DNA from: Alphaproteobacteria bacterium
GTDB lineage: Bacteria > Pseudomonadota > Alphaproteobacteria > Micavibrionales > Micavibrionaceae
Direction of reading: 5' to 3'
Assembly: GCA_020443295.1 (NCBI GenBank)
Contig: JAGRIJ010000049.1
Location: forward strand, 1 to 64,000
Length of the DNA stretch: 64,000 nucleotides
Part shown: positions 1 through 64,000 of the stretch, piece by piece
How the letters are laid out: the number at the start of each line of letters is the position of its first letter
How positions within the stretch are numbered: position 1 is the first letter of the stretch
Program-made: the position numbers and the translations under genes
The notes under the pieces: generated by a model
Seen by the model: only the letters and a program-made list of their open reading frames with translations
Told to the model about the DNA's origin: nothing
The model's database searches: none

Positions 1-934
1 ACTCTTTTTCCTTGGCCAGCATCAACGCCAGATCATAAGCCTCTTTACGCGGCATTCCAGTCTCCGACGCCAGAACATTGGCGGCGTCTCTGGTCTTCAG
101 GGTCCGCAGTAAAACCCGCATCCGCCCCTCCATATCTTTTTCCCCAGTTTTTTTACAATCGGCCCCCGGAGGCCCGACGACGACGACGACTTCTCCCTTC
201 GGTGGCCCCGCTTCTTGGTAGTGCACAGACAGCTCTGCGACCGTTCCCCTTCGCGTTTCCTCGAACATCTTTGTGATCTCGCGCACGACCGCCGCATCGC
301 GCCCCGGCATCAACGCGCCCAGATCGGCCAGCATCGCCGGCAACCGCCGTGCACTCTCAAAAAAGATCAGTGTCGAATCCACTGCCGCCCATTTCTCTAA
401 AGATTCTTTCCGCGCAGCGCGCTTAGACGGAAGAAAACCGGCAAAAGAAAAGGCGTCAACCGGAATTCCTGAAAGCTGCAACGCGGCCAGCGGCGCGTTC
501 GCCCCCGGCAGGCTCGTAACAAATAGGCCTTCGGCGGCGCATGCCCGGACCAGCTTGTAACCCGGATCGGAGATCAGTGGCATTCCCGCATCGCTGACCA
601 GCGCCACGACCGCGCCCTCTCGCAAACGGGACAGGATGCTCCCGCATTTTTCGTCCTCGCTGTAATCATGAAACGAAACCAGCGGATTACGGATCTCGAA
701 AGCGCTTAAAAGCTTGCGCGTCACACGTGTATCCTCGCACAGGATAAGATCGCAATCGCGCAGAACGTCCAGCGCCCTCAACGTAATATCGCGTAAATTT
801 CCAATAGGCGTTGCAACCAGATACAGCCCGCTCTTAAGAAGATTTTTTAAATCCTGAGCAGAACCATTTTTTCTTGAAGGCTCTTTTAAGGGAGCGTGTC
901 TGGAAAGCGTCTTTTTTACAATCTTCTTTTTCAA
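1..934 (-). CDS. rsmI: 16S rRNA 2'-O-methyltransferase RsmI (partial, C-terminus off the left edge)
   Basis: The enzyme methylates the 2'-O of C1402 in 16S rRNA using S-adenosylmethionine. The reverse strand reads open to the window edge with about 311 codons, and it shows the tetrapyrrole-methylase-fold signatures: LVATPIGNLRDIT near the N-terminus, EDTRVTRKLL, SDAGMPLISDPGY and FFESARRLPAML. The last visible residues are MPRKEAYDLALMLAKEKE, so only a short tail should be missing. I chose the TTG at 934 because GAGG lies six bases upstream and the only nearby ATG is out of frame and stops at once. About 36 lysine-rich residues precede the conserved core, so a later start is possible. The gene is divergent from an LpoA-like gene, as yraL is from yraM in enterics. 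Confidence 0.93.
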   Translation of the reverse strand, partial: MKKKIVKKTLSRHAPLKEPSRKNGSAQDLKNLLKSGLYLVATPIGNLRDITLRALDVLRDCDLILCEDTRVTRKLLSAFEIRNPLVSFHDYSEDEKCGSILSRLREGAVVALVSDAGMPLISDPGYKLVRACAAEGLFVTSLPGANAPLAALQLSGIPVDAFSFAGFLPSKRAARKESLEKWAAVDSTLIFFESARRLPAMLADLGALMPGRDAAVVREITKMFEETRRGTVAELSVHYQEAGPPKGEVVVVVGPPGADCKKTGEKDMEGRMRVLLRTLKTRDAANVLASETGMPRKEAYDLALMLAKEKE

Positions 935-1031
935 AAAATCCTCATTTGGCCAGTAGTTTTTAAAATTCTTTTTATGTAGTGTATTCTCGTCAGGCTGCAA
1001 CCGATTCAAGAACGAAGAGAATACCAAAAAC

Positions 1032-2303
1032 ATGCGCAGGAAAGATATCCCCCTCTCTCTGGATTCCCGATCACGTTTTTTGACCCTCGCTCTTTTGGCT
1101 TTTTTCTCCTTTTTCCTGCAGGCTTGCGGGGCGGGCTCTTACCCCGAATACAACCGCGTGAACGTCACAACGGCGCAGGGCAACCCGAATGCGCTGGACG
1201 CTGGTGGAAACGTGCCCCTTCCCGCCGAAGGCGGTAACGTACGGGTCGCCATACTTCTCCCCCTTTCCGGTAAACATGCGGCTTTAGGCGATTCGATGCT
1301 TAAATCCGCGCAAATGGCGCTCTTTGATCTTGGTTACGAAAGATTTGAACTCATTCCCAAGGACACCGGAGGAACGGAAAGCGGAGGCAAGATGGCCGCG
1401 CAACAGGCTCTGCAGGATGGAGCGCAGCTTGTTCTCGGCCCGGTCTTTGCCGATGCCGTGCGCGGGGCCCAATCCGGTCTTGCGGGCAGTAACGTGAACA
1501 TGATCGCTTTCTCCACAGACTGGACTTTGGCCCGTAACGACACCTACCTGATCGGATTCCTGCCCTTCGATCAGGTTTCCCGCGTGGTACAATATGCTCG
1601 CGTCAAGGGAATCAACCGCTTCGGCGTCCTCGCACCAGACGACACATATGGAAACGCGGCCGTCAACGCATACCAGCAGACGGAAAAACAGGCCGGAATT
1701 TCCGGAACGCGGGTCGAGCGCTTCTCCCCCCGGGCTGCCGACCTGTCGATAATCATCCGCAACTTCACGGATTTCGATAAACGCCAGGCGATGAACGATT
1801 CTTTGGGGACCCCCTTCGATGCGGTCCTTATTCCCGCCGGAGGCAACCTCGCCAGCACGATCGGGCGTACTCTGAACAGCTACAATCTCCCGCCCTCGCA
1901 GGTCCGACGCCTCGGAACCGGCCTGATGGACGACCCGCGCCTCGCGGCTGATCCCGCCTTGGCCGGAACATGGTTTGCCGCCCCGCCTCCGCGCCTGCGT
2001 GCGGATTTTGAAAACCGCTACAGACGTTATTACGGCGAGCAGCCGCAGCGCATCGCCTCACTCGCTTACGACGCAACGGCTCTGGCGGCCACGCTCTCCC
2101 GTATGAGCCTGCAAAGAAACGGAACAATTGACTTCACCCGCAATGCCCTGATGAACCCGAACGGATTCGCCGGCGTGGACGGTATCTTCCGCTTCCGGAA
2201 AGATAACATCGCCGAGCGGGGCCTCGCCGTCCTTGAATTCCGCAACGGCACGATCGTGGAAATCGACCCCGCCCCGCGCACTTTTCAGACCCGAACTCAA
2301 TAA
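1032..2303 (+). CDS. LpoA/YraM-like penicillin-binding protein activator (lipoprotein)
   Basis: This is a 423-residue lipoprotein. Its hydrophobic leader ends in the lipobox LQAC, with the acylated cysteine at about residue 32. The mature part begins near residue 68 with VRVAILLPLSGKHAALG, the opening of a type I periplasmic binding-protein fold, and it continues with the fold's usual landmarks (AQLVLGPVFAD, RFGVLAPDDTYG, YDATALAATLS). In enterics LpoA is an outer-membrane lipoprotein that activates the peptidoglycan synthase PBP1a. The divergent rsmI neighbour matches the enteric arrangement and supports the call. It lacks the N-terminal TPR-like domain of enteric LpoA, so only the ligand-binding-fold half is represented. 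Function in peptidoglycan synthesis is inferred from family and context. Confidence 0.83.
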   Translation: MRRKDIPLSLDSRSRFLTLALLAFFSFFLQACGAGSYPEYNRVNVTTAQGNPNALDAGGNVPLPAEGGNVRVAILLPLSGKHAALGDSMLKSAQMALFDLGYERFELIPKDTGGTESGGKMAAQQALQDGAQLVLGPVFADAVRGAQSGLAGSNVNMIAFSTDWTLARNDTYLIGFLPFDQVSRVVQYARVKGINRFGVLAPDDTYGNAAVNAYQQTEKQAGISGTRVERFSPRAADLSIIIRNFTDFDKRQAMNDSLGTPFDAVLIPAGGNLASTIGRTLNSYNLPPSQVRRLGTGLMDDPRLAADPALAGTWFAAPPPRLRADFENRYRRYYGEQPQRIASLAYDATALAATLSRMSLQRNGTIDFTRNALMNPNGFAGVDGIFRFRKDNIAERGLAVLEFRNGTIVEIDPAPRTFQTRTQ

Positions 2304-2344
2304 AGCTGTTGCATTAAGGCTGATAAGACGTATAACGCCGCGTA

Positions 2345-2740
2345 ATGAATCTGATAGCTAAAAGAGTTCCGAAAAAATGGCCGCACGCTCTGGCGCTGCT
2401 CGCGATTGTGTGCTCGCTGCTCGTCCATACCGCCCCGCTCTTCAACTTCAAGGATAAAAACGGCTTCACCGTCTCCATCTGCACGGCCTATGGCCCTCAG
2501 ACCATAACGCTGGACAAGAATGGAAAGGAAATCCCGCCCGAGCGAAAAAACACGGCGCGTCAAGGCTGCCCTTATTGTATAGCGTCCGCCCTCGGCAAAG
2601 TCCCCCTCTCGACCGCCGGATTTATCCCCCTCCCCGCCGCTCGGGCAGACGGCTCCATAAATTTCACATATTTCAACGCCCCCGCCGCCGGACGTTCTCC
2701 CGGCTCCGCACCCATCCGCGCACCCCCTGCGTTCTCCTGA
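2345..2740 (+). CDS. DUF2946-like protein, possible copper-related
   Basis: This 131-residue protein has one hydrophobic segment near residues 13-31, either a signal sequence or a membrane anchor. It follows the DUF2946 pattern: a CTAYG block, a Lys/Asp/Gly stretch, then CPYC at about residue 78, giving three cysteines placed for metal or disulfide chemistry. DUF2946 genes are often found beside copper-efflux or TonB-receptor genes. The next gene, 45 bases downstream, encodes a His/Met-rich outer-membrane protein, which fits copper handling, but the sequence does not prove a substrate. No strong ribosome-binding site precedes the ATG. Confidence 0.6.
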   Translation: MNLIAKRVPKKWPHALALLAIVCSLLVHTAPLFNFKDKNGFTVSICTAYGPQTITLDKNGKEIPPERKNTARQGCPYCIASALGKVPLSTAGFIPLPAARADGSINFTYFNAPAAGRSPGSAPIRAPPAFS

Positions 2741-2785
2741 ACCAAAAAATGCAAAACAAACACATTCATTCAGGAGTACTGAACA

Positions 2786-3883
2786 ATGAAACAACTCGCA
2801 AAAGCGGGCTTGATGGCCTGCACAATTCTAAGCTTGACCTCTCCGGTAATTGCCGAAGATCATAACAACCACGCCCCTTCAGGGCACACCGCCCATCGCC
2901 ACAACGCCAGCAGCGCCCCCCAAAGCGTCATGGGCGACCATATGCACGGAAAGGGCGACTGGATGCTCTCCTACCGCTACATGCACATGGATATGGGCGG
3001 AAACCGCGACGGAACGAATTCTATCTCGCCCGAAGAAATCGTAACCTCCGTCACAAACCCGCACGCGCCGCCGCCGACATTACGCGTCGTCCCGACCGAT
3101 ATGACGATGGACATGCACATGCTGGGCGTAATGTACGGTCTGTCTGATACGGTCACGCTGATGCTGATGGGCAACTACATAAAAAAGGAAATGGACCACA
3201 TCACCTTCGCGGGCATGGCCGGAACAACGCGGCTGGGGACATTCGCCACCCGCTCCAGCGGTTGGGGCGACACAACGTTCACAGCCCTCATTCGTCTCTA
3301 TGAGGACGGACGCCATCACCTGCACCTGAACGCGGGATTAAGCGCCCCCACAGGCTCCATCAAGAAAAAGGATGACGTCCTCACCCCGATGGGCACAACA
3401 CCGACCCTGCGCCTGCCTTACGCGATGCAGCTCGGCTCCGGCACGTGGGACGCGCTTCCCGGCATCACCTACACCGGAAACGAAGGCGACTGGTTCTGGG
3501 GCGCGCAATTCCGCAACGTCATTCGCCTGGAAAGTGAAAACGATCAAGGCTACCGCCTTGGAAACCGGCACGCGCTCACAAGCTGGGTCGGGTATCGTTT
3601 CTGCGACTGGATGTCGGCAAGCTTTCGCATAAAAGGCGAAAAGACCGGAAAGATCAAAGGGGAGGACGCCGCGATCACCGCGCCCGTCCAAACGGCTGAT
3701 CCCGATAATTACGGCGGCAAACTGATCGAAACCGGAATCGGATTTGAATTCAGGCCGCCCGTTCCCGAACTCGAAGGGTTGAGCTTCGGCGCGGAAGTTA
3801 CGGTACCCGTTTATCAAAATCTGAACGGCCCGCAAATGGAACGCGATTGGAACCTGAACATCGGATTGACCTACCGATTTTAA
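2786..3883 (+). CDS. His/Met-rich outer-membrane beta-barrel protein (transporter-like)
   Basis: This 365-residue protein has a signal peptide ending near IAEDH. The mature N-terminus is crowded with histidine and methionine (HNNHAPSGHTAHRHN, then DHMHGKGDW, MHMDMGG and MTMDMHMLGVMYG). The rest alternates as expected of beta strands and ends in LTYRF, the C-terminal aromatic signature of outer-membrane barrels. It resembles the 'transporter' proteins annotated by homology to the phenol/meta-degradation barrel family. His/Met runs are typical of copper- or silver-handling proteins, and the DUF2946 gene upstream agrees. AGGAG precedes the ATG and a hairpin terminator follows. A soft-metal role is inferred. 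Confidence 0.68.
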   Translation: MKQLAKAGLMACTILSLTSPVIAEDHNNHAPSGHTAHRHNASSAPQSVMGDHMHGKGDWMLSYRYMHMDMGGNRDGTNSISPEEIVTSVTNPHAPPPTLRVVPTDMTMDMHMLGVMYGLSDTVTLMLMGNYIKKEMDHITFAGMAGTTRLGTFATRSSGWGDTTFTALIRLYEDGRHHLHLNAGLSAPTGSIKKKDDVLTPMGTTPTLRLPYAMQLGSGTWDALPGITYTGNEGDWFWGAQFRNVIRLESENDQGYRLGNRHALTSWVGYRFCDWMSASFRIKGEKTGKIKGEDAAITAPVQTADPDNYGGKLIETGIGFEFRPPVPELEGLSFGAEVTVPVYQNLNGPQMERDWNLNIGLTYRF

Positions 3884-3909
3884 AATTCAAAAAAAGCCTC
3901 TAAAAGCTA

Positions 3910-3945
3910 AAAGCGCAGGAAGAACAATTTCCTGCGCTTTTATAT
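3910..3945 (+). terminator. Rho-independent terminator after the outer-membrane protein gene
   Basis: The arms AAAGCGCAGGAA (3910-3921) and TTCCTGCGCTTT (3929-3940) pair perfectly around a 7-base loop. A T-rich tail follows. It should end the DUF2946/outer-membrane transcript. Confidence 0.8.
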
Positions 3946-4091
3946 TATTTTTATAGCTCAGGAAGTTTTTTTCGAATTACGCTCTTGCGCGTTTGCGAAG
4001 AATCGGACAATCTAATTCTCTATACGCAACGATAAGTTTTCAATATTAGTGGCAGAAGCCCGCCCGGGCCGCATGTCGTGTGGAGGATCGA

Positions 4092-4679
4092 ATGGAAAAT
4101 TCTGGAACGGCGCGTAAGGGACGCCCCCGCAGCGAAAAATCTCGCAAGGCCATCCTGAACGCCACAAACAAGCTTCTCCTGCAAACATCCGTGCAGGAAC
4201 TCAGCATCGAAGCCATCGCAAAAAAAGCGAAGGTCGGCAAAACCACCATCTACCGCTGGTGGCCGAACAAGACCGCCGTGGTCATGGACGCTCTGGCCAG
4301 CCAGCCGGGGATGCAGACCCCCCTGCCCACCGCCAGCAGCCACGCCGAAGCGATCACCATGCAGCTCGACAAGCTCATTCGCCTGCTTGACAGCCATAAC
4401 GGTCAGACCATCGCCCAGCTTTTCAGCGAGGCGCAGGCCGACGAACAGTCTCAGAAAATTTTTAACGACAACCTTCTCGAACCCCTGATGGACGCCATTA
4501 AGTACAGCCTTCAGGAAGGCCGGAAAAACGGCGAATTCCGTCAAGATATCAACGACAGTCTGGCCGTGGACATGCTCTGCGGGCCGATCTTCTTCCGCCT
4601 GATGGCTCATCCGAAGGATCTTGACGATAACTTCCGCACCAATTACCCGAACGAAGCGATCCAGGCGCTCCTGAACTAG
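4092..4679 (+). CDS. TetR/AcrR-family transcriptional regulator
   Basis: The 195-residue protein has an N-terminal TetR DNA-binding domain. After a basic RKGRPRS leader comes the helix-turn-helix (LSIEAIAKKAKVGKTTIYRWW, roughly residues 38-58), followed by NKTAVVMDAL and a divergent all-helical ligand domain. GGAGG at 4082-4086 sits five bases before the ATG at 4092, so I prefer this over the in-frame GTG at 4080. The gene stands alone between two terminators, so its target cannot be told from operon structure. The preceding metal-type genes are candidates only by proximity. Confidence 0.87.
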   Translation: MENSGTARKGRPRSEKSRKAILNATNKLLLQTSVQELSIEAIAKKAKVGKTTIYRWWPNKTAVVMDALASQPGMQTPLPTASSHAEAITMQLDKLIRLLDSHNGQTIAQLFSEAQADEQSQKIFNDNLLEPLMDAIKYSLQEGRKNGEFRQDINDSLAVDMLCGPIFFRLMAHPKDLDDNFRTNYPNEAIQALLN

Positions 4680-4703
4680 CCGGTTTTTGAAAAAATTTCC
4701 GGG

Positions 4704-4740
4704 AAAAAAGCCTCGCATATCTACCTGCGGGGCTTTTTTG
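4704..4740 (+). terminator. Rho-independent terminator after the TetR gene
   Basis: AAGCCTCGCA and TGCGGGGCTT form a ten-pair stem with one G-T pair and an 8-base loop. A run of six T follows directly. A run of A on the other side could let it act on the reverse strand too. Confidence 0.85.
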
Positions 4741-4828
4741 CTCAAACATTTACATAAGCAACAGTTTCAGGTACAATTCACCAAACAACAACATATAAGA
4801 ATACGTCTAAGAAAAGCGGGCTTCAGAC

Positions 4829-6211
4829 ATGACCGACAAACCGGAAAACAAGAACGACGGACAATCGGCGTCGTCAGCCGGGGATTTTGCAGATATTCTT
4901 TCCCGGATGCGTGCTGCCCGGTCGTCCTTTCTTGCTGGGGAATTAACCGACAAGGAATATATCGACAGGACCATAGAACTCGACCGCCGCCTGACGTTCA
5001 ACCTCTCCGGAAACTTTAACGCCCAGTCGGGCTTTCTCGTTACGCAGCCGGAAGGAACGCAATACGCCTCCTACCGCGCTAGCCTGAGCGCCGGACAGGG
5101 GTCCGCCCTCCCCGCACACGGAGCGGAAACGGAAATCATAGAAAGACTTCAGGGACAGTCAGGAAAACCGCGCTCTTTTTTCTCCCCCGAACAGGAAATT
5201 GCCGCCCGTCAGGAAATGTTTTCAAGGCTTCTTCGAAGCCATCCGCAACTGGCCTCCATGACGTTACGCGACGCCGCCGATATGGTTGTTAAAACAACGG
5301 CCGGAGAAGAGGTCGAATGGAAATACGGTGACGCGGACCCGAGCGTCGTAATGTGCGCGGCCCTGACCATGATCAACATCCACCGCGACGAACTGCAAAC
5401 GGTCAACCCGTCCCTCCACCGCAGCCTGAGTGCCTCGGACCCTGACTATATCCGCACCGTCGTCTCGGGCCGCATCCTCGGATCGGCGTCGGAAGACGGC
5501 GAGTTCGTCGCTTGGGAAACCGAAAAACGCGCTCAGGTCATCGCGGCCATCCGCGCGGACAAGACCCTGATGGCGGATATCGGAAAAGTAAAGCCCCTGC
5601 TGGACACCGGAAGCCAGGAGGAGTTTCTTGCCCAGCACAGGCTGCGCGATTCCATAAGCCAGAGGGTGCTTGACATTTACGCCCGCGCCTATGACGCTCC
5701 CGAACTTTTACGCGCGGATATCCTGACGACAACCTACGCACCTGTCGAAACGATGAATGAAAACGATATTTACGGCTACGCCGGCGGCGTAGCGGGCCTA
5801 AACAACGAAGATTACGTCTTTGTGCGTACGACTCTCTATAACGAGCTTCTGCTGCGCGATCCGATGGACACCCCCCGCGAAGTCGGCGAAAAGTTTCTTC
5901 TCACCCTCAACGAGGAATCCCGCCACGCTGTGGACAACATTTACTCCGACCGCCTTGTGAATGGCAAGCTTGACGCCGACCATCCGGCCTTCCGCCATAC
6001 CAACCTTATTTTTTTGAATAATTACAATTATATTCCCGACGGCGATTCCTACGCCTCCCAGTATGCGGAGCGCACGGCCAAGGAAGCCGCTGCGGAAATA
6101 ACGAACCCGATCGCCGGAGATATTTTCCCGCCGGCGCCCGAACCGGCGCGACCGGAAGGACAGGTCATGGTCCTCGAAGGCATGACCATCCGCGGCGACG
6201 TAAAACCCTGA
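4829..6211 (+). CDS. Conserved-looking protein of unknown function (460 aa)
   Basis: I do not recognise this protein. It has no signal peptide or membrane segment and is rich in charged residues. The N-terminal 25 residues are polar and low in complexity. A segment near residue 30 (FADILSRMRAARSSFLAGEL) looks helical, and the C-terminal half is soluble, helical and acidic, with a proline-rich tail (PPAPEPARPEG). The protein converges with the LapG-like peptidase gene, leaving only 23 bases between stops. Codon use looks like that of its neighbours, so it seems a real, translated gene. Confidence 0.75.
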   Translation: MTDKPENKNDGQSASSAGDFADILSRMRAARSSFLAGELTDKEYIDRTIELDRRLTFNLSGNFNAQSGFLVTQPEGTQYASYRASLSAGQGSALPAHGAETEIIERLQGQSGKPRSFFSPEQEIAARQEMFSRLLRSHPQLASMTLRDAADMVVKTTAGEEVEWKYGDADPSVVMCAALTMINIHRDELQTVNPSLHRSLSASDPDYIRTVVSGRILGSASEDGEFVAWETEKRAQVIAAIRADKTLMADIGKVKPLLDTGSQEEFLAQHRLRDSISQRVLDIYARAYDAPELLRADILTTTYAPVETMNENDIYGYAGGVAGLNNEDYVFVRTTLYNELLLRDPMDTPREVGEKFLLTLNEESRHAVDNIYSDRLVNGKLDADHPAFRHTNLIFLNNYNYIPDGDSYASQYAERTAKEAAAEITNPIAGDIFPPAPEPARPEGQVMVLEGMTIRGDVKP

Positions 6212-6234
6212 GGCAAAACTGATAAATAGTTGGG

Positions 6235-7044
6235 CTAGTTCCCGGGACGGGCACCGACAACGATGATATCCCCGCGCGTACGGCCCTCTTCGTTAACGAA
6301 ATCCCCGTAATTCATGTCCGAAAACAGGGAATTGTAATACGCGCCATTTTCGTTATAGGCGCGGTAGGGATCGTTGCGAATCTGGAAAAAACTCGGCGCG
6401 AAGATCAGCCCGGAATTATTCGTCGAATTGTTGTTAAGGACAAACTGCTCCCCGGTCGGGTCCTGATACAAAAGGACGGCGTGCCCGCCGCCCTCCTCGC
6501 CCGGCTGCGCGTCAACCGAAACGATTGCAAGACGATCGGCGTCAATACCGTAACGCCGCGCGAACTTGTACTTGGCGATCGCGAAATCCTCGCAATCACC
6601 GGCCATACGCTCAAGGGTGCGCGGGAGGGGCTGGCTCTCATCAGCGCGCGTCAAATCCGGGGTATAGGTAATCGCGTCATCCAGAACCGTATCCAGCGCC
6701 TCCATAAACGCCCGCTCGCGGGCCGCAATGCGCTCGATCGGTTCTCCCGACCATTTCCCGGCCTGGGCAGGCGATACCAGACTGAAGGACCCGTCATGAT
6801 ACGCTGCTGAAGGAAAGGCGCCTTCAACCTGCTTTAGTTCCTCGGGAAACTGTTCCCACACCCTGTCCCATAACGCATTGAAACGCTGGTTCTCCATCGG
6901 GCTGAATTCCCAGTGCTGCGTGAGTTTATACTGATCGAACACCGCTTGCGCACGGTGACGAAGAATTGTCGGATCCGTTGTAAAATCCTCTATCGAAAAA
7001 GTCGCGGAAACAGAACGAAAATCCGGCCCCAGAACCCTTGACAT
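6235..7044 (-). CDS. LapG-like bacterial transglutaminase-fold cysteine peptidase, Asp replaced by Asn
   Basis: This 269-residue protein carries the core of the bacterial transglutaminase-like cysteine peptidase family: GDCEDFAIAKY with the nucleophile at Cys151, and GGHAVLLY with His188. The spacing of 37 residues equals that of LapG, which cleaves the LapA adhesin in the periplasm. Where the family has VLDN the sequence reads VLNNN (residues 202-206), so the usual catalytic Asp is Asn. A Cys-His-Asn triad is known from papain, so activity is possible. No signal peptide is visible, unlike periplasmic LapG, so it may act in the cytoplasm or be exported by another route. CGGAGG precedes the ATG. 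Confidence 0.72.
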   Translation of the reverse strand: MSRVLGPDFRSVSATFSIEDFTTDPTILRHRAQAVFDQYKLTQHWEFSPMENQRFNALWDRVWEQFPEELKQVEGAFPSAAYHDGSFSLVSPAQAGKWSGEPIERIAARERAFMEALDTVLDDAITYTPDLTRADESQPLPRTLERMAGDCEDFAIAKYKFARRYGIDADRLAIVSVDAQPGEEGGGHAVLLYQDPTGEQFVLNNNSTNNSGLIFAPSFFQIRNDPYRAYNENGAYYNSLFSDMNYGDFVNEEGRTRGDIIVVGARPGN

Positions 7045-7193
7045 ACCACCTCCGTAAGGGACAATTCTTTTTCTTTAAATGTAACGGTTAAAAAGCAAAA
7101 ATTCAAAAAAATTATGGCAAAAAAGAGGGCCGCACCCAATACAAAAGCGCAGCCCGTCTATAAAATACAGATAAAACAGAGATTTAAAAGAAG

Positions 7194-7745
7194 CTAAGCG
7201 GCCTTGGCAATCTGATCGCCGGAAAGCGCGTCTTCTCCCCTCAACACCGCGCTCACCGCCGAAACGGTAGCGGCAATTCGCACGGCGGTCTGCACTTGCT
7301 CTGCGGAAAACCCTTCGGCCCGTACCTTCTTCTCGTGCGACTTCACGCAGAATTGGCAACCGTTGATCGCGGAGACGGCCAGTGACCACAACTCGAAATC
7401 GGCCTTCTCGACACCGGGATTCCCGATCACGTTCATCCGCAGCTTGGCGGGCAAAGATCGGTAGGTTTCATCCATCATCCCCGTAAACTTGTAGTATACG
7501 TTGTTCATCGCCATAATCGACGCGGCCGCTTTGGACGCGTTCAACGCTTCCGGCGAAAGCTTGGCCGAAGCCTCGGCGTGAATGGCGCGGATCACCTCGG
7601 CATGCCCCCCGGCGAGCGCACACGACAGAAAAGTACCCCAGAGTTGCTGAGAATTGAGGGTCTCTTCCCCCGCAAGGCTCGACAGGTTAAGTTTGATATC
7701 TTTCGCATACTCGGGAATACGGTTCTTTAAATCTTCGACAGACAT
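7194..7745 (-). CDS. ahpD: Alkyl hydroperoxidase AhpD
   Basis: AhpD reduces the oxidised form of AhpC through a CxxC disulfide centre. The 183-residue protein opens with [20 protein letters not shown], as mycobacterial AhpD does, and has the catalytic segment [20 protein letters not shown]. That supplies the cysteine pair (Cys-x-x-Cys) and the downstream histidine of the proton relay. I chose the second of two nearby ATGs (7745) because it matches the family start and has AAGG nine bases upstream; 7754 would add three residues. It follows ahpC on the same strand after an intergenic hairpin. Confidence 0.92.
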
Positions 7746-7770
7746 GTCAGTCATCCTTTCTTCGTGAAAT

Positions 7771-7801
7771 AAAACCCGGCCTCGCCCCTCGCAAGGCCGG
7801 G
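7771..7801 (-). terminator. Hairpin between ahpC and ahpD (attenuating terminator)
   Basis: Read on the minus strand, CCCGGCCT and AGGCCGGG pair as eight perfect base pairs across an 11-base loop, and TTTTATTT follows. It lies just after the ahpC stop and before ahpD. It probably stops most transcripts after ahpC and lets a fraction read into ahpD. Confidence 0.75.
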
Positions 7802-7826
7802 CTGAAAAACTTTAGGTCCCGGCCTT

Positions 7827-8408
7827 TTAAGCGGCGATCTTCTGGGCTTCGGCGGAAACGTCGATCGTCTCGCCGCCGACCGGACGGTTGCACGGGCAAA
7901 GCTCGTCGGATTGCAGCGCATCGAGAATCCGCAAGGTTTCTTTCGGATTACGCCCGACATTCAGGCCGTTCACGCTCACATGCTGGATCACGTTGTGCGG
8001 ATCGACGATAAATGTCGCGCGCAGGGCGACACCGGCTTGCGGATCGCGAATCCCCAGCCCGTCGATGAGAGAACCGTTCGTATCCGCAAAAGACCACTGG
8101 TTCAGGCTCTTGAGGTCGGGATGCTCGCGGCGCCACGCCAGCTTGCAGAATTCGTTATCCGTGCTTCCGCCAAGAACGATGGCATCGCGGTCGGCAAACT
8201 CGTCGTTCAGCTTGGCGAACTCGACAATCTCCGTCGGACAGATAAACGTGAAATCCTTGGGATAGAAGAAAAACACCTTCCATTTTCCCTCAAAACTCTT
8301 CTCAGTAATCGTTTCAAATGCGGACGCGCCGTTTTCTTCGTGTTTGTTAAAGCCGGGCTTAACGCCGGTAACGCTGTATTCAGGAAGCGTGTCACCAATA
8401 CCAAGCAT
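7827..8408 (-). CDS. ahpC: Peroxiredoxin AhpC (three-cysteine, AhpD-coupled type)
   Basis: AhpC reduces peroxides at a reactive cysteine. The 193-residue protein contains FTFICPTE with the peroxidatic Cys57 and ends in DELCPCN with Cys171 and Cys173. This is the three-cysteine pattern of mycobacterial AhpC, which is recycled by AhpD rather than AhpF. AAGGAG lies eight bases upstream of the ATG at 8408, so the longer open frame reaching 8645 is not used. It is divergent from oxyR, with inverted repeats in the intervening 141 bases, and is probably induced by peroxide through OxyR. Confidence 0.95.
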   Translation of the reverse strand: MLGIGDTLPEYSVTGVKPGFNKHEENGASAFETITEKSFEGKWKVFFFYPKDFTFICPTEIVEFAKLNDEFADRDAIVLGGSTDNEFCKLAWRREHPDLKSLNQWSFADTNGSLIDGLGIRDPQAGVALRATFIVDPHNVIQHVSVNGLNVGRNPKETLRILDALQSDELCPCNRPVGGETIDVSAEAQKIAA

Positions 8409-8479
8409 AAGGTTCTCCTTTGTGTAATTTATGTTTAAAGACCGTTGAAATATGCCGATTAACGACACAAAAAACCAAT

Positions 8480-8514
8480 GATTAATATCAATCCTGACTA
8501 TTGAAAAAATCAAT
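8480..8514. promoter_or_regulatory. Candidate OxyR operator region between ahpC and oxyR
   Basis: Two AT-rich inverted repeats lie side by side in the divergent intergenic region: GATT-N6-AATC (8480-8493) and ATTGA-N5-TCAAT (8500-8514). LysR-family tetramers bind paired imperfect dyads of this sort. The canonical OxyR half-site ATAG...CTAT is not clearly present, so assignment rests on position and symmetry. Confidence 0.4.
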
Positions 8515-8549
8515 ACAAATAAATAAATAATAATGCTATTTTCGATATT

Positions 8550-9440
8550 ATGATCCGCCCGACCATACGACAGCTTGCATACCTGATCGCCCTGCAGGAC
8601 GAAAAATCCTTCAGTGCCGCCGCCGAAATATGCCATGTGACTCAATCGACCTTAAGCGCCGGGATCAAAGAACTCGAAACAGTTCTGGGCCAGCGTCTCG
8701 TCAACCGCCGCGGCCGCAAATCGACCCTCACCGCCTTTGGCGCTGAAGTCGCCGCACGCGCTCGCATCATTCTGAACGAAACCGACTCCCTGATGGCCCG
8801 CGCAAAAAAGATGGGCGCCCCGATGACCGGGATTTTCAGGCTCGGCGTTATCCCGACGATAGCCCCCTACCTCCTGCCTGAGATTCTGCCCCTCCTGCAT
8901 AAAGAGTTCCCCGACCTTGAACTCCAGCTCCACGAAGACCTCAGCGAACGCCTCCTCGCCCGGTTGGATCAGGGACGCCTTGACGCCGTGCTCATGGCCT
9001 TTCCATATGAAACGCCGGGGCTGGAGCAGAAAATTCTTTTCGAGGAAGCCTTCCTCCTTGCCTCCCCGAAAACCCGAAAACTGCCCCGGACGTTAACGGT
9101 AAAGGATCTCAGGCCCGACGATCTCCTGCTCCTTGAAGACGGACACTGTCTGCGAGACCACGCCTTGAGCGCCTGCAAGCTGCCCGCACAGAAAACCCGC
9201 AAGACCTTCAGCGCAACCAGCCTTTCCACCCTGATCCAGATGGTCGAAAACGGCTTCGGCGTAACTCTCCTGCCCGAAATGGCCGTAAAAACTGGGGGAA
9301 TAACCCAAAAAACCCGCCTGACCCGCTTTAAAAACCCCGTCCCGACACGCGAAATCGGCCTCGCCTGGGCAAAAAACAGCCCGCAGGAGGAAAACATCCG
9401 TATTCTGGCGAAGACATTGAAAAAGAAGACCGGAAAATGA
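8550..9440 (+). CDS. oxyR: LysR-family peroxide sensor OxyR
   Basis: The 296-residue protein has an N-terminal winged helix-turn-helix (residues about 3-60, RQLAYLIALQDEKSFSAAAE) and a periplasmic-binding-like effector domain. GHCLRDHALSAC places Cys200 and Cys209 nine residues apart, corresponding to the redox pair Cys199/Cys208 of E. coli OxyR. These cysteines distinguish it from generic LysR regulators. It is transcribed away from ahpC, its expected main target. No good Shine-Dalgarno sequence is obvious before the ATG. Confidence 0.94.
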   Translation: MIRPTIRQLAYLIALQDEKSFSAAAEICHVTQSTLSAGIKELETVLGQRLVNRRGRKSTLTAFGAEVAARARIILNETDSLMARAKKMGAPMTGIFRLGVIPTIAPYLLPEILPLLHKEFPDLELQLHEDLSERLLARLDQGRLDAVLMAFPYETPGLEQKILFEEAFLLASPKTRKLPRTLTVKDLRPDDLLLLEDGHCLRDHALSACKLPAQKTRKTFSATSLSTLIQMVENGFGVTLLPEMAVKTGGITQKTRLTRFKNPVPTREIGLAWAKNSPQEENIRILAKTLKKKTGK

Positions 9441-9444
9441 TATC

Positions 9445-9474
9445 TGGCAAAATCCGCCCGCTCATCCTATAATA
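9445..9474 (+). promoter_or_regulatory. Possible promoter for the 9599 gene
   Basis: A perfect TATAAT lies at 9469-9474. CTGGCA, four matches to TTGACA, is 18 bases upstream. It follows the oxyR stop and would give a leader of about 115 bases for the next gene. Confidence 0.35.
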
Positions 9475-9598
9475 TTGGAAAAAATGTGGGAACAACAGGA
9501 TACACGGATTCCTGAAAAAGATTCCCGAAAACAACAATGGGAAACAAATATCCCGAACAGGTATAAAAGATTTAATGTGATAAAAGACGGACAAAAAA

Positions 9599-10054
9599 AT
9601 GAGCGAACAGACAAGACTGACAAAAAACGGCTTACCTTTGGAGCAGTTCCGGGGGATACAGGAGCAATTCTTCATTCTGGCCCTTAGAAAAGAGGAACCC
9701 GAACTGGCAATCACGATGTCTCCCGACCTGTTCAATGATGTATCGGGTTTCTGCGAAACCCTTCGCACAGCCATGAGTCAGGAATTCGATGGATCGGCGG
9801 AAGCGGTCGATACATTTAAAGCGGCAATGAAAACGCGCTCAGCTCTTCTTGGAGACCCGCGTGTCAGTCGTAACGGAGACCTCCGCGATATGCTGAAATT
9901 CGTTGTGGCACAGGACGGCCGCGGAAACCCCGAAAAGTCACTGGACCTGACCAGACAACTTCACGCTGACGGGCTTAACCCGTTTTATGCCGGCGAGGAA
10001 CGACCAAAAGAAGCGGAGATGGCAGCCGAAGGAGCAATGCCCCTTTTCGAATAA
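9599..10054 (+). CDS. Hypothetical protein (151 aa)
   Basis: I do not recognise a family. The protein is soluble and acidic, with no signal peptide. It contains a probable helical segment around residues 15-35 (LEQFRGIQEQFFILALRKEE) and ends in an acidic tail. It stands alone between oxyR and the convergent sensor operon. A weak ribosome-binding site (GGAC) precedes the ATG. Codon usage resembles neighbouring real genes, and the only long competing frames are on the other strand. Confidence 0.6.
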   Translation: MSEQTRLTKNGLPLEQFRGIQEQFFILALRKEEPELAITMSPDLFNDVSGFCETLRTAMSQEFDGSAEAVDTFKAAMKTRSALLGDPRVSRNGDLRDMLKFVVAQDGRGNPEKSLDLTRQLHADGLNPFYAGEERPKEAEMAAEGAMPLFE

Positions 10055-10059
10055 CCCTG

Positions 10060-10671
10060 CTATTCAGAAGTGTCAGGCGGGGGAGGCAACATACCCTCGT
10101 CTCCCGCGCGATCTGAGTCCGCTTCCGGCCTGTTTAAAGAGCTTCCCTCATCTGAAGGGTCCATGAATTTTTTAATTCGGTCGGTCTGGTATTCTTTCAA
10201 CATTTCACCGTGTTTTTCGCGCCATTGTCCGTCCGCATGCTTGCCCGATGACTTACCGAAACCTTGGACCAGGCGCACAAACTTGTTCGCAAACCGCACC
10301 CTGTCCTCCTGAGACAGGTTCGGATTCTGAACGATCCTCTTCATCGTCGCAAAGCGGTGATCCATCAGCTTCAAAAGGCTGCCTTTCATATTCTCGACGG
10401 CGGTATCGTAAGCCCCCTCGTCAAGCACAGGCTTGTTGATCGCATCGACCAGCCCGTCCTTCGCCCCCTTCATCTCCCGAACCATCGGCCAGAAATCCTT
10501 TCGCCCCTCCATAAAGGCTGCGCGAACCGTTTCCTGCCCTTGGGGGGACAGCCCCTCCTCGAACTGCGCGGACCATTTCTGGCGGTGAAAATGATGTCCC
10601 AGCACCAGGCCCCCGAGCAACAAGTTGACCAAAAGCGAAAGCGTAAAAATCACCTTCATTTTCCGGCTCAT
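10060..10671 (-). CDS. Membrane-anchored periplasmic CnrX/Spy-like sensor (heavy-metal-resistance family)
   Basis: This 203-residue protein has one N-terminal membrane segment (residues about 7-25, VIFTLSLLVNLLLGGLVLG) followed by a charged helical periplasmic domain rich in His, Met and Lys. The arrangement HHFHRQKW just outside the membrane, then LSPQGQETVRAAF and long amphipathic helices, resembles the periplasmic metal-sensor group that includes CnrX, CzcE-type and Spy/CpxP proteins. Its ATG overlaps the stop of the upstream gene as ATGA, which indicates translational coupling. With the sigma factor two genes upstream, it probably senses a periplasmic signal. The ligand is unknown. Confidence 0.68.
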   Translation of the reverse strand: MSRKMKVIFTLSLLVNLLLGGLVLGHHFHRQKWSAQFEEGLSPQGQETVRAAFMEGRKDFWPMVREMKGAKDGLVDAINKPVLDEGAYDTAVENMKGSLLKLMDHRFATMKRIVQNPNLSQEDRVRFANKFVRLVQGFGKSSGKHADGQWREKHGEMLKEYQTDRIKKFMDPSDEGSSLNRPEADSDRAGDEGMLPPPPDTSE

Positions 10672-11033
10672 GACAATCCCTCCATATCCATAACGTCCAG
10701 CACGACAACGCCGAACGGCGCATCGTCTTCCTCCGCGGCGCCAAGACTGTCATCAAGCCCAGACGCACCGGCCGCAAACCCGGCCAGAAGAACCAGCGTC
10801 ATCACAAGCGCGGGTTGCGGCAAGGCAACCGACTCCCGGAAATCGTTCCACCAGTCCCGCAATCCGGAAAAAAGCCCGTCCGGCGCCCGCCCCGGCTTGG
10901 AGCGGCGCACGGCCCGCTCCTGCGGCAACCGCGTCGCCTCCGCGATGATCCGCGACGCGAAATCCGGTGACGGTTCAGGTATTCGCCGCGCCTTCATGAT
11001 AGTCTCCAGTTCTTCTCCCATAATGCCCCTCAT
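10668..11033 (-). CDS. Small single-pass membrane protein, candidate anti-sigma factor
   Basis: The 121-residue protein has a cytoplasmic N-terminal part rich in Arg and Pro, one membrane segment (about residues 72-91, PALVMTLVLLAGFAAGASGL) and a short acidic C-terminal tail. It starts inside the sigma-factor stop (ATGA) and ends inside the sensor's start (ATGA), so three proteins should be made in fixed proportion. Size, topology and position match CnrY-like anti-sigma factors, although I see no diagnostic zinc-binding anti-sigma motif. The role is inferred from context. Confidence 0.6.
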   Translation of the reverse strand: MRGIMGEELETIMKARRIPEPSPDFASRIIAEATRLPQERAVRRSKPGRAPDGLFSGLRDWWNDFRESVALPQPALVMTLVLLAGFAAGASGLDDSLGAAEEDDAPFGVVVLDVMDMEGLS

Positions 11034-11614
11034 CCGTATTTCTTGTGTTGCACGTCATAGCCCTGCCGTCCCAGTTCATCCCTCAAGGCGGCTTTCGCCC
11101 GCATCAGCAGGGATTCCAGTGCCTTCACCCCCACCCCGAGAATTTCCGCGGCCTCCTTGTTGCTGAACCCCTCGTAGAAACAGAGATTCAAAGCTTCCTT
11201 CTGCCGTTCCGGCAAGTTCTGGATCGCCCCTTCGAGGCTCTCCTGCAAACGCCTCTCCTCAAGCGCCTCAAGCGCTCCGGGCTGCCCGTCCCCAAGCGTA
11301 TCGGGAATCTCCGTCTGCGGCTTTCTCTTGCGTAGATGGTCCCGCGCCTGATTGGTCACCACCCTGTAAAACCACGTGGTAAACTTCGCTCCGGCATCCG
11401 GATTCCAGCTTTGCGGTTTTTTCCAGAGTTTTACAAACGCCTCCTGCACGATATCCTCGGCCTCTTCCTGTTGCCCGCACATCCTGAACGCGGCGGCATA
11501 GAACATGCGCGAATGGCGGTTTACAAGTTGCGCGAAAGCCTCATGGTCACCGTCGCTAATACGGGCCATCAGGCTTTCGTCGCTCAGATTTATATCGTCC
11601 GGTTCGCCCGCCAT
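11030..11614 (-). CDS. ECF-type RNA polymerase sigma factor
   Basis: The 194-residue protein has sigma region 2 (residues about 28-66, with EEAEDIVQEAFVKLWK and FTTWFYRVVTNQARDHLRK) and region 4 (about 134-181, LPERQKEALNLCFYEGFSNKEAAEIL). It lacks region 1 and most of region 3, as ECF factors do. It lies 34 bases after the EF-hand gene and overlaps the putative anti-sigma gene by four bases. It probably directs transcription of envelope or metal-response genes when the sensor releases it. It may also drive its own operon, but I did not identify the promoter. Confidence 0.93.
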   Translation of the reverse strand: MAGEPDDINLSDESLMARISDGDHEAFAQLVNRHSRMFYAAAFRMCGQQEEAEDIVQEAFVKLWKKPQSWNPDAGAKFTTWFYRVVTNQARDHLRKRKPQTEIPDTLGDGQPGALEALEERRLQESLEGAIQNLPERQKEALNLCFYEGFSNKEAAEILGVGVKALESLLMRAKAALRDELGRQGYDVQHKKYG

Positions 11615-11648
11615 GTAGCGTGTCGTCCGTTACTTTCAAAAATACCGC

Positions 11649-12011
11649 TTACTCGGAACTGTCTCCGCCATCGTCATCCGAACCCGGACCGCCCTGGCCA
11701 AAGCCTTCCTTCCTCATCTCTTTCTTTTCTTCCCACTTCTGGCGCTTGGCCTCCATGTGAGCCTTGATCTCCTCCTTGGTGACCTTTCCGTCCTTGTCGG
11801 CGTCTAACTCGTCGAAACGCTGGTCGTGGAAAGTGTCAAACTCCGCCTTTGTTATGGAGCCGTCACCGTCGGCATCCATCTTTTCGAACATCTTCTCCAT
11901 CATTTTACCGTGATGTCCGCCCTTGGCGTGCTTCCCGCCCCCGCCTTCGGCAAGAACCGGAGAAGCGGCAAAAGCAAACGCTAAAGTACCGAGAACTAGA
12001 TATTTTTTCAT
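11649..12011 (-). CDS. Secreted EF-hand calcium-binding protein
   Basis: A signal peptide (cleavage near VLA-EG, residue 21) is followed by a Gly/His/Lys linker. Two canonical EF-hand loops come next: DADGDGSITKAE (from Asp46) and DADKDGKVTKEE (from Asp70). Each has acidic or neutral residues at positions 1, 3, 5 and 12. The tail is charged and ends in an Asp/Gly-rich stretch. It is the first gene of the sigma-factor operon, so calcium or another divalent ion may be part of the signal. It could alternatively be a regulated target gene. It is 120 residues long. Confidence 0.85.
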   Translation of the reverse strand: MKKYLVLGTLAFAFAASPVLAEGGGGKHAKGGHHGKMMEKMFEKMDADGDGSITKAEFDTFHDQRFDELDADKDGKVTKEEIKAHMEAKRQKWEEKKEMRKEGFGQGGPGSDDDGGDSSE

Positions 12012-12153
12012 AAGTCGATCCCTTTCTTAAAAATGATCGTTTGTTAATAGTCATACGCAGCCCCGACTGGAATCCTGCGTAAAAAAATGACGAGAAGATC
12101 ATACACGAAAAGCGCACAGACCAAGGATACTTGTTGAAACGAAAAGAAAAGCC

Positions 12154-13425
12154 CTACCCGTTGCGAAGATCAATCACCACCCGTGACACGCCGGGTTTTT
12201 CGCTTTCGAACTTCGCCGCCTGTAGAATTTTGCTGCTTTTCTTGAGATCAAGTACGATTTGGGCCCCCCCGCCGGGCAGTCTTTCGACGCGAAACCCCTT
12301 GACCACGGAAAGCGCATGGAACTGGGGGCCGTCCCCGGCTGCCCACTGCGCACCTTCAAAATCTATAATCACGGCGTTCCGCCCTTGATCCAGCCGAGCC
12401 TCGAACCGGACATCGCCTCGAACCTCAAGAACTACCCGCGTTCGTCCCGAATGTTCCCCGGCGCGCATCCGCAAGATTTCCGCGTTCTGACCGTTAACGC
12501 CGGTAAAGACTCTCTCATCCTCCGCGCTGAGCGGTTTGAGCTTGACCGGCATGAAAGCAGGCTTCGGCATTGGCTTGCGGGGACTCGGACCGCGATCAAT
12601 AACGCCCCCACCGTCTGGTTGGGACCCTGAAGGAACCTCAGGCTTATGCCCGGGAATAACGGCGGATACAAGGCCCGCCGCAGGCTCAACCACGGCAACG
12701 GTTTCCGGGTTCCCCGTTTCCCCTGAAACCGAAGGCTTGCGCACGGGCATGACAGGCGCTTCCGCATGAACGGACACAGGCCGGAGTAAAGTGTCATCTC
12801 CATTACGACGCGCGGGAATAGGCGCCGGACCAGAATATCCCGGCTTACGTCCGGGAATAACAGCGCCCGCCGCTTCATAGATCACGTCCGGCTGCAATGA
12901 AGGCTGGGACGCAGAGGGGCCTGCCCCTTCCCCCGAAGCCGGCTCGATCTCGGAAACGGCTTGCGCGACAGGGGGTGTGGAAAACCCCTTCCCCAAATCG
13001 CCTGCCTCAATTTTCACGATACGAAACGTCTTGTCGTTTTTCTCGTCAAGGTCAGGGTCGAAATGGGGCGCCAGCGCACTGGATTTCGTCTTACGCGATG
13101 TATCGACGTTGCTGCGCGCCTGCATATGCGCTTTTGTCGGATCGAAATCCTGCGATGCCTGCGCGACGTTGACATTACCGTCCGCCTCCAGAAGCGCCTC
13201 CGGCGAAACCTCTGACTTGCCCCGCTTATCGAGTATGCCCTTCACGTCCGCCAGAACCGATGGAGAGGAGTCGGTCGTAACAGATTTGGAAGAAAGACCA
13301 CCTCCGGCACCCTGACCATGCCCGGCAGACATCGTCTGGCAACCGCCAAGAAACAGCAGACACAGGAAAAACCCCGATAACAATGACCGGGACAGAAGGA
13401 ATCGAACAAGCGGCGTCGCGCGCAT
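12154..13425 (-). CDS. AMIN-domain lipoprotein with repetitive proline-rich middle
   Basis: This 423-residue protein begins with a lipoprotein leader ending LGGC (Cys about residue 29). Its central region is low in complexity. It contains variants of one short motif, including VIPGRKPGYSGP, VMPVRKPSVSG and VIPGHKPEVPSG. The last 100 residues (RTRVVLEVRGDVRFEARLD to VSRVVIDLRNG) form an AMIN-like beta domain. AMIN domains localise amidases and secretins to the septum or cell pole by binding peptidoglycan. No catalytic domain is present, so this is probably a structural or targeting factor. No strong ribosome-binding site is visible. Confidence 0.72.
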   Translation of the reverse strand: MRATPLVRFLLSRSLLSGFFLCLLFLGGCQTMSAGHGQGAGGGLSSKSVTTDSSPSVLADVKGILDKRGKSEVSPEALLEADGNVNVAQASQDFDPTKAHMQARSNVDTSRKTKSSALAPHFDPDLDEKNDKTFRIVKIEAGDLGKGFSTPPVAQAVSEIEPASGEGAGPSASQPSLQPDVIYEAAGAVIPGRKPGYSGPAPIPARRNGDDTLLRPVSVHAEAPVMPVRKPSVSGETGNPETVAVVEPAAGLVSAVIPGHKPEVPSGSQPDGGGVIDRGPSPRKPMPKPAFMPVKLKPLSAEDERVFTGVNGQNAEILRMRAGEHSGRTRVVLEVRGDVRFEARLDQGRNAVIIDFEGAQWAAGDGPQFHALSVVKGFRVERLPGGGAQIVLDLKKSSKILQAAKFESEKPGVSRVVIDLRNG

Positions 13426-13524
13426 ATCTTTTTAAGCAGTAAGCAGTGAGTGTCCAAAAAGACTAAGAATATAACGGCTTCCGGTCAATCCGGGCACGCC
13501 GTCAATTGCCTCTTATCCACACGC

Positions 13525-13540
13525 ACGATCATATGATCGT
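13525..13540. promoter_or_regulatory. 16-bp perfect palindrome in a divergent intergenic region
   Basis: The sequence ACGATCATATGATCGT is its own reverse complement. It lies between the AMIN lipoprotein gene (minus strand) and the first duplicated membrane gene (plus strand). A dimeric regulator could bind it and control both, but no regulator is known. Confidence 0.4.
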
Positions 13541-13594
13541 CGCCCGGAACACAAAAAGCATTCCATGAAATGCGCTTCGGTGTAAATTGACGGC

Positions 13595-14182
13595 ATGACC
13601 GCAAAAAAAATCTGGTTTCCCAAAGGAGAACTCAAGGACGGGCTGACCGGCGCCCTTGAAATCGCATGTTTTCTGAAACAGGGTGTAAATCGCTTCCAGA
13701 ATACCCCCGAAGCCGCCATGCGCTCGTTCTGGATTCTCCTTGCCAGCTACGCCCTGAATATCAGCGCGATGATCCTTATCCACGATCAGTTCAAAGAGGA
13801 ACGCCCCCTCCCTCCCGTCGGGATGCTGATCCTTTACGATGCCCAGCGCTTTATGGTCGTTCAGGCCCTGTTCATTCTGGCCCTCTACGGCCTGTGCAAA
13901 TGGTGGGACCGCAAAAGCGACTTCCCTCGCGTCTTGGGAGGCCAGAACTGGCTTCAGGTTATCCCGCTAGCAATCTTGTCCCCTCTGCACCTCATGGTCT
14001 GGGCCGGCTGGCACGATATCGAGGTCGCGGCCATGCTGGAGTTTCCCTTTCTTGTGTATTTTGTAGCGATGTCGGCCTTTTTCATTTCAAGAGCCGCGAA
14101 AATCCCGGTCTTCGTAACCGCCTACCTCGCGATCATGGCCTACATGGTGGATCAGATCAGCCTGATGATAATGCTGAACTAA
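13595..14182 (+). CDS. Multi-pass membrane protein of unknown function (paralogue 1)
   Basis: The 195-residue protein has about five predicted membrane segments: about 43-62, 88-104, 118-139, 145-165 and 171-194. I do not recognise a family with confidence, although a Yip1-like fold would be a reasonable candidate. It shares the opening KIWFPKxExKxGLTGALE, a central NWLQVIP, and the end IDQ/VDQ-x-x-LM with the next gene, so they are tandem duplicates. The shared flank upstream includes GTGTAAATT before the ATG. The function is unknown. Confidence 0.78.
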   Translation: MTAKKIWFPKGELKDGLTGALEIACFLKQGVNRFQNTPEAAMRSFWILLASYALNISAMILIHDQFKEERPLPPVGMLILYDAQRFMVVQALFILALYGLCKWWDRKSDFPRVLGGQNWLQVIPLAILSPLHLMVWAGWHDIEVAAMLEFPFLVYFVAMSAFFISRAAKIPVFVTAYLAIMAYMVDQISLMIMLN

Positions 14183-14267
14183 AAAACGCGAAGACTCCCT
14201 GTTCGAAAAACCGCGCCCCGCTACAAAAAAGCGTTCCTTGCAACTCCGGAGCGTGTAAATTAAAGGA

Positions 14268-14852
14268 ATGACGGCGTCTAAAATATGGTTCCCAAAAAAC
14301 GAGTTCAAAGAAGGGCTGACCGGTGCCCTTGAACTCGCGTGTTTCCTCGAAAAGGGCGTAAAACGGATCCCCAACACCCTCGAAACGGCTATGCGCTCGT
14401 TCTGGATTGTTCTGTTCAGTCATTCGGTAAACATTTTCGTGATCGCCATCATGAAGGGCGAAATCGAAAGCCTGCATAACGTGCCGCTTGGCGTATTGTT
14501 GTACAATGACACGATCCGCATGGTCTTTATCAACGTTCTCTTTATCCTGATACTGTATTGGCTCTGCAAGCGACTGGAAAAAATGGATTTCTTTCCGCAG
14601 CTTATCTGCGGCATGAACTGGCTTCAGGTGATTCCGTTAATAACCCGGACCCCCCTCTACTGGATGGTGACAAGCGGTTACCATAAAATGGAGGAAGCCT
14701 CGCAACTGGAATTAACGCTTCTCGCTTACTCCTTGCTTGTCAATGCTTTTTTCATTTCCAGATGCCTGAAAATTTCGATCTTTGGTGCAACCTATCTCAT
14801 CATCATGATGTTCATGATCGACCAGACGACTTTTCTGATGGTGTTGTATTAG
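14268..14852 (+). CDS. Multi-pass membrane protein of unknown function (paralogue 2)
   Basis: This 194-residue protein is the tandem copy of the preceding one, with the same length, membrane topology, LTGALELACFLEKGVKR start and NWLQVIPLITRTP middle. Its final 41 bases overlap the end of the wecA-like gene on the opposite strand. The overlap means the two transcripts would be antisense to each other at their 3' ends. Function is unknown; the copies have diverged substantially but have kept hydrophobic pattern and key motifs, which suggests both are maintained. Confidence 0.78.
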   Translation: MTASKIWFPKNEFKEGLTGALELACFLEKGVKRIPNTLETAMRSFWIVLFSHSVNIFVIAIMKGEIESLHNVPLGVLLYNDTIRMVFINVLFILILYWLCKRLEKMDFFPQLICGMNWLQVIPLITRTPLYWMVTSGYHKMEEASQLELTLLAYSLLVNAFFISRCLKISIFGATYLIIMMFMIDQTTFLMVLY

Positions 14853-15954
14853 AAGGCGCTAGGCTCCCCTCTTCAGTCCCGTCTTTTCCGCGCATCCGCT
14901 TGACAAGCCTCACATACCGACCCGGCCTGTACGATAGCGCCATGTGCGAAAACAACAGCGCGATCCAGATATAGGCCAGCACGAACTGCGGAATGCCTAG
15001 AACGATCCCCAAATAGCCAAAGCCCCCCATAAACGCGACGATCCCAAGCATAGCCGCCGTCGTTTGCCCCGGCGTAAACCCGGCATCGAGAAAATGATGG
15101 TGCAGGTGTCCCCGGTCCGCCGTGAACGGATGCTTGCCCTCGCGAACCCGGCGGTAGAACTGCGCACACTCGTCAAACACCGGCAGACCGATAATCCACG
15201 CCACCGAGATCGGCAACATCGTTGGCCCCGGAAACTCGGCAATCTTGATCGCATACCACCCCATCAGCAACCCCAGACACAAACTCCCCGCATCCCCGAG
15301 GAACAGCGAAGCCCTTTTCCGCAGGGGCGTTCTCATATTGTGTAGTAAAAACCCGGCCATCCCACCGGCAACGATCATCAGCCCCGGCAAAAGCACGATA
15401 TTCTCCCGCGCCACACAAGCCGCGATAAACCATAAAAAGGCGAGCAGCCCGATCCCCCCGGCCAGCCCGTCCACCCCGTCGATCAGGTTCATCCCGTTGA
15501 TGAACAGGACCATGGCGACAATCGAGAACGGAATGGAAAAGATATCCAGCCATATCCCGCCGAACCCGAACAGATCGCCCAGCGTCCCGATCTGCGCCCC
15601 GCCCGGAATAACCACCACGCACGCCGCCACGATCTGCGCCCCGAATTTGATCCATGGCTGGATCGGCTTGTAATCGTCCGCCGCCCCGACCGCCATCAGC
15701 AGCGCCAGCGCCTCGATCAGCGGCCAGTGCGTCCCGCCCGCAAAACCGGAAAAAACGAAGATCAGGACAAAAACCGGAAAAACGACCAGCCCCCCGATCG
15801 GCGGGACCGCATGGTCATGAACCTTCCTTCCCCCCGGCGCATCCACGAACCCTGCGCGCACGGATAACTTTATCGCCAGCGGAATCCCCCCCGCCACAAG
15901 AACGAAGGATAATAACGCCGCGATCAGGGAAAATATGGTAACGGAATCGCCCAT
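14812..15954 (-). CDS. WecA/MraY-family undecaprenyl-phosphate sugar-1-phosphate transferase
   Basis: This integral membrane enzyme class transfers a sugar phosphate, often GlcNAc-1-phosphate, from a UDP-sugar to undecaprenyl phosphate, starting O-antigen, teichoic-acid or capsule synthesis. The 380-residue protein has about ten membrane segments and the family's cytoplasmic motifs: NLIDGVDGLAGG, FLGDAGSLCLGLLMGW with the catalytic Asp-rich loop, and DRGHLHHHFLDAG, the C-terminal HxHH motif typical of WecA/TagO. It stands apart from the sugar-nucleotide genes at 31-38 kb. The sugar donor cannot be told from sequence. The C-terminal 25 residues are polar and lie beyond the last membrane segment. 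Confidence 0.88.
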   Translation of the reverse strand: MGDSVTIFSLIAALLSFVLVAGGIPLAIKLSVRAGFVDAPGGRKVHDHAVPPIGGLVVFPVFVLIFVFSGFAGGTHWPLIEALALLMAVGAADDYKPIQPWIKFGAQIVAACVVVIPGGAQIGTLGDLFGFGGIWLDIFSIPFSIVAMVLFINGMNLIDGVDGLAGGIGLLAFLWFIAACVARENIVLLPGLMIVAGGMAGFLLHNMRTPLRKRASLFLGDAGSLCLGLLMGWYAIKIAEFPGPTMLPISVAWIIGLPVFDECAQFYRRVREGKHPFTADRGHLHHHFLDAGFTPGQTTAAMLGIVAFMGGFGYLGIVLGIPQFVLAYIWIALLFSHMALSYRPGRYVRLVKRMRGKDGTEEGSLAPSNTTPSEKSSGRS

Positions 15955-16061
15955 TCCGATCTCTAAACAAAACGATCTTATTCAGGCGTCCGAGACTAGC
16001 ACAGGAAGAACGCTCATGCGCGGAAAAAAGTTATTGAATCGCTGATGTAACCCGGAACGAA

Positions 16062-16085
16062 AACCCGGATAAAAATATCCGGGTT
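16062..16085 (-). terminator. Terminator after the Flp pilin gene
   Basis: AACCCGGATA (16062-16071) and TATCCGGGTT (16076-16085) pair over ten bases with a four-base loop. On the minus strand the stem is followed by TTT-CG-TT, a weak T tract. It is placed to end the pilin transcript. Confidence 0.7.
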
Positions 16086-16109
16086 AAGTAAATTTATAAA
16101 TAACAGTAA

Positions 16110-16277
16110 CTAAGAGGTGAAAAGTCCGATTAAACCTTCATAAAGACCCGTAACATCTTCACCGATAAGATAAACCACGACGACAATAGCAATGGAAATA
16201 CCCGTGGCGATCAGGCTGTATTCGATCGCCGTACTGCCCTCGTCGCAAGAAAAGTACCGCTTCATAAAATCACGCAT
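16110..16277 (-). CDS. Flp-type pilin subunit
   Basis: The 55-residue protein begins MRDFMKRYFSCDEGSTAIEYSL and is followed by a hydrophobic helix. GSTAIEYSL is the signature Flp/Fap pilin cleavage site, and it supplies the conserved Glu and Tyr five and six residues into the mature helix. Flp pilins are processed by prepilin peptidase TadV/CpaA and assembled by the Tad system for surface attachment. No tad or cpa genes are in this window. I chose ATG 16277 over an upstream frame extending to 16403, whose translation looks unlike a pilin leader. No strong ribosome-binding site is visible before either ATG. Confidence 0.88.
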   Translation of the reverse strand: MRDFMKRYFSCDEGSTAIEYSLIATGISIAIVVVVYLIGEDVTGLYEGLIGLFTS

Positions 16278-16415
16278 GGCTGGAATCCGTCTTTTTCTGT
16301 CTCCACAGCTTTCATCATGAAAGAAAAACAGTAAGATTTCGTAAACAATTACAAAAACACAAAAAAACAGGACGAAAATCCTAAATCTACTTGCGATTTC
16401 CATAAGATAGCCTCT

Positions 16416-16687
16416 TTAATCCCACCAAGCCGCAACGGCATGCATTCCATCGGGTAAATCAATCTTCTCTGCTCTCGAAAAATCATCGACCCAAACATCG
16501 TCAGGCGCATAAAGCTCACCAAGCTATTCCGTAATCTCTTCGGGTGTTGCAGATGTAACAAAAAAAACAGTTTCTGAGAACGGCCATTCCTCACCGCCGT
16601 CATACTGAGTCACCATAATCCGAACATCCGCAACATCGTCCCTCTCAAGTATGGTTTTCAGCTCTTTAAACGAACCATCACAGCACT
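16416..16687 (-). pseudogene. Remnant of a small unknown gene, internal stop and no start codon
   Basis: Directly after the mnmC stop, the same frame continues open with protein-like sequence: ECCDGSFKELKTILERDD, VRIMVTQYDGGEEWPF, then ETVFFVTSATPEEITE. A TAG (16524-16526 forward) follows, and then LGELYAPDDVWVDDF and MHAVAAWWD to a TAA. The residue pattern is convincing on both sides of the TAG, and no good start codon exists. I read it as a decayed gene. The family is not recognised. Confidence 0.5.
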
Positions 16688-16688
16688 C

Positions 16689-17738
16689 CTAAGCCTTAAA
16701 ACGTCCCGGCGACAGCTTCGCCTTCAAATCCTCCGAAAAATCATAATCCGCCTGATCCGACAGCAACCCCGCAAGGTACTGCGCCGCCCGTAGCGAACTC
16801 AAAATCCCGTGCGACCCGTGCGCGGTGGAGACATAAATCTTCCGCCCCCCATCCAACATATCGTTCAGCGCCCCCACAACCGGGAAATGGTCCGGCGCAG
16901 TCGTACGCACCGCCGCCCGCTGCCCCTCGACCGTGTGCAGCCCCCGGAACGCGTGCACATGGGCATGCAACCGCATGATATTGTCCAGATCGTCCTGCCC
17001 GATAATCTCGCTGTGATCCAGCCAGCGCTGAAACGTCGACCCCACGCAATGAATCCCCTCGACCACCGGCGTCACATAGCCCCCGTAACCGATCGTGCAG
17101 CGCAGCTTGAGCGTCTCCGCGCTATGCTCGATATAGGTCACCTGCCCCCGCACGGCGCGCAGCGGCAGATGCGCGGCCTCCGGGAAATGCGCCAGCCCCA
17201 TCCCCCCGGCCAGAACAATCGCATCCGCCTGAATATCCGAAAGGTTTTCAACGGGATGATTCAGATGCACCTCCACCCCCCGCGCATAGGCCTCACACAG
17301 CAGGCGCGGCGATACCGTCCCCGACCCCGAAAGGTAAAGCGCGTCATATTCAATCGTAATCCCGGCAATCTCCGACGCTTCGGCGGCCTTCACCATCCGC
17401 ATCGCATCCGCGCCCCAGCCCCAGTTTTGAACGGTCTGCGGAAAACGCTTCGCCTTCTTCTCATCATTGACCAAATGCAAAGCCCCGCAAGGGTTCCACG
17501 CGATCCCCTCCAGCCGTTCAAAAACCTCCAGCGCCGCAAAAAACGCACCGGAATAAAATTCCTCCTCCGGCCCCTTCTCGGCAGTAAAACGCGGATTGTA
17601 AAGCCCGACGCGGTTCCCCGACGCACCGGGGCCAAGACTCGCCCCCGCCTCGTAAATCACCGGCTCCAAACCGTGCTTTTTGAAAATATAGGCGCACGCT
17701 GTGCCTGCCAGCCCCCCGCCAAGGATCGCGATTTTCAT
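16689..17738 (-). CDS. FAD-dependent cmnm5U34 oxidoreductase (MnmC C-terminal half, separate gene)
   Basis: The 349-residue protein has a dinucleotide-binding start (IAILGGGLAGTACAYIF) and FAD signatures (LGPGASGNRVGLYNPRF; GQDDLDNIMRL; THGSHGILSSL), closest to the DAAO-type domain at the C-terminus of MnmC. That domain oxidatively removes the carboxymethyl group from cmnm5(s2)U at the tRNA wobble base, so the partner methyltransferase can make mnm5U. Its start overlaps the partner's stop by four bases (ATGA), showing coupled translation. In E. coli the two halves form one protein. Confidence 0.85.
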   Translation of the reverse strand: MKIAILGGGLAGTACAYIFKKHGLEPVIYEAGASLGPGASGNRVGLYNPRFTAEKGPEEEFYSGAFFAALEVFERLEGIAWNPCGALHLVNDEKKAKRFPQTVQNWGWGADAMRMVKAAEASEIAGITIEYDALYLSGSGTVSPRLLCEAYARGVEVHLNHPVENLSDIQADAIVLAGGMGLAHFPEAAHLPLRAVRGQVTYIEHSAETLKLRCTIGYGGYVTPVVEGIHCVGSTFQRWLDHSEIIGQDDLDNIMRLHAHVHAFRGLHTVEGQRAAVRTTAPDHFPVVGALNDMLDGGRKIYVSTAHGSHGILSSLRAAQYLAGLLSDQADYDFSEDLKAKLSPGRFKA

Positions 17739-18427
17739 GATGCAACGCCCCCTGTGAAAACGCCGCTCAGCATATCACGTTTTCGCCCAAAGCCCTGCAC
17801 CTTGTGGACCTCGAACCCCGCCGCCTGCAACCCGCGCCGCACTTCGCCCGCCGCTGTAAACGTCGCAAAGCTTGTCCCGGCATGACTGAGCCGCGCCATC
17901 TGCGCGAAAACATCCGCCGTCCACATCTCCGGATTGCTCGCCGGCTTGAACCCGTCCAGAAACCACGCATCCACACGCGCCTCGATCTTCGGCAGAACCT
18001 CCGCCACATCCCCGATATAAAGCGTCAGACGCACATCCTCCGCCGCATCAATCACATGCATCCCCGTCTTCGGCACGGGATATAAATCGCAAAAGCGCAT
18101 CAACAAATCACCAAATTCATCCTGCCAGCCGGATAAAACATCTTTTATAAAACCGCTATTTACCGGATATTTCTCAACCGAGATAAATTCGAGCCGTCGC
18201 GGATTATTTTGCACACGCAGACGGCTCCATAACTCCCACGCGGCCAGAAAATTCAGCCCCGTCCCGAACCCCGTCTCTGCGATCGTAAAAGTCTCCCGGA
18301 AATCGCGATCCTCCCACCGCGCCGTCAACGAATTCCCCTCCAGAAAAACGTGCAGCGTCTCCGCCAGCCCGTCTTCGGCGGAAAAATATACATCGTCAAA
18401 ACGCTCTGACCTTGGCACACTTTTCAT
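17735..18427 (-). CDS. tRNA nm5U34 methyltransferase (MnmD type, N-terminal half of MnmC)
   Basis: The 230-residue protein opens with RFDDVYFSAEDGLAETLHVFL and contains FTIAETGFGTGLNFLAAWEL, the S-adenosylmethionine-binding loop, and AWFLDGFKPASNPEMW, the typical MnmD/MnmC catalytic segment. It methylates nm5U at tRNA position 34. A longer start at 18469 would overlap the upstream gene, but the ATG at 18427 follows GGACAGG and begins at the conserved region. It is coupled to the oxidoreductase by an ATGA overlap, so the pair probably acts as a split MnmC. Confidence 0.87.
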   Translation of the reverse strand: MKSVPRSERFDDVYFSAEDGLAETLHVFLEGNSLTARWEDRDFRETFTIAETGFGTGLNFLAAWELWSRLRVQNNPRRLEFISVEKYPVNSGFIKDVLSGWQDEFGDLLMRFCDLYPVPKTGMHVIDAAEDVRLTLYIGDVAEVLPKIEARVDAWFLDGFKPASNPEMWTADVFAQMARLSHAGTSFATFTAAGEVRRGLQAAGFEVHKVQGFGRKRDMLSGVFTGGVAS

Positions 18428-18440
18428 CAGCAACCCTGTC

Positions 18441-19184
18441 CTACAAAAGCCCTTTAGTTTTTTTCCCATAGCGTAATAAACACCTCTTGCGCGTCCACAG
18501 TCCTAAAGCTTTTAAAACACGCACAGAAACACAATCCTCCAAATCACAATCTGACCTGTAATAGCAATCCCAATAACTAATAACGCGCTGCTCCAAAAGA
18601 TCGCGGAAAGCTTCATTTTCACTCATAAACTTCTGTACACTTTCGACGTTGATCTGTCCTATGTTCTGAAAAATAACCTCATTGATTTCACTAACATACT
18701 CCCCGACAAGTGCAAGAACATAAGGCAAAACCCACTCATCCTTGGCACCCATCAATTGCCGCAAATATTTCTGGCGAACAAACCCATCATAATTGCGCGT
18801 ATAGATACAGCAAAGAATAGCTCTCTGCCGTTCGTTCAGAGAAAGTAAGTCGCCGTCGTCAAGATCGGGGAAATACAAACGGTAAGGAACCCTTACGTCC
18901 TCCCCGTTCACTCTGAAAGGCGAAGCGCTCACATTATAGCCATCCTGTTTAGGCAAATATGCAAATACGCTTTCAGGATACAAAGCGTCCCAAGCATTAA
19001 GTAATTCCTGAACCTGATACCCACCCCGAACAACAACAGGCGAGGCTTGGTAAGCATCATCAGAACGTATTTGCCGCAACCAGACGTCCAGCACATCTTC
19101 GCGCAGATCTTGAGGAAACGCACAGACCAACTTGGCCAAAGTGCTGCGTGTGCTGTCTGCAAGTTTAATAGAAAAATCTTTCAT
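18441..19184 (-). CDS. Hypothetical protein (247 aa), soluble
   Basis: I do not recognise the family. The protein is acidic and helical, without a signal peptide or membrane segment, and contains two short Cys clusters (AILCCIYTRN and YYRSDCDLEDCV). Its coding GC is visibly lower than that of the flanking mnmD and M3 genes. I chose the ATG at 19184 because GGAG sits six bases upstream, within the first codons of the longer reading that starts at 19196. It shares a strand with mnmD, and its end overlaps any longer form of mnmD, so it may be co-transcribed. Confidence 0.6.
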   Translation of the reverse strand: MKDFSIKLADSTRSTLAKLVCAFPQDLREDVLDVWLRQIRSDDAYQASPVVVRGGYQVQELLNAWDALYPESVFAYLPKQDGYNVSASPFRVNGEDVRVPYRLYFPDLDDGDLLSLNERQRAILCCIYTRNYDGFVRQKYLRQLMGAKDEWVLPYVLALVGEYVSEINEVIFQNIGQINVESVQKFMSENEAFRDLLEQRVISYWDCYYRSDCDLEDCVSVRVLKALGLWTRKRCLLRYGKKTKGLL

Positions 19185-19345
19185 GTTTTTCTCCATTACA
19201 TTACAACGGGAAAAGCGCTAAACTCAGCCAACGCCTTCCTTTTCCCGTGTACGGAGAAAAGGAGCGAAAGTAACAAAAATGCCTTGGCTTTGTCAAAAAT
19301 TATCGTATCAATCCTTTATCAGCGTTTCTTAACAGGGGTTTCCCG

Positions 19346-21403
19346 ATGTCGAATAATCCTCTTCTAGAAAAATCCGCCCTCCCCAATCAGGCCCCGCCCT
19401 TCGACCGGATCAAGACGGAACATTACCTCCCCGGCCTGAAGGCGGGAATAGAGGAGGCGCGCACGAACATCGAGAAAATAAAGAAAAACAAGGCCGAGCC
19501 GGATTTCGAAAACACGCTGGTCGCCCTCGAAACCGCCTCCGAAACGATAGATCAGGTCACCGCCGCCTTCTATAACCAACTCTCCGCGACCGGCGGAGAC
19601 GAACTGCACGCGCTGGCCGCCGAAATAGGGCCGTTGGGCGCGAAATTCTCCAACGACGTGATCTTGGACGCCAAGCTCTTCAAGCGCGTCGATGAGGTCT
19701 ATGAAAAGCGCGAAAGCCTCAACCTCACCCCCGAGCAGAAGACCCTGCTGGAGGAAACATGGAAGGGCTTCGTGCGCGGCGGCGCCAAGCTCAGCAAAAA
19801 GAAAAAGGAGCGCCTTCGCGAAATATCCGAACGCCTCTCCACCCTCACCCCCGCCTTCATGCAGAATACGGTCAAGGCGACGGAAGCGTTCGAACTCCTC
19901 ATCGACGACGAAAAGGACCTCTCCGGCCTCCCCGACAGCGCCATCGAAAGCGCCGCCCACGCCGCCGAGGAAAAGGGCTGCGCGGGCAAGTGGCTCTTCA
20001 CGCTCGATTACCCCAGCTTCGGCCCCTTCCTGCAATACGCCGACAACCGCGAATTGCGCGAGAAAATCTGGCGCGCCAACGCGTCCAAGGCATGGAAAGA
20101 TCAATATGACAACTCCGCCATCATCCTCGAAATCGTCAGGCTGAAACGCGAACGCGCGAAACTTCTGGGCTACAAGACCCACGCGCACTACGTTCTCGAA
20201 GAACGCATGGCCAAATCCCCCGACGAAGTCCTCGCCTTCCTGAAAAAGCTCAAGAAGGTCTACAAACCCGCCGCGAAAAAGGACCTCGCCAAGCTCAAGA
20301 AATACGCCGCCAAGGAACACGGGCTGGCAGAACTCATGCCGTGGGATGTCGGCTACTACTCCGAAAAGCTCCGCAAGAAACTCTTCGACTTCACCTCCGA
20401 GGATTTCCGCCCCTACTACTCGCTCGAAAAGGTGCTCACCGGCTGCTTCGATCATTTCAGCAAGCTCTTCGGCATCAAATTCGTGAAGACCGAAGGCAAA
20501 TACCCGCTCTGGCACAAGGACGCGCAGGTCTTCGACGTAGTCAACAGCGCAGACGGCGCCTTCGTGGGCACCTTCTTTGCCGATTTCCACCCCCGCACCG
20601 GGAAAAATCAGGGCGCATGGATGACCACCTATAGAAATCAGGGCCTCTGGAGAGGCAAGGTCGAACGCCCCGTGGTGGCCATCGTCTGCAACTTCACCAA
20701 ACCGACGAAGGATAAACCCTCCCTCCTCACACATGGCGAGGTCACAACGCTTTACCACGAAATGGGCCACGCCATCCACGGCCTGCTCTCGAACGTCACA
20801 TACCGCGCGCTGGCCGGAACCAACGTGCGCTGGGACTTTGTGGAACTGCCCTCCCAGTTGCAGGAAAACTGGTGCTACGAAAAATCCGTGCTGGATACGT
20901 TTGCCGAACATTACCAGACGGGCGAAAAAATCCCCGCCAGGCTGGTGGAGAAACTGAACAAGGCCCAGAATTTCATGGTCGGCTGGGGCGGTTTAAGGCA
21001 AATGAGCCTCGCCCAGCTGGACATGGCCTGGCACACCAAAAACCCGGAGAAAATTACGGACGTGGCGGAATTCGAAGACGCCGCGATCAAGGATTGCGCC
21101 CTCTTCCCGCGCCTCGCCGGGCCGGTCTCCACCTCCTTCGGCCACATCTTCGCCGGGGGATATTCGGCGGGGTATTACAGCTATAAATGGGCCGAAGTGC
21201 TGGATGCCGACACGTTCGAACTATTCAAGGAAAAGGGATTGTATGACACCGCCAGCGCACAAGCCTACCGCAAGCTTCTGGCCAGCGGCGGCTCCGAAGA
21301 TCCGGCGGTGCTCTATCGCAATTTCCGTGGCCGCGACGCCGACCCCGACGCCCTGCTCCGCCGCGAAGGCCTCCTAAAGGCGGAGAAAAAGAAAGCGGCT
21401 TAG
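19346..21403 (+). CDS. M3-family zinc oligopeptidase (Dcp/OpdA type)
   Basis: The 685-residue enzyme carries YHEMGHAIHGLLS at about residues 470-482: zinc ligands His471 and His475 with catalytic Glu472. The downstream third-ligand helix and the substrate-binding FAGGYSAGYYSYKWAE near the C-terminus complete the M3 fold. Such enzymes cleave short peptides, as peptidyl-dipeptidase Dcp or oligopeptidase A. Length matches the family's 680-690 residues. No signal peptide is visible, so it is probably cytoplasmic. The sequence does not separate Dcp from OpdA. Confidence 0.94.
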   Translation: MSNNPLLEKSALPNQAPPFDRIKTEHYLPGLKAGIEEARTNIEKIKKNKAEPDFENTLVALETASETIDQVTAAFYNQLSATGGDELHALAAEIGPLGAKFSNDVILDAKLFKRVDEVYEKRESLNLTPEQKTLLEETWKGFVRGGAKLSKKKKERLREISERLSTLTPAFMQNTVKATEAFELLIDDEKDLSGLPDSAIESAAHAAEEKGCAGKWLFTLDYPSFGPFLQYADNRELREKIWRANASKAWKDQYDNSAIILEIVRLKRERAKLLGYKTHAHYVLEERMAKSPDEVLAFLKKLKKVYKPAAKKDLAKLKKYAAKEHGLAELMPWDVGYYSEKLRKKLFDFTSEDFRPYYSLEKVLTGCFDHFSKLFGIKFVKTEGKYPLWHKDAQVFDVVNSADGAFVGTFFADFHPRTGKNQGAWMTTYRNQGLWRGKVERPVVAIVCNFTKPTKDKPSLLTHGEVTTLYHEMGHAIHGLLSNVTYRALAGTNVRWDFVELPSQLQENWCYEKSVLDTFAEHYQTGEKIPARLVEKLNKAQNFMVGWGGLRQMSLAQLDMAWHTKNPEKITDVAEFEDAAIKDCALFPRLAGPVSTSFGHIFAGGYSAGYYSYKWAEVLDADTFELFKEKGLYDTASAQAYRKLLASGGSEDPAVLYRNFRGRDADPDALLRREGLLKAEKKKAA

Positions 21404-21405
21404 AT

Positions 21406-22092
21406 ATGAGAAACGCGATAAAACTGATATCGCTTCTTTTGTGCTGCGTGAGCCTGTCGGGTTGTGTTGGCTGCCCTGTGCCACAAACAAGTTATAGAAC
21501 CACCCCTTCAATCGCCCTTAAAAATAACCGGATTAAATTTTCCGGTTATAAAATTACCGACGACATTCGGGGAGCAACACCCACAGAAGAAAAAGTAATA
21601 TTTGAAACCCTGTACATCACTCATCTTGCCGTGACCGACTGGGATAGTCACACCCAAAACCCGTTTACATGGCAACCGCTTTGGGAACTAACCAGCAAGG
21701 CCTACCGCGACCCGGATGCGTTACAAGGGCTAAGGTTAGAAAGAGGTAAAAAGAAAAGTGACGTAGTATACATCAAACTCCCAGAAGAAATTACCTACGG
21801 AGAGCCAATAAAAGGAATGGATGTTGTTGCGCCGCCTATGAATCTGCGTGAGAACGTCAGGTACAGGCTGAACATGGTTATATATGGCGAAAAAGAGGGC
21901 GAGATTTTTTATGTAAGGGGCCATAAAAATTTCATACTAAGGAACGAAAACGGCGTTTTGGCAATCGAAGAACCCTCAGACTTGGATTACTACAATCATA
22001 TGATGGAACAACAAAAGGCTCTACCCTCATGCTCCGTGCCTGAAAAATCGGAAAGTTGCGGAAAATGCGCTGTTCAAAAACCACAAAAATAA
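21406..22092 (+). CDS. Lipoprotein of unknown function
   Basis: This 228-residue protein has a lipoprotein leader with LSGC near residue 20 and a beta-rich mature region. It begins two bases after the oligopeptidase stop, so it probably shares that transcript. It contains no motif I recognise. The last part carries two Cys-containing segments (PSCSVPEKSESCGKC). Codon use is more AT-rich than in the peptidase gene, which suggests a different origin. Confidence 0.68.
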   Translation: MRNAIKLISLLLCCVSLSGCVGCPVPQTSYRTTPSIALKNNRIKFSGYKITDDIRGATPTEEKVIFETLYITHLAVTDWDSHTQNPFTWQPLWELTSKAYRDPDALQGLRLERGKKKSDVVYIKLPEEITYGEPIKGMDVVAPPMNLRENVRYRLNMVIYGEKEGEIFYVRGHKNFILRNENGVLAIEEPSDLDYYNHMMEQQKALPSCSVPEKSESCGKCAVQKPQK

Positions 22093-22349
22093 TTTCGGTT
22101 CTATTGTTTCTCTTCTTCTGTGCCGCCAGCTTTATCGGCGGCGCAATTTTCGGCAAGAAATACGGTTATCAAAACGCCTATAAGCAGGGCTATCTGTCTG
22201 GAAAAATGGATATATTTAATGCCGTTACAAGGGCCACGGGCTATAAAATATCGGAAGCAGAAGACTGCGAACCCATAACCAGCTTCAAGGCAGATGCGAT
22301 TTCTGTTTGCACGATCAATGGTGTGAAGACAATCGCAAAAACGGATTAA
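22065..22349 (+). CDS. Small membrane-anchored protein of unknown function
   Basis: This 94-residue protein has one membrane segment near its start (IISVLLFLFFCAASFIGGAIF), followed by GKKYGYQNAYKQGYLSGK. It begins within the preceding lipoprotein gene; I use the ATG at 22065 with GGAAAG upstream instead of the TTG at 22056. It shares the AT-rich character of its neighbours. The function is unknown. The two cysteines near the C-terminus could form a disulfide if the protein faces the periplasm. Confidence 0.5.
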   Translation: MRCSKTTKIISVLLFLFFCAASFIGGAIFGKKYGYQNAYKQGYLSGKMDIFNAVTRATGYKISEAEDCEPITSFKADAISVCTINGVKTIAKTD

Positions 22350-22360
22350 GCGAAAACGAT

Positions 22361-22624
22361 ATGCCCAATAAACTCAAATCCCGCATTCAACCCGGCGACA
22401 TCTACGAGGATTGCGCTTATCACCCTTGCTTGTGTTTTGGAGTTGATTACGAAGAAGATGACATAGCGGTATGGGGCATTTCTCTAATCGACGGCTCCTA
22501 TCCGCGCTCTTGTAGCTTAAACCACTGCGGCGTAGAAAAAATGACGATGGAACAAGCTTGGAAACGCAAACTCGAATTTGCGGAAGGACGTTTCAAACCA
22601 CCTCCCGAAGATGGCGACAAATAA
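22361..22624 (+). CDS. Small Cys-containing protein of unknown function
   Basis: The 87-residue protein begins MPNKLKSRIQPGDIYEDC and contains a CxC pair (CLC) and further cysteines (RSCSLNHCG). GDIYED, AVWGISLIDGSYPRSCS and MTMEQAWKRKLEF read like a small conserved domain. I chose the ATG at 22361 over a longer frame whose first 18 residues overlap the previous gene. Its neighbours are two further orphan proteins, and all three could be a small accessory unit. The function is unknown. Confidence 0.5.
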   Translation: MPNKLKSRIQPGDIYEDCAYHPCLCFGVDYEEDDIAVWGISLIDGSYPRSCSLNHCGVEKMTMEQAWKRKLEFAEGRFKPPPEDGDK

Positions 22625-22668
22625 TCTTTGACCATATCTATCAACAAGGAAGGATGAAGGAATACCCT

Positions 22669-23409
22669 TTACTTCCTCTCAGCATGTGCCACATCTGCGC
22701 TGTCGCCACATGACTCAACGAAGCTTAAGTCATATTTATTATTTTCTAGATTTGGAACAAGACAGCGGCAAGATGTTAACGCCCCAACGCCCGGTTGCCC
22801 CAATTGAATACAAGGGTGGCTAATTTCATCAATCCAAAAGAGATTTTGACCGGTAGAATCAAAATCAAAGACATATTTTTTGTTGTCGTCTTCCACTAAA
22901 AATATGGGCTCATCAAAGTCCCAACCGATAAAAAACCAGACAACCACCATATCTTCGCGGGAAAGCTTTCTTATTTTGAAGTTTTTGCCGATTTTTATAT
23001 GTTCACTAAGAAGTTCCGCTAAAAGCTTACGCTGTTTTGTGGCACTGGCTGCATAATTCTGGCTAACAATTGTTAGGCCTGACAGAGGAGTGTTCAATTT
23101 TATGCAAGTCAATATTTTCAGGATTTCCTTAGGGACATTACTCATCAGTTTGCTAGATAAAAACGTACCTACATACGAAAGGGTTTCCATCTCAGGCGGC
23201 AACAGACTTTGAAAGCTTACGGAATCCCCCTCTAACGCTTTTCTCAGTTTTTCTTCGGCTTTAATGTTAATTTCATCAGAAGCTTCTTTGTATACGATAC
23301 CTTCTGGTACATTCATCTTTTCGTTAGCAAAACCATGTGAACTATCGAAAAGCACGACTAGTAGAAGAAAAAAACAGAATATAATTTGATAAATATTAAA
23401 AGGGCGCAT
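22669..23409 (-). CDS. Secreted or membrane-anchored hypothetical protein (246 aa)
   Basis: An N-terminal hydrophobic stretch (YQIIFCFFLLLVVLFDSSHGF, ending about residue 27) is a probable signal peptide. The mature protein has no motif I recognise and ends in a Cys-containing segment. The ATG at 23409 is preceded by AGAAGAG. Base composition is AT-rich, like the adjacent small genes. Upstream on the minus strand is an AT-rich promoter-like region. Function is unknown. Confidence 0.6.
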   Translation of the reverse strand: MRPFNIYQIIFCFFLLLVVLFDSSHGFANEKMNVPEGIVYKEASDEINIKAEEKLRKALEGDSVSFQSLLPPEMETLSYVGTFLSSKLMSNVPKEILKILTCIKLNTPLSGLTIVSQNYAASATKQRKLLAELLSEHIKIGKNFKIRKLSREDMVVVWFFIGWDFDEPIFLVEDDNKKYVFDFDSTGQNLFWIDEISHPCIQLGQPGVGALTSCRCLVPNLENNKYDLSFVESCGDSADVAHAERK

Positions 23410-23513
23410 CAACTCTTCTCTGATTATGATCGCGTCACTTTAACATATCACGAGAGAAAAAATCTAAACGGCATTTTTGCCTCCCATCGCCAAACGCGCT
23501 ATACTCACCCCAT

Positions 23514-23535
23514 AAAGGGCGCGGTGCGCCTTTTT
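23514..23535 (+). terminator. Strong hairpin with T tract in an intergenic region
   Basis: GGCGC (23518-23522) pairs with GCGCC (23526-23530) around a three-base loop, flanked by AAAG and TTTTT that extend the stem. It resembles a Rho-independent terminator on the plus strand, but no annotated plus-strand gene ends close before it. A short untranslated transcript is possible. Confidence 0.5.
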
Positions 23536-23574
23536 GCTTTTGAGGGAAAAGGGCCGCGCAGGCCAAAGCCCGGT

Positions 23575-23674
23575 GACTAAGTCCGCAACGCACCCCCGTA
23601 AGGAAAAACAACATCTTACACGCCCGCAACCGGACTAACAGGACTTAGTCCACTTAACCGCAACTTAGTCCACT
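23575..23674. repeat. Clustered copies of a GGACTTAGTCC-type element
   Basis: ACTTAGTCCACT occurs exactly twice (23643-23654 and 23663-23674), with a 20-base period. GACTAAGTCC at 23575-23584 is the exact reverse complement of 23641-23650, and GGACTAA occurs at 23632. The cluster sits downstream of the minus-strand secreted protein gene and could form a hairpin or be a protein-binding repeat. Confidence 0.55.
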
Positions 23675-23684
23675 CGCGCCCGCA

Positions 23685-24167
23685 TTAATCGCTCAGCTTC
23701 ACATCCTTGATCAAAACTGCGCCCTTGCCGTTCACCTGCAAATTCAGCGTCACGCGGTCGGGTACCTGCCCTTTCTGCAGCACGAACGGGATCGAAACCG
23801 CCGTCCAGTCCGCATCCCCGGTCACCTGCTGGTCCAGCCCGCGCGAGAAATAGGAGCCCTTGTTCGCCCCGGAGAAATGCACCCACATCTCAAGGAACGC
23901 CGCGCCGTCCAGCCCCTCGGTCTTGAGCTTCGCGGAATATTTGAGCGTCGTCTCCTCCAGCTTTTTCTCCCGCACATCCACATCGGCCAGGTTGACCGCC
24001 GTGGGCGAGGCCGTATCGACGCGGATCGTCCCCGCCTCGGGCTGCGTGATCCGTGTGCCCACCGTCTCGGGGCTCAGCGCGGAACCGGAATACAACTCTT
24101 CGGCCATCGCGGGCGCGCTGAACAGCAAAACCGCGCTGCAGGCCAGAAGCATCAATCGTTTGGACAT
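23685..24167 (-). CDS. Secreted protein, possible carbohydrate-binding-like beta fold
   Basis: A 160-residue protein with a signal peptide ending at about AMAEE. The mature part is beta-rich (TLKYSAKLKTEGLDGAAFLE, MWVHFSGANKG, VTLNLQVNGKGAVLIKDVKL). The spacing of strands resembles carbohydrate-binding-like or lectin-like domains, but no family is certain. AAGGAG lies six bases before the ATG at 24167. The gene is divergent from the AHL-lactonase-like gene, and both may share the palindrome between them. Confidence 0.6.
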   Translation of the reverse strand: MSKRLMLLACSAVLLFSAPAMAEELYSGSALSPETVGTRITQPEAGTIRVDTASPTAVNLADVDVREKKLEETTLKYSAKLKTEGLDGAAFLEMWVHFSGANKGSYFSRGLDQQVTGDADWTAVSIPFVLQKGQVPDRVTLNLQVNGKGAVLIKDVKLSD

Positions 24168-24199
24168 GGGCATCTCCTTGTGTCAGATTAAGGCGCATT

Positions 24200-24214
24200 G
24201 TAAAGAGTCTTTAC
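24200..24214. promoter_or_regulatory. 15-bp perfect palindrome between divergent secreted-protein genes
   Basis: GTAAAGA-G-TCTTTAC is a perfect inverted repeat with a one-base centre. It lies between the starts of the secreted protein (minus) and the AHL-lactonase-like enzyme (plus). It is a good candidate for a dimeric regulator's operator that could control both. Confidence 0.5.
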
Positions 24215-24222
24215 GCGTATGC

Positions 24223-24260
24223 AAAGATCGACCGCGCAATAAAAGATCGACCGCGCAATA
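24223..24260. repeat. Exact tandem 19-bp repeat upstream of the lactonase-like gene
   Basis: AAAGATCGACCGCGCAATA is present twice without a gap, at 24223-24241 and 24242-24260. The second copy ends 19 bases before the ATG. A tandem operator or a slippage product would both give this pattern. It does not resemble the lux box at 26201. Confidence 0.75.
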
Positions 24261-24279
24261 TAAGAAAATAGGAACCGCC

Positions 24280-25158
24280 ATGAAAAAACTCTTCTCCGCC
24301 CTGCTGACCGCCCTCGCGCTCGCCGCCGTCGCTCCCTCCGCCCACGCGCAGGAGAAAAAAGACGCCAAACCCGCCCCGGAAATACGGCTCTATCACCTTG
24401 ATTGCGGCAACATCACGGTAACCGACCTGAACGTCTTTTCCGATACGGACGCCTATATCGGCAAGAGCAAGGATCTGGTGGCTTCCTGCTACCTCATCAA
24501 GCACGGCGAAGACTGGCTTCTCTGGGACACGGGCCTGCCCGCATCCACCCCCAGGCTTGCCGACGTCACCACGCGCCCCTTCATCCTCTCGCTGCAGGAA
24601 ACCATTCCCGAACAGCTCAAAAAACTCGACCTGAAGCCAGAGGATATTGATTACATCGGCATCTCGCACGGCCATTTCGACCACACAGGACAGGCAAACG
24701 CCTTCCCTAACGCCAGGCTCATCATCCAGCAGGCCGAATACGATTTCATGACCGGCCAGACTGAAACCGCCATGAACTATCACATGCCCGCAGAAGCGAT
24801 TGCGAACTATGTCGGCGAAGCCGCAAAGGAAAAGCGCATGCTGCTTTCCGGCGACACGAATATTTACGGAGACGGTACGCCCAAGCCCATATCGCTGCCC
24901 GGCCACACCCCCGGCCGTATGGCGCTGCTGGTAGTCCTGCCGAAAACCGGCCCCGTCGTTCTTTCAGGCGACCAGTGGCATTTCGAGGAGAACCGCAAGT
25001 GGAACGGCGTCCCGTCCTTTAACTACAACCGGGCGGATACGCTGGCTTCCTCGGACAAGCTGAACAAGCTCATCAAAAACCGCCACGCCCGGATCATTAT
25101 CCAGCACGACCCCCTGGACAACGCGAAGCTTCCCGCTCTGCCGGAATACCTTAATTGA
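24280..25158 (+). CDS. Exported AHL-lactonase-like metallo-beta-lactamase-fold hydrolase
   Basis: A 292-residue protein with a signal peptide (cleavage near SAHA-QE) and a di-metal metallo-beta-lactamase core. HGHFDH supplies His130, His132, Asp134 and His135; the remaining ligands fit at His209 (PGHTPG), Asp231 (SGDQWH) and His276 (IIIQHD). The 22- and 45-residue spacings are almost those of AiiA (22 and 44), a quorum-quenching lactonase that opens the homoserine-lactone ring. It lies beside luxI and luxR. Family and context support an AHL lactonase, but other lactones remain possible. The export signal would place it in the periplasm or outside. The start at 24280 is preferred to a frame extending to 23860 because it begins at the signal peptide. 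Confidence 0.82.
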   Translation: MKKLFSALLTALALAAVAPSAHAQEKKDAKPAPEIRLYHLDCGNITVTDLNVFSDTDAYIGKSKDLVASCYLIKHGEDWLLWDTGLPASTPRLADVTTRPFILSLQETIPEQLKKLDLKPEDIDYIGISHGHFDHTGQANAFPNARLIIQQAEYDFMTGQTETAMNYHMPAEAIANYVGEAAKEKRMLLSGDTNIYGDGTPKPISLPGHTPGRMALLVVLPKTGPVVLSGDQWHFEENRKWNGVPSFNYNRADTLASSDKLNKLIKNRHARIIIQHDPLDNAKLPALPEYLN

Positions 25159-25194
25159 AAGGCTTTAAAGCGCAAAACGGGATGAAAAAGCGAT

Positions 25195-25503
25195 CTATAG
25201 ATCGCCCACTTCTGCTTCAGCGCGTTCAAGGAACTCTGAAATATCACGGTACTGATCTGCCGGAATCCGCGAGAGAAGATTCATAAAAGCCAGAACCTTG
25301 AGCGTATCGCTGTTAATCATGATATCGGCAAAATTGCCCCGCTTGTTTTTGACGATATCCTCAACCCGGGCGATGGCCGTAAGGATCGCGTTCGAGACAT
25401 CGTCAAACCCCGCCCGCTTGGACTCCTGCGAAAGATAGTAAAGCGAGGCAATAATGGGGCGAAGTTGCTCTTTGTTCATAGGTTCTGTCGAAGTGTCGGT
25501 CAT
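25195..25503 (-). CDS. Small protein cotranscribed with luxI, unknown function
   Basis: The 102-residue acidic helical protein begins MTDTSTEPMNKEQLRPIIAS and has no membrane segment. Its ATG is 10 bases after the luxI stop, with AGAGAGG upstream, so it is probably made from the luxI transcript. It contains a predicted helical pair (SLYYLSQESKRAGFDDVSNAIL and LKVLAFMNLLSRIPADQY). I do not recognise a family; a role in regulating or tuning the signal system is an inference from location alone. Confidence 0.65.
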   Translation of the reverse strand: MTDTSTEPMNKEQLRPIIASLYYLSQESKRAGFDDVSNAILTAIARVEDIVKNKRGNFADIMINSDTLKVLAFMNLLSRIPADQYRDISEFLERAEAEVGDL

Positions 25504-25513
25504 AAGCGCCTCT

Positions 25514-26152
25514 CTATGCTGCAATGGCTTCTTTTTCTGCATTTCCAAAATTCAGAACGGGTTCGTGGATTCCTGTGATCTTCCTCACCCTGTTCAGAAC
25601 CTCCTGCGTAACGACAAGGTTCCCGGCAATAATCTTGTGCCCCTCCTCGCTCCTGTGGATCTCGCCCATCCACTCGACATCCCACCCGGAATTAACGAAA
25701 ATATTTCTCCAGTACGGCGGGTACATGACACCAATAATGCTCTTGATATTCTTCATCAGGGAAAACTCGAGATAGCCGATGACGATTTCCTGGATGATCC
25801 TTTTACGCATCTCCGGAGCAACCGATTTTTCAACGCAAAAACGGCTGCCCTCCCATACCCGCGCCGTGCTGGGCAGTTCGGTCTTGCTCACAAGATGGGC
25901 AAACGATTGCTGCAGCATATAAGGCCGGTCCGTCGGATAAAGACGTGAGACACCTATGGCTCTTCCTGCCGCATCCTTTTTGACAAGATAATAGGCGGCG
26001 GGATTGTCATAGCCGTCATACTCCATATCCTCCACCGTCGGGATTTCCCAGCCCTGACGCTGAATGATACTCTGATACCTCAACTGGTGTTGCCGGTAGA
26101 TCGGGTTGTAATCGAAATGATGGTTTGTACTCAGAGTCACACAATCAATCAT
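25514..26152 (-). CDS. LuxI-family acyl-homoserine-lactone synthase
   Basis: LuxI enzymes join S-adenosylmethionine and an acyl chain to make the diffusible signal. The 212-residue protein shows the invariant set with a one-residue offset: Arg25 (RYQ), Trp35, Asp46 and Asp49 (EYDGYD), Arg70 (VSR), and Glu101 and Arg104 (WEGSRF). RBS GGAGG lies just before the ATG. A near-perfect inverted repeat sits about 50 bases upstream and should bind the neighbouring LuxR protein. The acyl chain length cannot be told from sequence. Confidence 0.95.
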   Translation of the reverse strand: MIDCVTLSTNHHFDYNPIYRQHQLRYQSIIQRQGWEIPTVEDMEYDGYDNPAAYYLVKKDAAGRAIGVSRLYPTDRPYMLQQSFAHLVSKTELPSTARVWEGSRFCVEKSVAPEMRKRIIQEIVIGYLEFSLMKNIKSIIGVMYPPYWRNIFVNSGWDVEWMGEIHRSEEGHKIIAGNLVVTQEVLNRVRKITGIHEPVLNFGNAEKEAIAA

Positions 26153-26200
26153 GCTCTCCTCCCGGACTAAAAAAATCTGGGATCAGAAAAACAGGAAATG

Positions 26201-26223
26201 ACTTGTGGTTGTACCTGACAAGT
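26201..26223 (-). promoter_or_regulatory. Lux-box-like operator for luxI
   Basis: ACTTGT (26201-26206) and ACAAGT (26218-26223) form a perfect 6-base inverted repeat separated by 11 bases. The total, 23 bases, is slightly longer than the usual 20-base lux box. It ends about 49 bases before the luxI start, in the right place to recruit polymerase. Confidence 0.72.
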
Positions 26224-26253
26224 TCATTAGGCTAAGCGAAAATTAGGGACTAT

Positions 26254-27003
26254 TTATATTCTCTCGGAAACCGCGCTGGGCATGATCAGCCCAAGCCGAA
26301 TAGCCTTGGTGACGGCAAAAATTCTCTCATTGGAATGCAGTTTTTTATAGGAATTATTGATATGAAACCGAACGGTGGAATAGGAAATTCCAAGGATATC
26401 GGCAATAACCGCATCGCTTTTTCCTTCCGCGGCCCATAATAAAACCTCGCGCTCCCGGTCAGTCAGGAAAATGCCGCCCCCCGGCTCTTCTTCCGCTCTC
26501 AGCATCTCCGTATAAGCCATATGGAACTGGAAGCACAGGGTGCGAATCTTGGCCATCACGACCTCGTTCAATTCAACGCCGCCCGCGCTGCTCGCCATAC
26601 CCACGCCGGACAACTCGCCGTTCATCCCGTGGATGGGAACCGCCATGCCGTCCATTAATTTCGCTTCATGAGCCTCATCCATAATACGCTTCTGGAAGGC
26701 ACTGATTTTCTGGTTTTGCGTGACATACTTCCAGGTAAAAGGGCGGGTCGTTTTAAAACAATGAAGCGGCACGGGATCCCTGCCGACATATTGGCTGGAG
26801 ACATAATGTTTCATCCAGCTTTCAGGGTAATTCCTGAGCAGACCATGTCCGGCTTTCAAATTCAGGGAATCATGGTCGGAAATAAGGCTGTAGCAAAAGC
26901 GGTCATAGCCGAACTGAGCAAGCGCGTCCCCCAAGAGGGACGAGAGTTCTTCAATTGAGCAGGACTCGTTTGACTGCTCTATGAATTCTTCTATAGAGAC
27001 CAT
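26254..27003 (-). CDS. LuxR-family autoinducer receptor/regulator
   Basis: The 249-residue protein has an N-terminal autoinducer-binding domain and a C-terminal GerE helix-turn-helix (ILTDREREVLLWAAEGKSD-type, about 179-235). The binding-pocket residues are kept: Trp63, Tyr67, Asp76, Pro77 and Trp91, which correspond to the TraR set. It lies directly upstream of luxI on the same strand, separated by the lux box. In response to acyl-homoserine lactone it should activate luxI and other targets. Confidence 0.94.
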   Translation of the reverse strand: MVSIEEFIEQSNESCSIEELSSLLGDALAQFGYDRFCYSLISDHDSLNLKAGHGLLRNYPESWMKHYVSSQYVGRDPVPLHCFKTTRPFTWKYVTQNQKISAFQKRIMDEAHEAKLMDGMAVPIHGMNGELSGVGMASSAGGVELNEVVMAKIRTLCFQFHMAYTEMLRAEEEPGGGIFLTDREREVLLWAAEGKSDAVIADILGISYSTVRFHINNSYKKLHSNERIFAVTKAIRLGLIMPSAVSERI

Positions 27004-27061
27004 GAACGCCGTTCTGTTTTCTGAACATCGGCGAAATTATATTTCATTACTTCAGATAAAT

Positions 27062-27454
27062 CTAGCTTTTGTTCCTCAAAGACAAGGATTTTAAAAATAA
27101 CAAAAGCTTCTTCTTCACATCCTGATCTTCAATGGAATTCAACAGCCCGACAATCTGCATCGTGATGCGGTCGACCCGGTTTAAATTCGCGGAACGCCTG
27201 TGATGCTGGGCGCCTTCATCGTCGTAAAGCCCGTCATAGAAATTCATCAGATTGCAATCCAGAACCTTGGCCGCATCATAAAGCCGGGAAGCGCTCACGC
27301 GGTTCTTGCCCTGCTCGTACTTCTGGACCTGCTGGAACGTAATATCCAGGGCTTCAGCCAGTTCAACCTGCGATAAACCTCTGGTTTTTCTGATAAGACG
27401 CAGATTTGTACCGATAACTGCATCCACATCGTTTGGTTTTGGTTTAGTTTTCAT
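27062..27454 (-). CDS. XRE-family helix-turn-helix regulator
   Basis: The 130-residue protein has a Cro/C1-type helix-turn-helix at about residues 12-66 (LRLIRKTRGLSQVELAEAL and ITFQQVQKYEQGKNRVSA). This is the family type common in alphaproteobacteria. The C-terminal part is helical, with an EDQDVKKKLLLF segment. I use the ATG at 27454 rather than a frame starting at 27508. It lies upstream of luxR on the same strand and may control the quorum system, but this is inferred. Confidence 0.85.
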   Translation of the reverse strand: MKTKPKPNDVDAVIGTNLRLIRKTRGLSQVELAEALDITFQQVQKYEQGKNRVSASRLYDAAKVLDCNLMNFYDGLYDDEGAQHHRRSANLNRVDRITMQIVGLLNSIEDQDVKKKLLLFLKSLSLRNKS

Positions 27455-27513
27455 TGTACTTGCGCTACTCTCTGCTAAACAGGGATAAAGAAAAACAGAG
27501 TTAAGCACAAAAA

Positions 27514-27627
27514 ATGAATTTCATCAATTTTCACATAAGCAAGCCCATACCCACAGCTTCAAACGACAACCTGCCGGACGAAGAATGGGAACAGGAGATG
27601 CCCGATATGCTGCTCTCGTATTTCTGA
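27514..27627 (+). CDS. Possible 37-aa small protein
   Basis: An ATG at 27514 opens 37 codons ending TGA at 27627, translating to an acidic peptide with DNLPDEEWEQEMPDMLL in the middle. It is divergent from the XRE gene, whose start is 60 bases away, and lies in otherwise empty DNA. The codons look reasonable and the C-terminal half is amphipathic, but no strong ribosome-binding site is visible. It is too short to call firmly. Confidence 0.35.
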   Translation: MNFINFHISKPIPTASNDNLPDEEWEQEMPDMLLSYF

Positions 27628-27669
27628 GCATCGGGAACATATACTTTTGATAGAATCACAGACCCGTCA

Positions 27670-28563
27670 CTAAAAAAGCTCCATCAGCATGCACCGGGCC
27701 GACCCGCCGCCGTATTTCTCCAGCGTAGGCAAAGGACTGCTGATGATTTTCGAGAAACGCCGCCCGATAGCATCAAGCTGCGCCTCGTTAAGCGCCTCCC
27801 GCGCGGCAGCGGACAGGGTGAGCATCCGCGTCCCCTCATACCCGATCACTTCCAGAGCGTTTCCGCAATTCGCACGCAACTGCTCCATCGAAAACTCGAC
27901 CACCTCATGCGTGCCTTTCAGCTTTCTGTGCACCTGTTCCCGGTATTCCGGCAGAAGGCAGTCAGTGCACAGCCCCGCCATCTCGGTACCGATCCACATC
28001 AGGTAATCGGTGTGATAGACGGGAATGCCTGTATGGCTCTCCGTCTCGAACATCACAGCCTCGTACCCCATGAAACCCGCCCATTTCTTTACAAGGTCCG
28101 GGTGCGTGCGCTTGGACAGCGCGGCATAGGCGATTTTATGGACGTGATCGGCCACGATGCTCGCCGTGCTTTCAAGATATTGCCCGTCCTTCTCATAACC
28201 GCTCCAATCGATCACGTCAGGATAGGTCTTTTTCAGCATGTCGATAATATCGGGCCGCCGCTCCTTCTGGCGGTTCTCGCTGAGCATGGGATAAAGGATC
28301 ATGCGCCCGTCATCGTAAACCGACGCCCAGTTGGGAAAAACCATATCCGGCGAACCCTTATGGCCGATGGCCGTTGTCACCATCACGCCGTTTTCAACCA
28401 GCGCATCGCGGTAGTCGCGGAACTCGCGGACCGCTGCCGCCGATATCGCCCGGCGAGGCGCATCGTCTCCCTCTGCCTGATACGCATTTGTTTCAACGGT
28501 TTCAGGATTCGTATAAAATTCTGCGGGTTCGATCATCAGAAGATGATCCGTGGATTGTCTCAT
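27670..28563 (-). CDS. CtlX-like guanidino hydrolase (arginine deiminase-related)
   Basis: The 297-residue protein has the fold and motifs of the amidinotransferase/arginine-deiminase superfamily: MIEPAEFYTNPET near the start, HTDYLMWIG with His-x-Asp, and EKYGGGSARCMLMELF at the end, where Cys291 is the expected nucleophile. GGGSxRC is characteristic of the CtlX group, named for citrulline utilisation. Its substrate is not certain; candidates are citrulline or methylated arginines. AGGGAC precedes the ATG, and the gene is divergent from rlmJ. Confidence 0.82.
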   Translation of the reverse strand: MRQSTDHLLMIEPAEFYTNPETVETNAYQAEGDDAPRRAISAAAVREFRDYRDALVENGVMVTTAIGHKGSPDMVFPNWASVYDDGRMILYPMLSENRQKERRPDIIDMLKKTYPDVIDWSGYEKDGQYLESTASIVADHVHKIAYAALSKRTHPDLVKKWAGFMGYEAVMFETESHTGIPVYHTDYLMWIGTEMAGLCTDCLLPEYREQVHRKLKGTHEVVEFSMEQLRANCGNALEVIGYEGTRMLTLSAAAREALNEAQLDAIGRRFSKIISSPLPTLEKYGGGSARCMLMELF

Positions 28564-28680
28564 GGCATGTCCCTGAAGAATAACTCTGCTGAAGACAGCA
28601 TAGGAAAAGATAGTTAAAACTATGCCAAAATAGACGACATAAAGCCAGAGGATGGCAGGGAAAATTAGGGAAAACTCACG

Positions 28681-29493
28681 ATGTTGTCATATCAGCATAT
28701 CTATCATGCGGGCTGCCTCCCCGATATCCACAAGCACATGGTGCTGGCCGAGATCTTCGATCTCATGGCCAAAAAGTTCAAACCCATGACTTACGTCGAA
28801 ACCCATGCCGGACGCGGATATTACGACCTTAACGCCCCTGAGGCCTCTAAAACCGGGGAAGCTGCGGAAGGCATCCTGAGAATGCTGAAGGAAAACTGGT
28901 TCCAGCCCACCCGGCCTTTTATGAAAGTGCTCAAAGACACGCAACGCCGCAAGGGGGGGCAGTATTACCCCGGCTCCGCCGCGATTGCGGAATACTACCG
29001 CAGTCCCGGAGATAAAATGCACCTCATGGAGCTTCACCCCGGTGAAATCAGATACCTGCAGGGATCGTTTAAAAGCTCGGCCATACATATCCAGCAAAAG
29101 GACGGTTATCAGGCCCTGCTGACGCTGGCACCGCCGGAACCCAGGCGGGGCTTGGTCTTTATCGACCCGAGTTACGAAATCAAGACGGAATATGACGACA
29201 TGCCCGGATTCGTTGCAAAACTGATGAAAAAATGGGCTGTTCCGACGCTCTGCATCTGGTACCCGCTTTTACCTTCGCTCGCCCATGTGAACATGGTTAA
29301 AAAACTCTACGCTCTCAACCTTCCCAAGTCCGGTGTCTTTCAGGTCGAGTTCTGTCCCCGGCCCGAACGGGGGGACGGCTGGAAAGCTCTTTATGGCAGC
29401 GGATTGTTTATCGCCAACATCCCCTTCGGTCTGGAACAAAGGGTCGAGGAAATCCAGCGCAGACTCAGGGGAATAAAGAAAACAGAGGAATAA
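28681..29493 (+). CDS. rlmJ: 23S rRNA m6A2030 methyltransferase RlmJ
   Basis: The 270-residue enzyme starts MLSYQHIYHAGCLPDIHKH, the typical opening of RlmJ, and contains VETHAGRGYYDL and FIDPSYEIKTEYD. The second is the catalytic DPPY-type motif, with Ser in place of the second Pro. RlmJ methylates N6 of A2030 in 23S rRNA using S-adenosylmethionine. The overall length and the conserved N-terminus match. It is monocistronic and divergent from the CtlX-like gene. Confidence 0.94.
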   Translation: MLSYQHIYHAGCLPDIHKHMVLAEIFDLMAKKFKPMTYVETHAGRGYYDLNAPEASKTGEAAEGILRMLKENWFQPTRPFMKVLKDTQRRKGGQYYPGSAAIAEYYRSPGDKMHLMELHPGEIRYLQGSFKSSAIHIQQKDGYQALLTLAPPEPRRGLVFIDPSYEIKTEYDDMPGFVAKLMKKWAVPTLCIWYPLLPSLAHVNMVKKLYALNLPKSGVFQVEFCPRPERGDGWKALYGSGLFIANIPFGLEQRVEEIQRRLRGIKKTEE

Positions 29494-29623
29494 ATTCCCC
29501 TTTTTTCAGATTAAGCAGTTTTTGCACACGAAGCGCCAGTTATGCTAAGTTTGACAGAAGGCGCAGGGAACACTAAAAGCGCGAAAATGTCCCTGCCGTA
29601 ATAATTCTAAGGGTGAGCGAACG

Positions 29624-30538
29624 GTGGTCCGTCAGAGTTTTAACAATCAGAGCTATTGGCTCATATTCCTGCAGTGGCTGCTCAAGGATATTCAGACCAA
29701 AGAGCAGGAACACGTCGCCGCGGATAGTGATGGTGCGGATAGTGACGGTGCGGACGGCCCCGAAGAAGATGGCTCCCCCGGCGATGAACACGACGGGTCT
29801 GAAGAAGAATCGAAAACGCGCCTTGCCGGTCCGGGAGGAAATATTTCACAAGCGTTCCTGGCAGCCCTTGTAACGCCAGGCGCAACAGAAGCTCAAACAG
29901 GCGGCGAACACACCGAAACAATCACGTTGCCTCAAGCCGACCGCGAACATCCGGCAACCGCCGTTAATCATACCTTACAGGCGCCCCACTCCACCGCTGT
30001 CTTCTGGGGCGATTCAATCGCGCACGGCATGGCAACCTCCGTACGGCCCGGAACCTTTGCCAATGTCGTAAACCTCGCAACGCCCGGCGCAGGATTTCTG
30101 ACATCCATAAAACCTCAATCGATCGGAACTCTGCCCCAAAACTCCGCCGCGTTTATTTATTTCGGAACCAATGATGTCGCCTCCCTGATCGGCCAGTCGG
30201 ACGAACAGATCGCAGCCTACGCAAGGCGCGTAATAGATCAGGCAGAACAGATGAAAGCACAGGGCGCTGACGTGGTCATACTGGGATTGAACGCCCCCAA
30301 AGGCGCCTACACGGGGGGCAGCGCCGTCTGGCGTCAGGAAGGCTTCGTCGAACGCTGGACATCCACGATGGAACGCCTGAACGAACAATACAGGGTTCAG
30401 GCAGAGGCGGCAGGCATCCGCTACGCCGCGACAGACGCACAGATCACGAATGATGAAATCAGCAGCGATAACCTCCACCTCACAACTGCCGGAAACCGCG
30501 AACTGGTGAGCATCGGCACACAAGCTTTAAAGTCGTGA
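29624..30538 (+). CDS. SGNH/GDSL hydrolase with acidic N-terminal segment
   Basis: The 304-residue protein contains the four SGNH blocks: FWGDSIAHG (Ser), an intervening Gly, YFGTNDVAS (Asn) and DNLHLTTAG (Asp, His). These hydrolases cleave esters, often acyl or acetyl groups on lipids or polysaccharides. Residues about 30-65 are an Asp/Gly-rich low-complexity stretch with a repeated DSDGAD unit. The start is a GTG. No signal peptide is visible, although the acidic repeat and linker resemble secreted toxins or adhesins. The substrate is unknown. Confidence 0.75.
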   Translation: MVRQSFNNQSYWLIFLQWLLKDIQTKEQEHVAADSDGADSDGADGPEEDGSPGDEHDGSEEESKTRLAGPGGNISQAFLAALVTPGATEAQTGGEHTETITLPQADREHPATAVNHTLQAPHSTAVFWGDSIAHGMATSVRPGTFANVVNLATPGAGFLTSIKPQSIGTLPQNSAAFIYFGTNDVASLIGQSDEQIAAYARRVIDQAEQMKAQGADVVILGLNAPKGAYTGGSAVWRQEGFVERWTSTMERLNEQYRVQAEAAGIRYAATDAQITNDEISSDNLHLTTAGNRELVSIGTQALKS

Positions 30539-30545
30539 CGGGATT

Positions 30546-31403
30546 ATGCTTAAAGACAAACTGAACGCATTTTTTACCAAATACCCAGTTAACTCCCCGG
30601 ATATCATAGTTTCGCTTGCACAGATGACAAGCGGTGCAACTATAGAAGCCACCAACGCCGTGCTGGACTTTACTGAACGATACAAAACCAAGATCAGCGG
30701 TGCGCTTTCAGCGGTCAGCGGTTTGGCCCTTGCCGCTGAGGGGATACGTTCGCATAACCCTGTTCTGATCACATCAGCCGTGGTTGCCTTGAGTGCCGAT
30801 ACGATTTTGATCCGCTATGGCGATCCTGTCCGCGGCAGGAACGAACACAACCCCCAGGACAAGGAATTTGAATGGAAAGACTCCTTGAATTTCAGGAACT
30901 ATCCGCATGAAACCTCCACTATAGGATATACGCTCGGAAGCGCTATAATGGCCGCCGCCGATTTGGCGGGCGGGCAAATCAATACCTCGATGGGGTATCT
31001 GGCGGCTGGCGCAACGGACCTGATGGGAAGCGCCATCACGTTTTTCGTACGCGAAAAAAAGGAAGCCACTGACAAATTCAAGAACGCCGTGCTGAACATC
31101 CCGGGAATCAAGCAAATCGCCAATCTGGCCGAAACGCGCACAAACCTTGCTGCCGGTCTGGTTTCCGTAACCGGTTTGGGATACATGACAATTACGGATC
31201 TGGCCAAGCATAACTGGAGCATAGAAACCAGCGCCCCGATCCTGACCTTTACCGTGGCCACTCTGGGATCAGAGGTCGTATACTGGTTTGCGGAAAAACG
31301 GGGACACGTCCGGGAGGAACTGGAAGCCAAAGCCGCTGAAACGGCCGCTAAACAACAAGAAATCGCCGCCGATGAGCCCGGAATGGCATCGGATATGTCC
31401 TGA
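30546..31403 (+). CDS. Multi-pass membrane protein of unknown function
   Basis: This 285-residue protein has about six hydrophobic segments, including ISGALSAVSGLALAAEG and APILTFTVATLGSEVVYWF, and an Ala/Glu-rich cytoplasmic tail. It begins 7 bases after the SGNH hydrolase stop with GACGGGATT upstream, so the two are probably cotranscribed. I do not recognise a family. It could serve as a membrane partner or immunity-type protein for the hydrolase, but that is only a contextual guess. Confidence 0.68.
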   Translation: MLKDKLNAFFTKYPVNSPDIIVSLAQMTSGATIEATNAVLDFTERYKTKISGALSAVSGLALAAEGIRSHNPVLITSAVVALSADTILIRYGDPVRGRNEHNPQDKEFEWKDSLNFRNYPHETSTIGYTLGSAIMAAADLAGGQINTSMGYLAAGATDLMGSAITFFVREKKEATDKFKNAVLNIPGIKQIANLAETRTNLAAGLVSVTGLGYMTITDLAKHNWSIETSAPILTFTVATLGSEVVYWFAEKRGHVREELEAKAAETAAKQQEIAADEPGMASDMS

Positions 31404-32264
31404 TCACTCCAGCCCCTGATCCTTAAGCCGCCAGCGCCAGAGCCGCCGCAACGTCCCCACATCGCTCCACGGCACGTTAAGCTCCCGCGCAAAATACGAA
31501 GTCGCCTTTTCCATCACGGCGTAATCGACGGAGAGCGGTTCTATTTCTGAGAAAAATTTTTTATCCGGCTGGATAAAATGACCTTTTTCGGCGCGCCCCT
31601 CATACGCAAGCTGCGCCATTTCGAAAATGCCCGGCGAGGCGCGCTCCAGCTGCTGCAAAAAAACGCTGGGCCGGGAAAGAAACATCCCCGTATTCCAGAG
31701 ACAATTCCCAAGAGAAAGCAGCATCTCCGCTTTCTTCTCATCCGGCTTCTCGACAAACTGTTTGACGGGACGGCACGCGGTCTCCCCCGGCTCAAGCATG
31801 ATATACCCGTAATCCGTTTCCGCTGCCGTGGGCGTAACGCCCAGCAGGACCATATTTTCGATCGTATAGGCGATGGACTCCACCACCGCCTTCTCGAACG
31901 CCCGGATATTTTTCATACTGTGATCGCTCGGCAGGACGAGCATCAGCGACCCTTGTCCTTTAAGAAAAAACGCGGCCATGGCGATCGCCGCCGCCGTGTT
32001 CCGGTGATCAGGCTCAAGGATAATCGCCCGCGGCTCCACCTTCACCCGCGCCAGATGATCTTTGACAAGGCCCCTGTAGCTGTGATGACAGACAATGATC
32101 GGCGGCGCAAAGGACCGGACGCGCAGCACCGTACGCTGAAAAAAGGAAAGGCCGCTATTCAGGGAAAGAAAAGGCTTGGGCCGCTTGGGACTGGTCAGGG
32201 GCCACAGGCGCCTGCCCTGTCCCCCGGCAAGAATGACGGGCACGATCTCAGGCCGCGAGGTCAT
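31404..32264 (-). CDS. manC: Mannose-1-phosphate guanylyltransferase (ManC-type)
   Basis: The enzyme makes GDP-mannose. The 286-residue protein begins with the nucleotidyltransferase signature PVILAGGQGRRLWPLTSPKRPKPFL and includes FVEKPDEKKAEMLL. It lacks the C-terminal isomerase half of bifunctional ManC, so it is a stand-alone guanylyltransferase. AGGGGGCGG precedes the ATG at 32264; 32285 is another candidate, and either start overlaps the end of fcl. The gene closes the gmd-fcl-manC operon. Confidence 0.9.
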   Translation of the reverse strand: MTSRPEIVPVILAGGQGRRLWPLTSPKRPKPFLSLNSGLSFFQRTVLRVRSFAPPIIVCHHSYRGLVKDHLARVKVEPRAIILEPDHRNTAAAIAMAAFFLKGQGSLMLVLPSDHSMKNIRAFEKAVVESIAYTIENMVLLGVTPTAAETDYGYIMLEPGETACRPVKQFVEKPDEKKAEMLLSLGNCLWNTGMFLSRPSVFLQQLERASPGIFEMAQLAYEGRAEKGHFIQPDKKFFSEIEPLSVDYAVMEKATSYFARELNVPWSDVGTLRRLWRWRLKDQGLE

Positions 32265-33240
32265 CCGCCCCCTGATCCTGCGCACACCCCTTCAGGCGCG
32301 AAAGATAATCCGCGTACGCCTTCCCCAGCCCCTCATCAAGAGAAACCCGGGGCCGCCATCCCGCCGAAAAAATCCGTGAACTGTCCATAACCTTACGAAG
32401 TACACCTTCAGGCTTGGAAGAGTCAAATTCAATTGCCGCAGGACATCCCACGCAATCGGCTATTATTTCAGCCAATTCAGAAATGGAGATCTCCACCCCG
32501 CTGCCCACATTGATCGCCCCCGCCCCGTTATAATGCGTAAGTAAAAACACCAGCGCATCCGCCAGATCGTCGACATAGAGAAATTCCCTCAACGCCCGCC
32601 CGCTGCCCCAAACACGCATAGGCTTGCCCGAACGCTTGGCCTCATGAGCCCTCATCAGCAGCGCCGGAATAACATGCGAGCGCGTCTGATCGTAATGATC
32701 CCCCGGCCCGTAAAGATTGCACGGCATGGCGGAAATAAAATCGCAGCCATATTGCCGCCGGTAATAGGCACACATCTTCACCCCGGCAATTTTCACCAGC
32801 GCGTACGCCTCGTTGGTCGGCTCAAGAGACGCGCTCAGCAACGCCTCCTCCCGGATCGGCACGACCGCCTCGCGCGGATAAATGCACGAGGAACCGAGAT
32901 ACAAAAGCCGCTCGACGCCGTTCAGATAGGCCGAATGAATGACGTTCGTAGTGATCGCAAGATTATCGTAAAAGAATTCCCCCGGATGCAGGGAATTATC
33001 AAGAATGCCGCCCACCCGCGCCGCCGCGAGAAGGATAACCTCTGGCTTGTGCGCCTCCATCCAGTCCTGCACCGCCCGCTGATCCCGTAAATCCAGATCG
33101 CGGCGGGAAACAGAAAGCAGGGTGACATGTTCCGAAGCAAGCCGCCGCACCGCCGCCGATCCGACCATCCCGGTTTCCCCGGCCACCCAGACCCGCTTGC
33201 CCGCAAGCGCGAACGGAACGCTCAGCCAGTCATCTTCCAT
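32248..33240 (-). CDS. fcl: GDP-L-fucose synthase
   Basis: The 330-residue short-chain dehydrogenase/epimerase converts GDP-4-keto-6-deoxymannose to GDP-L-fucose. It has the NADP-binding VWVAGETGMVGSAAVRRL, the catalytic Ser segment YLGSSCIYP, and YALVKIAG, which supplies the Tyr-x-x-x-Lys pair. GGGGGAG precedes the ATG. Its start overlaps the end of gmd, and its end overlaps the start of manC, so the three genes are translated as a unit. Confidence 0.94.
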   Translation of the reverse strand: MEDDWLSVPFALAGKRVWVAGETGMVGSAAVRRLASEHVTLLSVSRRDLDLRDQRAVQDWMEAHKPEVILLAAARVGGILDNSLHPGEFFYDNLAITTNVIHSAYLNGVERLLYLGSSCIYPREAVVPIREEALLSASLEPTNEAYALVKIAGVKMCAYYRRQYGCDFISAMPCNLYGPGDHYDQTRSHVIPALLMRAHEAKRSGKPMRVWGSGRALREFLYVDDLADALVFLLTHYNGAGAINVGSGVEISISELAEIIADCVGCPAAIEFDSSKPEGVLRKVMDSSRIFSAGWRPRVSLDEGLGKAYADYLSRLKGCAQDQGADDLAA

Positions 33241-34304
33241 GCGGAATCTCCCCCGGCCTCGCGCCAGAGCAGCACGCGGTCGGCATTCACCATATCGGCC
33301 ACCAGATCGTCAAAGTAATAGCGCGGCAGCCAGTTCAGACGGTCCTGCGCCTTGCGCGCATTCCCCAGAAGGTGATGAACATCCTTTGGCCGGAACAACG
33401 AAGCATCGACACTCACGAGCAACCGCCCGGTGCGCTTATCCCGCCCCGTCTCTTCCACGCCCTGCCCGCTCCAGACGATATGCATCCCGATCTGTTCGAA
33501 CGCGCGCTCGACAAACTCCCGCACGGAATGCGCCTGCCCCGTGGCCAGCACATAATCGTCCGGCACATCCTGCTGAAGCATCAGCCACATCCCCTCCACG
33601 TAATCGCGGGCATGGCCCCAGTCGCGGATGGAATCCAGATTGCCCAGCTTCAGAACCTCGCGCGATCCCGCCTCGATCCCGGCCACCGCCTTGGTGATCT
33701 TGCGGGTAACGAAATCTTCGCCCCGCGCCGGGCTTTCATGATTGAACAAAATGCCGTTGGACGCATGAAGCCCATAGGCATCGCGGTAGGTTTTAACCAG
33801 CCAGTACGCCGCCAGTTTTGCTACCCCGTAAGGGCTGCACGGCATGAAGGGCGTATGCTCGTCCTGCGGTGCGGGCGCGCTGCCGAACATCTCGGACGAA
33901 GACGCCTGGTAAAGGCGCACCGTGCGCTCCATATCCAGAAGCCGGATCGCGTCCAAAATCGCCAGCGTCCCCTTGGTATTGATATCCAGCGTCGCCGCCG
34001 GGGTCGTAAAGCTCACCCCCACCTGCGAAAGCGCGGCCAGATTATAGATTTCATCGGGCCGGACCTGCTTGATCAGCGCCGCCACGCTCTGCGCGTCCGT
34101 CACATCGCCGTGATGCAGGGTCATCGAGGCATCGGTCAGCCCCAGCGACGACAGGCGTTTCAAGCCGTCCTGCGGGTCCACGTAACTGTCCCAACGGATC
34201 AGCCCGTGAACTTTATAACCTCTGCGGATCAGGAACTCAGCAAGATACCCCCCATCCTGCCCGGCGATGCCGGTGATGAGGGCGGTTTTTTTGAAACCGG
34301 ACAT
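33222..34304 (-). CDS. gmd: GDP-mannose 4,6-dehydratase
   Basis: This 360-residue enzyme starts the pathway to GDP-L-fucose by dehydrating GDP-mannose. The N-terminus has the cofactor motif TALITGIAGQDGGYLAEFL; the catalytic region has YQASSSEMFG and then YGVAKLAAYW, supplying Tyr and Lys. I chose the ATG at 34304, where MSGFKKTALITG begins, although an upstream ATG at 34319 is also in frame. It precedes fcl, which overlaps it by 19 bases. Confidence 0.95.
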   Translation of the reverse strand: MSGFKKTALITGIAGQDGGYLAEFLIRRGYKVHGLIRWDSYVDPQDGLKRLSSLGLTDASMTLHHGDVTDAQSVAALIKQVRPDEIYNLAALSQVGVSFTTPAATLDINTKGTLAILDAIRLLDMERTVRLYQASSSEMFGSAPAPQDEHTPFMPCSPYGVAKLAAYWLVKTYRDAYGLHASNGILFNHESPARGEDFVTRKITKAVAGIEAGSREVLKLGNLDSIRDWGHARDYVEGMWLMLQQDVPDDYVLATGQAHSVREFVERAFEQIGMHIVWSGQGVEETGRDKRTGRLLVSVDASLFRPKDVHHLLGNARKAQDRLNWLPRYYFDDLVADMVNADRVLLWREAGGDSAWKMTG

Positions 34305-34414
34305 TGGCGTCTCCCACACGGATACAAGCTGCGAAAACAGAATGCATCATCCATGCCAAAAACGCAAAGAAAAGAATGATATAAGAAAGAAATTTAAAGT
34401 ATGATCTAAGAGAC

Positions 34415-35356
34415 ATGAACCCGATAGACAAAATCGACAGATCGCACCGGCAGGGCCTCGTCCTGCACGGCTTCTGCCTAACGCTGTTTCTGATTTCTCT
34501 TTACATAAATTACAACCTCACTGTTTTTGCTCAAATAGTGGCGCACTATACCTATGCTCCGGTCGAACTGGAGAACACCAAAGCGCCCTTGGAATGCCAT
34601 TACAACGAGAACTCGTATTGCTGGAGCGAACCGTGGTGGTGGATGAATGAAAGAAACACGGCGAGAGAAGAATGCAAACTGGCGATGCCAGAAAACAAAT
34701 ACAAGATAGCTGATAAAGAATATTTACTTAAAATTAGCAACTATACCTATGAACCGCCATGCAAGCTGAAAAAAACGATATACGTTTCCCCGCTTAATCC
34801 GTTATGGGCGGTCGCTGATAATAGACTACCGGGAGAAAGAACACTCAATACGTTGTTAAAGATGAGCTTGCTGCTAATGGCATGGATCGGCCTATTTGCC
34901 GGCCTTTCCAGCCTGATATTAAGATGCCGACCTTCAGAAATTTTGAGCGCCCTCAATGCCGAAACCAGAAAAATGAACGTCCTAAACAGCCTGATCCTCT
35001 CCTACTACACAGCAGCAACAGCACAGATGATTCAATACATGTACGTATACACATTCGATCCTGAAAAAATGGCCTATCATGGCTTTCTGAATGGCGGTTG
35101 GCCCGTCATGCTAGGCATAGTGATCTATGCGATCTACTCCCCACTCAGATATATATTCCTCACGCCGTTAATATATTTTCTTGTGAGTTTTGCATTGCCG
35201 TTTTTATATTTCTCTCTGGTTCCTCTGGGAGCAGCTTTATTGTTCTTCACCAATGACCCGCGAATTTCAGGGTTTTTATTTTTGATTCTGCATTTCCTGA
35301 TTATCTCGGCCCTCACAGCGTTTAGGAACAAAAATCATACAAAACCTACCCCTTAA
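34415..35356 (+). CDS. Multi-pass membrane protein of unknown function
   Basis: The 313-residue protein has about six hydrophobic segments, at about 10-40, 147-170, 190-215 and three more in 230-305. A soluble loop between the first two contains several cysteines and may face the periplasm. The gene is more AT-rich than the sugar genes around it. AAGAG precedes the ATG. I do not recognise a family, and it has no obvious operon partner, being divergent from gmd and convergent with the next gene. Confidence 0.65.
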   Translation: MNPIDKIDRSHRQGLVLHGFCLTLFLISLYINYNLTVFAQIVAHYTYAPVELENTKAPLECHYNENSYCWSEPWWWMNERNTAREECKLAMPENKYKIADKEYLLKISNYTYEPPCKLKKTIYVSPLNPLWAVADNRLPGERTLNTLLKMSLLLMAWIGLFAGLSSLILRCRPSEILSALNAETRKMNVLNSLILSYYTAATAQMIQYMYVYTFDPEKMAYHGFLNGGWPVMLGIVIYAIYSPLRYIFLTPLIYFLVSFALPFLYFSLVPLGAALLFFTNDPRISGFLFLILHFLIISALTAFRNKNHTKPTP

Positions 35357-35852
35357 CCTTCTGCTTGATCATATAGCCGATCGCCGCCGCGCAGAACGCG
35401 AAGAACAGCGCGCAGAGAACGCCGATCACAATATCGTGCCCGTCCAGCACCATCCACGCCCCGGCCACAACAAACAGGAGCGAAATAATCTCCAGTATGA
35501 TCAGCGTCGGCAGATTATGCGACTTCGCGGAATTCCGGTACGCCTCCCCCACGCCCAGCTTTTCGGTCGAGCGCTCCATCCCCTCCGTCACCCGCCACGT
35601 CCAGAGGGTAAACCCGACCATAAACAACAGGACAATCGCCACGTTCGGCCACGGCCCGAAGGAAATCTGCACACCCACCACCACCGGCAGCATGATGATA
35701 TACATCCGCTTGACGGACCGGCGCAGGCGCTCTTCCTCCGCCGCGCTGCGGATCACGTAGCCCCTCCCCATGATGCCCCATGGATAAAACACGGAATTCC
35801 CGGCAACGTCTTTCTTGAAGATCCCGCTGACCAGCCCGTCGAAATAGCCCAT
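35346..35852 (-). CDS. Small four-pass membrane protein of unknown function
   Basis: This 168-residue protein has two hydrophobic hairpins, at about 50-85 and 110-160 (TLIILEIISLLFVVAGAWMV), implying four membrane passes. It starts six bases after the stop of the sterol-desaturase-family gene and is probably translated from the same operon. Its 3' end overlaps the end of the convergent membrane gene by 11 bases. No family is recognised. Confidence 0.65.
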   Translation of the reverse strand: MGYFDGLVSGIFKKDVAGNSVFYPWGIMGRGYVIRSAAEEERLRRSVKRMYIIMLPVVVGVQISFGPWPNVAIVLLFMVGFTLWTWRVTEGMERSTEKLGVGEAYRNSAKSHNLPTLIILEIISLLFVVAGAWMVLDGHDIVIGVLCALFFAFCAAAIGYMIKQKVKG

Positions 35853-35857
35853 GACGC

Positions 35858-36844
35858 CTAGCCCTGCGCTTCGGGCTGCTTGGCTGCGCGCCCCATCCCC
35901 GGCGCCTTGGTCTTGAGTGCCTTGCGCTTTTCCTTGTTGAGAAACGGCCAGAGAAGCTGGTGCGTGAATTTCGCGGGCATGAACTCGCTGATCCCGATAT
36001 TCACGGGCGGGCGGCGGTCCTGCGGGTTGATGAACGTCCCGAACAGGATATCCCAGAGCACGACGTTCTCGCCGTAATTCTTGTTCCCCTCCTTGATATC
36101 GCGGCTGTGGTGCCAGCGATGCAGCCCCGGCGTGTTGAACACATACGAAAGCCAGCCAAACCGCATCTCCACGTTACAATGCGTGAGCATTCCGATAAAC
36201 GCGGTGACCGCCGCCAGCCATTGCAGCACCTCCATCGGCGCGCCCAGCAGTGTCAGCGGGACCATTCCCATAACGACGCGGTAAAAACTGTCCATGAAAT
36301 GGAAGCGCCCGGTATTGACGAACCACAGGCGTGTGACGCTGTGATGCACGGCATGAAAGCGCCACAATATAGGGATTTCATGCGCCGTCCGGTGCGACCA
36401 GTAGAGGAAAAACTCCGACGCCACCACGGCAAACGCCACCTGCAAACCCATCGGCCAGCTGCGCGGCCACAGATCGGCCCCCAGCACCCCATACCCCTGC
36501 GCCGTCGCAGGCGTAAACAGCTCGGACAGGCCGATCACCGAGGCGAACAGGAACAGCGTGTGCACGGTCCCCTTTGTGGTCAGTGTATGCGCGATATCGG
36601 CAAACGTCTGCCCGTCCGGTTCCTGCCATTCGCGCTCGTGCGGCATGAACCGCTCAAGGAAAAACAGCGAAACGATCAGCACGATATAGGAAAAAATGAA
36701 TCCCATGATCGGAAGATCGAACGAAAAGGCGATCCCCGTAAGGGTCAGGCACAGCGAAAACAGCCCCGGCCACGCGGCCCAGGAGAGCCAGTATTTCAGG
36801 GGGGATTCATCGCCTTCGGGCAAAGTCTGTACCGTCTGTTCCAT
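35858..36844 (-). CDS. Sterol desaturase/fatty-acid hydroxylase-family membrane oxygenase
   Basis: This di-iron membrane enzyme family hydroxylates or desaturates lipids. The 328-residue protein has several membrane passes and the His-rich clusters that bind iron: HRTAHE, HAVHHS and LHRWHHSRD. Two related hydrophobic stretches precede these. It begins two bases after the epimerase stop in an operon. The lipid substrate is not clear from sequence. Confidence 0.87.
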   Translation of the reverse strand: MEQTVQTLPEGDESPLKYWLSWAAWPGLFSLCLTLTGIAFSFDLPIMGFIFSYIVLIVSLFFLERFMPHEREWQEPDGQTFADIAHTLTTKGTVHTLFLFASVIGLSELFTPATAQGYGVLGADLWPRSWPMGLQVAFAVVASEFFLYWSHRTAHEIPILWRFHAVHHSVTRLWFVNTGRFHFMDSFYRVVMGMVPLTLLGAPMEVLQWLAAVTAFIGMLTHCNVEMRFGWLSYVFNTPGLHRWHHSRDIKEGNKNYGENVVLWDILFGTFINPQDRRPPVNIGISEFMPAKFTHQLLWPFLNKEKRKALKTKAPGMGRAAKQPEAQG

Positions 36845-36846
36845 CG

Positions 36847-37899
36847 CTAAACCTTCGCTGCGCTTTTCTGTTGCGCGGAGCCCGCGCCGACCGAATAATA
36901 ATCCTTATACCACTCCATGAATTTTTTCATCCCCTCCCGCAGGCTCGTCTTGGGCCGGAATCCGACCGCCGCCTCCAGCGAGTCCGTATCGGCATAGGTC
37001 GCGTACACATCGCCCGGCTGCATGGGGAGAAAATTCTTTTTCGCTTCGATGCCAAGCTCTTCCTCGACGATCTGAATCAAATCCATGAGGTTTTCGGGCG
37101 AATGGGCTCCGATATTGTAGATACGATACGGATCGGCGCTTAGCGAAGGATCGGGATTCATCGCATCATATGAAGGATTTGACTGCGGGATAAATTCCAG
37201 TACGCGCTCCATCGATTCAACAATGTCGTCAATATAGGTAAAGTCCCGTTTCATGTCCCCGTTATTGTAGACATCAATCGCTTTCCCCGCGACAATCGCG
37301 TTACTGAACTTGAAGTAAGCCATATCCGGCCGCCCCCAAGGCCCGTAGACCGTAAAGAACCGCAGCCCTGTGCAGGGTATGCCGTAAAGATGCGCATAGC
37401 TGTGCGCCATCAGCTCCCCGCCCTTCTTCGTCGCCGCATAAAGGCTGACCGGATGATCGACATTATCCTTTTCCGAAAACGGCAGCTTGCGGTTCGCCCC
37501 GTAAACCGAGGATGAGGACGCAAACACAAGATGCCGCACACCGTTATGCCGACACCCTTCCAGAACATTCAGAAAACCCGTGACATTGCTCTGCACATAG
37601 GCTTTCGGGTTTTGCAGGGAATACCGCACCCCCGCCTGCGCCGCGAGATTGACCACGATCTCCGGCTTGAAGGTGGAAAACAGCGCCGCCATCCCCGCAT
37701 CGTCCGCCAGATCAAGCACTTTAAAAGTAAAATTTTTGCAGCTCTCTAAAACCTTTAGCCGCCCCTGTTTAAGCGATACATCATAATAATCATTGAGATT
37801 GTCGATCCCCATGATCGTATACCCGCCGCTCGCGCAAAGCCGCTTGACGAAATGAAACCCGACAAACCCCGCCGCCCCGGTGACCAGAACACGCGTCAT
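36847..37899 (-). CDS. NAD-dependent sugar epimerase (UDP-glucuronate 4-epimerase-like)
   Basis: The 350-residue protein has the nucleotide-binding start VLVTGAAGFVGFHFVKRL, the active-site ASSSSVYGAN, and YAATKKGGELMAHSYAHLYG with Tyr-x-x-x-Lys. Together with DNLNDYYDVSLKQGRL this places it with UDP-glucuronate 4-epimerases, such as LspL/CapI, which make UDP-galacturonate for surface polysaccharides. It overlaps the preceding gene's stop by four bases (ATGA). The assignment to this exact sugar rests on family resemblance. Confidence 0.85.
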   Translation of the reverse strand: MTRVLVTGAAGFVGFHFVKRLCASGGYTIMGIDNLNDYYDVSLKQGRLKVLESCKNFTFKVLDLADDAGMAALFSTFKPEIVVNLAAQAGVRYSLQNPKAYVQSNVTGFLNVLEGCRHNGVRHLVFASSSSVYGANRKLPFSEKDNVDHPVSLYAATKKGGELMAHSYAHLYGIPCTGLRFFTVYGPWGRPDMAYFKFSNAIVAGKAIDVYNNGDMKRDFTYIDDIVESMERVLEFIPQSNPSYDAMNPDPSLSADPYRIYNIGAHSPENLMDLIQIVEEELGIEAKKNFLPMQPGDVYATYADTDSLEAAVGFRPKTSLREGMKKFMEWYKDYYSVGAGSAQQKSAAKV

Positions 37900-38393
37900 G
37901 GCTGGTCCCCTTCCTTCTCCTTGGTCTTCTCAACCATTTCCTTCTGCTGCTCGATCAGGTCTTTCGGCGGAGGCGGCAGGGGAGAACCGTCCAGCTTCTG
38001 CTTGGTCGGGTCCACCCCGAGAATCTGTGCAAACAGGATTTTCAACTGCTGCATGATCGAAAATTTTTCCATAAGGTAATCGGAACTGGAGCATTCCATC
38101 TTCTTTTCATCCAGCCTCGTCTTGGCCGCCTTAAAGGAAGTATCGCGGAGATCTTCAAGTTTCTCTATCTGCTTTTTATTCTCTTCGGGAACAAAACGCT
38201 TGATGATGCCCTCGCCCATCGCCGTATCTTTCTGGCAAAACGCGTTATAGGCATCGACCTGCGCGGCAAGCTTCACCGTTTCGCTCAACGTATCCGCCTC
38301 AGCCGGTGGATCGGGCTGGGCGCAAAACGCCTGCCCCGGAAACCCGCCGAGCAGAACAAGGGCCACAAGAAAAATGCGAATTCTTAAACTCAT
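37896..38393 (-). CDS. Secreted protein of unknown function
   Basis: This 165-residue protein has a signal peptide (MSLRIRIFLVALVLLGG to FCA, residue 25) and a charged helical mature domain with a C-terminal PPPPKDL and a Lys/Glu-rich tail. I chose the ATG at 38393 rather than 38501, because the signal peptide begins there. It overlaps the start of the epimerase gene as ATGA, so it is translationally linked to the sugar genes. No family is recognised. Confidence 0.65.
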   Translation of the reverse strand: MSLRIRIFLVALVLLGGFPGQAFCAQPDPPAEADTLSETVKLAAQVDAYNAFCQKDTAMGEGIIKRFVPEENKKQIEKLEDLRDTSFKAAKTRLDEKKMECSSSDYLMEKFSIMQQLKILFAQILGVDPTKQKLDGSPLPPPPKDLIEQQKEMVEKTKEKEGDQP

Positions 38394-38469
38394 AAAAAGC
38401 CTATGATTTTTCAAGCCTGTACCTCGTTTTTTTAGCACGAAAAAGCTCAAAAGGAACAGGGTAAATGAT

Positions 38470-39456
38470 TTAGGCCTGCGTCGCACGCCGCAAGCGGTCA
38501 TTAATCGCCACCCCGATCCCCGCCTCGGGAATGGGCATCACGGCAATCGCTTTATGCGCGGGCTGATCCAGTTGCCGCATCATGGCAAACAGATTGGCCG
38601 CCGCCTCGTAAAGATCGCCCTCCTCGCTGAGATTCCGCAAACTCTCCTCCGGCAGATCCTTGGCCGCCCCGCCGCCGCGTATCCCCATGAACTTTACCGA
38701 ACCGAACGCCAGCAGCGCCTCCCCCGGCGCAAGGTCGATCGCGTTCATCCGCACGGGGATGGAGGGCGCATAATGTTTCAGTAATTGCCCCGGCGAACGC
38801 GGCGCATCGGGATCGCCCTTATCGTAAGACACAGAACGGCCCAGAACCTCGGAAATCTCCTCCGCAGTAACCGCGCCGGGCCGCACCACCGCAGGCTCCC
38901 CGGACGAAAGATCGAGCACCGTGGACTCAACCCCCACGCCGCACGCCCCGGCCGCAAGGATCAGGCCGACCTCATCCCCGAACGCCTCCGCCACATGCGC
39001 AGGCGTGGTAGCACTGAGAGTGCCGGACTTATTCGCGCTCGGCGCGGCCAGCGGAACCCCGCAGGCCTTCAGAACGGAAAGCGCCACGTCATGCTTGGGA
39101 ATCCGCACCGCCAGGGTCGCAAGCCCCGCCCCGGCGAGTTCGCTGACCGGGCAATCGTGTGTGCGTTTGAGGATCAGGGTCAGCGGCCCCGGCCAGAACG
39201 CATCCGCCGCCGCCAGAGCTTCCTGCGTCATTTCGACAAGGCCGGAAGCCTGCAAGGCGCTATGACAATGAATAATCAGAGGATTGAACGAAGGCCGCCC
39301 CTTCGCGGCATAAATCTTCGCCACCGCCTGCCCGTCCAGCGCGTTCGCCGCCAGCCCGTAGACCGTTTCGGTCGGCAGGCCCACAAGCCCGCCCGCTTGA
39401 AGAATACGGGCGGCCTCTGTAATGGCTTCCGCGCTGGGAGTCATAATGCGGCTCAT
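38470..39456 (-). CDS. tsaC: Threonylcarbamoyl-AMP synthase (Sua5/TsaC type)
   Basis: The enzyme makes threonylcarbamoyl-AMP, used for t6A37 in ANN-decoding tRNAs. The 328-residue protein contains LVGLPTETVYGLAANALDG, the KGRPSFNPLIIH ATP-binding segment, and a C-terminal half of Sua5-type that is absent from short TsaC. I chose the ATG at 39456 over 39492; the upstream 12 codons lie inside a repeated sequence. It adjoins an orphan gene that separates it from anmK. Confidence 0.92.
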   Translation of the reverse strand: MSRIMTPSAEAITEAARILQAGGLVGLPTETVYGLAANALDGQAVAKIYAAKGRPSFNPLIIHCHSALQASGLVEMTQEALAAADAFWPGPLTLILKRTHDCPVSELAGAGLATLAVRIPKHDVALSVLKACGVPLAAPSANKSGTLSATTPAHVAEAFGDEVGLILAAGACGVGVESTVLDLSSGEPAVVRPGAVTAEEISEVLGRSVSYDKGDPDAPRSPGQLLKHYAPSIPVRMNAIDLAPGEALLAFGSVKFMGIRGGGAAKDLPEESLRNLSEEGDLYEAAANLFAMMRQLDQPAHKAIAVMPIPEAGIGVAINDRLRRATQA

Positions 39457-39465
39457 GCCCCGAAC

Positions 39466-39493
39466 AAAGCCATTAACGGGCGCAAAAGGCAAG
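39466..39493. repeat. 28-bp direct repeat, left copy
   Basis: This copy has 26 of 28 bases in common with 40101-40128 and the same orientation. It covers the upstream region of tsaC. Together the copies flank a single orphan gene, as an insertion with target duplication would. Confidence 0.7.
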
Positions 39494-39518
39494 GTTTATG
39501 TTCCAATACCCAAGCATC

Positions 39519-40028
39519 CTAATGATCCATTCTTGTAAGTGAATCAACATCTCCCACGTATACTTCTGCATTCGTCTTCGTCACGCAGATTCCCCACACG
39601 TGCTTCATATCCCTCTTCTGGTACACAGCCTCCGGACCAATGATCGCGGCAAGCCTTGCCACGAAATCATCGTATTCGTCCTGACGAGCGCCCGAATATA
39701 CTTTGATTTCTCCGGACCTTGTTGACCAAATCATTTCATAGGAAAAGATCCGCGGAGGGTTGTAATTGCTTGTTGGATTAAAGATGGTAGGCGGCAGCGC
39801 TGCTACAGTTTTGGATGCAAGATACATCCCTGTGAGTGGCTCAAAAACCCGCCCGTCAGCATCGTTGTGACTTAACTGTAAACACTTGCTTTTCAAGCTT
39901 TCCAGCTTTGATAACGGTTGCGTAGAAGTCAAAGCAGATTCCGCGCGTTTATCCAGGAGTAAAAACAAAAAAGTTAAAAGTAGAATAAATACAAAAATTA
40001 CGGAAATTGTATAAAAAACGGGTTTCAT
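39519..40028 (-). CDS. Orphan membrane-anchored protein between direct repeats
   Basis: This 169-residue protein has one N-terminal membrane segment (VFYTISVIFVFILLLTFLFL) and a soluble C-terminal domain with no family I recognise. It is AT-richer than tsaC and anmK. The gene lies between two 28-base direct repeats, which suggests that it entered as a unit between anmK and tsaC. The function is unknown. Confidence 0.6.
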   Translation of the reverse strand: MKPVFYTISVIFVFILLLTFLFLLLDKRAESALTSTQPLSKLESLKSKCLQLSHNDADGRVFEPLTGMYLASKTVAALPPTIFNPTSNYNPPRIFSYEMIWSTRSGEIKVYSGARQDEYDDFVARLAAIIGPEAVYQKRDMKHVWGICVTKTNAEVYVGDVDSLTRMDH

Positions 40029-40100
40029 TTCTCTGTTAAACTATGACTTTTTTGTAAGCGTCAAGACAAGCTCTAAGGATAACATATATAACCAACGCCC

Positions 40101-40128
40101 AAAGCCATTAACGGACGCAAAATGCAAG
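40101..40128. repeat. 28-bp direct repeat, right copy
   Basis: This is the partner of 39466-39493, 635 bases away, differing at two positions. It lies 11 bases beyond the anmK stop. A transposase-like sequence is not visible between the copies. Confidence 0.7.
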
Positions 40129-40138
40129 ACGTATTGCT

Positions 40139-41245
40139 CTAAAGCGCCTGACGCGCAGAACTTTGCGGATGATACAAAACCCCGCCCGTCAAAGGCTTCG
40201 GCACCCCTGTCGTTCCCGGCTCGGTGAGCGGCAGACCAAGCAGCGACCGCACGGCGAGGTAAGCGAACCCCTGCGCCTCCAGAACATCGCCCTGCCACCC
40301 CAGCGCCTCGACCGGCGCGACCGGAACCTGAAACAGCGCCTGCAGCCGCTTCATCAGGAAACCGTTATGCCGTCCCCCGCCCGTCACATACACGGCGCGC
40401 GGCGGCTTCGGGCACAGGCTGATCCCTTTCTCGATGCTCCGCACCGTAAACTCCAGCAGCGTCGCCGCCCCGTGAGCATCGGCAAGCTTCTCCACCGCCT
40501 TCACATCCCATGCATCGCGGTCCAGCGATTTGGGAGGCTTCTGCACAAAATAAGGATGCGCCATCCAATGAAAGAGCAACGCCTCATCCGCCCGCCCCGC
40601 GGAAGCCAGCAACCCGTCCCGGTCGTAGGAAAACCCGGTGCGCCTTGAAACGAAATCATCCAGAAGCGCATTCCCCGGCCCGCAATCGAACGCGAGAATC
40701 TCGCCCTCCCCGATCCATGTGATATTGGAAACTCCGCCGATATTCAAAATGGCCAAAAGTTTGTCCAATTCATGCGCCAGGGCACGGTGATAAAGGGGAA
40801 GAAGCGGCGCACCCTGCCCGCCCGCCTGAACATCCGCCACCCGCATCTGCCCGACCACCGGAAGGCCGCACGCATCGGCGAGCGCCTGCGCATCGCCGAT
40901 CTGCCATGTGAATTTCGCGCCCGGATCATGAAAGATCGTCTGCCCGTGAAAGCCGATAACATCGACGGTTCGCGGATCAATATTGTTATCGGACAAAAAT
41001 TTATCCAAATAGGCGATATGCCGCTCGGTCACTATCTTTTCAGCCGCATCGGTTTCCGACCCCCTCTCACTCTGACCGAGAACGGCCCGAATCACCCCGC
41101 GATCCTCCGGCGAATAAGGGTAACTCCCCGCCGCCAGAGGCGTGACCGAAGCCTCCCCGTCGGTCTTAATCCATGCGATATCTACACCATCAAATGAAGT
41201 TCCGGACATAAGTCCAATTGCGCTATGGATTTTTTTATGTATCAT
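40139..41245 (-). CDS. anmK: Anhydro-N-acetylmuramic acid kinase AnmK
   Basis: AnmK recycles peptidoglycan by opening and phosphorylating 1,6-anhydro-MurNAc. The 368-residue protein starts with IGLMSGTSFDGVDIAWIKTDG and shows the ATPase fold segments DVIGFHGQTIFHDP, LLAILNIGGVSNITW and VYVTGGGRHNGFLMKRLQ. GGAG precedes the ATG. It is divergent from tyrS, a common neighbour. Confidence 0.96.
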   Translation of the reverse strand: MIHKKIHSAIGLMSGTSFDGVDIAWIKTDGEASVTPLAAGSYPYSPEDRGVIRAVLGQSERGSETDAAEKIVTERHIAYLDKFLSDNNIDPRTVDVIGFHGQTIFHDPGAKFTWQIGDAQALADACGLPVVGQMRVADVQAGGQGAPLLPLYHRALAHELDKLLAILNIGGVSNITWIGEGEILAFDCGPGNALLDDFVSRRTGFSYDRDGLLASAGRADEALLFHWMAHPYFVQKPPKSLDRDAWDVKAVEKLADAHGAATLLEFTVRSIEKGISLCPKPPRAVYVTGGGRHNGFLMKRLQALFQVPVAPVEALGWQGDVLEAQGFAYLAVRSLLGLPLTEPGTTGVPKPLTGGVLYHPQSSARQAL

Positions 41246-41272
41246 GAATCATATTCTCCAACATTTATGCAG

Positions 41273-41287
41273 TGTGGCATGACCACA
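41273..41287. promoter_or_regulatory. Small inverted repeat before the tyrS start
   Basis: TGTGG and CCACA flank the five bases CATGA, ending 11 bases before the tyrS ATG. It could form a small hairpin over the initiation region, which has no clear ribosome-binding site. Confidence 0.3.
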
Positions 41288-41298
41288 ATATTTTAATT

Positions 41299-42555
41299 AT
41301 GAGCTCTTATAAATCGGATTTTCTGAATATTCTGACCGAGCGCGGCTTTATACACCAGTGCAGCGACTTCGAAGGCCTTGACCTTAAACTCTCGACCGGA
41401 TCGCAAACCGGTTATATCGGCTTCGATGCGACCGCTGACAGCCTGCACGCCGGCTCCCTCGTCCAGATCATGATGCTCTACTGGTTCCAGAAAACCGGAC
41501 ACAAGCCGATCACGCTGATGGGGGGCGGCACGACCAAGATCGGCGACCCGTCAGGAAAAGATGAAAGCCGCAAGATGCTGAACGATGCGACGATCGCCGG
41601 TAACATCAAGGGCATTACATGGATCCTCTCCGTTTTCCTGAAATTCGGCTATGGCCGGAATGACGCCAAGCTGCTCAATAACTCCGACTGGCTGGAAAAC
41701 CTGAACTATATCGATTTTCTCCGCGAATACGGTCCGCACTTCACGATCAACCGGATGATGACGTTTGATTCCGTAAAAAACCGACTGGAACGCGAACAGC
41801 CCCTCACCTTTCTGGAATTCAACTACATGATCCTGCAGGCCTATGACTTTCTGGAGCTTTACAGGCGCTATGGCGTAGTCCTACAGATGGGCGGCTCAGA
41901 CCAGTGGGGCAATATTATTAACGGCGTTGAACTCTCCCGCCGCAAGGACGGCGCGCAGATCTTCGGTTTAACGACGCCTCTTCTGACGACCTCCTCCGGG
42001 GGTAAAATGGGCAAGACCGCCGAAGGCACGGTCTGGCTGGATGAAAAAAAGCTCCCCTCGTATGATTATTACCAGTTCTGGCGGAACACCGAGGACGCGG
42101 ATGTGGGCCGCTTCCTGAAACTCTTCACGACCCTGCCTCTGGACGAAATCGCCAGGCTCGAACAACTGCAGGGACAGGAAATCAACGAAGCCAAGAAAGT
42201 CCTCGCCTTCGAAGCGACCCGCATGTGCCGGGGCGAACATGCCGCCGTGCAGGCGCAAAACACCGCCGTGGAAGTGTTCGAAAAAGGATCGGTCGGCGCG
42301 GACCTGCCTTTCGTTACAATCGAGATCGACCGCCTGAAACGCGGCGCCAGCGTCGTCGATCTTCTGGTCGAAACCGGCCTGAGCACATCAAAAGGAGAAG
42401 CCCGCAGGCTCATTCAGGGCGGCGGCGCCCGCGTGAATGATGTTCCCGTCGGCGCGGTCGAACAAACCGTGAGCATTTCCGACCTCTCCCGCGAAGGAAT
42501 TATCAAAATCTCCTCGGGCAAAAAGAACCACGCGCTGGTCAAAATCCCGGCCTAG
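41299..42555 (+). CDS. tyrS: Tyrosyl-tRNA synthetase
   Basis: The 418-residue class I synthetase joins tyrosine to tRNA-Tyr. It has the HIGH-type motif DSLHAGSL, the KMSKS-type loop GKMGKTAEG, and an S4 domain at the C-terminus ([18 protein letters not shown]). I chose the ATG at 41299, as the more upstream GTG frame adds non-conserved residues. It is divergent from anmK and has no obvious Shine-Dalgarno sequence. Confidence 0.97.
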
Positions 42556-42632
42556 GCGGGAAAATCAGGCTGGAAAACCATTCACTCTGCTCACGGGCTT
42601 AAATATAAGGGTTAAGCAGCGGGAGTATGCGA

Positions 42633-42878
42633 ATGTCTGTCTGGGAATTATGGATTGAGAGATATGTTGAGATTGTAGATGGTGAATCTGTCGAAGGAGA
42701 AGACTACTCGTTTTTTCCAAAAGAAGACAACGAGGATTATAGAACTAAGGTTCGCCTAGCCGGGAAAGGCGCAGAGAAGGTTTGGACGGTTGAAGCAGCC
42801 GACTTCAGTGACGCTTGTACGAAACTTCACAAATATATGGGTTGGCCTGACTACATCCCGGAAGATAACTCCAGTTGA
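42633..42878 (+). CDS. Small acidic protein of unknown function
   Basis: The 81-residue protein begins MSVWELWIERYVEIVDGESV and is rich in acidic and aromatic residues. GGGAG sits seven bases before the ATG at 42633, so I prefer it to 42627. The gene is AT-rich compared with tyrS. It has the look of a small immunity-type or accessory protein, but no family is recognised. About 100 bases after it contain a short frame without a start codon, which I left out. Confidence 0.5.
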   Translation: MSVWELWIERYVEIVDGESVEGEDYSFFPKEDNEDYRTKVRLAGKGAEKVWTVEAADFSDACTKLHKYMGWPDYIPEDNSS

Positions 42879-42999
42879 AAGGAGAAAGATCGAGGAAGCT
42901 GAGCAACTCAAATGCAAGATACCCGATGAAGCTTATGAGTGGCTTGATAGAACACTCCCGCTGTTTCCTTTGCCGTAGGAGTCATAGGAAAGAATACAC

Positions 43000-43323
43000 A
43001 TGGTTGCTTATCATGGACAAGAACAGATTGAAAAGGCTCTCTCTTTGATAAGAGAGACTTTTGGGCCGTTTCTAAACTCATGTAGTTTTGAGCTACGCGA
43101 AGATGGTCGGTTGTTGTATTTAAGAGTCGATGTTACATCTGATCTAGATAAGTCTAAAAGAGAAACGCTAATGAATTCATTCAAAGATCAAGCGAGCACG
43201 TTTCTCCAATCGCACTTCCTTGATGAAAATGGACAAATGCTAGATTTTGGATGGATGGTGAACATCTACAGTAACGAATGGGCGGTAGATGTCGTGCTTC
43301 CCGAAGTAATCCTAGAAGAATAA
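43000..43323 (+). CDS. Small protein of unknown function
   Basis: The 107-residue protein starts MVAYHGQEQIEKALSLI and has one amphipathic helix and a beta-rich region (CSFELREDGRLLYLRVDV). It has no signal peptide or membrane segment. The ATG follows a weak purine-rich site (AGGAAAG further upstream). Its AT-rich DNA matches that of the preceding small gene, so the two may be one accessory insertion. Confidence 0.5.
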   Translation: MVAYHGQEQIEKALSLIRETFGPFLNSCSFELREDGRLLYLRVDVTSDLDKSKRETLMNSFKDQASTFLQSHFLDENGQMLDFGWMVNIYSNEWAVDVVLPEVILEE

Positions 43324-43560
43324 TTTGCTTACGTCGAACTCCTATTCAGAAATTTGATTAATTCTGATTTGTCAGGAGTTGGGCTCGCGTCCTGGGTTCT
43401 TCCCGTGTCTTGTTCGATTGTTCTCGGATACTCCGGTACTTGGCGCGCCAACACCAAGATCCATTTGCCTTACCTTTCCGCGGAATACCTTCAGGGCAAC
43501 ATCTCGCGTTGCGTCGGAGAGGTAAGGATCAACAGATCGGCCATGGCGGGGCTGAAAATC

Positions 43561-46500
43561 TCACTCAAACAAAATCCGGCGTAAAATCCCCGGCGTCAGG
43601 ACCGACAGCGGGTTTGCGGAAATAACCGGGTCCTCCATCTTGCCCTTGATACTGTAGGTCGCGGCGAACAAACTGCCCGACCCCCCGGTAATGATATCGC
43701 CGACAAGGGGAATTTTGCCGATGATCTCGTTGATCCCCGACAAGGGAATCACCGTTCCGGAAACATCGACGGTCAGTGCAGCATTATCGAATTTGCCGTC
43801 AAACGTCAGCCCAAGCGTATTCCCGGACGTCCGTCCGTCCCTGAGTTCCAGCAGGCTCCCCTTTTTCCGGTAATACCAGTTGAATTCCGTTTCCAGCCGG
43901 CTGAACGCAAGCCCGTCATTCTTCAGAACCTCCATCAGGCCCGGCAGCGACAGGATACTGAACAGCTTGGTCATGGCCGGCGCCTTATCAGCCACGAAAT
44001 CGCGGATTTCCGCCTTCCCTTTGAAGTTACGGTCCCGCACCGTTTTGATCGGCTCGCCCGACACGGTCATTTTCCCGCCCCTCATCCCGTTATAAAGATT
44101 GAATGCCTTCAAAAACGCCCCGGCATCGGTAACCTCCATAAAGAACTTGCGCTTGCCCTCTTTGTCCGGCTTGAACCGCAGATAAATATCGCCCTTGCCG
44201 ACCTTCGCATCCATCTCCAGCTGGTTAAACCGGCCCTCATCGTCGATATCCATATAGAGCTTGGTCTCGCTGAGCGTTTGCTGGTCCGCCGTGCGCATCT
44301 TCGCAGCCGTGACGGAAAGGATGGAAGGCGGATCGGCATAATCCTTCTTCTGCTCCTCCGTATCAAGGAACGGTCTCGCATCAAGGAACGGACCGTCGAA
44401 CAGCATCTTGACCTGCCCGTTCGCATCGATGGTAAAATCCAGCTTGGCATCGGTTTCATCTAGCGTAAAACGCTTGACCTTCCCGCTGCTCAGATATGTA
44501 TCTTTCCCCTTCCCGCTAAATGCCAGAGACGTATCCTCCAGCGTAAAACGCGGAGCGGTCGCTTTGAGATTTTTGATCTCTTTAAGCTCCTCGTTCTTGA
44601 AATAGGCCTTAAACGTTGCCTGCGCTTTTTCCCCGGACGGTTTTTCGTAATCAAACGGATCGATGTAAAAACGGGCCGGGCCGGCATCAACCGAGACGTC
44701 GGCAACGGCCGTTCCGTCATTATACGTTGTATAATCGACCCCCAGAGGCACGGAACCTTCAAGAAACAGATCGAGATTGACCCCCAGCTCCTGCCGCAGG
44801 TTCGGATCGGCGACGATCTTGGCCTTGGCTTTCGATTTATAAGGCCTCCCCTCGGCGCTCATATATTCTTCCCACTCGAAATCGATATCCCGGTTGTGCA
44901 ACTGGGCCTGACCGGAAGCGGACACCTTCTTATCGGCAAGCGCAAACGCCAGCGTCGAACCCGTAAGGTCAAGCTGGCGGACGACATTCGGCAGGACATA
45001 ATCCTTAAGGCTTCCCTTGGCCGTAATGGTCATATCATCCAGCAGGACGGGCTTGCTGGTATCGAAGATCATCCGCAGATCAATATCCGCATCCCCTTTG
45101 ACTTTCTTCACATCGATATTCTTTTTCTTCTGCAGGGAAACCGGTTCGTTCGAAAGATATGCCACGACCTCTTTTAACGGCCCGTGAAACGTGGTGCTGA
45201 TATCGGCCGTTCCTTTGCCCACAGCGACAACTTCGCCCAGAACGACTTTTCCGCCCGTGACAGTTAAATCTCCGATTTTCGCGCTTTCAATCTCGGAGGT
45301 CAGCGTATCGGTCTTGAGATCGAAATGCCCCGTTCCCTTAGCCTGCGTCACAGGAAACAAAGGCGGACGGTAATCCACCGTCAGATTCTCGTAATCAAAA
45401 CCCGCCTCGACCTGATCCACACTGAAATCCCATCCCTCGGCCTGTTTTTCTATTTCAGGGCCTTGGGCAGAGACAGACTCGGGCAACGTTTCTGTTGGCG
45501 CTACCGTCTCTGCGGTTGGAGCGGGCTGCGGATCAGGGACGGGAGCAGAAGGATCATCCGCAACAGCAGGATCCGCCTCTGCAAGACGGATCGCGCGGAT
45601 ATCTGCAGTCGCCCATATATTATGAAATATGCCGTCGGCCATCTTCTGCACGATCCACCGCTCGCTGCTGTCTCCACGCAGAAATTCAGGCCACAGGGGA
45701 TCGATGGACGCGTGCTTGAGCTCATCAATCTTCAGCCGGACCGGGCCATGGATCGACTTGAAATCCTCGTTCACAAGATCGGCCCCGGCCTTCAGGGTCA
45801 CATCATTCAGGGTAATCTGCGCATCCTTTAGCTCAAACTTTCCGGTCGAGCGGACATAAATGGCGCTCAAACTCAAATCCTTGTAGGGGACCGGAGCCTT
45901 GGTCACCTTGGGATGATACAGATGACCGGACTTGGAGAACGCCTTGAAAATAAAATGCTTGGGCTGAAAATCCATCCCGAAAGACGTATGGACCAGCGCA
46001 TTGACCACGAGATCCTGGTCCCGAAGAACGTCAAGGGAAGGCAGCTTTCCGGCCAGAATCATCGTATCCAGATTGCGGATATCCGCCAGCAGGTTAAAGT
46101 TCTTTGATTTACGGTCGTAATGAAGCAGCAACCCGAATGAGGATGGCTGTCCCCGCACAGCCGGTAAATCAATAGTCATATCCGCCTTCAGACCGTTATC
46201 CGCCCGCGACAGAGAAACATCAAAATCCGGCAGGAACCAGGAAAGCCCGATAATATGGTCCTCGACCATCAGCCGCGCCCCCTCGACCTTCAGGCTTTTG
46301 AGCCGCGATAAGGGGTGCCCCTCGGGAGCCTTCTGCTCAGGTTGCGAAAGCGCATCGAGAATCCGGGCGACCACCTCCCCTTGATCGGTATCGTCCCCGG
46401 AACTGGAAAGATCCGCACCCAGCCCGATATCGATCGTATTCTCTTCCGTGCGCGTAATCCTGAGCTGCGGCTGCTTGATAATGATTGTTTTAGGCATGAC

Positions 46501-46851
46501 CCGCCCGTAAACAAGCCCGGCCTTGGAAACCGTCAGTGAGACTTCGCTGACAGATAAAATAACCTTGTTATCCTTGTTCAGGATTTTTCCGCCCTTAAGA
46601 ACCAGATAAACCGCATCCCTGAAATTTGGCCAGAACAGGAAAACCTGATCCATCGCCGCATGATTGCCCGTTTGAGGATCATAAAGCGCGCTCTCGATAT
46701 ATTGTTTCGCGAAACCGATCTCCAGCGGACTCGAGGAAATCCGGATCATGAGCAAAGACCCGGCAACCGCCAGAAAGAAGAACAGCAACAGGCTGACGAT
46801 CAGAATAAAGCGTCCGGCGCGCGAGACGACTTTAAGGCTTTTGCGGACCAC
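43561..46851 (-). CDS. Large AsmA/YhdP-family envelope protein
   Basis: The 1096-residue protein has one N-terminal membrane segment followed by a long, repetitive beta-rich periplasmic region. DUF3971-type sequence and an AsmA-like C-terminal domain fit the YhdP group, which builds a hydrophobic tunnel thought to carry phospholipids to the outer membrane. I start it at GTG 46851, because GGAGAG lies six bases upstream; the frame extends to 46884. A Pro-rich low-complexity segment occurs near residues 440-475. The C-terminus (SVLTPGILRRILF) is typical of this family. Confidence 0.85.
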   Translation of the reverse strand: MVRKSLKVVSRAGRFILIVSLLLFFFLAVAGSLLMIRISSSPLEIGFAKQYIESALYDPQTGNHAAMDQVFLFWPNFRDAVYLVLKGGKILNKDNKVILSVSEVSLTVSKAGLVYGRVMPKTIIIKQPQLRITRTEENTIDIGLGADLSSSGDDTDQGEVVARILDALSQPEQKAPEGHPLSRLKSLKVEGARLMVEDHIIGLSWFLPDFDVSLSRADNGLKADMTIDLPAVRGQPSSFGLLLHYDRKSKNFNLLADIRNLDTMILAGKLPSLDVLRDQDLVVNALVHTSFGMDFQPKHFIFKAFSKSGHLYHPKVTKAPVPYKDLSLSAIYVRSTGKFELKDAQITLNDVTLKAGADLVNEDFKSIHGPVRLKIDELKHASIDPLWPEFLRGDSSERWIVQKMADGIFHNIWATADIRAIRLAEADPAVADDPSAPVPDPQPAPTAETVAPTETLPESVSAQGPEIEKQAEGWDFSVDQVEAGFDYENLTVDYRPPLFPVTQAKGTGHFDLKTDTLTSEIESAKIGDLTVTGGKVVLGEVVAVGKGTADISTTFHGPLKEVVAYLSNEPVSLQKKKNIDVKKVKGDADIDLRMIFDTSKPVLLDDMTITAKGSLKDYVLPNVVRQLDLTGSTLAFALADKKVSASGQAQLHNRDIDFEWEEYMSAEGRPYKSKAKAKIVADPNLRQELGVNLDLFLEGSVPLGVDYTTYNDGTAVADVSVDAGPARFYIDPFDYEKPSGEKAQATFKAYFKNEELKEIKNLKATAPRFTLEDTSLAFSGKGKDTYLSSGKVKRFTLDETDAKLDFTIDANGQVKMLFDGPFLDARPFLDTEEQKKDYADPPSILSVTAAKMRTADQQTLSETKLYMDIDDEGRFNQLEMDAKVGKGDIYLRFKPDKEGKRKFFMEVTDAGAFLKAFNLYNGMRGGKMTVSGEPIKTVRDRNFKGKAEIRDFVADKAPAMTKLFSILSLPGLMEVLKNDGLAFSRLETEFNWYYRKKGSLLELRDGRTSGNTLGLTFDGKFDNAALTVDVSGTVIPLSGINEIIGKIPLVGDIITGGSGSLFAATYSIKGKMEDPVISANPLSVLTPGILRRILFE

Positions 46852-47013
46852 GGGGAGCTCTCCGGCCTGAAGGAACAGAATCAAAAAACTACTATTACAG
46901 GACAGGCGCCGCTTTGACCATGATCATGTAAACGTCTTTCAAGCATAACGTGCTTGAACAAACCGGAGTAAAAAATATATAAAGAAAGAGCCAGAAGACC
47001 ACAGGAGAACGCC

Positions 47014-47493
47014 ATGTCAGAACTTATCCCCGGCAGCCTTGCGCCTGATTTCACCCTTCCGACCGATAACGGCGGGGAAATTACCCTTTCCAGCCTGAGA
47101 GGAAGAAAGATTGTCCTCTTTTTTTATCCCAAGGATGATACGCCCGGATGCACCGCGGAATCATGCGATTTTCGGGACAAGCTGCCTCAATTTGAATCGA
47201 TGAACGTTAAGGTGCTGGGCATTTCGAAATGCAACGTGAAAAAACACGACAGGTTTAAAAGCAAATACGAACTGAATTTTCCGCTGGCGTCCGATGAATT
47301 CGGCAATACCTGCGAAAAATACGGCGTCTGGAAAGAAAAATCCATGTATGGCCGCAAATATATGGGCATCGAACGCTCGACCTTTCTGATCGATGAAAAC
47401 GGCAGGATTGCAGCCCTCTGGCGCAAGGTATCTGTCCCCGGCCATGTCGAGAGCGTCCTTGCCGCCCTGCAGGATCAGGCGGAAGCTGCATAA
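47014..47493 (+). CDS. bcp: Bcp-type thioredoxin-dependent peroxiredoxin
   Basis: The enzyme reduces peroxides with electrons from thioredoxin. The 159-residue protein has the peroxidatic Cys46 in DDTPGCTAESC and Cys51 five residues later, as in E. coli Bcp. Family length is 150-160. AGGAGAACGCC precedes the ATG. A hairpin follows the gene near 47526. It complements the ahpC/ahpD system elsewhere in the window. Confidence 0.95.
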   Translation: MSELIPGSLAPDFTLPTDNGGEITLSSLRGRKIVLFFYPKDDTPGCTAESCDFRDKLPQFESMNVKVLGISKCNVKKHDRFKSKYELNFPLASDEFGNTCEKYGVWKEKSMYGRKYMGIERSTFLIDENGRIAALWRKVSVPGHVESVLAALQDQAEAA

Positions 47494-47525
47494 GCGGCTC
47501 TGCCCCCCGGATAAAGAAAGCAAAA

Positions 47526-47543
47526 CGGGCCATCTCTGGCCCG
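47526..47543 (+). terminator. Hairpin between bcp and the convergent hydrolase
   Basis: CGGGCCA and TGGCCCG pair with a four-base loop between the two convergent genes. No clear T tract follows, so terminator function is uncertain. Confidence 0.4.
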
Positions 47544-47580
47544 CTCGAATAGAATAATTCCTAGCTTTTTACTGAACGGA

Positions 47581-48255
47581 TCAGGCGGCTTCTGAAACCT
47601 TGACCTGAACGGGAACGCCGCCATTGGCCTTGTTCATATGATCGTGAACATGCTCGATCATCAGGTCCGTGCAGTCATGGAAGAAGTGATTGGCGCCGGG
47701 AATAAGGCGGTAATCAATCTTGATCCCCTTCTGCTGGTGCAGTTTGGAAACGAAGTCGGACACAGCCGCTTCCGGCACGACGTCATCCCGCGATCCATGC
47801 AGAACAAGCCCGGAGGTCGGACACGGCGCGAGGAAGCTGAAATCTTCGGTACTGGCCGGGGGAGCAACGGAAATAAACCCTTTGATCTCTGGACGGCGCA
47901 TCAGCAACTGCATGGCAATCCACGCACCGAACGAAAACCCGGCAACCCAGACATAGGGCGCGTTCGGGTTGATCTCCTGCATCCAGTCCAAAGCGGACGC
48001 GGCATCGGAAAGCTCGCCTTCCCCGCGGTCGAACACGCCCTGAGAACGCCCCACACCGCGGAAATTAAACCGCAAGGTGGAAAACCCGCGTGCCACGCAG
48101 GCCTGAAACAGGGAATACGTAATCTTGTTGTTCATCGTTCCGCCATGTTCCGGACTCGGATGCAAGACAAGCGCAAGAGGCGCATTCTTGATCTTGGAGT
48201 GGGAATAACGGCCTTCAAGGCGGCCGGCTGGACCGTTCAGAATGACTTCAGGCAT
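47581..48255 (-). CDS. Alpha/beta-hydrolase-fold protein
   Basis: The 224-residue protein has the fold of small alpha/beta hydrolases. The nucleophile elbow reads WVAGFSFGAWIA (Gly-x-Ser-x-Gly), and later LVLHGSRDDVVPE and GANHFFHD supply the Asp and His. It belongs to a group of predicted hydrolases common in alphaproteobacteria. AGAGGAT precedes the ATG. The substrate is unknown. The upstream 228 bases, before the divergent cysteine desulfurase, include a 7-base inverted repeat (AGCGCTT/AAGCGCT at 48278-48300). Confidence 0.82.
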   Translation of the reverse strand: MPEVILNGPAGRLEGRYSHSKIKNAPLALVLHPSPEHGGTMNNKITYSLFQACVARGFSTLRFNFRGVGRSQGVFDRGEGELSDAASALDWMQEINPNAPYVWVAGFSFGAWIAMQLLMRRPEIKGFISVAPPASTEDFSFLAPCPTSGLVLHGSRDDVVPEAAVSDFVSKLHQQKGIKIDYRLIPGANHFFHDCTDLMIEHVHDHMNKANGGVPVQVKVSEAA

Positions 48256-48486
48256 AAACTATCCTCTTTTCTTTTACAGCGCTTAACTTAATAAAGCGCT
48301 CTGTCCCCGTTCACCAATTGGCCCCGGTCTTAGAAAAACGCGTCAGGCTTCGCGAGATGGTGTTTCCAAAACCGGGTGGAAACCAGTTGATATTTCACCC
48401 GCATTCTATATTAAAGAACAGGAATAAAGTCCACTAATTTATGACAAGTCATTGAAAAATAATGTGGATAAGGCCCTTGTGGATTG

Positions 48487-49626
48487 ATGAAAAAGACCCG
48501 GATTTACCTCGATTATAACGCCAGCGCCCCTCTGCGCCCCTGTGCCAATGCGGCAATGCAGCAGGCTCTGGGCGACGATGCCGAAGCGGCGCTCAACGCC
48601 TCGTCGGTGCATTATTTCGGCCGGGAAGGAAAAAAACGGCTCGAAACCGCACGAGAACAGGTAGCTTCGCTGGTGGGCGCCCCCCCTTCGCAGGTCATAT
48701 TCAATTCCGGGGCCACAGAGGGGAATAATACGGTCATACAGCACTTTTCCCGCACTTATCCACAAAAGCGGCTGCTGGTTTCTTCGATCGAACACCCCAG
48801 CATCCTCCAGGCGGCGCCGCAACTTGAACAGATTCCGGTAAGATCAGATGGCGTGATCGACCTGCAAGTCTTTGAAAAAATGATGACTTCAGGAAACGAA
48901 GTCTCGCTCGTTTCGGTAATGACCGTAAACAATGAAACCGGAGCGATACAAAACGTATCGGAGATTTCATCTATCGCCAGAAAACACGGGGCTTTTATGC
49001 ATACCGATGCCGTGCAGGCCGCCGGAAGAATCCCGCTGAACCTCAGCGAAAGGGGAATCGATTTCCTCACCCTCTCCTCACACAAGATCGGCGGGCCGCA
49101 AGGCGTCGGCGCGCTCATCCTGGGCCTCTGCGGGGAAACGCCCAAGCTTCTCTATGGCGGCGGACAGGAAAAAAGCGCACGCGCAGGAACCGAAAATATA
49201 CTTGGAATCATAGGGTTCGGAGAAGCGGCAAAAGAATCGCTTGAGCGCATGAACCATTATCAGGCCTTGGTGAAATGGCGCGACCGGCTGGAGAACGAAA
49301 TCCTGCAGATCACGCCTACCGCCATCATTCATGCCAAAGACGTCAATCGCGTGGCCAACACCTCCTTTTTCAGCACCCCCGGCCTCTCCTCTGAAACGCT
49401 TCTCATGGCGCTCGATCTCGAAGGCGTGGCGGTCAGCAACGGCTCCGCCTGTTCCAGCGGCCGCGTGGAACCCAGCCATGTGCTCAAAGCCATGGGCATG
49501 GACGATAAAATCGCCTCCTCCGCCTTGCGCGTTTCGCTCGGCTGGGCTACGAAAGAATCCGACATTGATGCGTTTATCGCGGCCTGGAAGAAAGTGACCG
49601 CACGAATAGCCAAAAAGGAAAACTGA
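48487..49626 (+). CDS. Cysteine desulfurase (NifS/IscS family)
   Basis: This PLP enzyme takes sulfur from cysteine for Fe-S clusters and thio-tRNA. The 379-residue protein has LDYNASAPLRP, ATEGNNTVIQ, TDAVQAAGR and the PLP lysine SSHKIGGPQGVG, and SNGSACSSGRVEPSHVL with the active-site cysteine. It uses the ATG at 48487, after a TTG that is in frame. A ferredoxin gene overlaps its stop (TGATG). No iscU, sufBCD or IscR gene is in the window. Confidence 0.93.
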   Translation: MKKTRIYLDYNASAPLRPCANAAMQQALGDDAEAALNASSVHYFGREGKKRLETAREQVASLVGAPPSQVIFNSGATEGNNTVIQHFSRTYPQKRLLVSSIEHPSILQAAPQLEQIPVRSDGVIDLQVFEKMMTSGNEVSLVSVMTVNNETGAIQNVSEISSIARKHGAFMHTDAVQAAGRIPLNLSERGIDFLTLSSHKIGGPQGVGALILGLCGETPKLLYGGGQEKSARAGTENILGIIGFGEAAKESLERMNHYQALVKWRDRLENEILQITPTAIIHAKDVNRVANTSFFSTPGLSSETLLMALDLEGVAVSNGSACSSGRVEPSHVLKAMGMDDKIASSALRVSLGWATKESDIDAFIAAWKKVTARIAKKEN

Positions 49627-49964
49627 TGCCCTCCATCATCGTCATCGAAAAAGACGGAAAAGAGCGGACCATCCCGGCAGAGGAAGGCTGGTCGCTCATG
49701 GAAATCGCGCGCGATGCGGACGTTGTGGAGATCGAGGGCGTCTGCGGCGGCTCGCTCGCCTGCGCGACCTGTCACATGGTCCTGCGCCCCGACTGGTACG
49801 AAAAAGCCGAGGCCGCCGGAAATGAAAGACACGCCGAGGAGGAGGATATGCTCGACCTCGCCCACGATGTCTGCGAAACCTCGCGTCTGGGCTGCCAGAT
49901 CCGCATGAGCAAGGAACTGGACGGCCTCGTCTTTGCCGTCCCCGGCGCGAAACGGGACTGGTAA
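49626..49964 (+). CDS. 2Fe-2S ferredoxin
   Basis: The 112-residue protein has the adrenodoxin-type cluster motif CGGSLACATCHM, and a fourth cysteine at RLGCQIRM. It carries electrons for Fe-S assembly or hydroxylation. AAGGAAAACTG precedes the ATG, which overlaps the cysteine-desulfurase stop, so both are cotranslated. The C-terminal part VFAVPGAKRDW is typical for the ISC-type ferredoxin. Confidence 0.94.
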   Translation: MPSIIVIEKDGKERTIPAEEGWSLMEIARDADVVEIEGVCGGSLACATCHMVLRPDWYEKAEAAGNERHAEEEDMLDLAHDVCETSRLGCQIRMSKELDGLVFAVPGAKRDW

Positions 49965-49976
49965 GGCAGGATAGGC

Positions 49977-50261
49977 ATGATCAAACACATCGTCTTCTTC
50001 ACGGCCAAGGATCCCGAAGATATCGACACGATCTTCACGGCCCTCAAAACGCTTGAAACGATCGAGGGCAACTGGACCGTCAAGGTCAGCAGGAATATGA
50101 AAATCGACAAAATTGCCAATGATATCGACATTGTCGTTTATGGCGAATTTCCGGATGAAGAGGCGCTGCAACGCTATAAGGACGATCCGGTTTACCACAT
50201 GTCCACCCGCACCGTCCGCCCCCTGCGCGATAAGCGTTATGCCGTGGATATTAAAATCTGA
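49977..50261 (+). CDS. Dabb-domain protein (stress-responsive alpha/beta barrel)
   Basis: The 94-residue protein starts MIKHIVFFTAKDPEDIDTI and has the pattern of Dabb proteins, with a conserved HIVFF opening, DIDIVVYGEFPDEEALQRYKDDP and a C-terminal DKRYAVDI. These are small dimeric ferredoxin-fold proteins linked to stress. It lies 12 bases after the ferredoxin gene and is probably part of that operon. Its exact role is unknown. Confidence 0.8.
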   Translation: MIKHIVFFTAKDPEDIDTIFTALKTLETIEGNWTVKVSRNMKIDKIANDIDIVVYGEFPDEEALQRYKDDPVYHMSTRTVRPLRDKRYAVDIKI

Positions 50262-50294
50262 AAATCAGTGCCCCCGCAGCCTTCGGCCACCTCA

Positions 50295-51233
50295 TCAGGA
50301 GGTACTCAGCTTTCGGAAAAACCCCGATGTGAAAGCATCAATCAGATCGCTGAGCCGATCGCCGAATGATGTCACGCGCAGGGCGCGGATTTCTTCGGGA
50401 TCGACCCCTGAGATCATCAGTGTGGGAGAATGAAGGTCAAGACCGGTCGTCTTCAGAATCCGGTCAATCTCCTCGGCGGCGCGCCAATCGTTCTCGCGCG
50501 TGTCCACACGGTGCGCCTCGGTCAAAATCCGCTGAATCTCGCCGATCCCCTCCTCCTGCAAAAGCGCTTTAAAGTAAGCAATCGACAGTTCGTCCCCTTC
50601 AAGCAAGGTCCGCAGGTATCCGACCCTCTGGCTAACAGCCATATAACGGTCGACCGGAAGGCTCTGGTTGGCGAAGGCTTCATGCAGGGCGGCATCTTTA
50701 TAAGCCTCGATACTGCGGCTCAGCATGTCATAGGCCGGTTGCTCGCCGGATCTCAGGTCAAGAGCGGCCTGATACATGGCCCGCGCAACGGCCAGATCGG
50801 CATCGCGCAGCATATGATGATACTCCTGAGAGCTTATCCCCATCACTTCAAAAAGAACCTGGTCATTTTCCTCGTGGCCGAGCAGTTCGAAGCCCGAACG
50901 CACGGGATGCCCCGTGTGATACAGCCCTTTTTGCGCCAAAATATAGGCGCGTTGCAGATGTCCGTGAACGGATTCGCCCTCTGAGGGCGCTTTCCCCGAA
51001 CCTGCGCCTAACTCTTTAGCGCGCGCAAGATGCTCCTGAACGCTTTTATAATTTTTGTAGGAGCTGACCGTTGAATCCGGGGATGACGCAGCCCCTAGGC
51101 CGTGGCCGAAAAAGATGGCCCCGCCATCATCCGAACGATACTGAAAAACCTTGCGATCCCGACCCGTGAGGCTGTGCTCGCCGTGTGAGCCGTAGCGACC
51201 GAGAATAATTCCATAAACACCTGAATTTGGCAC
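50295..51233 (-). CDS. Hypothetical protein (312 aa), soluble
   Basis: The 312-residue protein starts at a GTG with GGGGG upstream. It has a Gly-rich N-terminal region (GIILGRYGSHGEHSLTG) followed by mostly helical, acidic sequence without a signal peptide. I do not recognise a family. It is monocistronic. The DNA upstream toward mnmA is strongly AT-rich (51260-51370), the only such stretch in this part. Confidence 0.6.
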   Translation of the reverse strand: MPNSGVYGIILGRYGSHGEHSLTGRDRKVFQYRSDDGGAIFFGHGLGAASSPDSTVSSYKNYKSVQEHLARAKELGAGSGKAPSEGESVHGHLQRAYILAQKGLYHTGHPVRSGFELLGHEENDQVLFEVMGISSQEYHHMLRDADLAVARAMYQAALDLRSGEQPAYDMLSRSIEAYKDAALHEAFANQSLPVDRYMAVSQRVGYLRTLLEGDELSIAYFKALLQEEGIGEIQRILTEAHRVDTRENDWRAAEEIDRILKTTGLDLHSPTLMISGVDPEEIRALRVTSFGDRLSDLIDAFTSGFFRKLSTS

Positions 51234-51449
51234 GAGCAGCCCCCACAGCCGAAAAAATGCGTAAAAAATGCAAAAACTAACTTTGGAATAATATTATCTA
51301 TTATATGTTAAATATTTGTTCTGTCAAATCATTTTTATGAATAATTTGAGCACCTTAAGACAAAATTAATGCTGACGGCTTGAGCGCCGGAATCGCCCGG
51401 CCAACCTGAAAACTTGCGAAGGGAAATCAAAAACCTTACAGTCCCGGCC

Positions 51450-52595
51450 ATGAAAAACGGCTTGAACAGTCTTGGAATCTCAAAGCCTCCGCAGGATACG
51501 CGCGTTGTCGTCGCCATGTCCGGCGGCGTCGATTCCTCTGTGACGGCGGCCCTGCTGCACGAACAGGGCTACGACGTCGTGGGCGTGACCCTGCAGCTCT
51601 ACGATCACGGCGCAGCCACCGCCGCGGGCGGCGTGGTCAAATCAAAAACCTGCTGTGCCGGGCAGGATATCTATGACGCCGGCCAGGTGGCCGCCAAACG
51701 CGGCTTCCCGCACTACGTGCTGAATTACGAGAGCAATTTCCGCGAATCCGTGATCGATGATTTCGCGGACAGTTACCTGCGCGGCGAAACCCCGATCCCC
51801 TGCGTCCGCTGCAACCAGACCGTCAAATTCCGGGACCTGATGAAGGTCGCGCATGATCTGGGCGCCGATTGCCTCGCCACCGGCCATTACATCAAGCGCG
51901 AAGTCACGCCGGAAGGCCGTGCCGAACTGCACCGCGCCCTAGATCAGGGCAAGGACCAGAGCTATTTCCTTTTTGCCACAACGCAGGACCAGCTGGAGTT
52001 CCTGCGCTTCCCGCTGGGCGGCTGGAGCAAGGACATCACCCGCGAGCACGCGCAGCGCCTCGGCCTCCTCACCGCCGATAAACCGGACTCACAGGATATC
52101 TGCTTCGTCCCGCACGGCGATTACGCCAAGGTGGTCAAGAAAATCCGCCCGCAGGCCGAAAAGCCCGGCGACATCGTGCATACGGACGGGCGCGTGGTCG
52201 GCCGCCATGAAGGAATCATTCATTACACGATCGGCCAGCGCAAAGGGCTGGGCATCGGCGGCGGCGTCAGTGAGAATAACGACCCGCTTTACGTTCTGGC
52301 GCTCGACCCGCAGGCGAACCGCGTCATCGTCGGCCCGAAAGAAGCTTTGGCGCGCACCACGCTGGTCCTTAAGGACTGCAACTGGCTGCTCGAAGACAAA
52401 GAAGCCGGAGAACACAAGATAACCGTCAAGTTCCGCTCCGTCATGGCCCCCGTCCCCGCGAAACTCTCAATATCCGGCGATACGGCGGAAATCACGCTCG
52501 ACCAGCCCCATTACGGCATCTCCCCCGGTCAGGCCGCTGTCTGCTATGAGGGCGACCGCGTTCTCGGCGGCGGCTGGATCACGCTGACAAGATAA
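51450..52595 (+). CDS. mnmA: tRNA-specific 2-thiouridylase MnmA
   Basis: MnmA thiolates U34 in tRNAs for Lys, Glu and Gln. The 381-residue protein starts with [19 protein letters not shown], the PP-loop, and contains [11 protein letters not shown] with the catalytic cysteine, and SQDICFVP with its partner. Sulfur would come from a cysteine desulfurase, and one lies nearby. Its product is the substrate of MnmC-type enzymes encoded at 17-18 kb. I chose ATG 51450, although no good ribosome-binding site precedes it. Confidence 0.96.
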
Positions 52596-52603
52596 AAAAA
52601 CAA

Positions 52604-52629
52604 AGGCCCCGGAAAACGGGGCCTCTCTC
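52604..52629 (+). terminator. Terminator after mnmA
   Basis: AGGCCCCG (52604-52611) and CGGGGCCT (52617-52624) pair with a five-base loop, and a T-rich run follows (CTCTCTT). The stem is perfect and strong. Confidence 0.8.
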
Positions 52630-52650
52630 TTCACAACATCAAGGGAAAAA

Positions 52651-53124
52651 CTACTTCTTCAGAAGGTTTTCGAGAACTGTCGTACGCGAAGTCAAAGCAT
52701 CCGCCGCCTGCCCGGTCAAGCCGCTGTTTGTAGTGACCCCGTCAACAACCATGGCTGCGCCCGCGGTAGCGCCGTCCCTGACGGCCTGATCCCCAGCCCG
52801 GCCAAAATTGGTAATCAAACTACCCAGACGGTCCAGCCAGTCCGGCCCCTTAAGATCCATCAACTGTTTCGTGGTCAGATCAGCCGTTCTGTAATTGGCA
52901 TCCTGAGAGCACTGTTCCGTAATCAAGGAACGGCGAATCATGCTGGTGGTAATATCTTCAGCAGGAAATCCCTGCGCTTCCATCTGTTCGCGCATCAGCT
53001 TTTCCTGAGCCTTGCCGACTTCCGAATCCAAAAACCGGTCAAGCGTTTCAGTATCCATAAAGTTTCCACGCGTACTTTCGCGGACATCGACAAACTGAAG
53101 GCGTTCCACATCAACGGTTGTCAT
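52651..53124 (-). CDS. Hypothetical protein, paralogue A of a small family
   Basis: This 157-residue protein begins MTTVDVERLQFVDVRESTRGNF. The first about 70 residues match those of the next gene (FVDV...TRG.F...T...FL.S..G.AQ). The C-terminal part is rich in Gly, Ala and Thr. There is no signal peptide or membrane segment. GAGGTGATG precedes the ATG. I do not recognise a family. It may be secreted by a non-classical route or be a structural subunit. Confidence 0.65.
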   Translation of the reverse strand: MTTVDVERLQFVDVRESTRGNFMDTETLDRFLDSEVGKAQEKLMREQMEAQGFPAEDITTSMIRRSLITEQCSQDANYRTADLTTKQLMDLKGPDWLDRLGSLITNFGRAGDQAVRDGATAGAAMVVDGVTTNSGLTGQAADALTSRTTVLENLLKK

Positions 53125-53176
53125 AACATCACCTCATAACGTAAACAGCTTAAACCTTTAGGCCTGATAACACAGA

Positions 53177-53581
53177 TCAGGCCAGCCCCATGGTACGATT
53201 TACAACCGGAGCAGTATCAATCCGGACGTCAGGAGCGCGGGCACCCGGCCCGTATTGCTCAATCAGCTGGCTTTCGGTCATTTTGCCTTCCGGATTATCG
53301 GCATTATCCGCCAGAATATCAGGTTTCCGGCTTCCAAAAGTCTGCGAAGCCTGCTCCGCAAGCAACGCCCTTTGAACCGTCGTATCGTTGGGAGTTACAC
53401 CCTGTCCGCGGATTTCCTCGTCAAGCAAACTGGCTTGGGCCTGCCCTAACGGGGATTTGAGGAAATCAGTAAGCGTGTTCCCGGCCAGAAAATCGCCGCG
53501 CGTACCGATAGAAACATCGACAAAGCTCAGGCTCTCGACATTAACGCTGGAACTGCGGGTCATGCTGCTGCTGTAAGTCAT
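53177..53581 (-). CDS. Hypothetical protein, paralogue B of a small family
   Basis: The 134-residue protein shares with its neighbour a block of about 65 residues, including SFVDVSIGTRGDF and QRALLAEQASQ. Its C-terminal half differs and contains Pro and Gly. GAGGGTG precedes the ATG. The intergenic gap of 52 bases suggests one transcript. Their conserved N-termini imply a shared interaction or export signal, but none is known. Confidence 0.65.
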   Translation of the reverse strand: MTYSSSMTRSSSVNVESLSFVDVSIGTRGDFLAGNTLTDFLKSPLGQAQASLLDEEIRGQGVTPNDTTVQRALLAEQASQTFGSRKPDILADNADNPEGKMTESQLIEQYGPGARAPDVRIDTAPVVNRTMGLA

Positions 53582-53674
53582 GGATTATCACCCTCTTTTT
53601 TCTTTTTAAGACAGTACCAATATAACCAATTTTCCCGTAATTTAGCAACAAATTGGTTTTTCTAACCCCGCATC

Positions 53675-53703
53675 TTGACAAAAACACCCGAAAAGCACAA
53701 TAA
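53675..53703 (+). promoter_or_regulatory. Promoter of the CAT-anticodon tRNA gene
   Basis: A perfect TTGACA at 53675-53680 is followed after 17 bases by CAATAA at 53698-53703. The tRNA starts 25 bases later. The -35 element is excellent and the -10 element poor. Confidence 0.5.
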
Positions 53704-53727
53704 CAACAGCTCAAACTCCCATATTGG

Positions 53728-53802
53728 GGCTCTGTAGCTCAGCGGTAGAGCAGGGGAATCATAATCCCTTGGTCGGGTGTTCAAATCACCCCAGAGCCAC
53801 CA
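53728..53802 (+). tRNA. tRNA-Met (CAT), probably elongator; tRNA-Ile2 not excluded
   Basis: A full cloverleaf can be drawn. The acceptor stem GGCTCTG/CAGAGCC is perfect, the D stem is GCTC/GAGC, the anticodon stem GGGGA/TCCCT encloses a loop with anticodon CAT, and the T stem GGGTG/CACCC encloses TTCAAAT. CCA is encoded at the 3' end. The anticodon stem GGGGA-loop-TCCCT resembles alphaproteobacterial elongator Met. The acceptor does not have the C1-A72 mismatch of initiator tRNA. A lysidine-modified Ile2 tRNA also has CAT, so the identity is not certain. Confidence 0.9.
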
Positions 53803-53913
53803 TTTTATTTAAGTACCTGCGCAGTTTTTTGCCTTATCATGCCGTAATACCCGCCAGAAGGCCCGTACAGAGCGGCACATGCTAACAAGATAGATAAGTT
53901 GGTCTGGGTTACC

Positions 53914-55062
53914 ATGAAGAGTAAGAAAAAAGCACCGATAGAACACGAATTTGAATCTGTTGCCCTGCTCTTGCAGGGAGGCGGAGCCTTGGGAGCTTAT
54001 CAGGCGGGCGTCTACGAAGCTCTGTACGAAGGCGGGGTCGAGCCGGATTGGGTCGCCGGAATTTCCATTGGCGCCGTCAACGCAGCGATCATCGCCGGCA
54101 ACAAGCCGGAGAACCGAGTCAGGCAGCTAAAAGACTTCTGGGAAGGATTGACCCAGCATCCCGGCAGCTTTCTTGATTCCCTGTTTGAAAACATGGTTGA
54201 AAAGAGCGGGACGACGGCACACGGCCTCTGGAATCAGGCCTATGCGAATATGTATGTTTTGGGCGGCGTACCCGGCTTTTTCAAGCCGCACCTTATGCCC
54301 CCGTTTTTCTATCCCGAAGGCACGCTCGAAGCGACAAGCTTTTATGAAACCGGGGCTTTCAAAGAAACCCTCGAAAAACACATAGATTTTGACCTTCTGA
54401 ATTCAGGCAAGATCAGGTTTACCACCAGCGCGGTGAATATCCGCAGCGGGAACTACGTGAAATTTCAAACGCCTGAAACCAGAATCGGCCCGGAACATAT
54501 TATGGCAAGCGGCGCTTTGCCGCCCGGCCTGCCCGCCGTGGAAATTGAGGGAGAACAATATTGGGACGGAGGATTGATATCGAATACACCTCTGCAATGG
54601 GTTCTGGACGAACATGCACAGGATACGCTTATTTTTCAGGTTGATTTATGGAATGCCCGCAACCACTTTCCATTGAACATGACCGATGTCCTGGCCCGAC
54701 AGAAAGAGATTCAATATTCCAGCCGGACCCGGGCGATAACCGACCACTTCTGCACAGCCCAGAAACTGCGCCACAACTATGCAAAGCTTTACAGCAAACT
54801 GCCGGACGAATTGAAGGCGACAAAAGAGGCTAAAATCCTCATGGACGCGTCAGACACCAGCGTTCACAATATTGTGCACCTGATCTACCGTGCGAAGGAT
54901 TACGAGAATTACGCCAAGGACTATCAGTTCTCTTATGCCAATATGCTCATGCACTGGAAAGCGGGTTACAACGACACGAAGCGCAGCCTGCAACACAAAG
55001 AAATTTTCAAAAAACCGGACAATACCGAAGGCATCAAAATCTTCGATGTGACACAAACGTAA
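53914..55062 (+). CDS. Patatin-like phospholipase with C-terminal DUF3734
   Basis: This 382-residue predicted lipid acyl hydrolase has the oxyanion loop GGGALGAYQAG, the nucleophile elbow GISIGAVN and the catalytic DGG in YWDGGLISNTP. The C-terminal third (about 260-382) matches the DUF3734 type found after many patatins. There is no signal peptide. I chose the ATG at 53914, as the TTG frame at 53899 adds five residues. It is monocistronic. Confidence 0.9.
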   Translation: MKSKKKAPIEHEFESVALLLQGGGALGAYQAGVYEALYEGGVEPDWVAGISIGAVNAAIIAGNKPENRVRQLKDFWEGLTQHPGSFLDSLFENMVEKSGTTAHGLWNQAYANMYVLGGVPGFFKPHLMPPFFYPEGTLEATSFYETGAFKETLEKHIDFDLLNSGKIRFTTSAVNIRSGNYVKFQTPETRIGPEHIMASGALPPGLPAVEIEGEQYWDGGLISNTPLQWVLDEHAQDTLIFQVDLWNARNHFPLNMTDVLARQKEIQYSSRTRAITDHFCTAQKLRHNYAKLYSKLPDELKATKEAKILMDASDTSVHNIVHLIYRAKDYENYAKDYQFSYANMLMHWKAGYNDTKRSLQHKEIFKKPDNTEGIKIFDVTQT

Positions 55063-55221
55063 ACAAAGCAGACTATTTTAACGATATCCCGGCAGCTTAT
55101 CGGTCCCGGGCCCGACCATCAGACCTTCCCCGCAAAATCAGAAAAACAGGCTTTATTTTTTGACACGGTGCAGCATATATGCTTTTTTTCCGTAACGGAA
55201 CCACGGAACAAGAGTTTAGAT

Positions 55222-55593
55222 ATGACTGACACGATATCTGCCAGGGAGCAGCGCGCCATCGAGCATCTCACCCATTGCCTGACGGAACAGTTCAACATCC
55301 CCCAAAGCGATATTCAGGCCTCGATGGTCAGGAGCGTTTCAGGCATGGAAGGCGGTCAGGAAGTCAAACGGGACCATATCCAGTTAACCGTGGCCAACCC
55401 CGTAGTCAGTGAAAAAGGCGAAGCCCTCTCTTCCCTGCCCGTGCAGCATAAGCTTGCCGATGAACTGGCCCGGGTCTGGGGCAGTATCGGAAGCCGCCCG
55501 CTGGTCACAATCGACATTCCCTATCCGGAGCGCCCGGCGGAACCCGGAGACGAAGGAGAACAAGAACCCCCGCAAGAACTCGGAATGGCGTAA
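55222..55593 (+). CDS. Hypothetical protein (123 aa)
   Basis: The 123-residue protein starts MTDTISAREQRAIEHLTH and is acidic, with a C-terminal stretch rich in Pro, Glu and Gly. No signal peptide or membrane segment is evident. I chose the ATG at 55222 over 55168, whose extra residues look unlike coding sequence. It converges with the DUF2207 gene, leaving only six bases. No family is recognised. Confidence 0.55.
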   Translation: MTDTISAREQRAIEHLTHCLTEQFNIPQSDIQASMVRSVSGMEGGQEVKRDHIQLTVANPVVSEKGEALSSLPVQHKLADELARVWGSIGSRPLVTIDIPYPERPAEPGDEGEQEPPQELGMA

Positions 55594-55599
55594 CGGCAC

Positions 55600-57546
55600 T
55601 TACCAGCCGCCGCCTCCGCCGCCACCTCCGCCGCCACCTCCGCCGCCGCCTCCACTGCTGCCGCTGCTTGCCGACGTCGAAGCCGCGCTGATCGTACTGC
55701 CGATACTGCTGCTGAACGAGGCGAAGGAAAACCCGTCCGACGGAGAATATCCATCCGAATGGGAATACCACGAAGGACCTGAATAGGCGCTATGATAGAT
55801 AGCGCCGGATGTCGCAGCCACAGCCGTGGCCGAAAGCGCTGCAGCAACAGCGAATTTATCCCCCCACTTTGATTCAACGCCGAGCGCAACTGCATAGGGC
55901 AGATATTTCTCGTACAGTTCGCGCGACATCTGCGGTGGATCAAACGCTTTGAGAACCTTCTCCTCGACTGCCGACATGTAATATTTGAACCCTGCAATAT
56001 GGTCCATCACTTCCTGACCCTCAGGGGTCGGCGCTTTCAGGAAATTCTGCATGACGGCCAGAAGATGGCATGAGAGCAGAACAAGCAGAAGAACGAAAAA
56101 CGATAGATAGGGAAAGGCGACAAAAATACCAACTGGCGCAATCAGTGAAAGCAGGAACGAGACGATGATATGCACGGGCCTGAGCTCTTTGCGCGTGCGG
56201 TCATCGCGAAACAATCCGAAAATCCCTCCCACAATTCCGTAACAGATACTGGTGAAGAACAGAATCGCCAGAGCCGAAAGATAAAGGGTCGCGCTGGAAA
56301 CGGAGCTGAAAAACGCACCCAGATAGAAACTTGTCCCGGTGATTCCCGCGATAAAAATTAACAGCCCTAGAAACCACCAGCCCATATTGAGATTATAAAA
56401 ACGTTTTTTGCACAAACGCACCAAGGCTGCGGAATGCAGTGAAGACGGCTGGACGAGCGCCTCGTTCCCCGGCTTGATGACAAGGCAGGAATGGATGGAA
56501 TCGTAAACGATGCGTTCATCCTCGAAGATCGGTTCATGATGGCGCGGGTCGGGGACAGTCCGCACGAGGTTATATGTCTTTTTTCCGCTCTGCTCGATCG
56601 TCAGATACCCCTTCGAAGCCAGAGAAACGATTGCGGCGGTAAGGGTCTGGCGTGTGCCTGCAGAACCCATGGTGAGAATATCCGCAGCCATCGCCGGAGA
56701 AATACCCTCCGGCGGGGAATATTGCGGAATGATCGGCTTCCCCTTGGGATCGCGGCCGATCCGGTCCCACATCCGGTAATAATAAGCGAAAAGAACGACA
56801 AAAAGCCCCAGCATCAGAGGCAAACCGGAATGTTCGCGCAGGAGCAGCATAAAACCCGTCATGGACGGATCAACCTGAACGATACCCTTGGGAAAATTGA
56901 TCTTAACCGTTACTCCTTCATGTTCCTCCAGCCTTCGCGTCACCGCTATCGTCAGGATCCCATCCTGTTGTTGTTCGGCGCGGTATTCGCCATCAGTGGA
57001 CAAGGCATATCCTGTATAAACATTATAGTTCAAAGGCGTCGCGCCTCCGGGCAAATACACTTGGACCTTGGCATCCTCAATCGGGAACACCCATCCCGTA
57101 CCGATGGCGTTCCAGTAAAGCTGATCGAACCCGTCGAAAAAGAAAATCTGCCGTTTGACGCAATACGTGATTTCATAGGTATAGCGGCGACCTGTAGGAA
57201 GGTAATAGGACGCATCACCGATATAAATCCGAAGAAACGCGCCTTCATCGGTCGTCGTGTGATAAGGCTCGGTCCGGCCGTCGCGCCGGATCGAACGGAT
57301 TTCGTAATCCATCGGCAGAACGCCGCCCCCGAGCATCGTGCGGAATAGAGGCAGGTCGCGGTAGATTCCATGCCGGATCTGATCCCCTTCCGCGGTAACG
57401 GTAATCGTTTCCCGGATCTCAAGATCGCCCGAACTCAAAACCTTGATCTGGGTATAATAGCCGTGAATGACTTCGGCAGCGAAAACCGGCCCCGGAAACA
57501 GAACCAGCCAAACGAAAACAAACAGAAAAAAAGAACGCTGGACCAT
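55600..57546 (-). CDS. DUF2207-family membrane protein with poly-Gly C-terminus
   Basis: The 648-residue protein has a signal peptide, a long beta-rich extracytoplasmic region (residues about 25-235) and several membrane segments (about 235-260 and 385-470). It belongs to the DUF2207/YciQ type, whose function is unknown. The last residues are Ser/Gly-rich, with a run of glycine ending in Trp. Such tails occur in many members of this family. No strong ribosome-binding site precedes the ATG. Confidence 0.85.
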   Translation of the reverse strand: MVQRSFFLFVFVWLVLFPGPVFAAEVIHGYYTQIKVLSSGDLEIRETITVTAEGDQIRHGIYRDLPLFRTMLGGGVLPMDYEIRSIRRDGRTEPYHTTTDEGAFLRIYIGDASYYLPTGRRYTYEITYCVKRQIFFFDGFDQLYWNAIGTGWVFPIEDAKVQVYLPGGATPLNYNVYTGYALSTDGEYRAEQQQDGILTIAVTRRLEEHEGVTVKINFPKGIVQVDPSMTGFMLLLREHSGLPLMLGLFVVLFAYYYRMWDRIGRDPKGKPIIPQYSPPEGISPAMAADILTMGSAGTRQTLTAAIVSLASKGYLTIEQSGKKTYNLVRTVPDPRHHEPIFEDERIVYDSIHSCLVIKPGNEALVQPSSLHSAALVRLCKKRFYNLNMGWWFLGLLIFIAGITGTSFYLGAFFSSVSSATLYLSALAILFFTSICYGIVGGIFGLFRDDRTRKELRPVHIIVSFLLSLIAPVGIFVAFPYLSFFVLLLVLLSCHLLAVMQNFLKAPTPEGQEVMDHIAGFKYYMSAVEEKVLKAFDPPQMSRELYEKYLPYAVALGVESKWGDKFAVAAALSATAVAATSGAIYHSAYSGPSWYSHSDGYSPSDGFSFASFSSSIGSTISAASTSASSGSSGGGGGGGGGGGGGGGGW

Positions 57547-57647
57547 TTACAAAAAATCACAAGAAACTGTTTTCCACGATCAACACTACCATACTATCCT
57601 GAAAGGAGAGGAACGCGTTTTTTAGAATTTGAAAACAAAAAATAAGT

Positions 57648-58562
57648 ATGAGAAAGAACAAGCCTCTTTTACTTCTGCTCTTTGCCGCATTTTTGCCGGG
57701 CGCAATCCCGCCCGCGCACGCAACCATCCGCGACAGGATCAAGGAGCGCGTGCAGCAGAGAATGGAACAGCATCAGGAGGAAAGCGCAGGCGAACAAAAA
57801 GCCGAAACGCTGACGCTGGGCAGTCGCACAGTCGCCATCTGGCGGCCGGAAACGACGGGACGCGCGCCCCTCATCCTCTTCTCCCACGGCCTGAACGGCT
57901 GCGAAACGCAATCGACCTTTCTGACCGGAGCCCTGGCGCAGGCCGGGTATTTCGTGGCCGCGCCGCGCCATAAGGACGCCATCTGCAACGGCAACGGCTT
58001 AAGCAGGGCGGAAGAATCCTTCATACACACGGAAAACTGGTCGTCACAGACCCACCGCGACCGCAGGGACGATATGATCGCCGTGCTGAACGCGCTAAAA
58101 GAGGACCCGCAGCTCTCTCCCTTGATCGATTTCGACAATATCGGGCTGCTTGGCCACTCGCTCGGCGGCTACACCGTCCTTGGCCTGGCCGGGGGCTGGC
58201 CGGACTGGAAAATAGACAACGTCAGGGCGGTCGTCGCGCTCTCTCCCGTATGCCAGCCCTTCGTCACACACGACACCTTGAGCCGGATCGACAGGCCCGT
58301 GCAGTATCAGGGCGGCACCCGCGACCTCGGCATCACCCCCGGGATAAAAAAACAGAATGGCTGTTACGATCAGACCGCGGCCCCGGCCATGTTTGTGGAG
58401 TTTCAGGGAGTGGGACACTTCACCTTCTCCGACCTGCAGACAAAATCCCACGATTCGATGACCTTCTATGCACGGAACTTTTTTGACCGCTTTATGCGGG
58501 GAAAAAACGTTGAAAATCTTATAGATAAACGCCCGGATGTAACCGATCTGCGCAGCAAATAA
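57648..58562 (+). CDS. Secreted alpha/beta hydrolase (dienelactone-hydrolase/PAF-acetylhydrolase-like)
   Basis: The 304-residue protein has a signal peptide ending near AHA (residue 26) and a hydrolase fold. LILFSHGLNGCETQSTFL resembles the oxyanion strand, GLLGHSLGGYTVLG holds the Ser elbow, and GVGHFTFSDL holds the His. It resembles predicted dienelactone hydrolases. The substrate is unknown. It is followed by the CHAP lipoprotein gene on the same strand. Confidence 0.83.
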   Translation: MRKNKPLLLLLFAAFLPGAIPPAHATIRDRIKERVQQRMEQHQEESAGEQKAETLTLGSRTVAIWRPETTGRAPLILFSHGLNGCETQSTFLTGALAQAGYFVAAPRHKDAICNGNGLSRAEESFIHTENWSSQTHRDRRDDMIAVLNALKEDPQLSPLIDFDNIGLLGHSLGGYTVLGLAGGWPDWKIDNVRAVVALSPVCQPFVTHDTLSRIDRPVQYQGGTRDLGITPGIKKQNGCYDQTAAPAMFVEFQGVGHFTFSDLQTKSHDSMTFYARNFFDRFMRGKNVENLIDKRPDVTDLRSK

Positions 58563-58627
58563 ACCGTCCTGCAGGGTTGACGGCCCCGATATTTTTTCCT
58601 AAGAGACAAAACGTTAGATTTAGGGAT

Positions 58628-59146
58628 ATGGGTACGGACGCTGTAATGAATGTCGTGCGTTTCTGGCAACACACTGTTGTCGTTTGCTGTTTTTTGCTTG
58701 TTCTCGTGGGCTGTTCGACCGCATCCGAAAGCGCGGGACCGTACGCCACCTACTACAAGGTTTCAGCCCCCATTCAATGCGTCCCCTACGCACGCGACGT
58801 TTCCGGCATAGACCTGCGCGGCAATGCCTATACGTGGTGGGATCAGGCCGCCCAGAATAATTACCCCCGCGGAAACAAGCCGGCGCCCGGCGCCGTTCTG
58901 GTTCTCCGCAACACGGGCAAGCTGCGCTACGGCCATCTCGCGGTCGTCAACCGTATCGTAAGCGCGCGCGAGATCGACGTGACCCACAGCAACTGGGGCA
59001 GCGATAAAAACTCCCGCAGCCTTATCTACAGATCCATGCGTGTGCAGGACGTCTCGCCGAAAAACGACTGGTCGCTCCTGCGCTTCTGGAACGGCAAAAG
59101 CTTCGGCGCCCCCTACCCCGCCTATGGGTTTATTTATAAAACTTGA
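58628..59146 (+). CDS. CHAP-domain lipoprotein (amidase/peptidase)
   Basis: The 172-residue protein has a lipoprotein leader ending LVGC and then a CHAP domain: QCVPYARDVSG with the catalytic Cys, YGHLAVVNRI with the His, and VTHSNWG with the acidic/Asn position. CHAP enzymes cleave peptidoglycan or glutathionylspermidine-type amides. I chose ATG 58628 because AGGG precedes it; 58577 and 58646 are alternatives. It probably remodels the cell wall. Confidence 0.83.
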   Translation: MGTDAVMNVVRFWQHTVVVCCFLLVLVGCSTASESAGPYATYYKVSAPIQCVPYARDVSGIDLRGNAYTWWDQAAQNNYPRGNKPAPGAVLVLRNTGKLRYGHLAVVNRIVSAREIDVTHSNWGSDKNSRSLIYRSMRVQDVSPKNDWSLLRFWNGKSFGAPYPAYGFIYKT

Positions 59147-59207
59147 GGGTGCATCCCCCTCCTGAATTTGTTACCATCGCGGCACAAAAAACCGCGGAGA
59201 AGCCTGC

Positions 59208-60164
59208 GTGACATCATCCAAAACCTGCTGGATCCTGACCGAAGGTCATGTGGGCATGGAAAGCCAGTGTATCGGCCTGGCCGAAAATCTGGGCCTGACC
59301 CCGCAAATCAAACGCACGGCACCGAAAGCCCCGTGGATCTGGCTCCCCGTGCAGGTCTGGCCAGACCCCTTGAGCATGGCTGCGCCGGAAACTCCCCTCA
59401 CCGAACCCTGGCCGGATGTACTGATCTCCTGTGGCCGCCGCAGCGTGGCCGCAGCCGTGCAAATCAAAAAACTCAGCGGCGGAAAAACATTCGCCGTCCA
59501 CCTGCAGGTTCCCCGGATACCCCCGGAAAGCTTCGATGCGGTCATCGTGCCCGAACACGACCGCCTGAGCGGACCCCATGTGCTCACCATGCGGGGCGCC
59601 CTGCACCGCCTGACCGGACAAAAACTTGAAGAGGCAAAAAAATCCTTCGCTCCCCGTTTCGAACCTCAGGGATCGCCGCGCATCGGGGTGCTGGTGGGCG
59701 GATCCAACAAACGGCAGGACTTCACCTCGGCCCTGATGCGTGACTTCGCGGAAAAGCTCAGACAGGCGCAGCAAAGCCTGCCCGGTTCCAGCATTCTCCT
59801 GACTCCTTCCCGCCGGACCGGCAAGGAAAACGAGAGCATTTTGCGCGAAGTTCTCTCCGGAACGCATAATTTCCTCTGGGACGGTACGGGCGAAAACCCG
59901 TATTTCGGCATCATGGCCTGGGCCGATTTTCTGGTCGTAACCAGCGACTCTGTGAATATGATCTCCGAAGCCTGTTACACAGGCAAACCCGTTTACATCT
60001 ATAACATTCCCGGCGGCAGCCAGCGTCTGAGACAATTTTCCGAAAAACTGATCGCAGACGGCTACGCCCGCGCTTTTAACGGCGATCTTGAGAATTTCGG
60101 ACCGCCGCGCCTTGATGAAATGAGCGATCTCGTTGATAATTTGAAGAAAAAACTCCCCTTTTAA
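59208..60164 (+). CDS. ELM1-family protein (mitochondrial-fission-related)
   Basis: The 318-residue protein starts at a GTG with GGAG upstream and includes CWILTEGHVGMESQCIGLAE, characteristic of the ELM1/DUF1022 family. The C-terminal half has a GT-B-like region (VVTSDSVNMISEACYTGKPVY). In plants ELM1 recruits dynamins; in alphaproteobacteria its role is unknown, although the glycosyltransferase-like fold suggests action on a nucleotide sugar. It follows the CHAP gene. Confidence 0.88.
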   Translation: MTSSKTCWILTEGHVGMESQCIGLAENLGLTPQIKRTAPKAPWIWLPVQVWPDPLSMAAPETPLTEPWPDVLISCGRRSVAAAVQIKKLSGGKTFAVHLQVPRIPPESFDAVIVPEHDRLSGPHVLTMRGALHRLTGQKLEEAKKSFAPRFEPQGSPRIGVLVGGSNKRQDFTSALMRDFAEKLRQAQQSLPGSSILLTPSRRTGKENESILREVLSGTHNFLWDGTGENPYFGIMAWADFLVVTSDSVNMISEACYTGKPVYIYNIPGGSQRLRQFSEKLIADGYARAFNGDLENFGPPRLDEMSDLVDNLKKKLPF

Positions 60165-60230
60165 GGCGATATAACGTCATATTTTATGCTATAGTCCCCT
60201 CTGTCACTCTATTCTTAAGAAGGCCGAACA

Positions 60231-60824
60231 ATGCTGCGATGCATGGAGAACGTAAAAATTTTGACCGTCCTGAGCCTTGTTTTTCTCTGCGGCTGCGTCA
60301 TTAAATCCAATAAGGAGATTATCCATAATGACGATGCGCTCCGGATGTTCGGCGGCGCGAAAAACCTGCTTTGGGTTGGACACGACGGAGAGAAAATTCT
60401 ACTGGAAAAATATGAGGACAATTACGACCGCACCTATATGGCGCGCTCTCTGGAGGACCCTTCCGACAGCCTTCTTGTAAGGTTCTACAAATGGAAGGAC
60501 TCAGATCTCGTCCCCGGCGAAGACGTTTATATCGTCGAGGGAATAACAAAAGAAAAAGGGAAAGACGTTTATTACTTCCAGCTTCTGACTTTCGATACGA
60601 CAAAAAGCGTATGGACAAACTGGAGTTACAATCCTCCTGACAATAACGAAAAGCTGGTCGAGAATCTGGACGGCCTAAAAGAAACATTTAAGACCATGAT
60701 GAAAGAGAAATCCTTTTTGCGCAAAGAACTGCTGGTCTTCCGCGCAGCCACGGAATTTACGGCGCTCGAAGGCTCAAACGGGCAGGATTCAAAATCATCA
60801 ACCTCCACTAAAGGCGGGCAGTAA
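60231..60824 (+). CDS. Lipoprotein of unknown function
   Basis: The 197-residue protein has a lipoprotein leader with LCGC near residue 22. The mature part is mixed charged and helical, with no motif I recognise. AAGAAGG precedes the ATG at 60231. It overlaps the end of the convergent lipid-kinase gene by 17 bases. Function is unknown. Confidence 0.65.
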   Translation: MLRCMENVKILTVLSLVFLCGCVIKSNKEIIHNDDALRMFGGAKNLLWVGHDGEKILLEKYEDNYDRTYMARSLEDPSDSLLVRFYKWKDSDLVPGEDVYIVEGITKEKGKDVYYFQLLTFDTTKSVWTNWSYNPPDNNEKLVENLDGLKETFKTMMKEKSFLRKELLVFRAATEFTALEGSNGQDSKSSTSTKGGQ

Positions 60825-61722
60825 GAACATGCAGGCTTCGTGCCCGCAACTCAATGACAGCCGGCCCCTGTGAGAAGAAATCCCCGTCGATCTGAATATC
60901 GTGAGGTGTGCGAAGCTCCAGTTTCCGGATAGAACGCGTTACAACGTCGAAACTTTCCTTGCGCGCACTTAACAAATACTGGATCACCGTAAAAAAACGC
61001 CTCCTGGGAAAGACGATCACTTCGAAAAGCCCGTCATCGAGGCGTGAACCGGGAGAGGCCTCAAAACCGCTGCCGTAACTGCAGGCATTCTGCACAAACG
61101 CATAATACCCGAAAAGAGACTCGCCCGTATCTGTGATCGCTTCAATGCGCGGAAAACTGTACCTCACCAACTCTCTTAAAGCGACAATAAGATAAGAGAA
61201 CGCGCCCCACTGGCCCTTCAGGCGGCGATCGACCAGCCGGACCACATGGGCGTCAAATCCAATTCCCGCCATCATGGTAAAATAGCGCCCGTCGATAAAT
61301 CCCAGATCGATGATTTTTCGCACATCTTGACCCACAACAGCGCACGCCGCTTGAATATCAGAGGGAATCCCAAGCTCCGCAGCAAACAGATTGGCTGTGC
61401 CTGCAGGAATAATCCCCAAGGCCGTCTCAGTGCCTGCCAGACCGTTCACGACTTCGTTAACGGTGCCGTCGCCCCCAACCGCCACCACCGCGTCAAACCC
61501 CTCTGCCGCGGCCTGCCTGGCCAGCACAGTCGCATGGCCGGGATATTGCGTCCCTTCAAACTCGGGCTGCACGCCCTGCCCACGGAGGCCCCGATCGATC
61601 CGTTCGCGTAACTCGCCGGCGGACAGATCCTCCTTTTGAGGCAACTTAAGCATCCGCCTGAGGAAAAAAGGAAGATGAACGCCCTGCCCCGCCCCCGGAT
61701 TCATAACGACAAGAACGCGCAA
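60808..61722 (-). CDS. Diacylglycerol/lipid kinase family protein (YegS-like)
   Basis: The 304-residue protein phosphorylates a lipid substrate of unknown identity. It has VVMNPGAGQG and the ATP-binding GGDGTVNEVVNGL, then GIIPAGTANLFA. I begin it at TTG 61722 because AAGGGGGAT lies eight bases upstream and the conserved sequence starts there; the frame extends to 61770. It is divergent from the TerB-like gene, with an inverted repeat (CCTTTGC/GCAAAGG at 61850-61870) between. Confidence 0.87.
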   Translation of the reverse strand: MRVLVVMNPGAGQGVHLPFFLRRMLKLPQKEDLSAGELRERIDRGLRGQGVQPEFEGTQYPGHATVLARQAAAEGFDAVVAVGGDGTVNEVVNGLAGTETALGIIPAGTANLFAAELGIPSDIQAACAVVGQDVRKIIDLGFIDGRYFTMMAGIGFDAHVVRLVDRRLKGQWGAFSYLIVALRELVRYSFPRIEAITDTGESLFGYYAFVQNACSYGSGFEASPGSRLDDGLFEVIVFPRRRFFTVIQYLLSARKESFDVVTRSIRKLELRTPHDIQIDGDFFSQGPAVIELRARSLHVLTARL

Positions 61723-61891
61723 AACATCCCCCTTAAAGAAAATGGACCAGCAAAGCGAGATAACATACACGAAAATGACCCGCTATCACACGGAAACAGA
61801 AGAAAAAAGTCTCTCCCACACGGCTCGCGCTGCTTGTAGAGCCCGGCGACCTTTGCTAAAAAGGCAAAGGTATGGATGACAGGAAAAGCCG

Positions 61892-62449
61892 ATGCACATC
61901 ATTCTGAGTATACTGGGCGCTATCGTCACGATTTTATTTTATTTGAGCATCATGAGCCGCTCCGGTCTGAATTTCAGATGGCTGACATGGCTGGACCCTT
62001 TCGCGTGGAATCGCCGCCGGAAATGGCAACAAACCCTCAACGCCGACCCTGCCTTCACGATCAAGGACCCGATGGAAGCAACGGCCTGCCTGCTGTTTGT
62101 CGCCGCAAAATGCTCGGGCGAAATTTCAAGGGAACAAAAAGAAACGATCGTCCGCCTTTTTGAAGAAGAATTCCACATGAATGAAACCCGGGCTCGGGAA
62201 CTTCTGACCTCTTGCAGCTTTATGATCCCGGACGAACAAAAAATCATAGACCGGATCGAAGGCTTTCTGGAACCGAGCCTGCTGCATTTCGACCAGCACC
62301 AGAAAGACGCAGCCCTTGAACTGCTCGGAAAAGTCATTACCTGCGAAGGTCAGCCGACTGAAAAACAAACGGAGCTGGTTGAAAAAGTAAAACTTCAGTT
62401 CTTCGGCCACCCTCGTTCTGAAGAAAACAAATGGGGACACGGATCATAA
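61892..62449 (+). CDS. TerB-like protein with N-terminal membrane segment
   Basis: The 185-residue protein has one N-terminal hydrophobic segment (ILSILGAIVTILFYLSIM) and then a helical domain with ATACLLFVAAKCSGEISREQK. The acidic and helical pattern is that of TerB, a family linked to tellurite resistance and phage or stress responses. It starts with AGGAAA upstream. Whether it has TerB-type metal sites cannot be seen. Confidence 0.65.
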   Translation: MHIILSILGAIVTILFYLSIMSRSGLNFRWLTWLDPFAWNRRRKWQQTLNADPAFTIKDPMEATACLLFVAAKCSGEISREQKETIVRLFEEEFHMNETRARELLTSCSFMIPDEQKIIDRIEGFLEPSLLHFDQHQKDAALELLGKVITCEGQPTEKQTELVEKVKLQFFGHPRSEENKWGHGS

Positions 62450-62459
62450 TCCCCCCGCA

Positions 62460-63233
62460 TCAGTGCTTTTTTTGCTCATCTCTGAGAGCTTGAATCTCGT
62501 CGAGGATTTGATCGGCCTCTTTCTGGTATTTCTTGTTCCTGAAGACAAGATTCCCCGTTTCAACATTAAGAGAATACAGCTTTGAGTGCACGAAATAGAA
62601 CTTGAGCAGTTTCTCATAGGCTTGAATCAGCTGGTCCTCTTTTTCGAAGTAATCGACAAGACTGCTCATTTGATCTTTTTTCATGTCTTCCCAAGTCGAT
62701 AGCAGATCTTTTTTAACGTCTTCAGGCTTATCGGCCAAAAGCGCGTCAACGACCTTGTCCGATTTCGGAAAGATATTAACGATTTGCTGCCCCTTCTTCC
62801 TGAGCATCGGCGCAATATCATCGCGAAAAGTCTTGTAGCTTTTTTCTGCGTTTTCGGTTCCGTTGAGATTATAGGGATCGGCAACAGCTTTAAGAATCCT
62901 GCGGTCCTTTTTGTATTCGCTCGTTTCTTTATGAAGGTCTTTAATGAAATTATTCAAAAAAGACTCGAACTCCTTGGCAAAACGCTCATTGGGAGAGAGG
63001 TCCTGAAGATTGGGAGAAGAAGATTCGGCGGCCTGATTCTCCGGTGAAACAGCCGGATCGGTTGGCGTGTCCGCGGCAGGCCGGGATCCGCCGGGAGGCG
63101 TCTGCTGCTGAACAACAACGACAGGCGGCCGGAGATTGGTCAAAATCCCAAGAAAGAAACTTCCCGCCAGCAGCAGGGCCAGAAAAAAACCGGAAAAGAA
63201 GTAAAAATAAGCCTGATTTTTGCAGCTGAACAT
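62460..63233 (-). CDS. Membrane-anchored helical protein, related to its neighbour
   Basis: The 257-residue protein has one membrane segment near its start (YFYFFSGFFLALLLAGSFFLG), a Pro/Ala-rich linker and a long charged helical domain. The C-terminal region resembles that of the next gene: FEKEDQLIQAYEKLLKFYFV against FDLQAKFLKTYQKLVTFIL. No family is recognised. The two genes are on the same strand, 66 bases apart, so probably share a transcript. Confidence 0.65.
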   Translation of the reverse strand: MFSCKNQAYFYFFSGFFLALLLAGSFFLGILTNLRPPVVVVQQQTPPGGSRPAADTPTDPAVSPENQAAESSSPNLQDLSPNERFAKEFESFLNNFIKDLHKETSEYKKDRRILKAVADPYNLNGTENAEKSYKTFRDDIAPMLRKKGQQIVNIFPKSDKVVDALLADKPEDVKKDLLSTWEDMKKDQMSSLVDYFEKEDQLIQAYEKLLKFYFVHSKLYSLNVETGNLVFRNKKYQKEADQILDEIQALRDEQKKH

Positions 63234-63299
63234 GCACTCACTATAAGCTGAAAAAACAGATTTTCAAACGGATAGTAAGAAAACAAAAACCAACAGAAA

Positions 63300-64000
63300 C
63301 TATATGGGCGCTCCGGCCCGCATATCTTTAATGAGTTGCGTCTGCTCGTAATTGATCTTCTTTAACTCATCGTAGAGCTTGGCATACATGCCGCGAACGC
63401 TGGCATCGTAGAAAGACAGGTTTTTATATTCAGAACTGTAATAGTAGCTTCCGCCCCTTTCCAGAATGAATGTGACAAGCTTCTGATAGGTCTTAAGAAA
63501 CTTGGCCTGCAAATCGAAATACTTGTTTGATTTCAGGATGAAATCCTTATGCGCACTCTCCGCGACTTTCTCAATGATTGCCCGGTCCTCGGGGGAGAAA
63601 CCGTCAAGAGAGGTTTTAAAATCAGTCTGGTAGGTATCGATATACTCATTCATTTTCGTATAATTTTCGGTCACAGCGTCCTTGGCGTTGTTCAGGTCTC
63701 TGCGAAACTCGGTGCTCCGGCGCGTCACTTCAAACTTAAAGGGCTCCAGCAGTTCAAAAAGGCGCTCTTTATACGTATTGTCGATATCCGCAAAACCGAA
63801 AAGAAGCACGCTAAGACTATAGAGCCGGGCATCAAGCTTCTCGGCTTTTTTGGCTTCTGCGACTTGGGAAGAGAAAATCCTCGGAACGACTGGATCAAGC
63901 GTTTCCTCTTCGGCAATCTGGGGCTTGGGAGTGTACTGCCCCTTGATCTGGGCAAACGCGCTGTGCCCCATGGAAAACGGAACACAAAAACAGGAAACTG
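63300..64000 (-). CDS. Secreted helical protein (partial, start beyond the right edge)
   Basis: The reverse strand reads open to the window edge. The visible 5' part ends FSMGHSAFA-QIKGQ, the end of a probable signal peptide, so the first methionine seen at 63971 is within the leader and the real start lies outside. The remaining 223 residues are charged and helical, with KFEVTRRSTEFRRDLNNAKD and QLIKDMRAGAP. It resembles the preceding protein in layout. No family is recognised. Confidence 0.6.
   Translation of the reverse strand, partial: VSCFCVPFSMGHSAFAQIKGQYTPKPQIAEEETLDPVVPRIFSSQVAEAKKAEKLDARLYSLSVLLFGFADIDNTYKERLFELLEPFKFEVTRRSTEFRRDLNNAKDAVTENYTKMNEYIDTYQTDFKTSLDGFSPEDRAIIEKVAESAHKDFILKSNKYFDLQAKFLKTYQKLVTFILERGGSYYYSSEYKNLSFYDASVRGMYAKLYDELKKINYEQTQLIKDMRAGAPI

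Follow-up and report, generated by a model that had tools for sequence, protein, structure and literature searches.

A PraR-like gene and a CinS/MmaP-like small ORF in a luxR-luxI operon of an alphaproteobacterium, beside a probably unrelated exported enzyme of the AHL lactonase family

Behind the luxI gene of an alphaproteobacterium of the family Micavibrionaceae lies a small ORF that belongs to a conserved, coding and so far uncatalogued family, whose members adjoin luxI in many alphaproteobacterial lineages. In the stretch of DNA that we analysed (64,000 nucleotides of contig JAGRIJ010000049.1, hereafter the window), this ORF is the last gene of a quorum-sensing operon with the order praR-like xre, luxR, luxI and small ORF. 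Our preferred reading, to which we give a probability of about 0.6, is that the small protein would act on a PraR-type XRE regulator in the manner of CinS and MmaP, while an exported MBL-fold enzyme encoded nearby would be a neighbour moved in by rearrangement.

The window contains a complete LuxR-LuxI pair with a lux box, as an earlier, sequence-only reading had stated, and all three elements are where that reading placed them. The luxI gene (25514-26152, minus strand) encodes a protein of 212 amino acids with a Pfam Autoind_synth match (2.4e-25), and luxR (26254-27003, minus strand) encodes one of 249 amino acids with Autoind_bind (2.6e-28) and GerE (8.6e-15) matches. When compared with solved structures, LuxI matches LasI (2.6e-18) and LuxR matches LasR and RhlR. 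The conserved residues of LuxI are present (Arg, Trp, Asp, Asp, Arg, Phe, Glu and Arg); the equivalent of Phe28, a conserved Phe in LasI, is an Ile, which is typical of this LuxI clade. LuxR has the ligand-pocket residues W63, Y67, D76, P77, W91 and G119. Judged by its domain and residues, the luxI product is an AHL synthase of the LuxI type, and it is predicted to produce an AHL.

The lux box (CCTAATGAACTTGTCAGGT, 26213-26231, minus strand) lies between luxR and luxI. The best support for it, at the sequence level, is that two genomes of another genus (L013 and L014) have a near-identical 19-base element in the equivalent position ahead of luxI, where it reads CCTGATGAACTTGT(C/T)AGGT. At the stringency used, this is the only credible lux box genome-wide: a second lux-box-like site has three mismatches, which is the control level. 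The scan relied on a strict pattern, partly derived from the 26213-26231 site itself, and allowed at most 3 mismatches of 19. A single credible lux box fits an output that passes through protein contact, even though the scan was strict.

Two other sets of loci in our survey deserve mention. Another LuxI group of the same bacterial family (L002, L004, L008, L011, L015 and L017-L020) adjoins, by eye, a phytanoyl-CoA dioxygenase-like gene, and L002 and L004 present a short XRE gene after the small ORF. Weak PF00765 matches of about 290 amino acids were found beside secretion-adaptor-like genes in L024-L026 and L029; these are probably other GNAT-type acyltransferases rather than AHL synthases.

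Two genes conserved with luxRI had been overlooked in the sequence-only reading, namely the small ORF after luxI and an XRE regulator. The small ORF (25195-25503, minus strand, 102 amino acids) is read in the same direction as luxI; 10 bases separate its start from the luxI stop, and an in-frame start further upstream overlaps luxI. We annotated its product as a CinS/MmaP-like small protein from a held-out profile and from its luxI-adjacent position. A comparable ORF of 55 to 121 codons is found directly after luxI at nearly every LuxI locus of the order, often overlapping the luxI stop, and small ORFs follow luxI at many LuxI loci elsewhere in the class. Those of the order have a common core, I..L.YL..EA...G...V..IL..A. 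We left the window's sequence and its two closest relatives out of a profile of luxI-adjacent small ORFs, and this profile detected the window's ORF at 3e-7 among 8937 ORFs; only other ORFs adjoining luxI scored better, and the majority of these were in the training set. When every clade was withheld in its turn, 28 of the 34 members were recovered at E < 0.03 (8937 ORFs), and three failed.

Are these ORFs translated? Close relatives of the small ORF display dN/dS values of 0.02-0.25, with differences mostly at third codon positions, which argues that the luxI-adjacent small ORFs are real proteins. A search of Pfam and NCBIfam with the family returned no match above cut-off. For the window's small protein, a single-sequence structure prediction yields helices throughout, with a confidence (mean pLDDT 61) too low to base a search for similar folds on it. 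Compared with the short members of its family, this protein has about 45 extra residues at its C-terminus.

The first gene of the operon (27062-27454, minus strand) encodes a PraR/CdxA-like XRE regulator of 130 amino acids (HTH_3, 2.5e-13). It matches a PraR-family profile, whose training set includes its own copy, over the full length and with the C-terminal region aligned in register. Is this gene the PraR of the genome? The praR-metK-trmB neighbourhood is occupied by another gene, not by the operon XRE: the gene there, immediately ahead of metK and trmB, is the ancestral PraR/CdxA gene (L138, 4871-5449; G000:C45, about 19370-19949), an arrangement known from reports on other Alphaproteobacteria. 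Since the true PraR sits there, we regard the operon XRE as a paralogue. A third PraR-like gene is found at G000:C12:72447-72779. The operon XRE has 36% overall identity with the metK-linked PraR, and direct searches give 41-48% identity with the genome's two other PraR-like proteins.

PraR-like genes occur within 1.5 kb of luxI at 13 of 34 loci in the order and 5 of 29 in the class, and we found none in about 30 control loci of similar size, which were not chosen by an XRE match. Most luxI loci have no XRE alongside. In the class as a whole, PraR-type genes are near-universal (143 of 190 genomes). The full order XRE-luxR-luxI-small ORF recurs in two genomes (G078 and G091) and in one Asticcacaulis plasmid. 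The latter, plasmid pASEM-1 of Asticcacaulis excentricus (L094, NZ_AP018829.1 142457-145491), carries three XRE genes, luxR, luxI and a small ORF of 75 amino acids, followed by traG: here a different order has this operon type on a plasmid.

How might such an operon function? LuxI would make an AHL, and the LuxR-AHL complex would bind the lux box and switch on luxI and, with it, the small gene to which it is coupled. The small protein would then bind or titrate a PraR-type XRE and change the action of this regulator on its target genes; the simplest candidate is the XRE of the same operon, and the ancestral metK-linked PraR may be a further one. In such a scheme, contact between proteins would relay the signal, and not a large set of lux boxes. 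Judging by where its gene lies, its size, its coupling to luxI and the partner that is present, the small protein most likely acts like CinS and MmaP; its target could also be LuxR or something other than an XRE.

It is conceivable, but unlikely, that the small protein acts only on the metK-linked chromosomal PraR and that the operon XRE merely regulates the operon. A true PraR is indeed present in the genome, and the target of MmaP is a PraR whose gene lies elsewhere, next to metK (PMC10790750). However, the presence of a PraR-like gene with luxRI at 13 of the 34 loci of the order suggests a dedicated pair.

We are equally doubtful of a broader idea, in which the luxI-coupled small protein would inhibit PraR-type repressors by mimicking the repressor C-terminal region, and such inhibitors would be a general AHL output across Alphaproteobacteria. 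In some relatives, the C-terminal part of the longer small proteins resembles that of PraR (for example, ILIRYASIEDPVVRKDILGKMM in L083 and LLRNYYSIHDPAMRKMIQKMVKSM in the PraR of this genome). Three related small proteins (L083, L005 and L012) and a fourth (L092) are among the best non-XRE matches to a profile of the PraR C-terminal region, though with E-values of only 0.2-7 (8937 ORFs). When the profiles of the two families are compared, their C-termini align with each other (P 0.006), and the pairwise tests for mimicry give a combined p of only 0.07. As this likeness between the small protein and the XRE is suggestive but not significant, we retain mimicry as a speculative idea only. SinI of Bacillus subtilis is a small anti-repressor that binds the XRE repressor SinR. 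Mimicry by the small protein, if true, would parallel the SinI-SinR pair; the comparison is an analogy only, through a possible likeness of C-terminal regions.

Could the small protein instead be an anti-activator of LuxR similar to TraM, with the XRE gene a separate repressor of the operon? TraM is a small, helical protein, which the 102 amino acids and the predicted all-helical form resemble in a general way, and small ORFs are present at many luxI loci that have no local XRE. However, the Pfam TraM model gives no match to the small protein at E-values up to 10, and we rejected membership in the TraM family on this ground. PraR-type genes, moreover, are nearly universal in the class (in 143 of 190 genomes), and both proteins studied in this position bind PraR (PMC4149787, PMC10790750). 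We therefore consider a LuxR anti-activator quite improbable, and retain CinS/MmaP-like action on a PraR-type XRE as the preferred reading.

The gene that faces the operon (24280-25158, plus strand) encodes a predicted exported MBL-fold protein of 292 amino acids, of the N-acyl homoserine lactonase family (Lactamase_B, 7.4e-20). Its best PDB relatives are AHL lactonases (about 3e-22). The claim that it has all seven metal ligands of these enzymes was borne out by alignment (H130, H132, D134, H135, H209, D231 and H276, the HxHxDH motif included). A signal peptide had also been proposed, and the N-terminus (MKKLFSALLTALALAAVAPSAHA, followed by Q) does read as a Sec signal, as judged by eye. In the phylogeny, the protein clusters with a large group that NCBI names 'N-acyl homoserine lactonase family protein', so that its clade is indeed named after AHL lactonases, but this clade is separate from AiiA and AttM, which group together with 97/89 support. 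Where these two enzymes have an active-site Tyr (Tyr194 in AiiA), three residues after the bridging Asp, the window's protein has His234; His occupies this position in all 17 family sequences compared, and Tyr in the AiiA-like, AttM and 9kho rows. The protein scores far below the cut-offs of the NCBIfam equivalog models for AttM (99.6 bits, cut-off 390) and AiiA (91.9 bits, cut-off 375). A scan of named genomes with the enzyme returned distant MBL proteins only. The MBL fold, the HxHxDH motif, the other three ligands and local similarity are thus common to this enzyme and to AttM and AiiA, whereas its clade stands apart, mostly carries a signal peptide and has His for Tyr. The substrate may be an AHL, another lactone or an ester.

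Do the enzyme and luxI belong together? The distance of 355 bases from luxI to the lactonase-like gene, given in the sequence-only reading, is exact. So is the gap of 36 bases between convergent stops, but the gene that the enzyme gene faces is the small ORF (25195-25503), not luxI. In the order, 11 of 142 genomes have an orthologue of the enzyme and 35 of 142 a LuxI that is clear (at least 57 bits); four genomes have both, versus 2.7 expected (P 0.27). In a sample of the class, where looser similarity was used for the enzyme family, the corresponding counts are 32 and 42 of 385 genomes, with three genomes having both versus 3.5 expected; in the two besides the window's genome, the genes are on different contigs. 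The enzyme is near luxI in the window's genome only, which is one of at least six with both genes. Another genome of the same genus (G020) has a 66% identical enzyme on contig 2 and a LuxI on contig 4, this LuxI being only 26% identical to the window's and hence probably not its orthologue. The surveys of family, order and class led us to reject the lactonase-luxI linkage as a conserved unit: elsewhere, enzyme orthologues are never near luxI (142 genomes of the order, 385 of the class), and they adjoin genes for topoisomerase subunit A, MotAB, aconitase or a symporter, not signalling genes. A lux box at the enzyme gene was likewise rejected, as the strict genome scan found none near it.

Two blocks of G020, about 70 kb apart there, correspond to the window: the first covers it up to about 23.5 kb, apart from a gap of orphan genes, and the second from 27.67 kb. 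The segment between, with the genes for a secreted protein, the enzyme and the quorum-sensing operon, is absent from both places in G020 and from the matching stretches of G019, and it sits at a lineage-specific synteny breakpoint. The GC content is 0.47-0.50 in the operon, 0.58 in the enzyme gene and 0.58-0.62 over the enzyme and secreted protein genes. The breakpoint, the absence from G019 and G020, and the GC contrast together indicate that this neighbourhood is recent and probably mixed in origin.

The divergent secreted protein noted earlier is present (ORF 23685-24167, minus strand, 160 amino acids, signal peptide by eye) and has no match in Pfam. We rejected it as a partner of the enzyme because no homologue was found beside the other copies of the MBL gene; both genes are probably neighbours outside the operon. 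An orphan ORF (22669-23412) with a GC content of 0.39, against 0.54 for the window, lies next to the synteny breakpoint. A block that is conserved in G019 and G020 has its edge at a citrulline-utilisation hydrolase (CtlX)/DDAH-type gene (27670-28563), which lies just upstream of the operon and in the same orientation. An Rfam search of positions 18000-34000 returned no RNA.

A functional pairing of luxI with the exported lactonase, in which the organism would make its own signal and clear it at the cell surface or in the periplasm, is very unlikely: the 355-base proximity, the convergent arrangement, the lactonase-type ligands and the predicted export signal favour it, as do Agrobacterium, Shewanella and Acinetobacter, AHL producers described as degrading their own AHLs (PMC6146095), but linkage in one of at least six genomes, co-occurrence at chance level, the lack of a lux box by the enzyme gene, its differing GC content, orthologues beside housekeeping genes (topoisomerase subunit A, motAB, aconitase), and a position outside the AiiA/AttM clade with His for Tyr all argue against it. 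The apparent quenching pair most likely reflects chance placement, and the enzyme is most likely an unrelated neighbour, which would be an independently inherited secreted hydrolase brought here by rearrangement. Of the earlier interpretation, the quorum-sensing module and the enzyme family named after AHL lactonases stand, and the functional pairing falls.

Our survey thus removes a false lead, because conservation of the quorum-sensing system does not extend to the lactonase-type enzyme beside it. The main interest, in our view, is how widespread and uncatalogued the luxI-coupled small protein family is: the papers that we located on small proteins behind luxI cover only two genera. In some lineages, the operon of the small protein also includes its probable target regulator. 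This raises a testable question: does AHL signalling in this class usually proceed via a protein that disarms a regulator of the PraR type, and not via LuxR at many promoters?

In Rhizobium leguminosarum, CinS is cotranscribed with cinI, binds PraR and lifts PraR repression (PMC4149787). The CinR-CinI-CinS/PraR system (PMC4149787, PMC5977203) resembles the model proposed here in that LuxR governs the joint expression of the AHL synthase and a small protein; the partner of that protein is a PraR-type XRE, and an XRE would play the same part in the window. Unlike the Rhizobium system, the window's operon is headed by a PraR-like gene, and a second PraR lies beside metK. In the MmaR-MmaI-MmaP system of Methylobacterium fujisawaense, the 59-amino-acid MmaP is encoded directly after mmaI, as the window's small ORF is after luxI, is cotranscribed with it and binds PraR (PMC10790750). 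The neighbours of the Methylobacterium PraR gene are metK and a tRNA methyltransferase gene (PMC10790750), as they are for the true PraR gene of this genome. MmaP is shorter than the window's protein, and its PraR is reported beside metK, not within the Mma operon. The likeness of the small protein to CinS and MmaP is one of position, size and partner, not of sequence. By this analogy, the window's operon is most likely a variant of the CinS/MmaP-PraR kind, with a PraR-like gene inside the operon.
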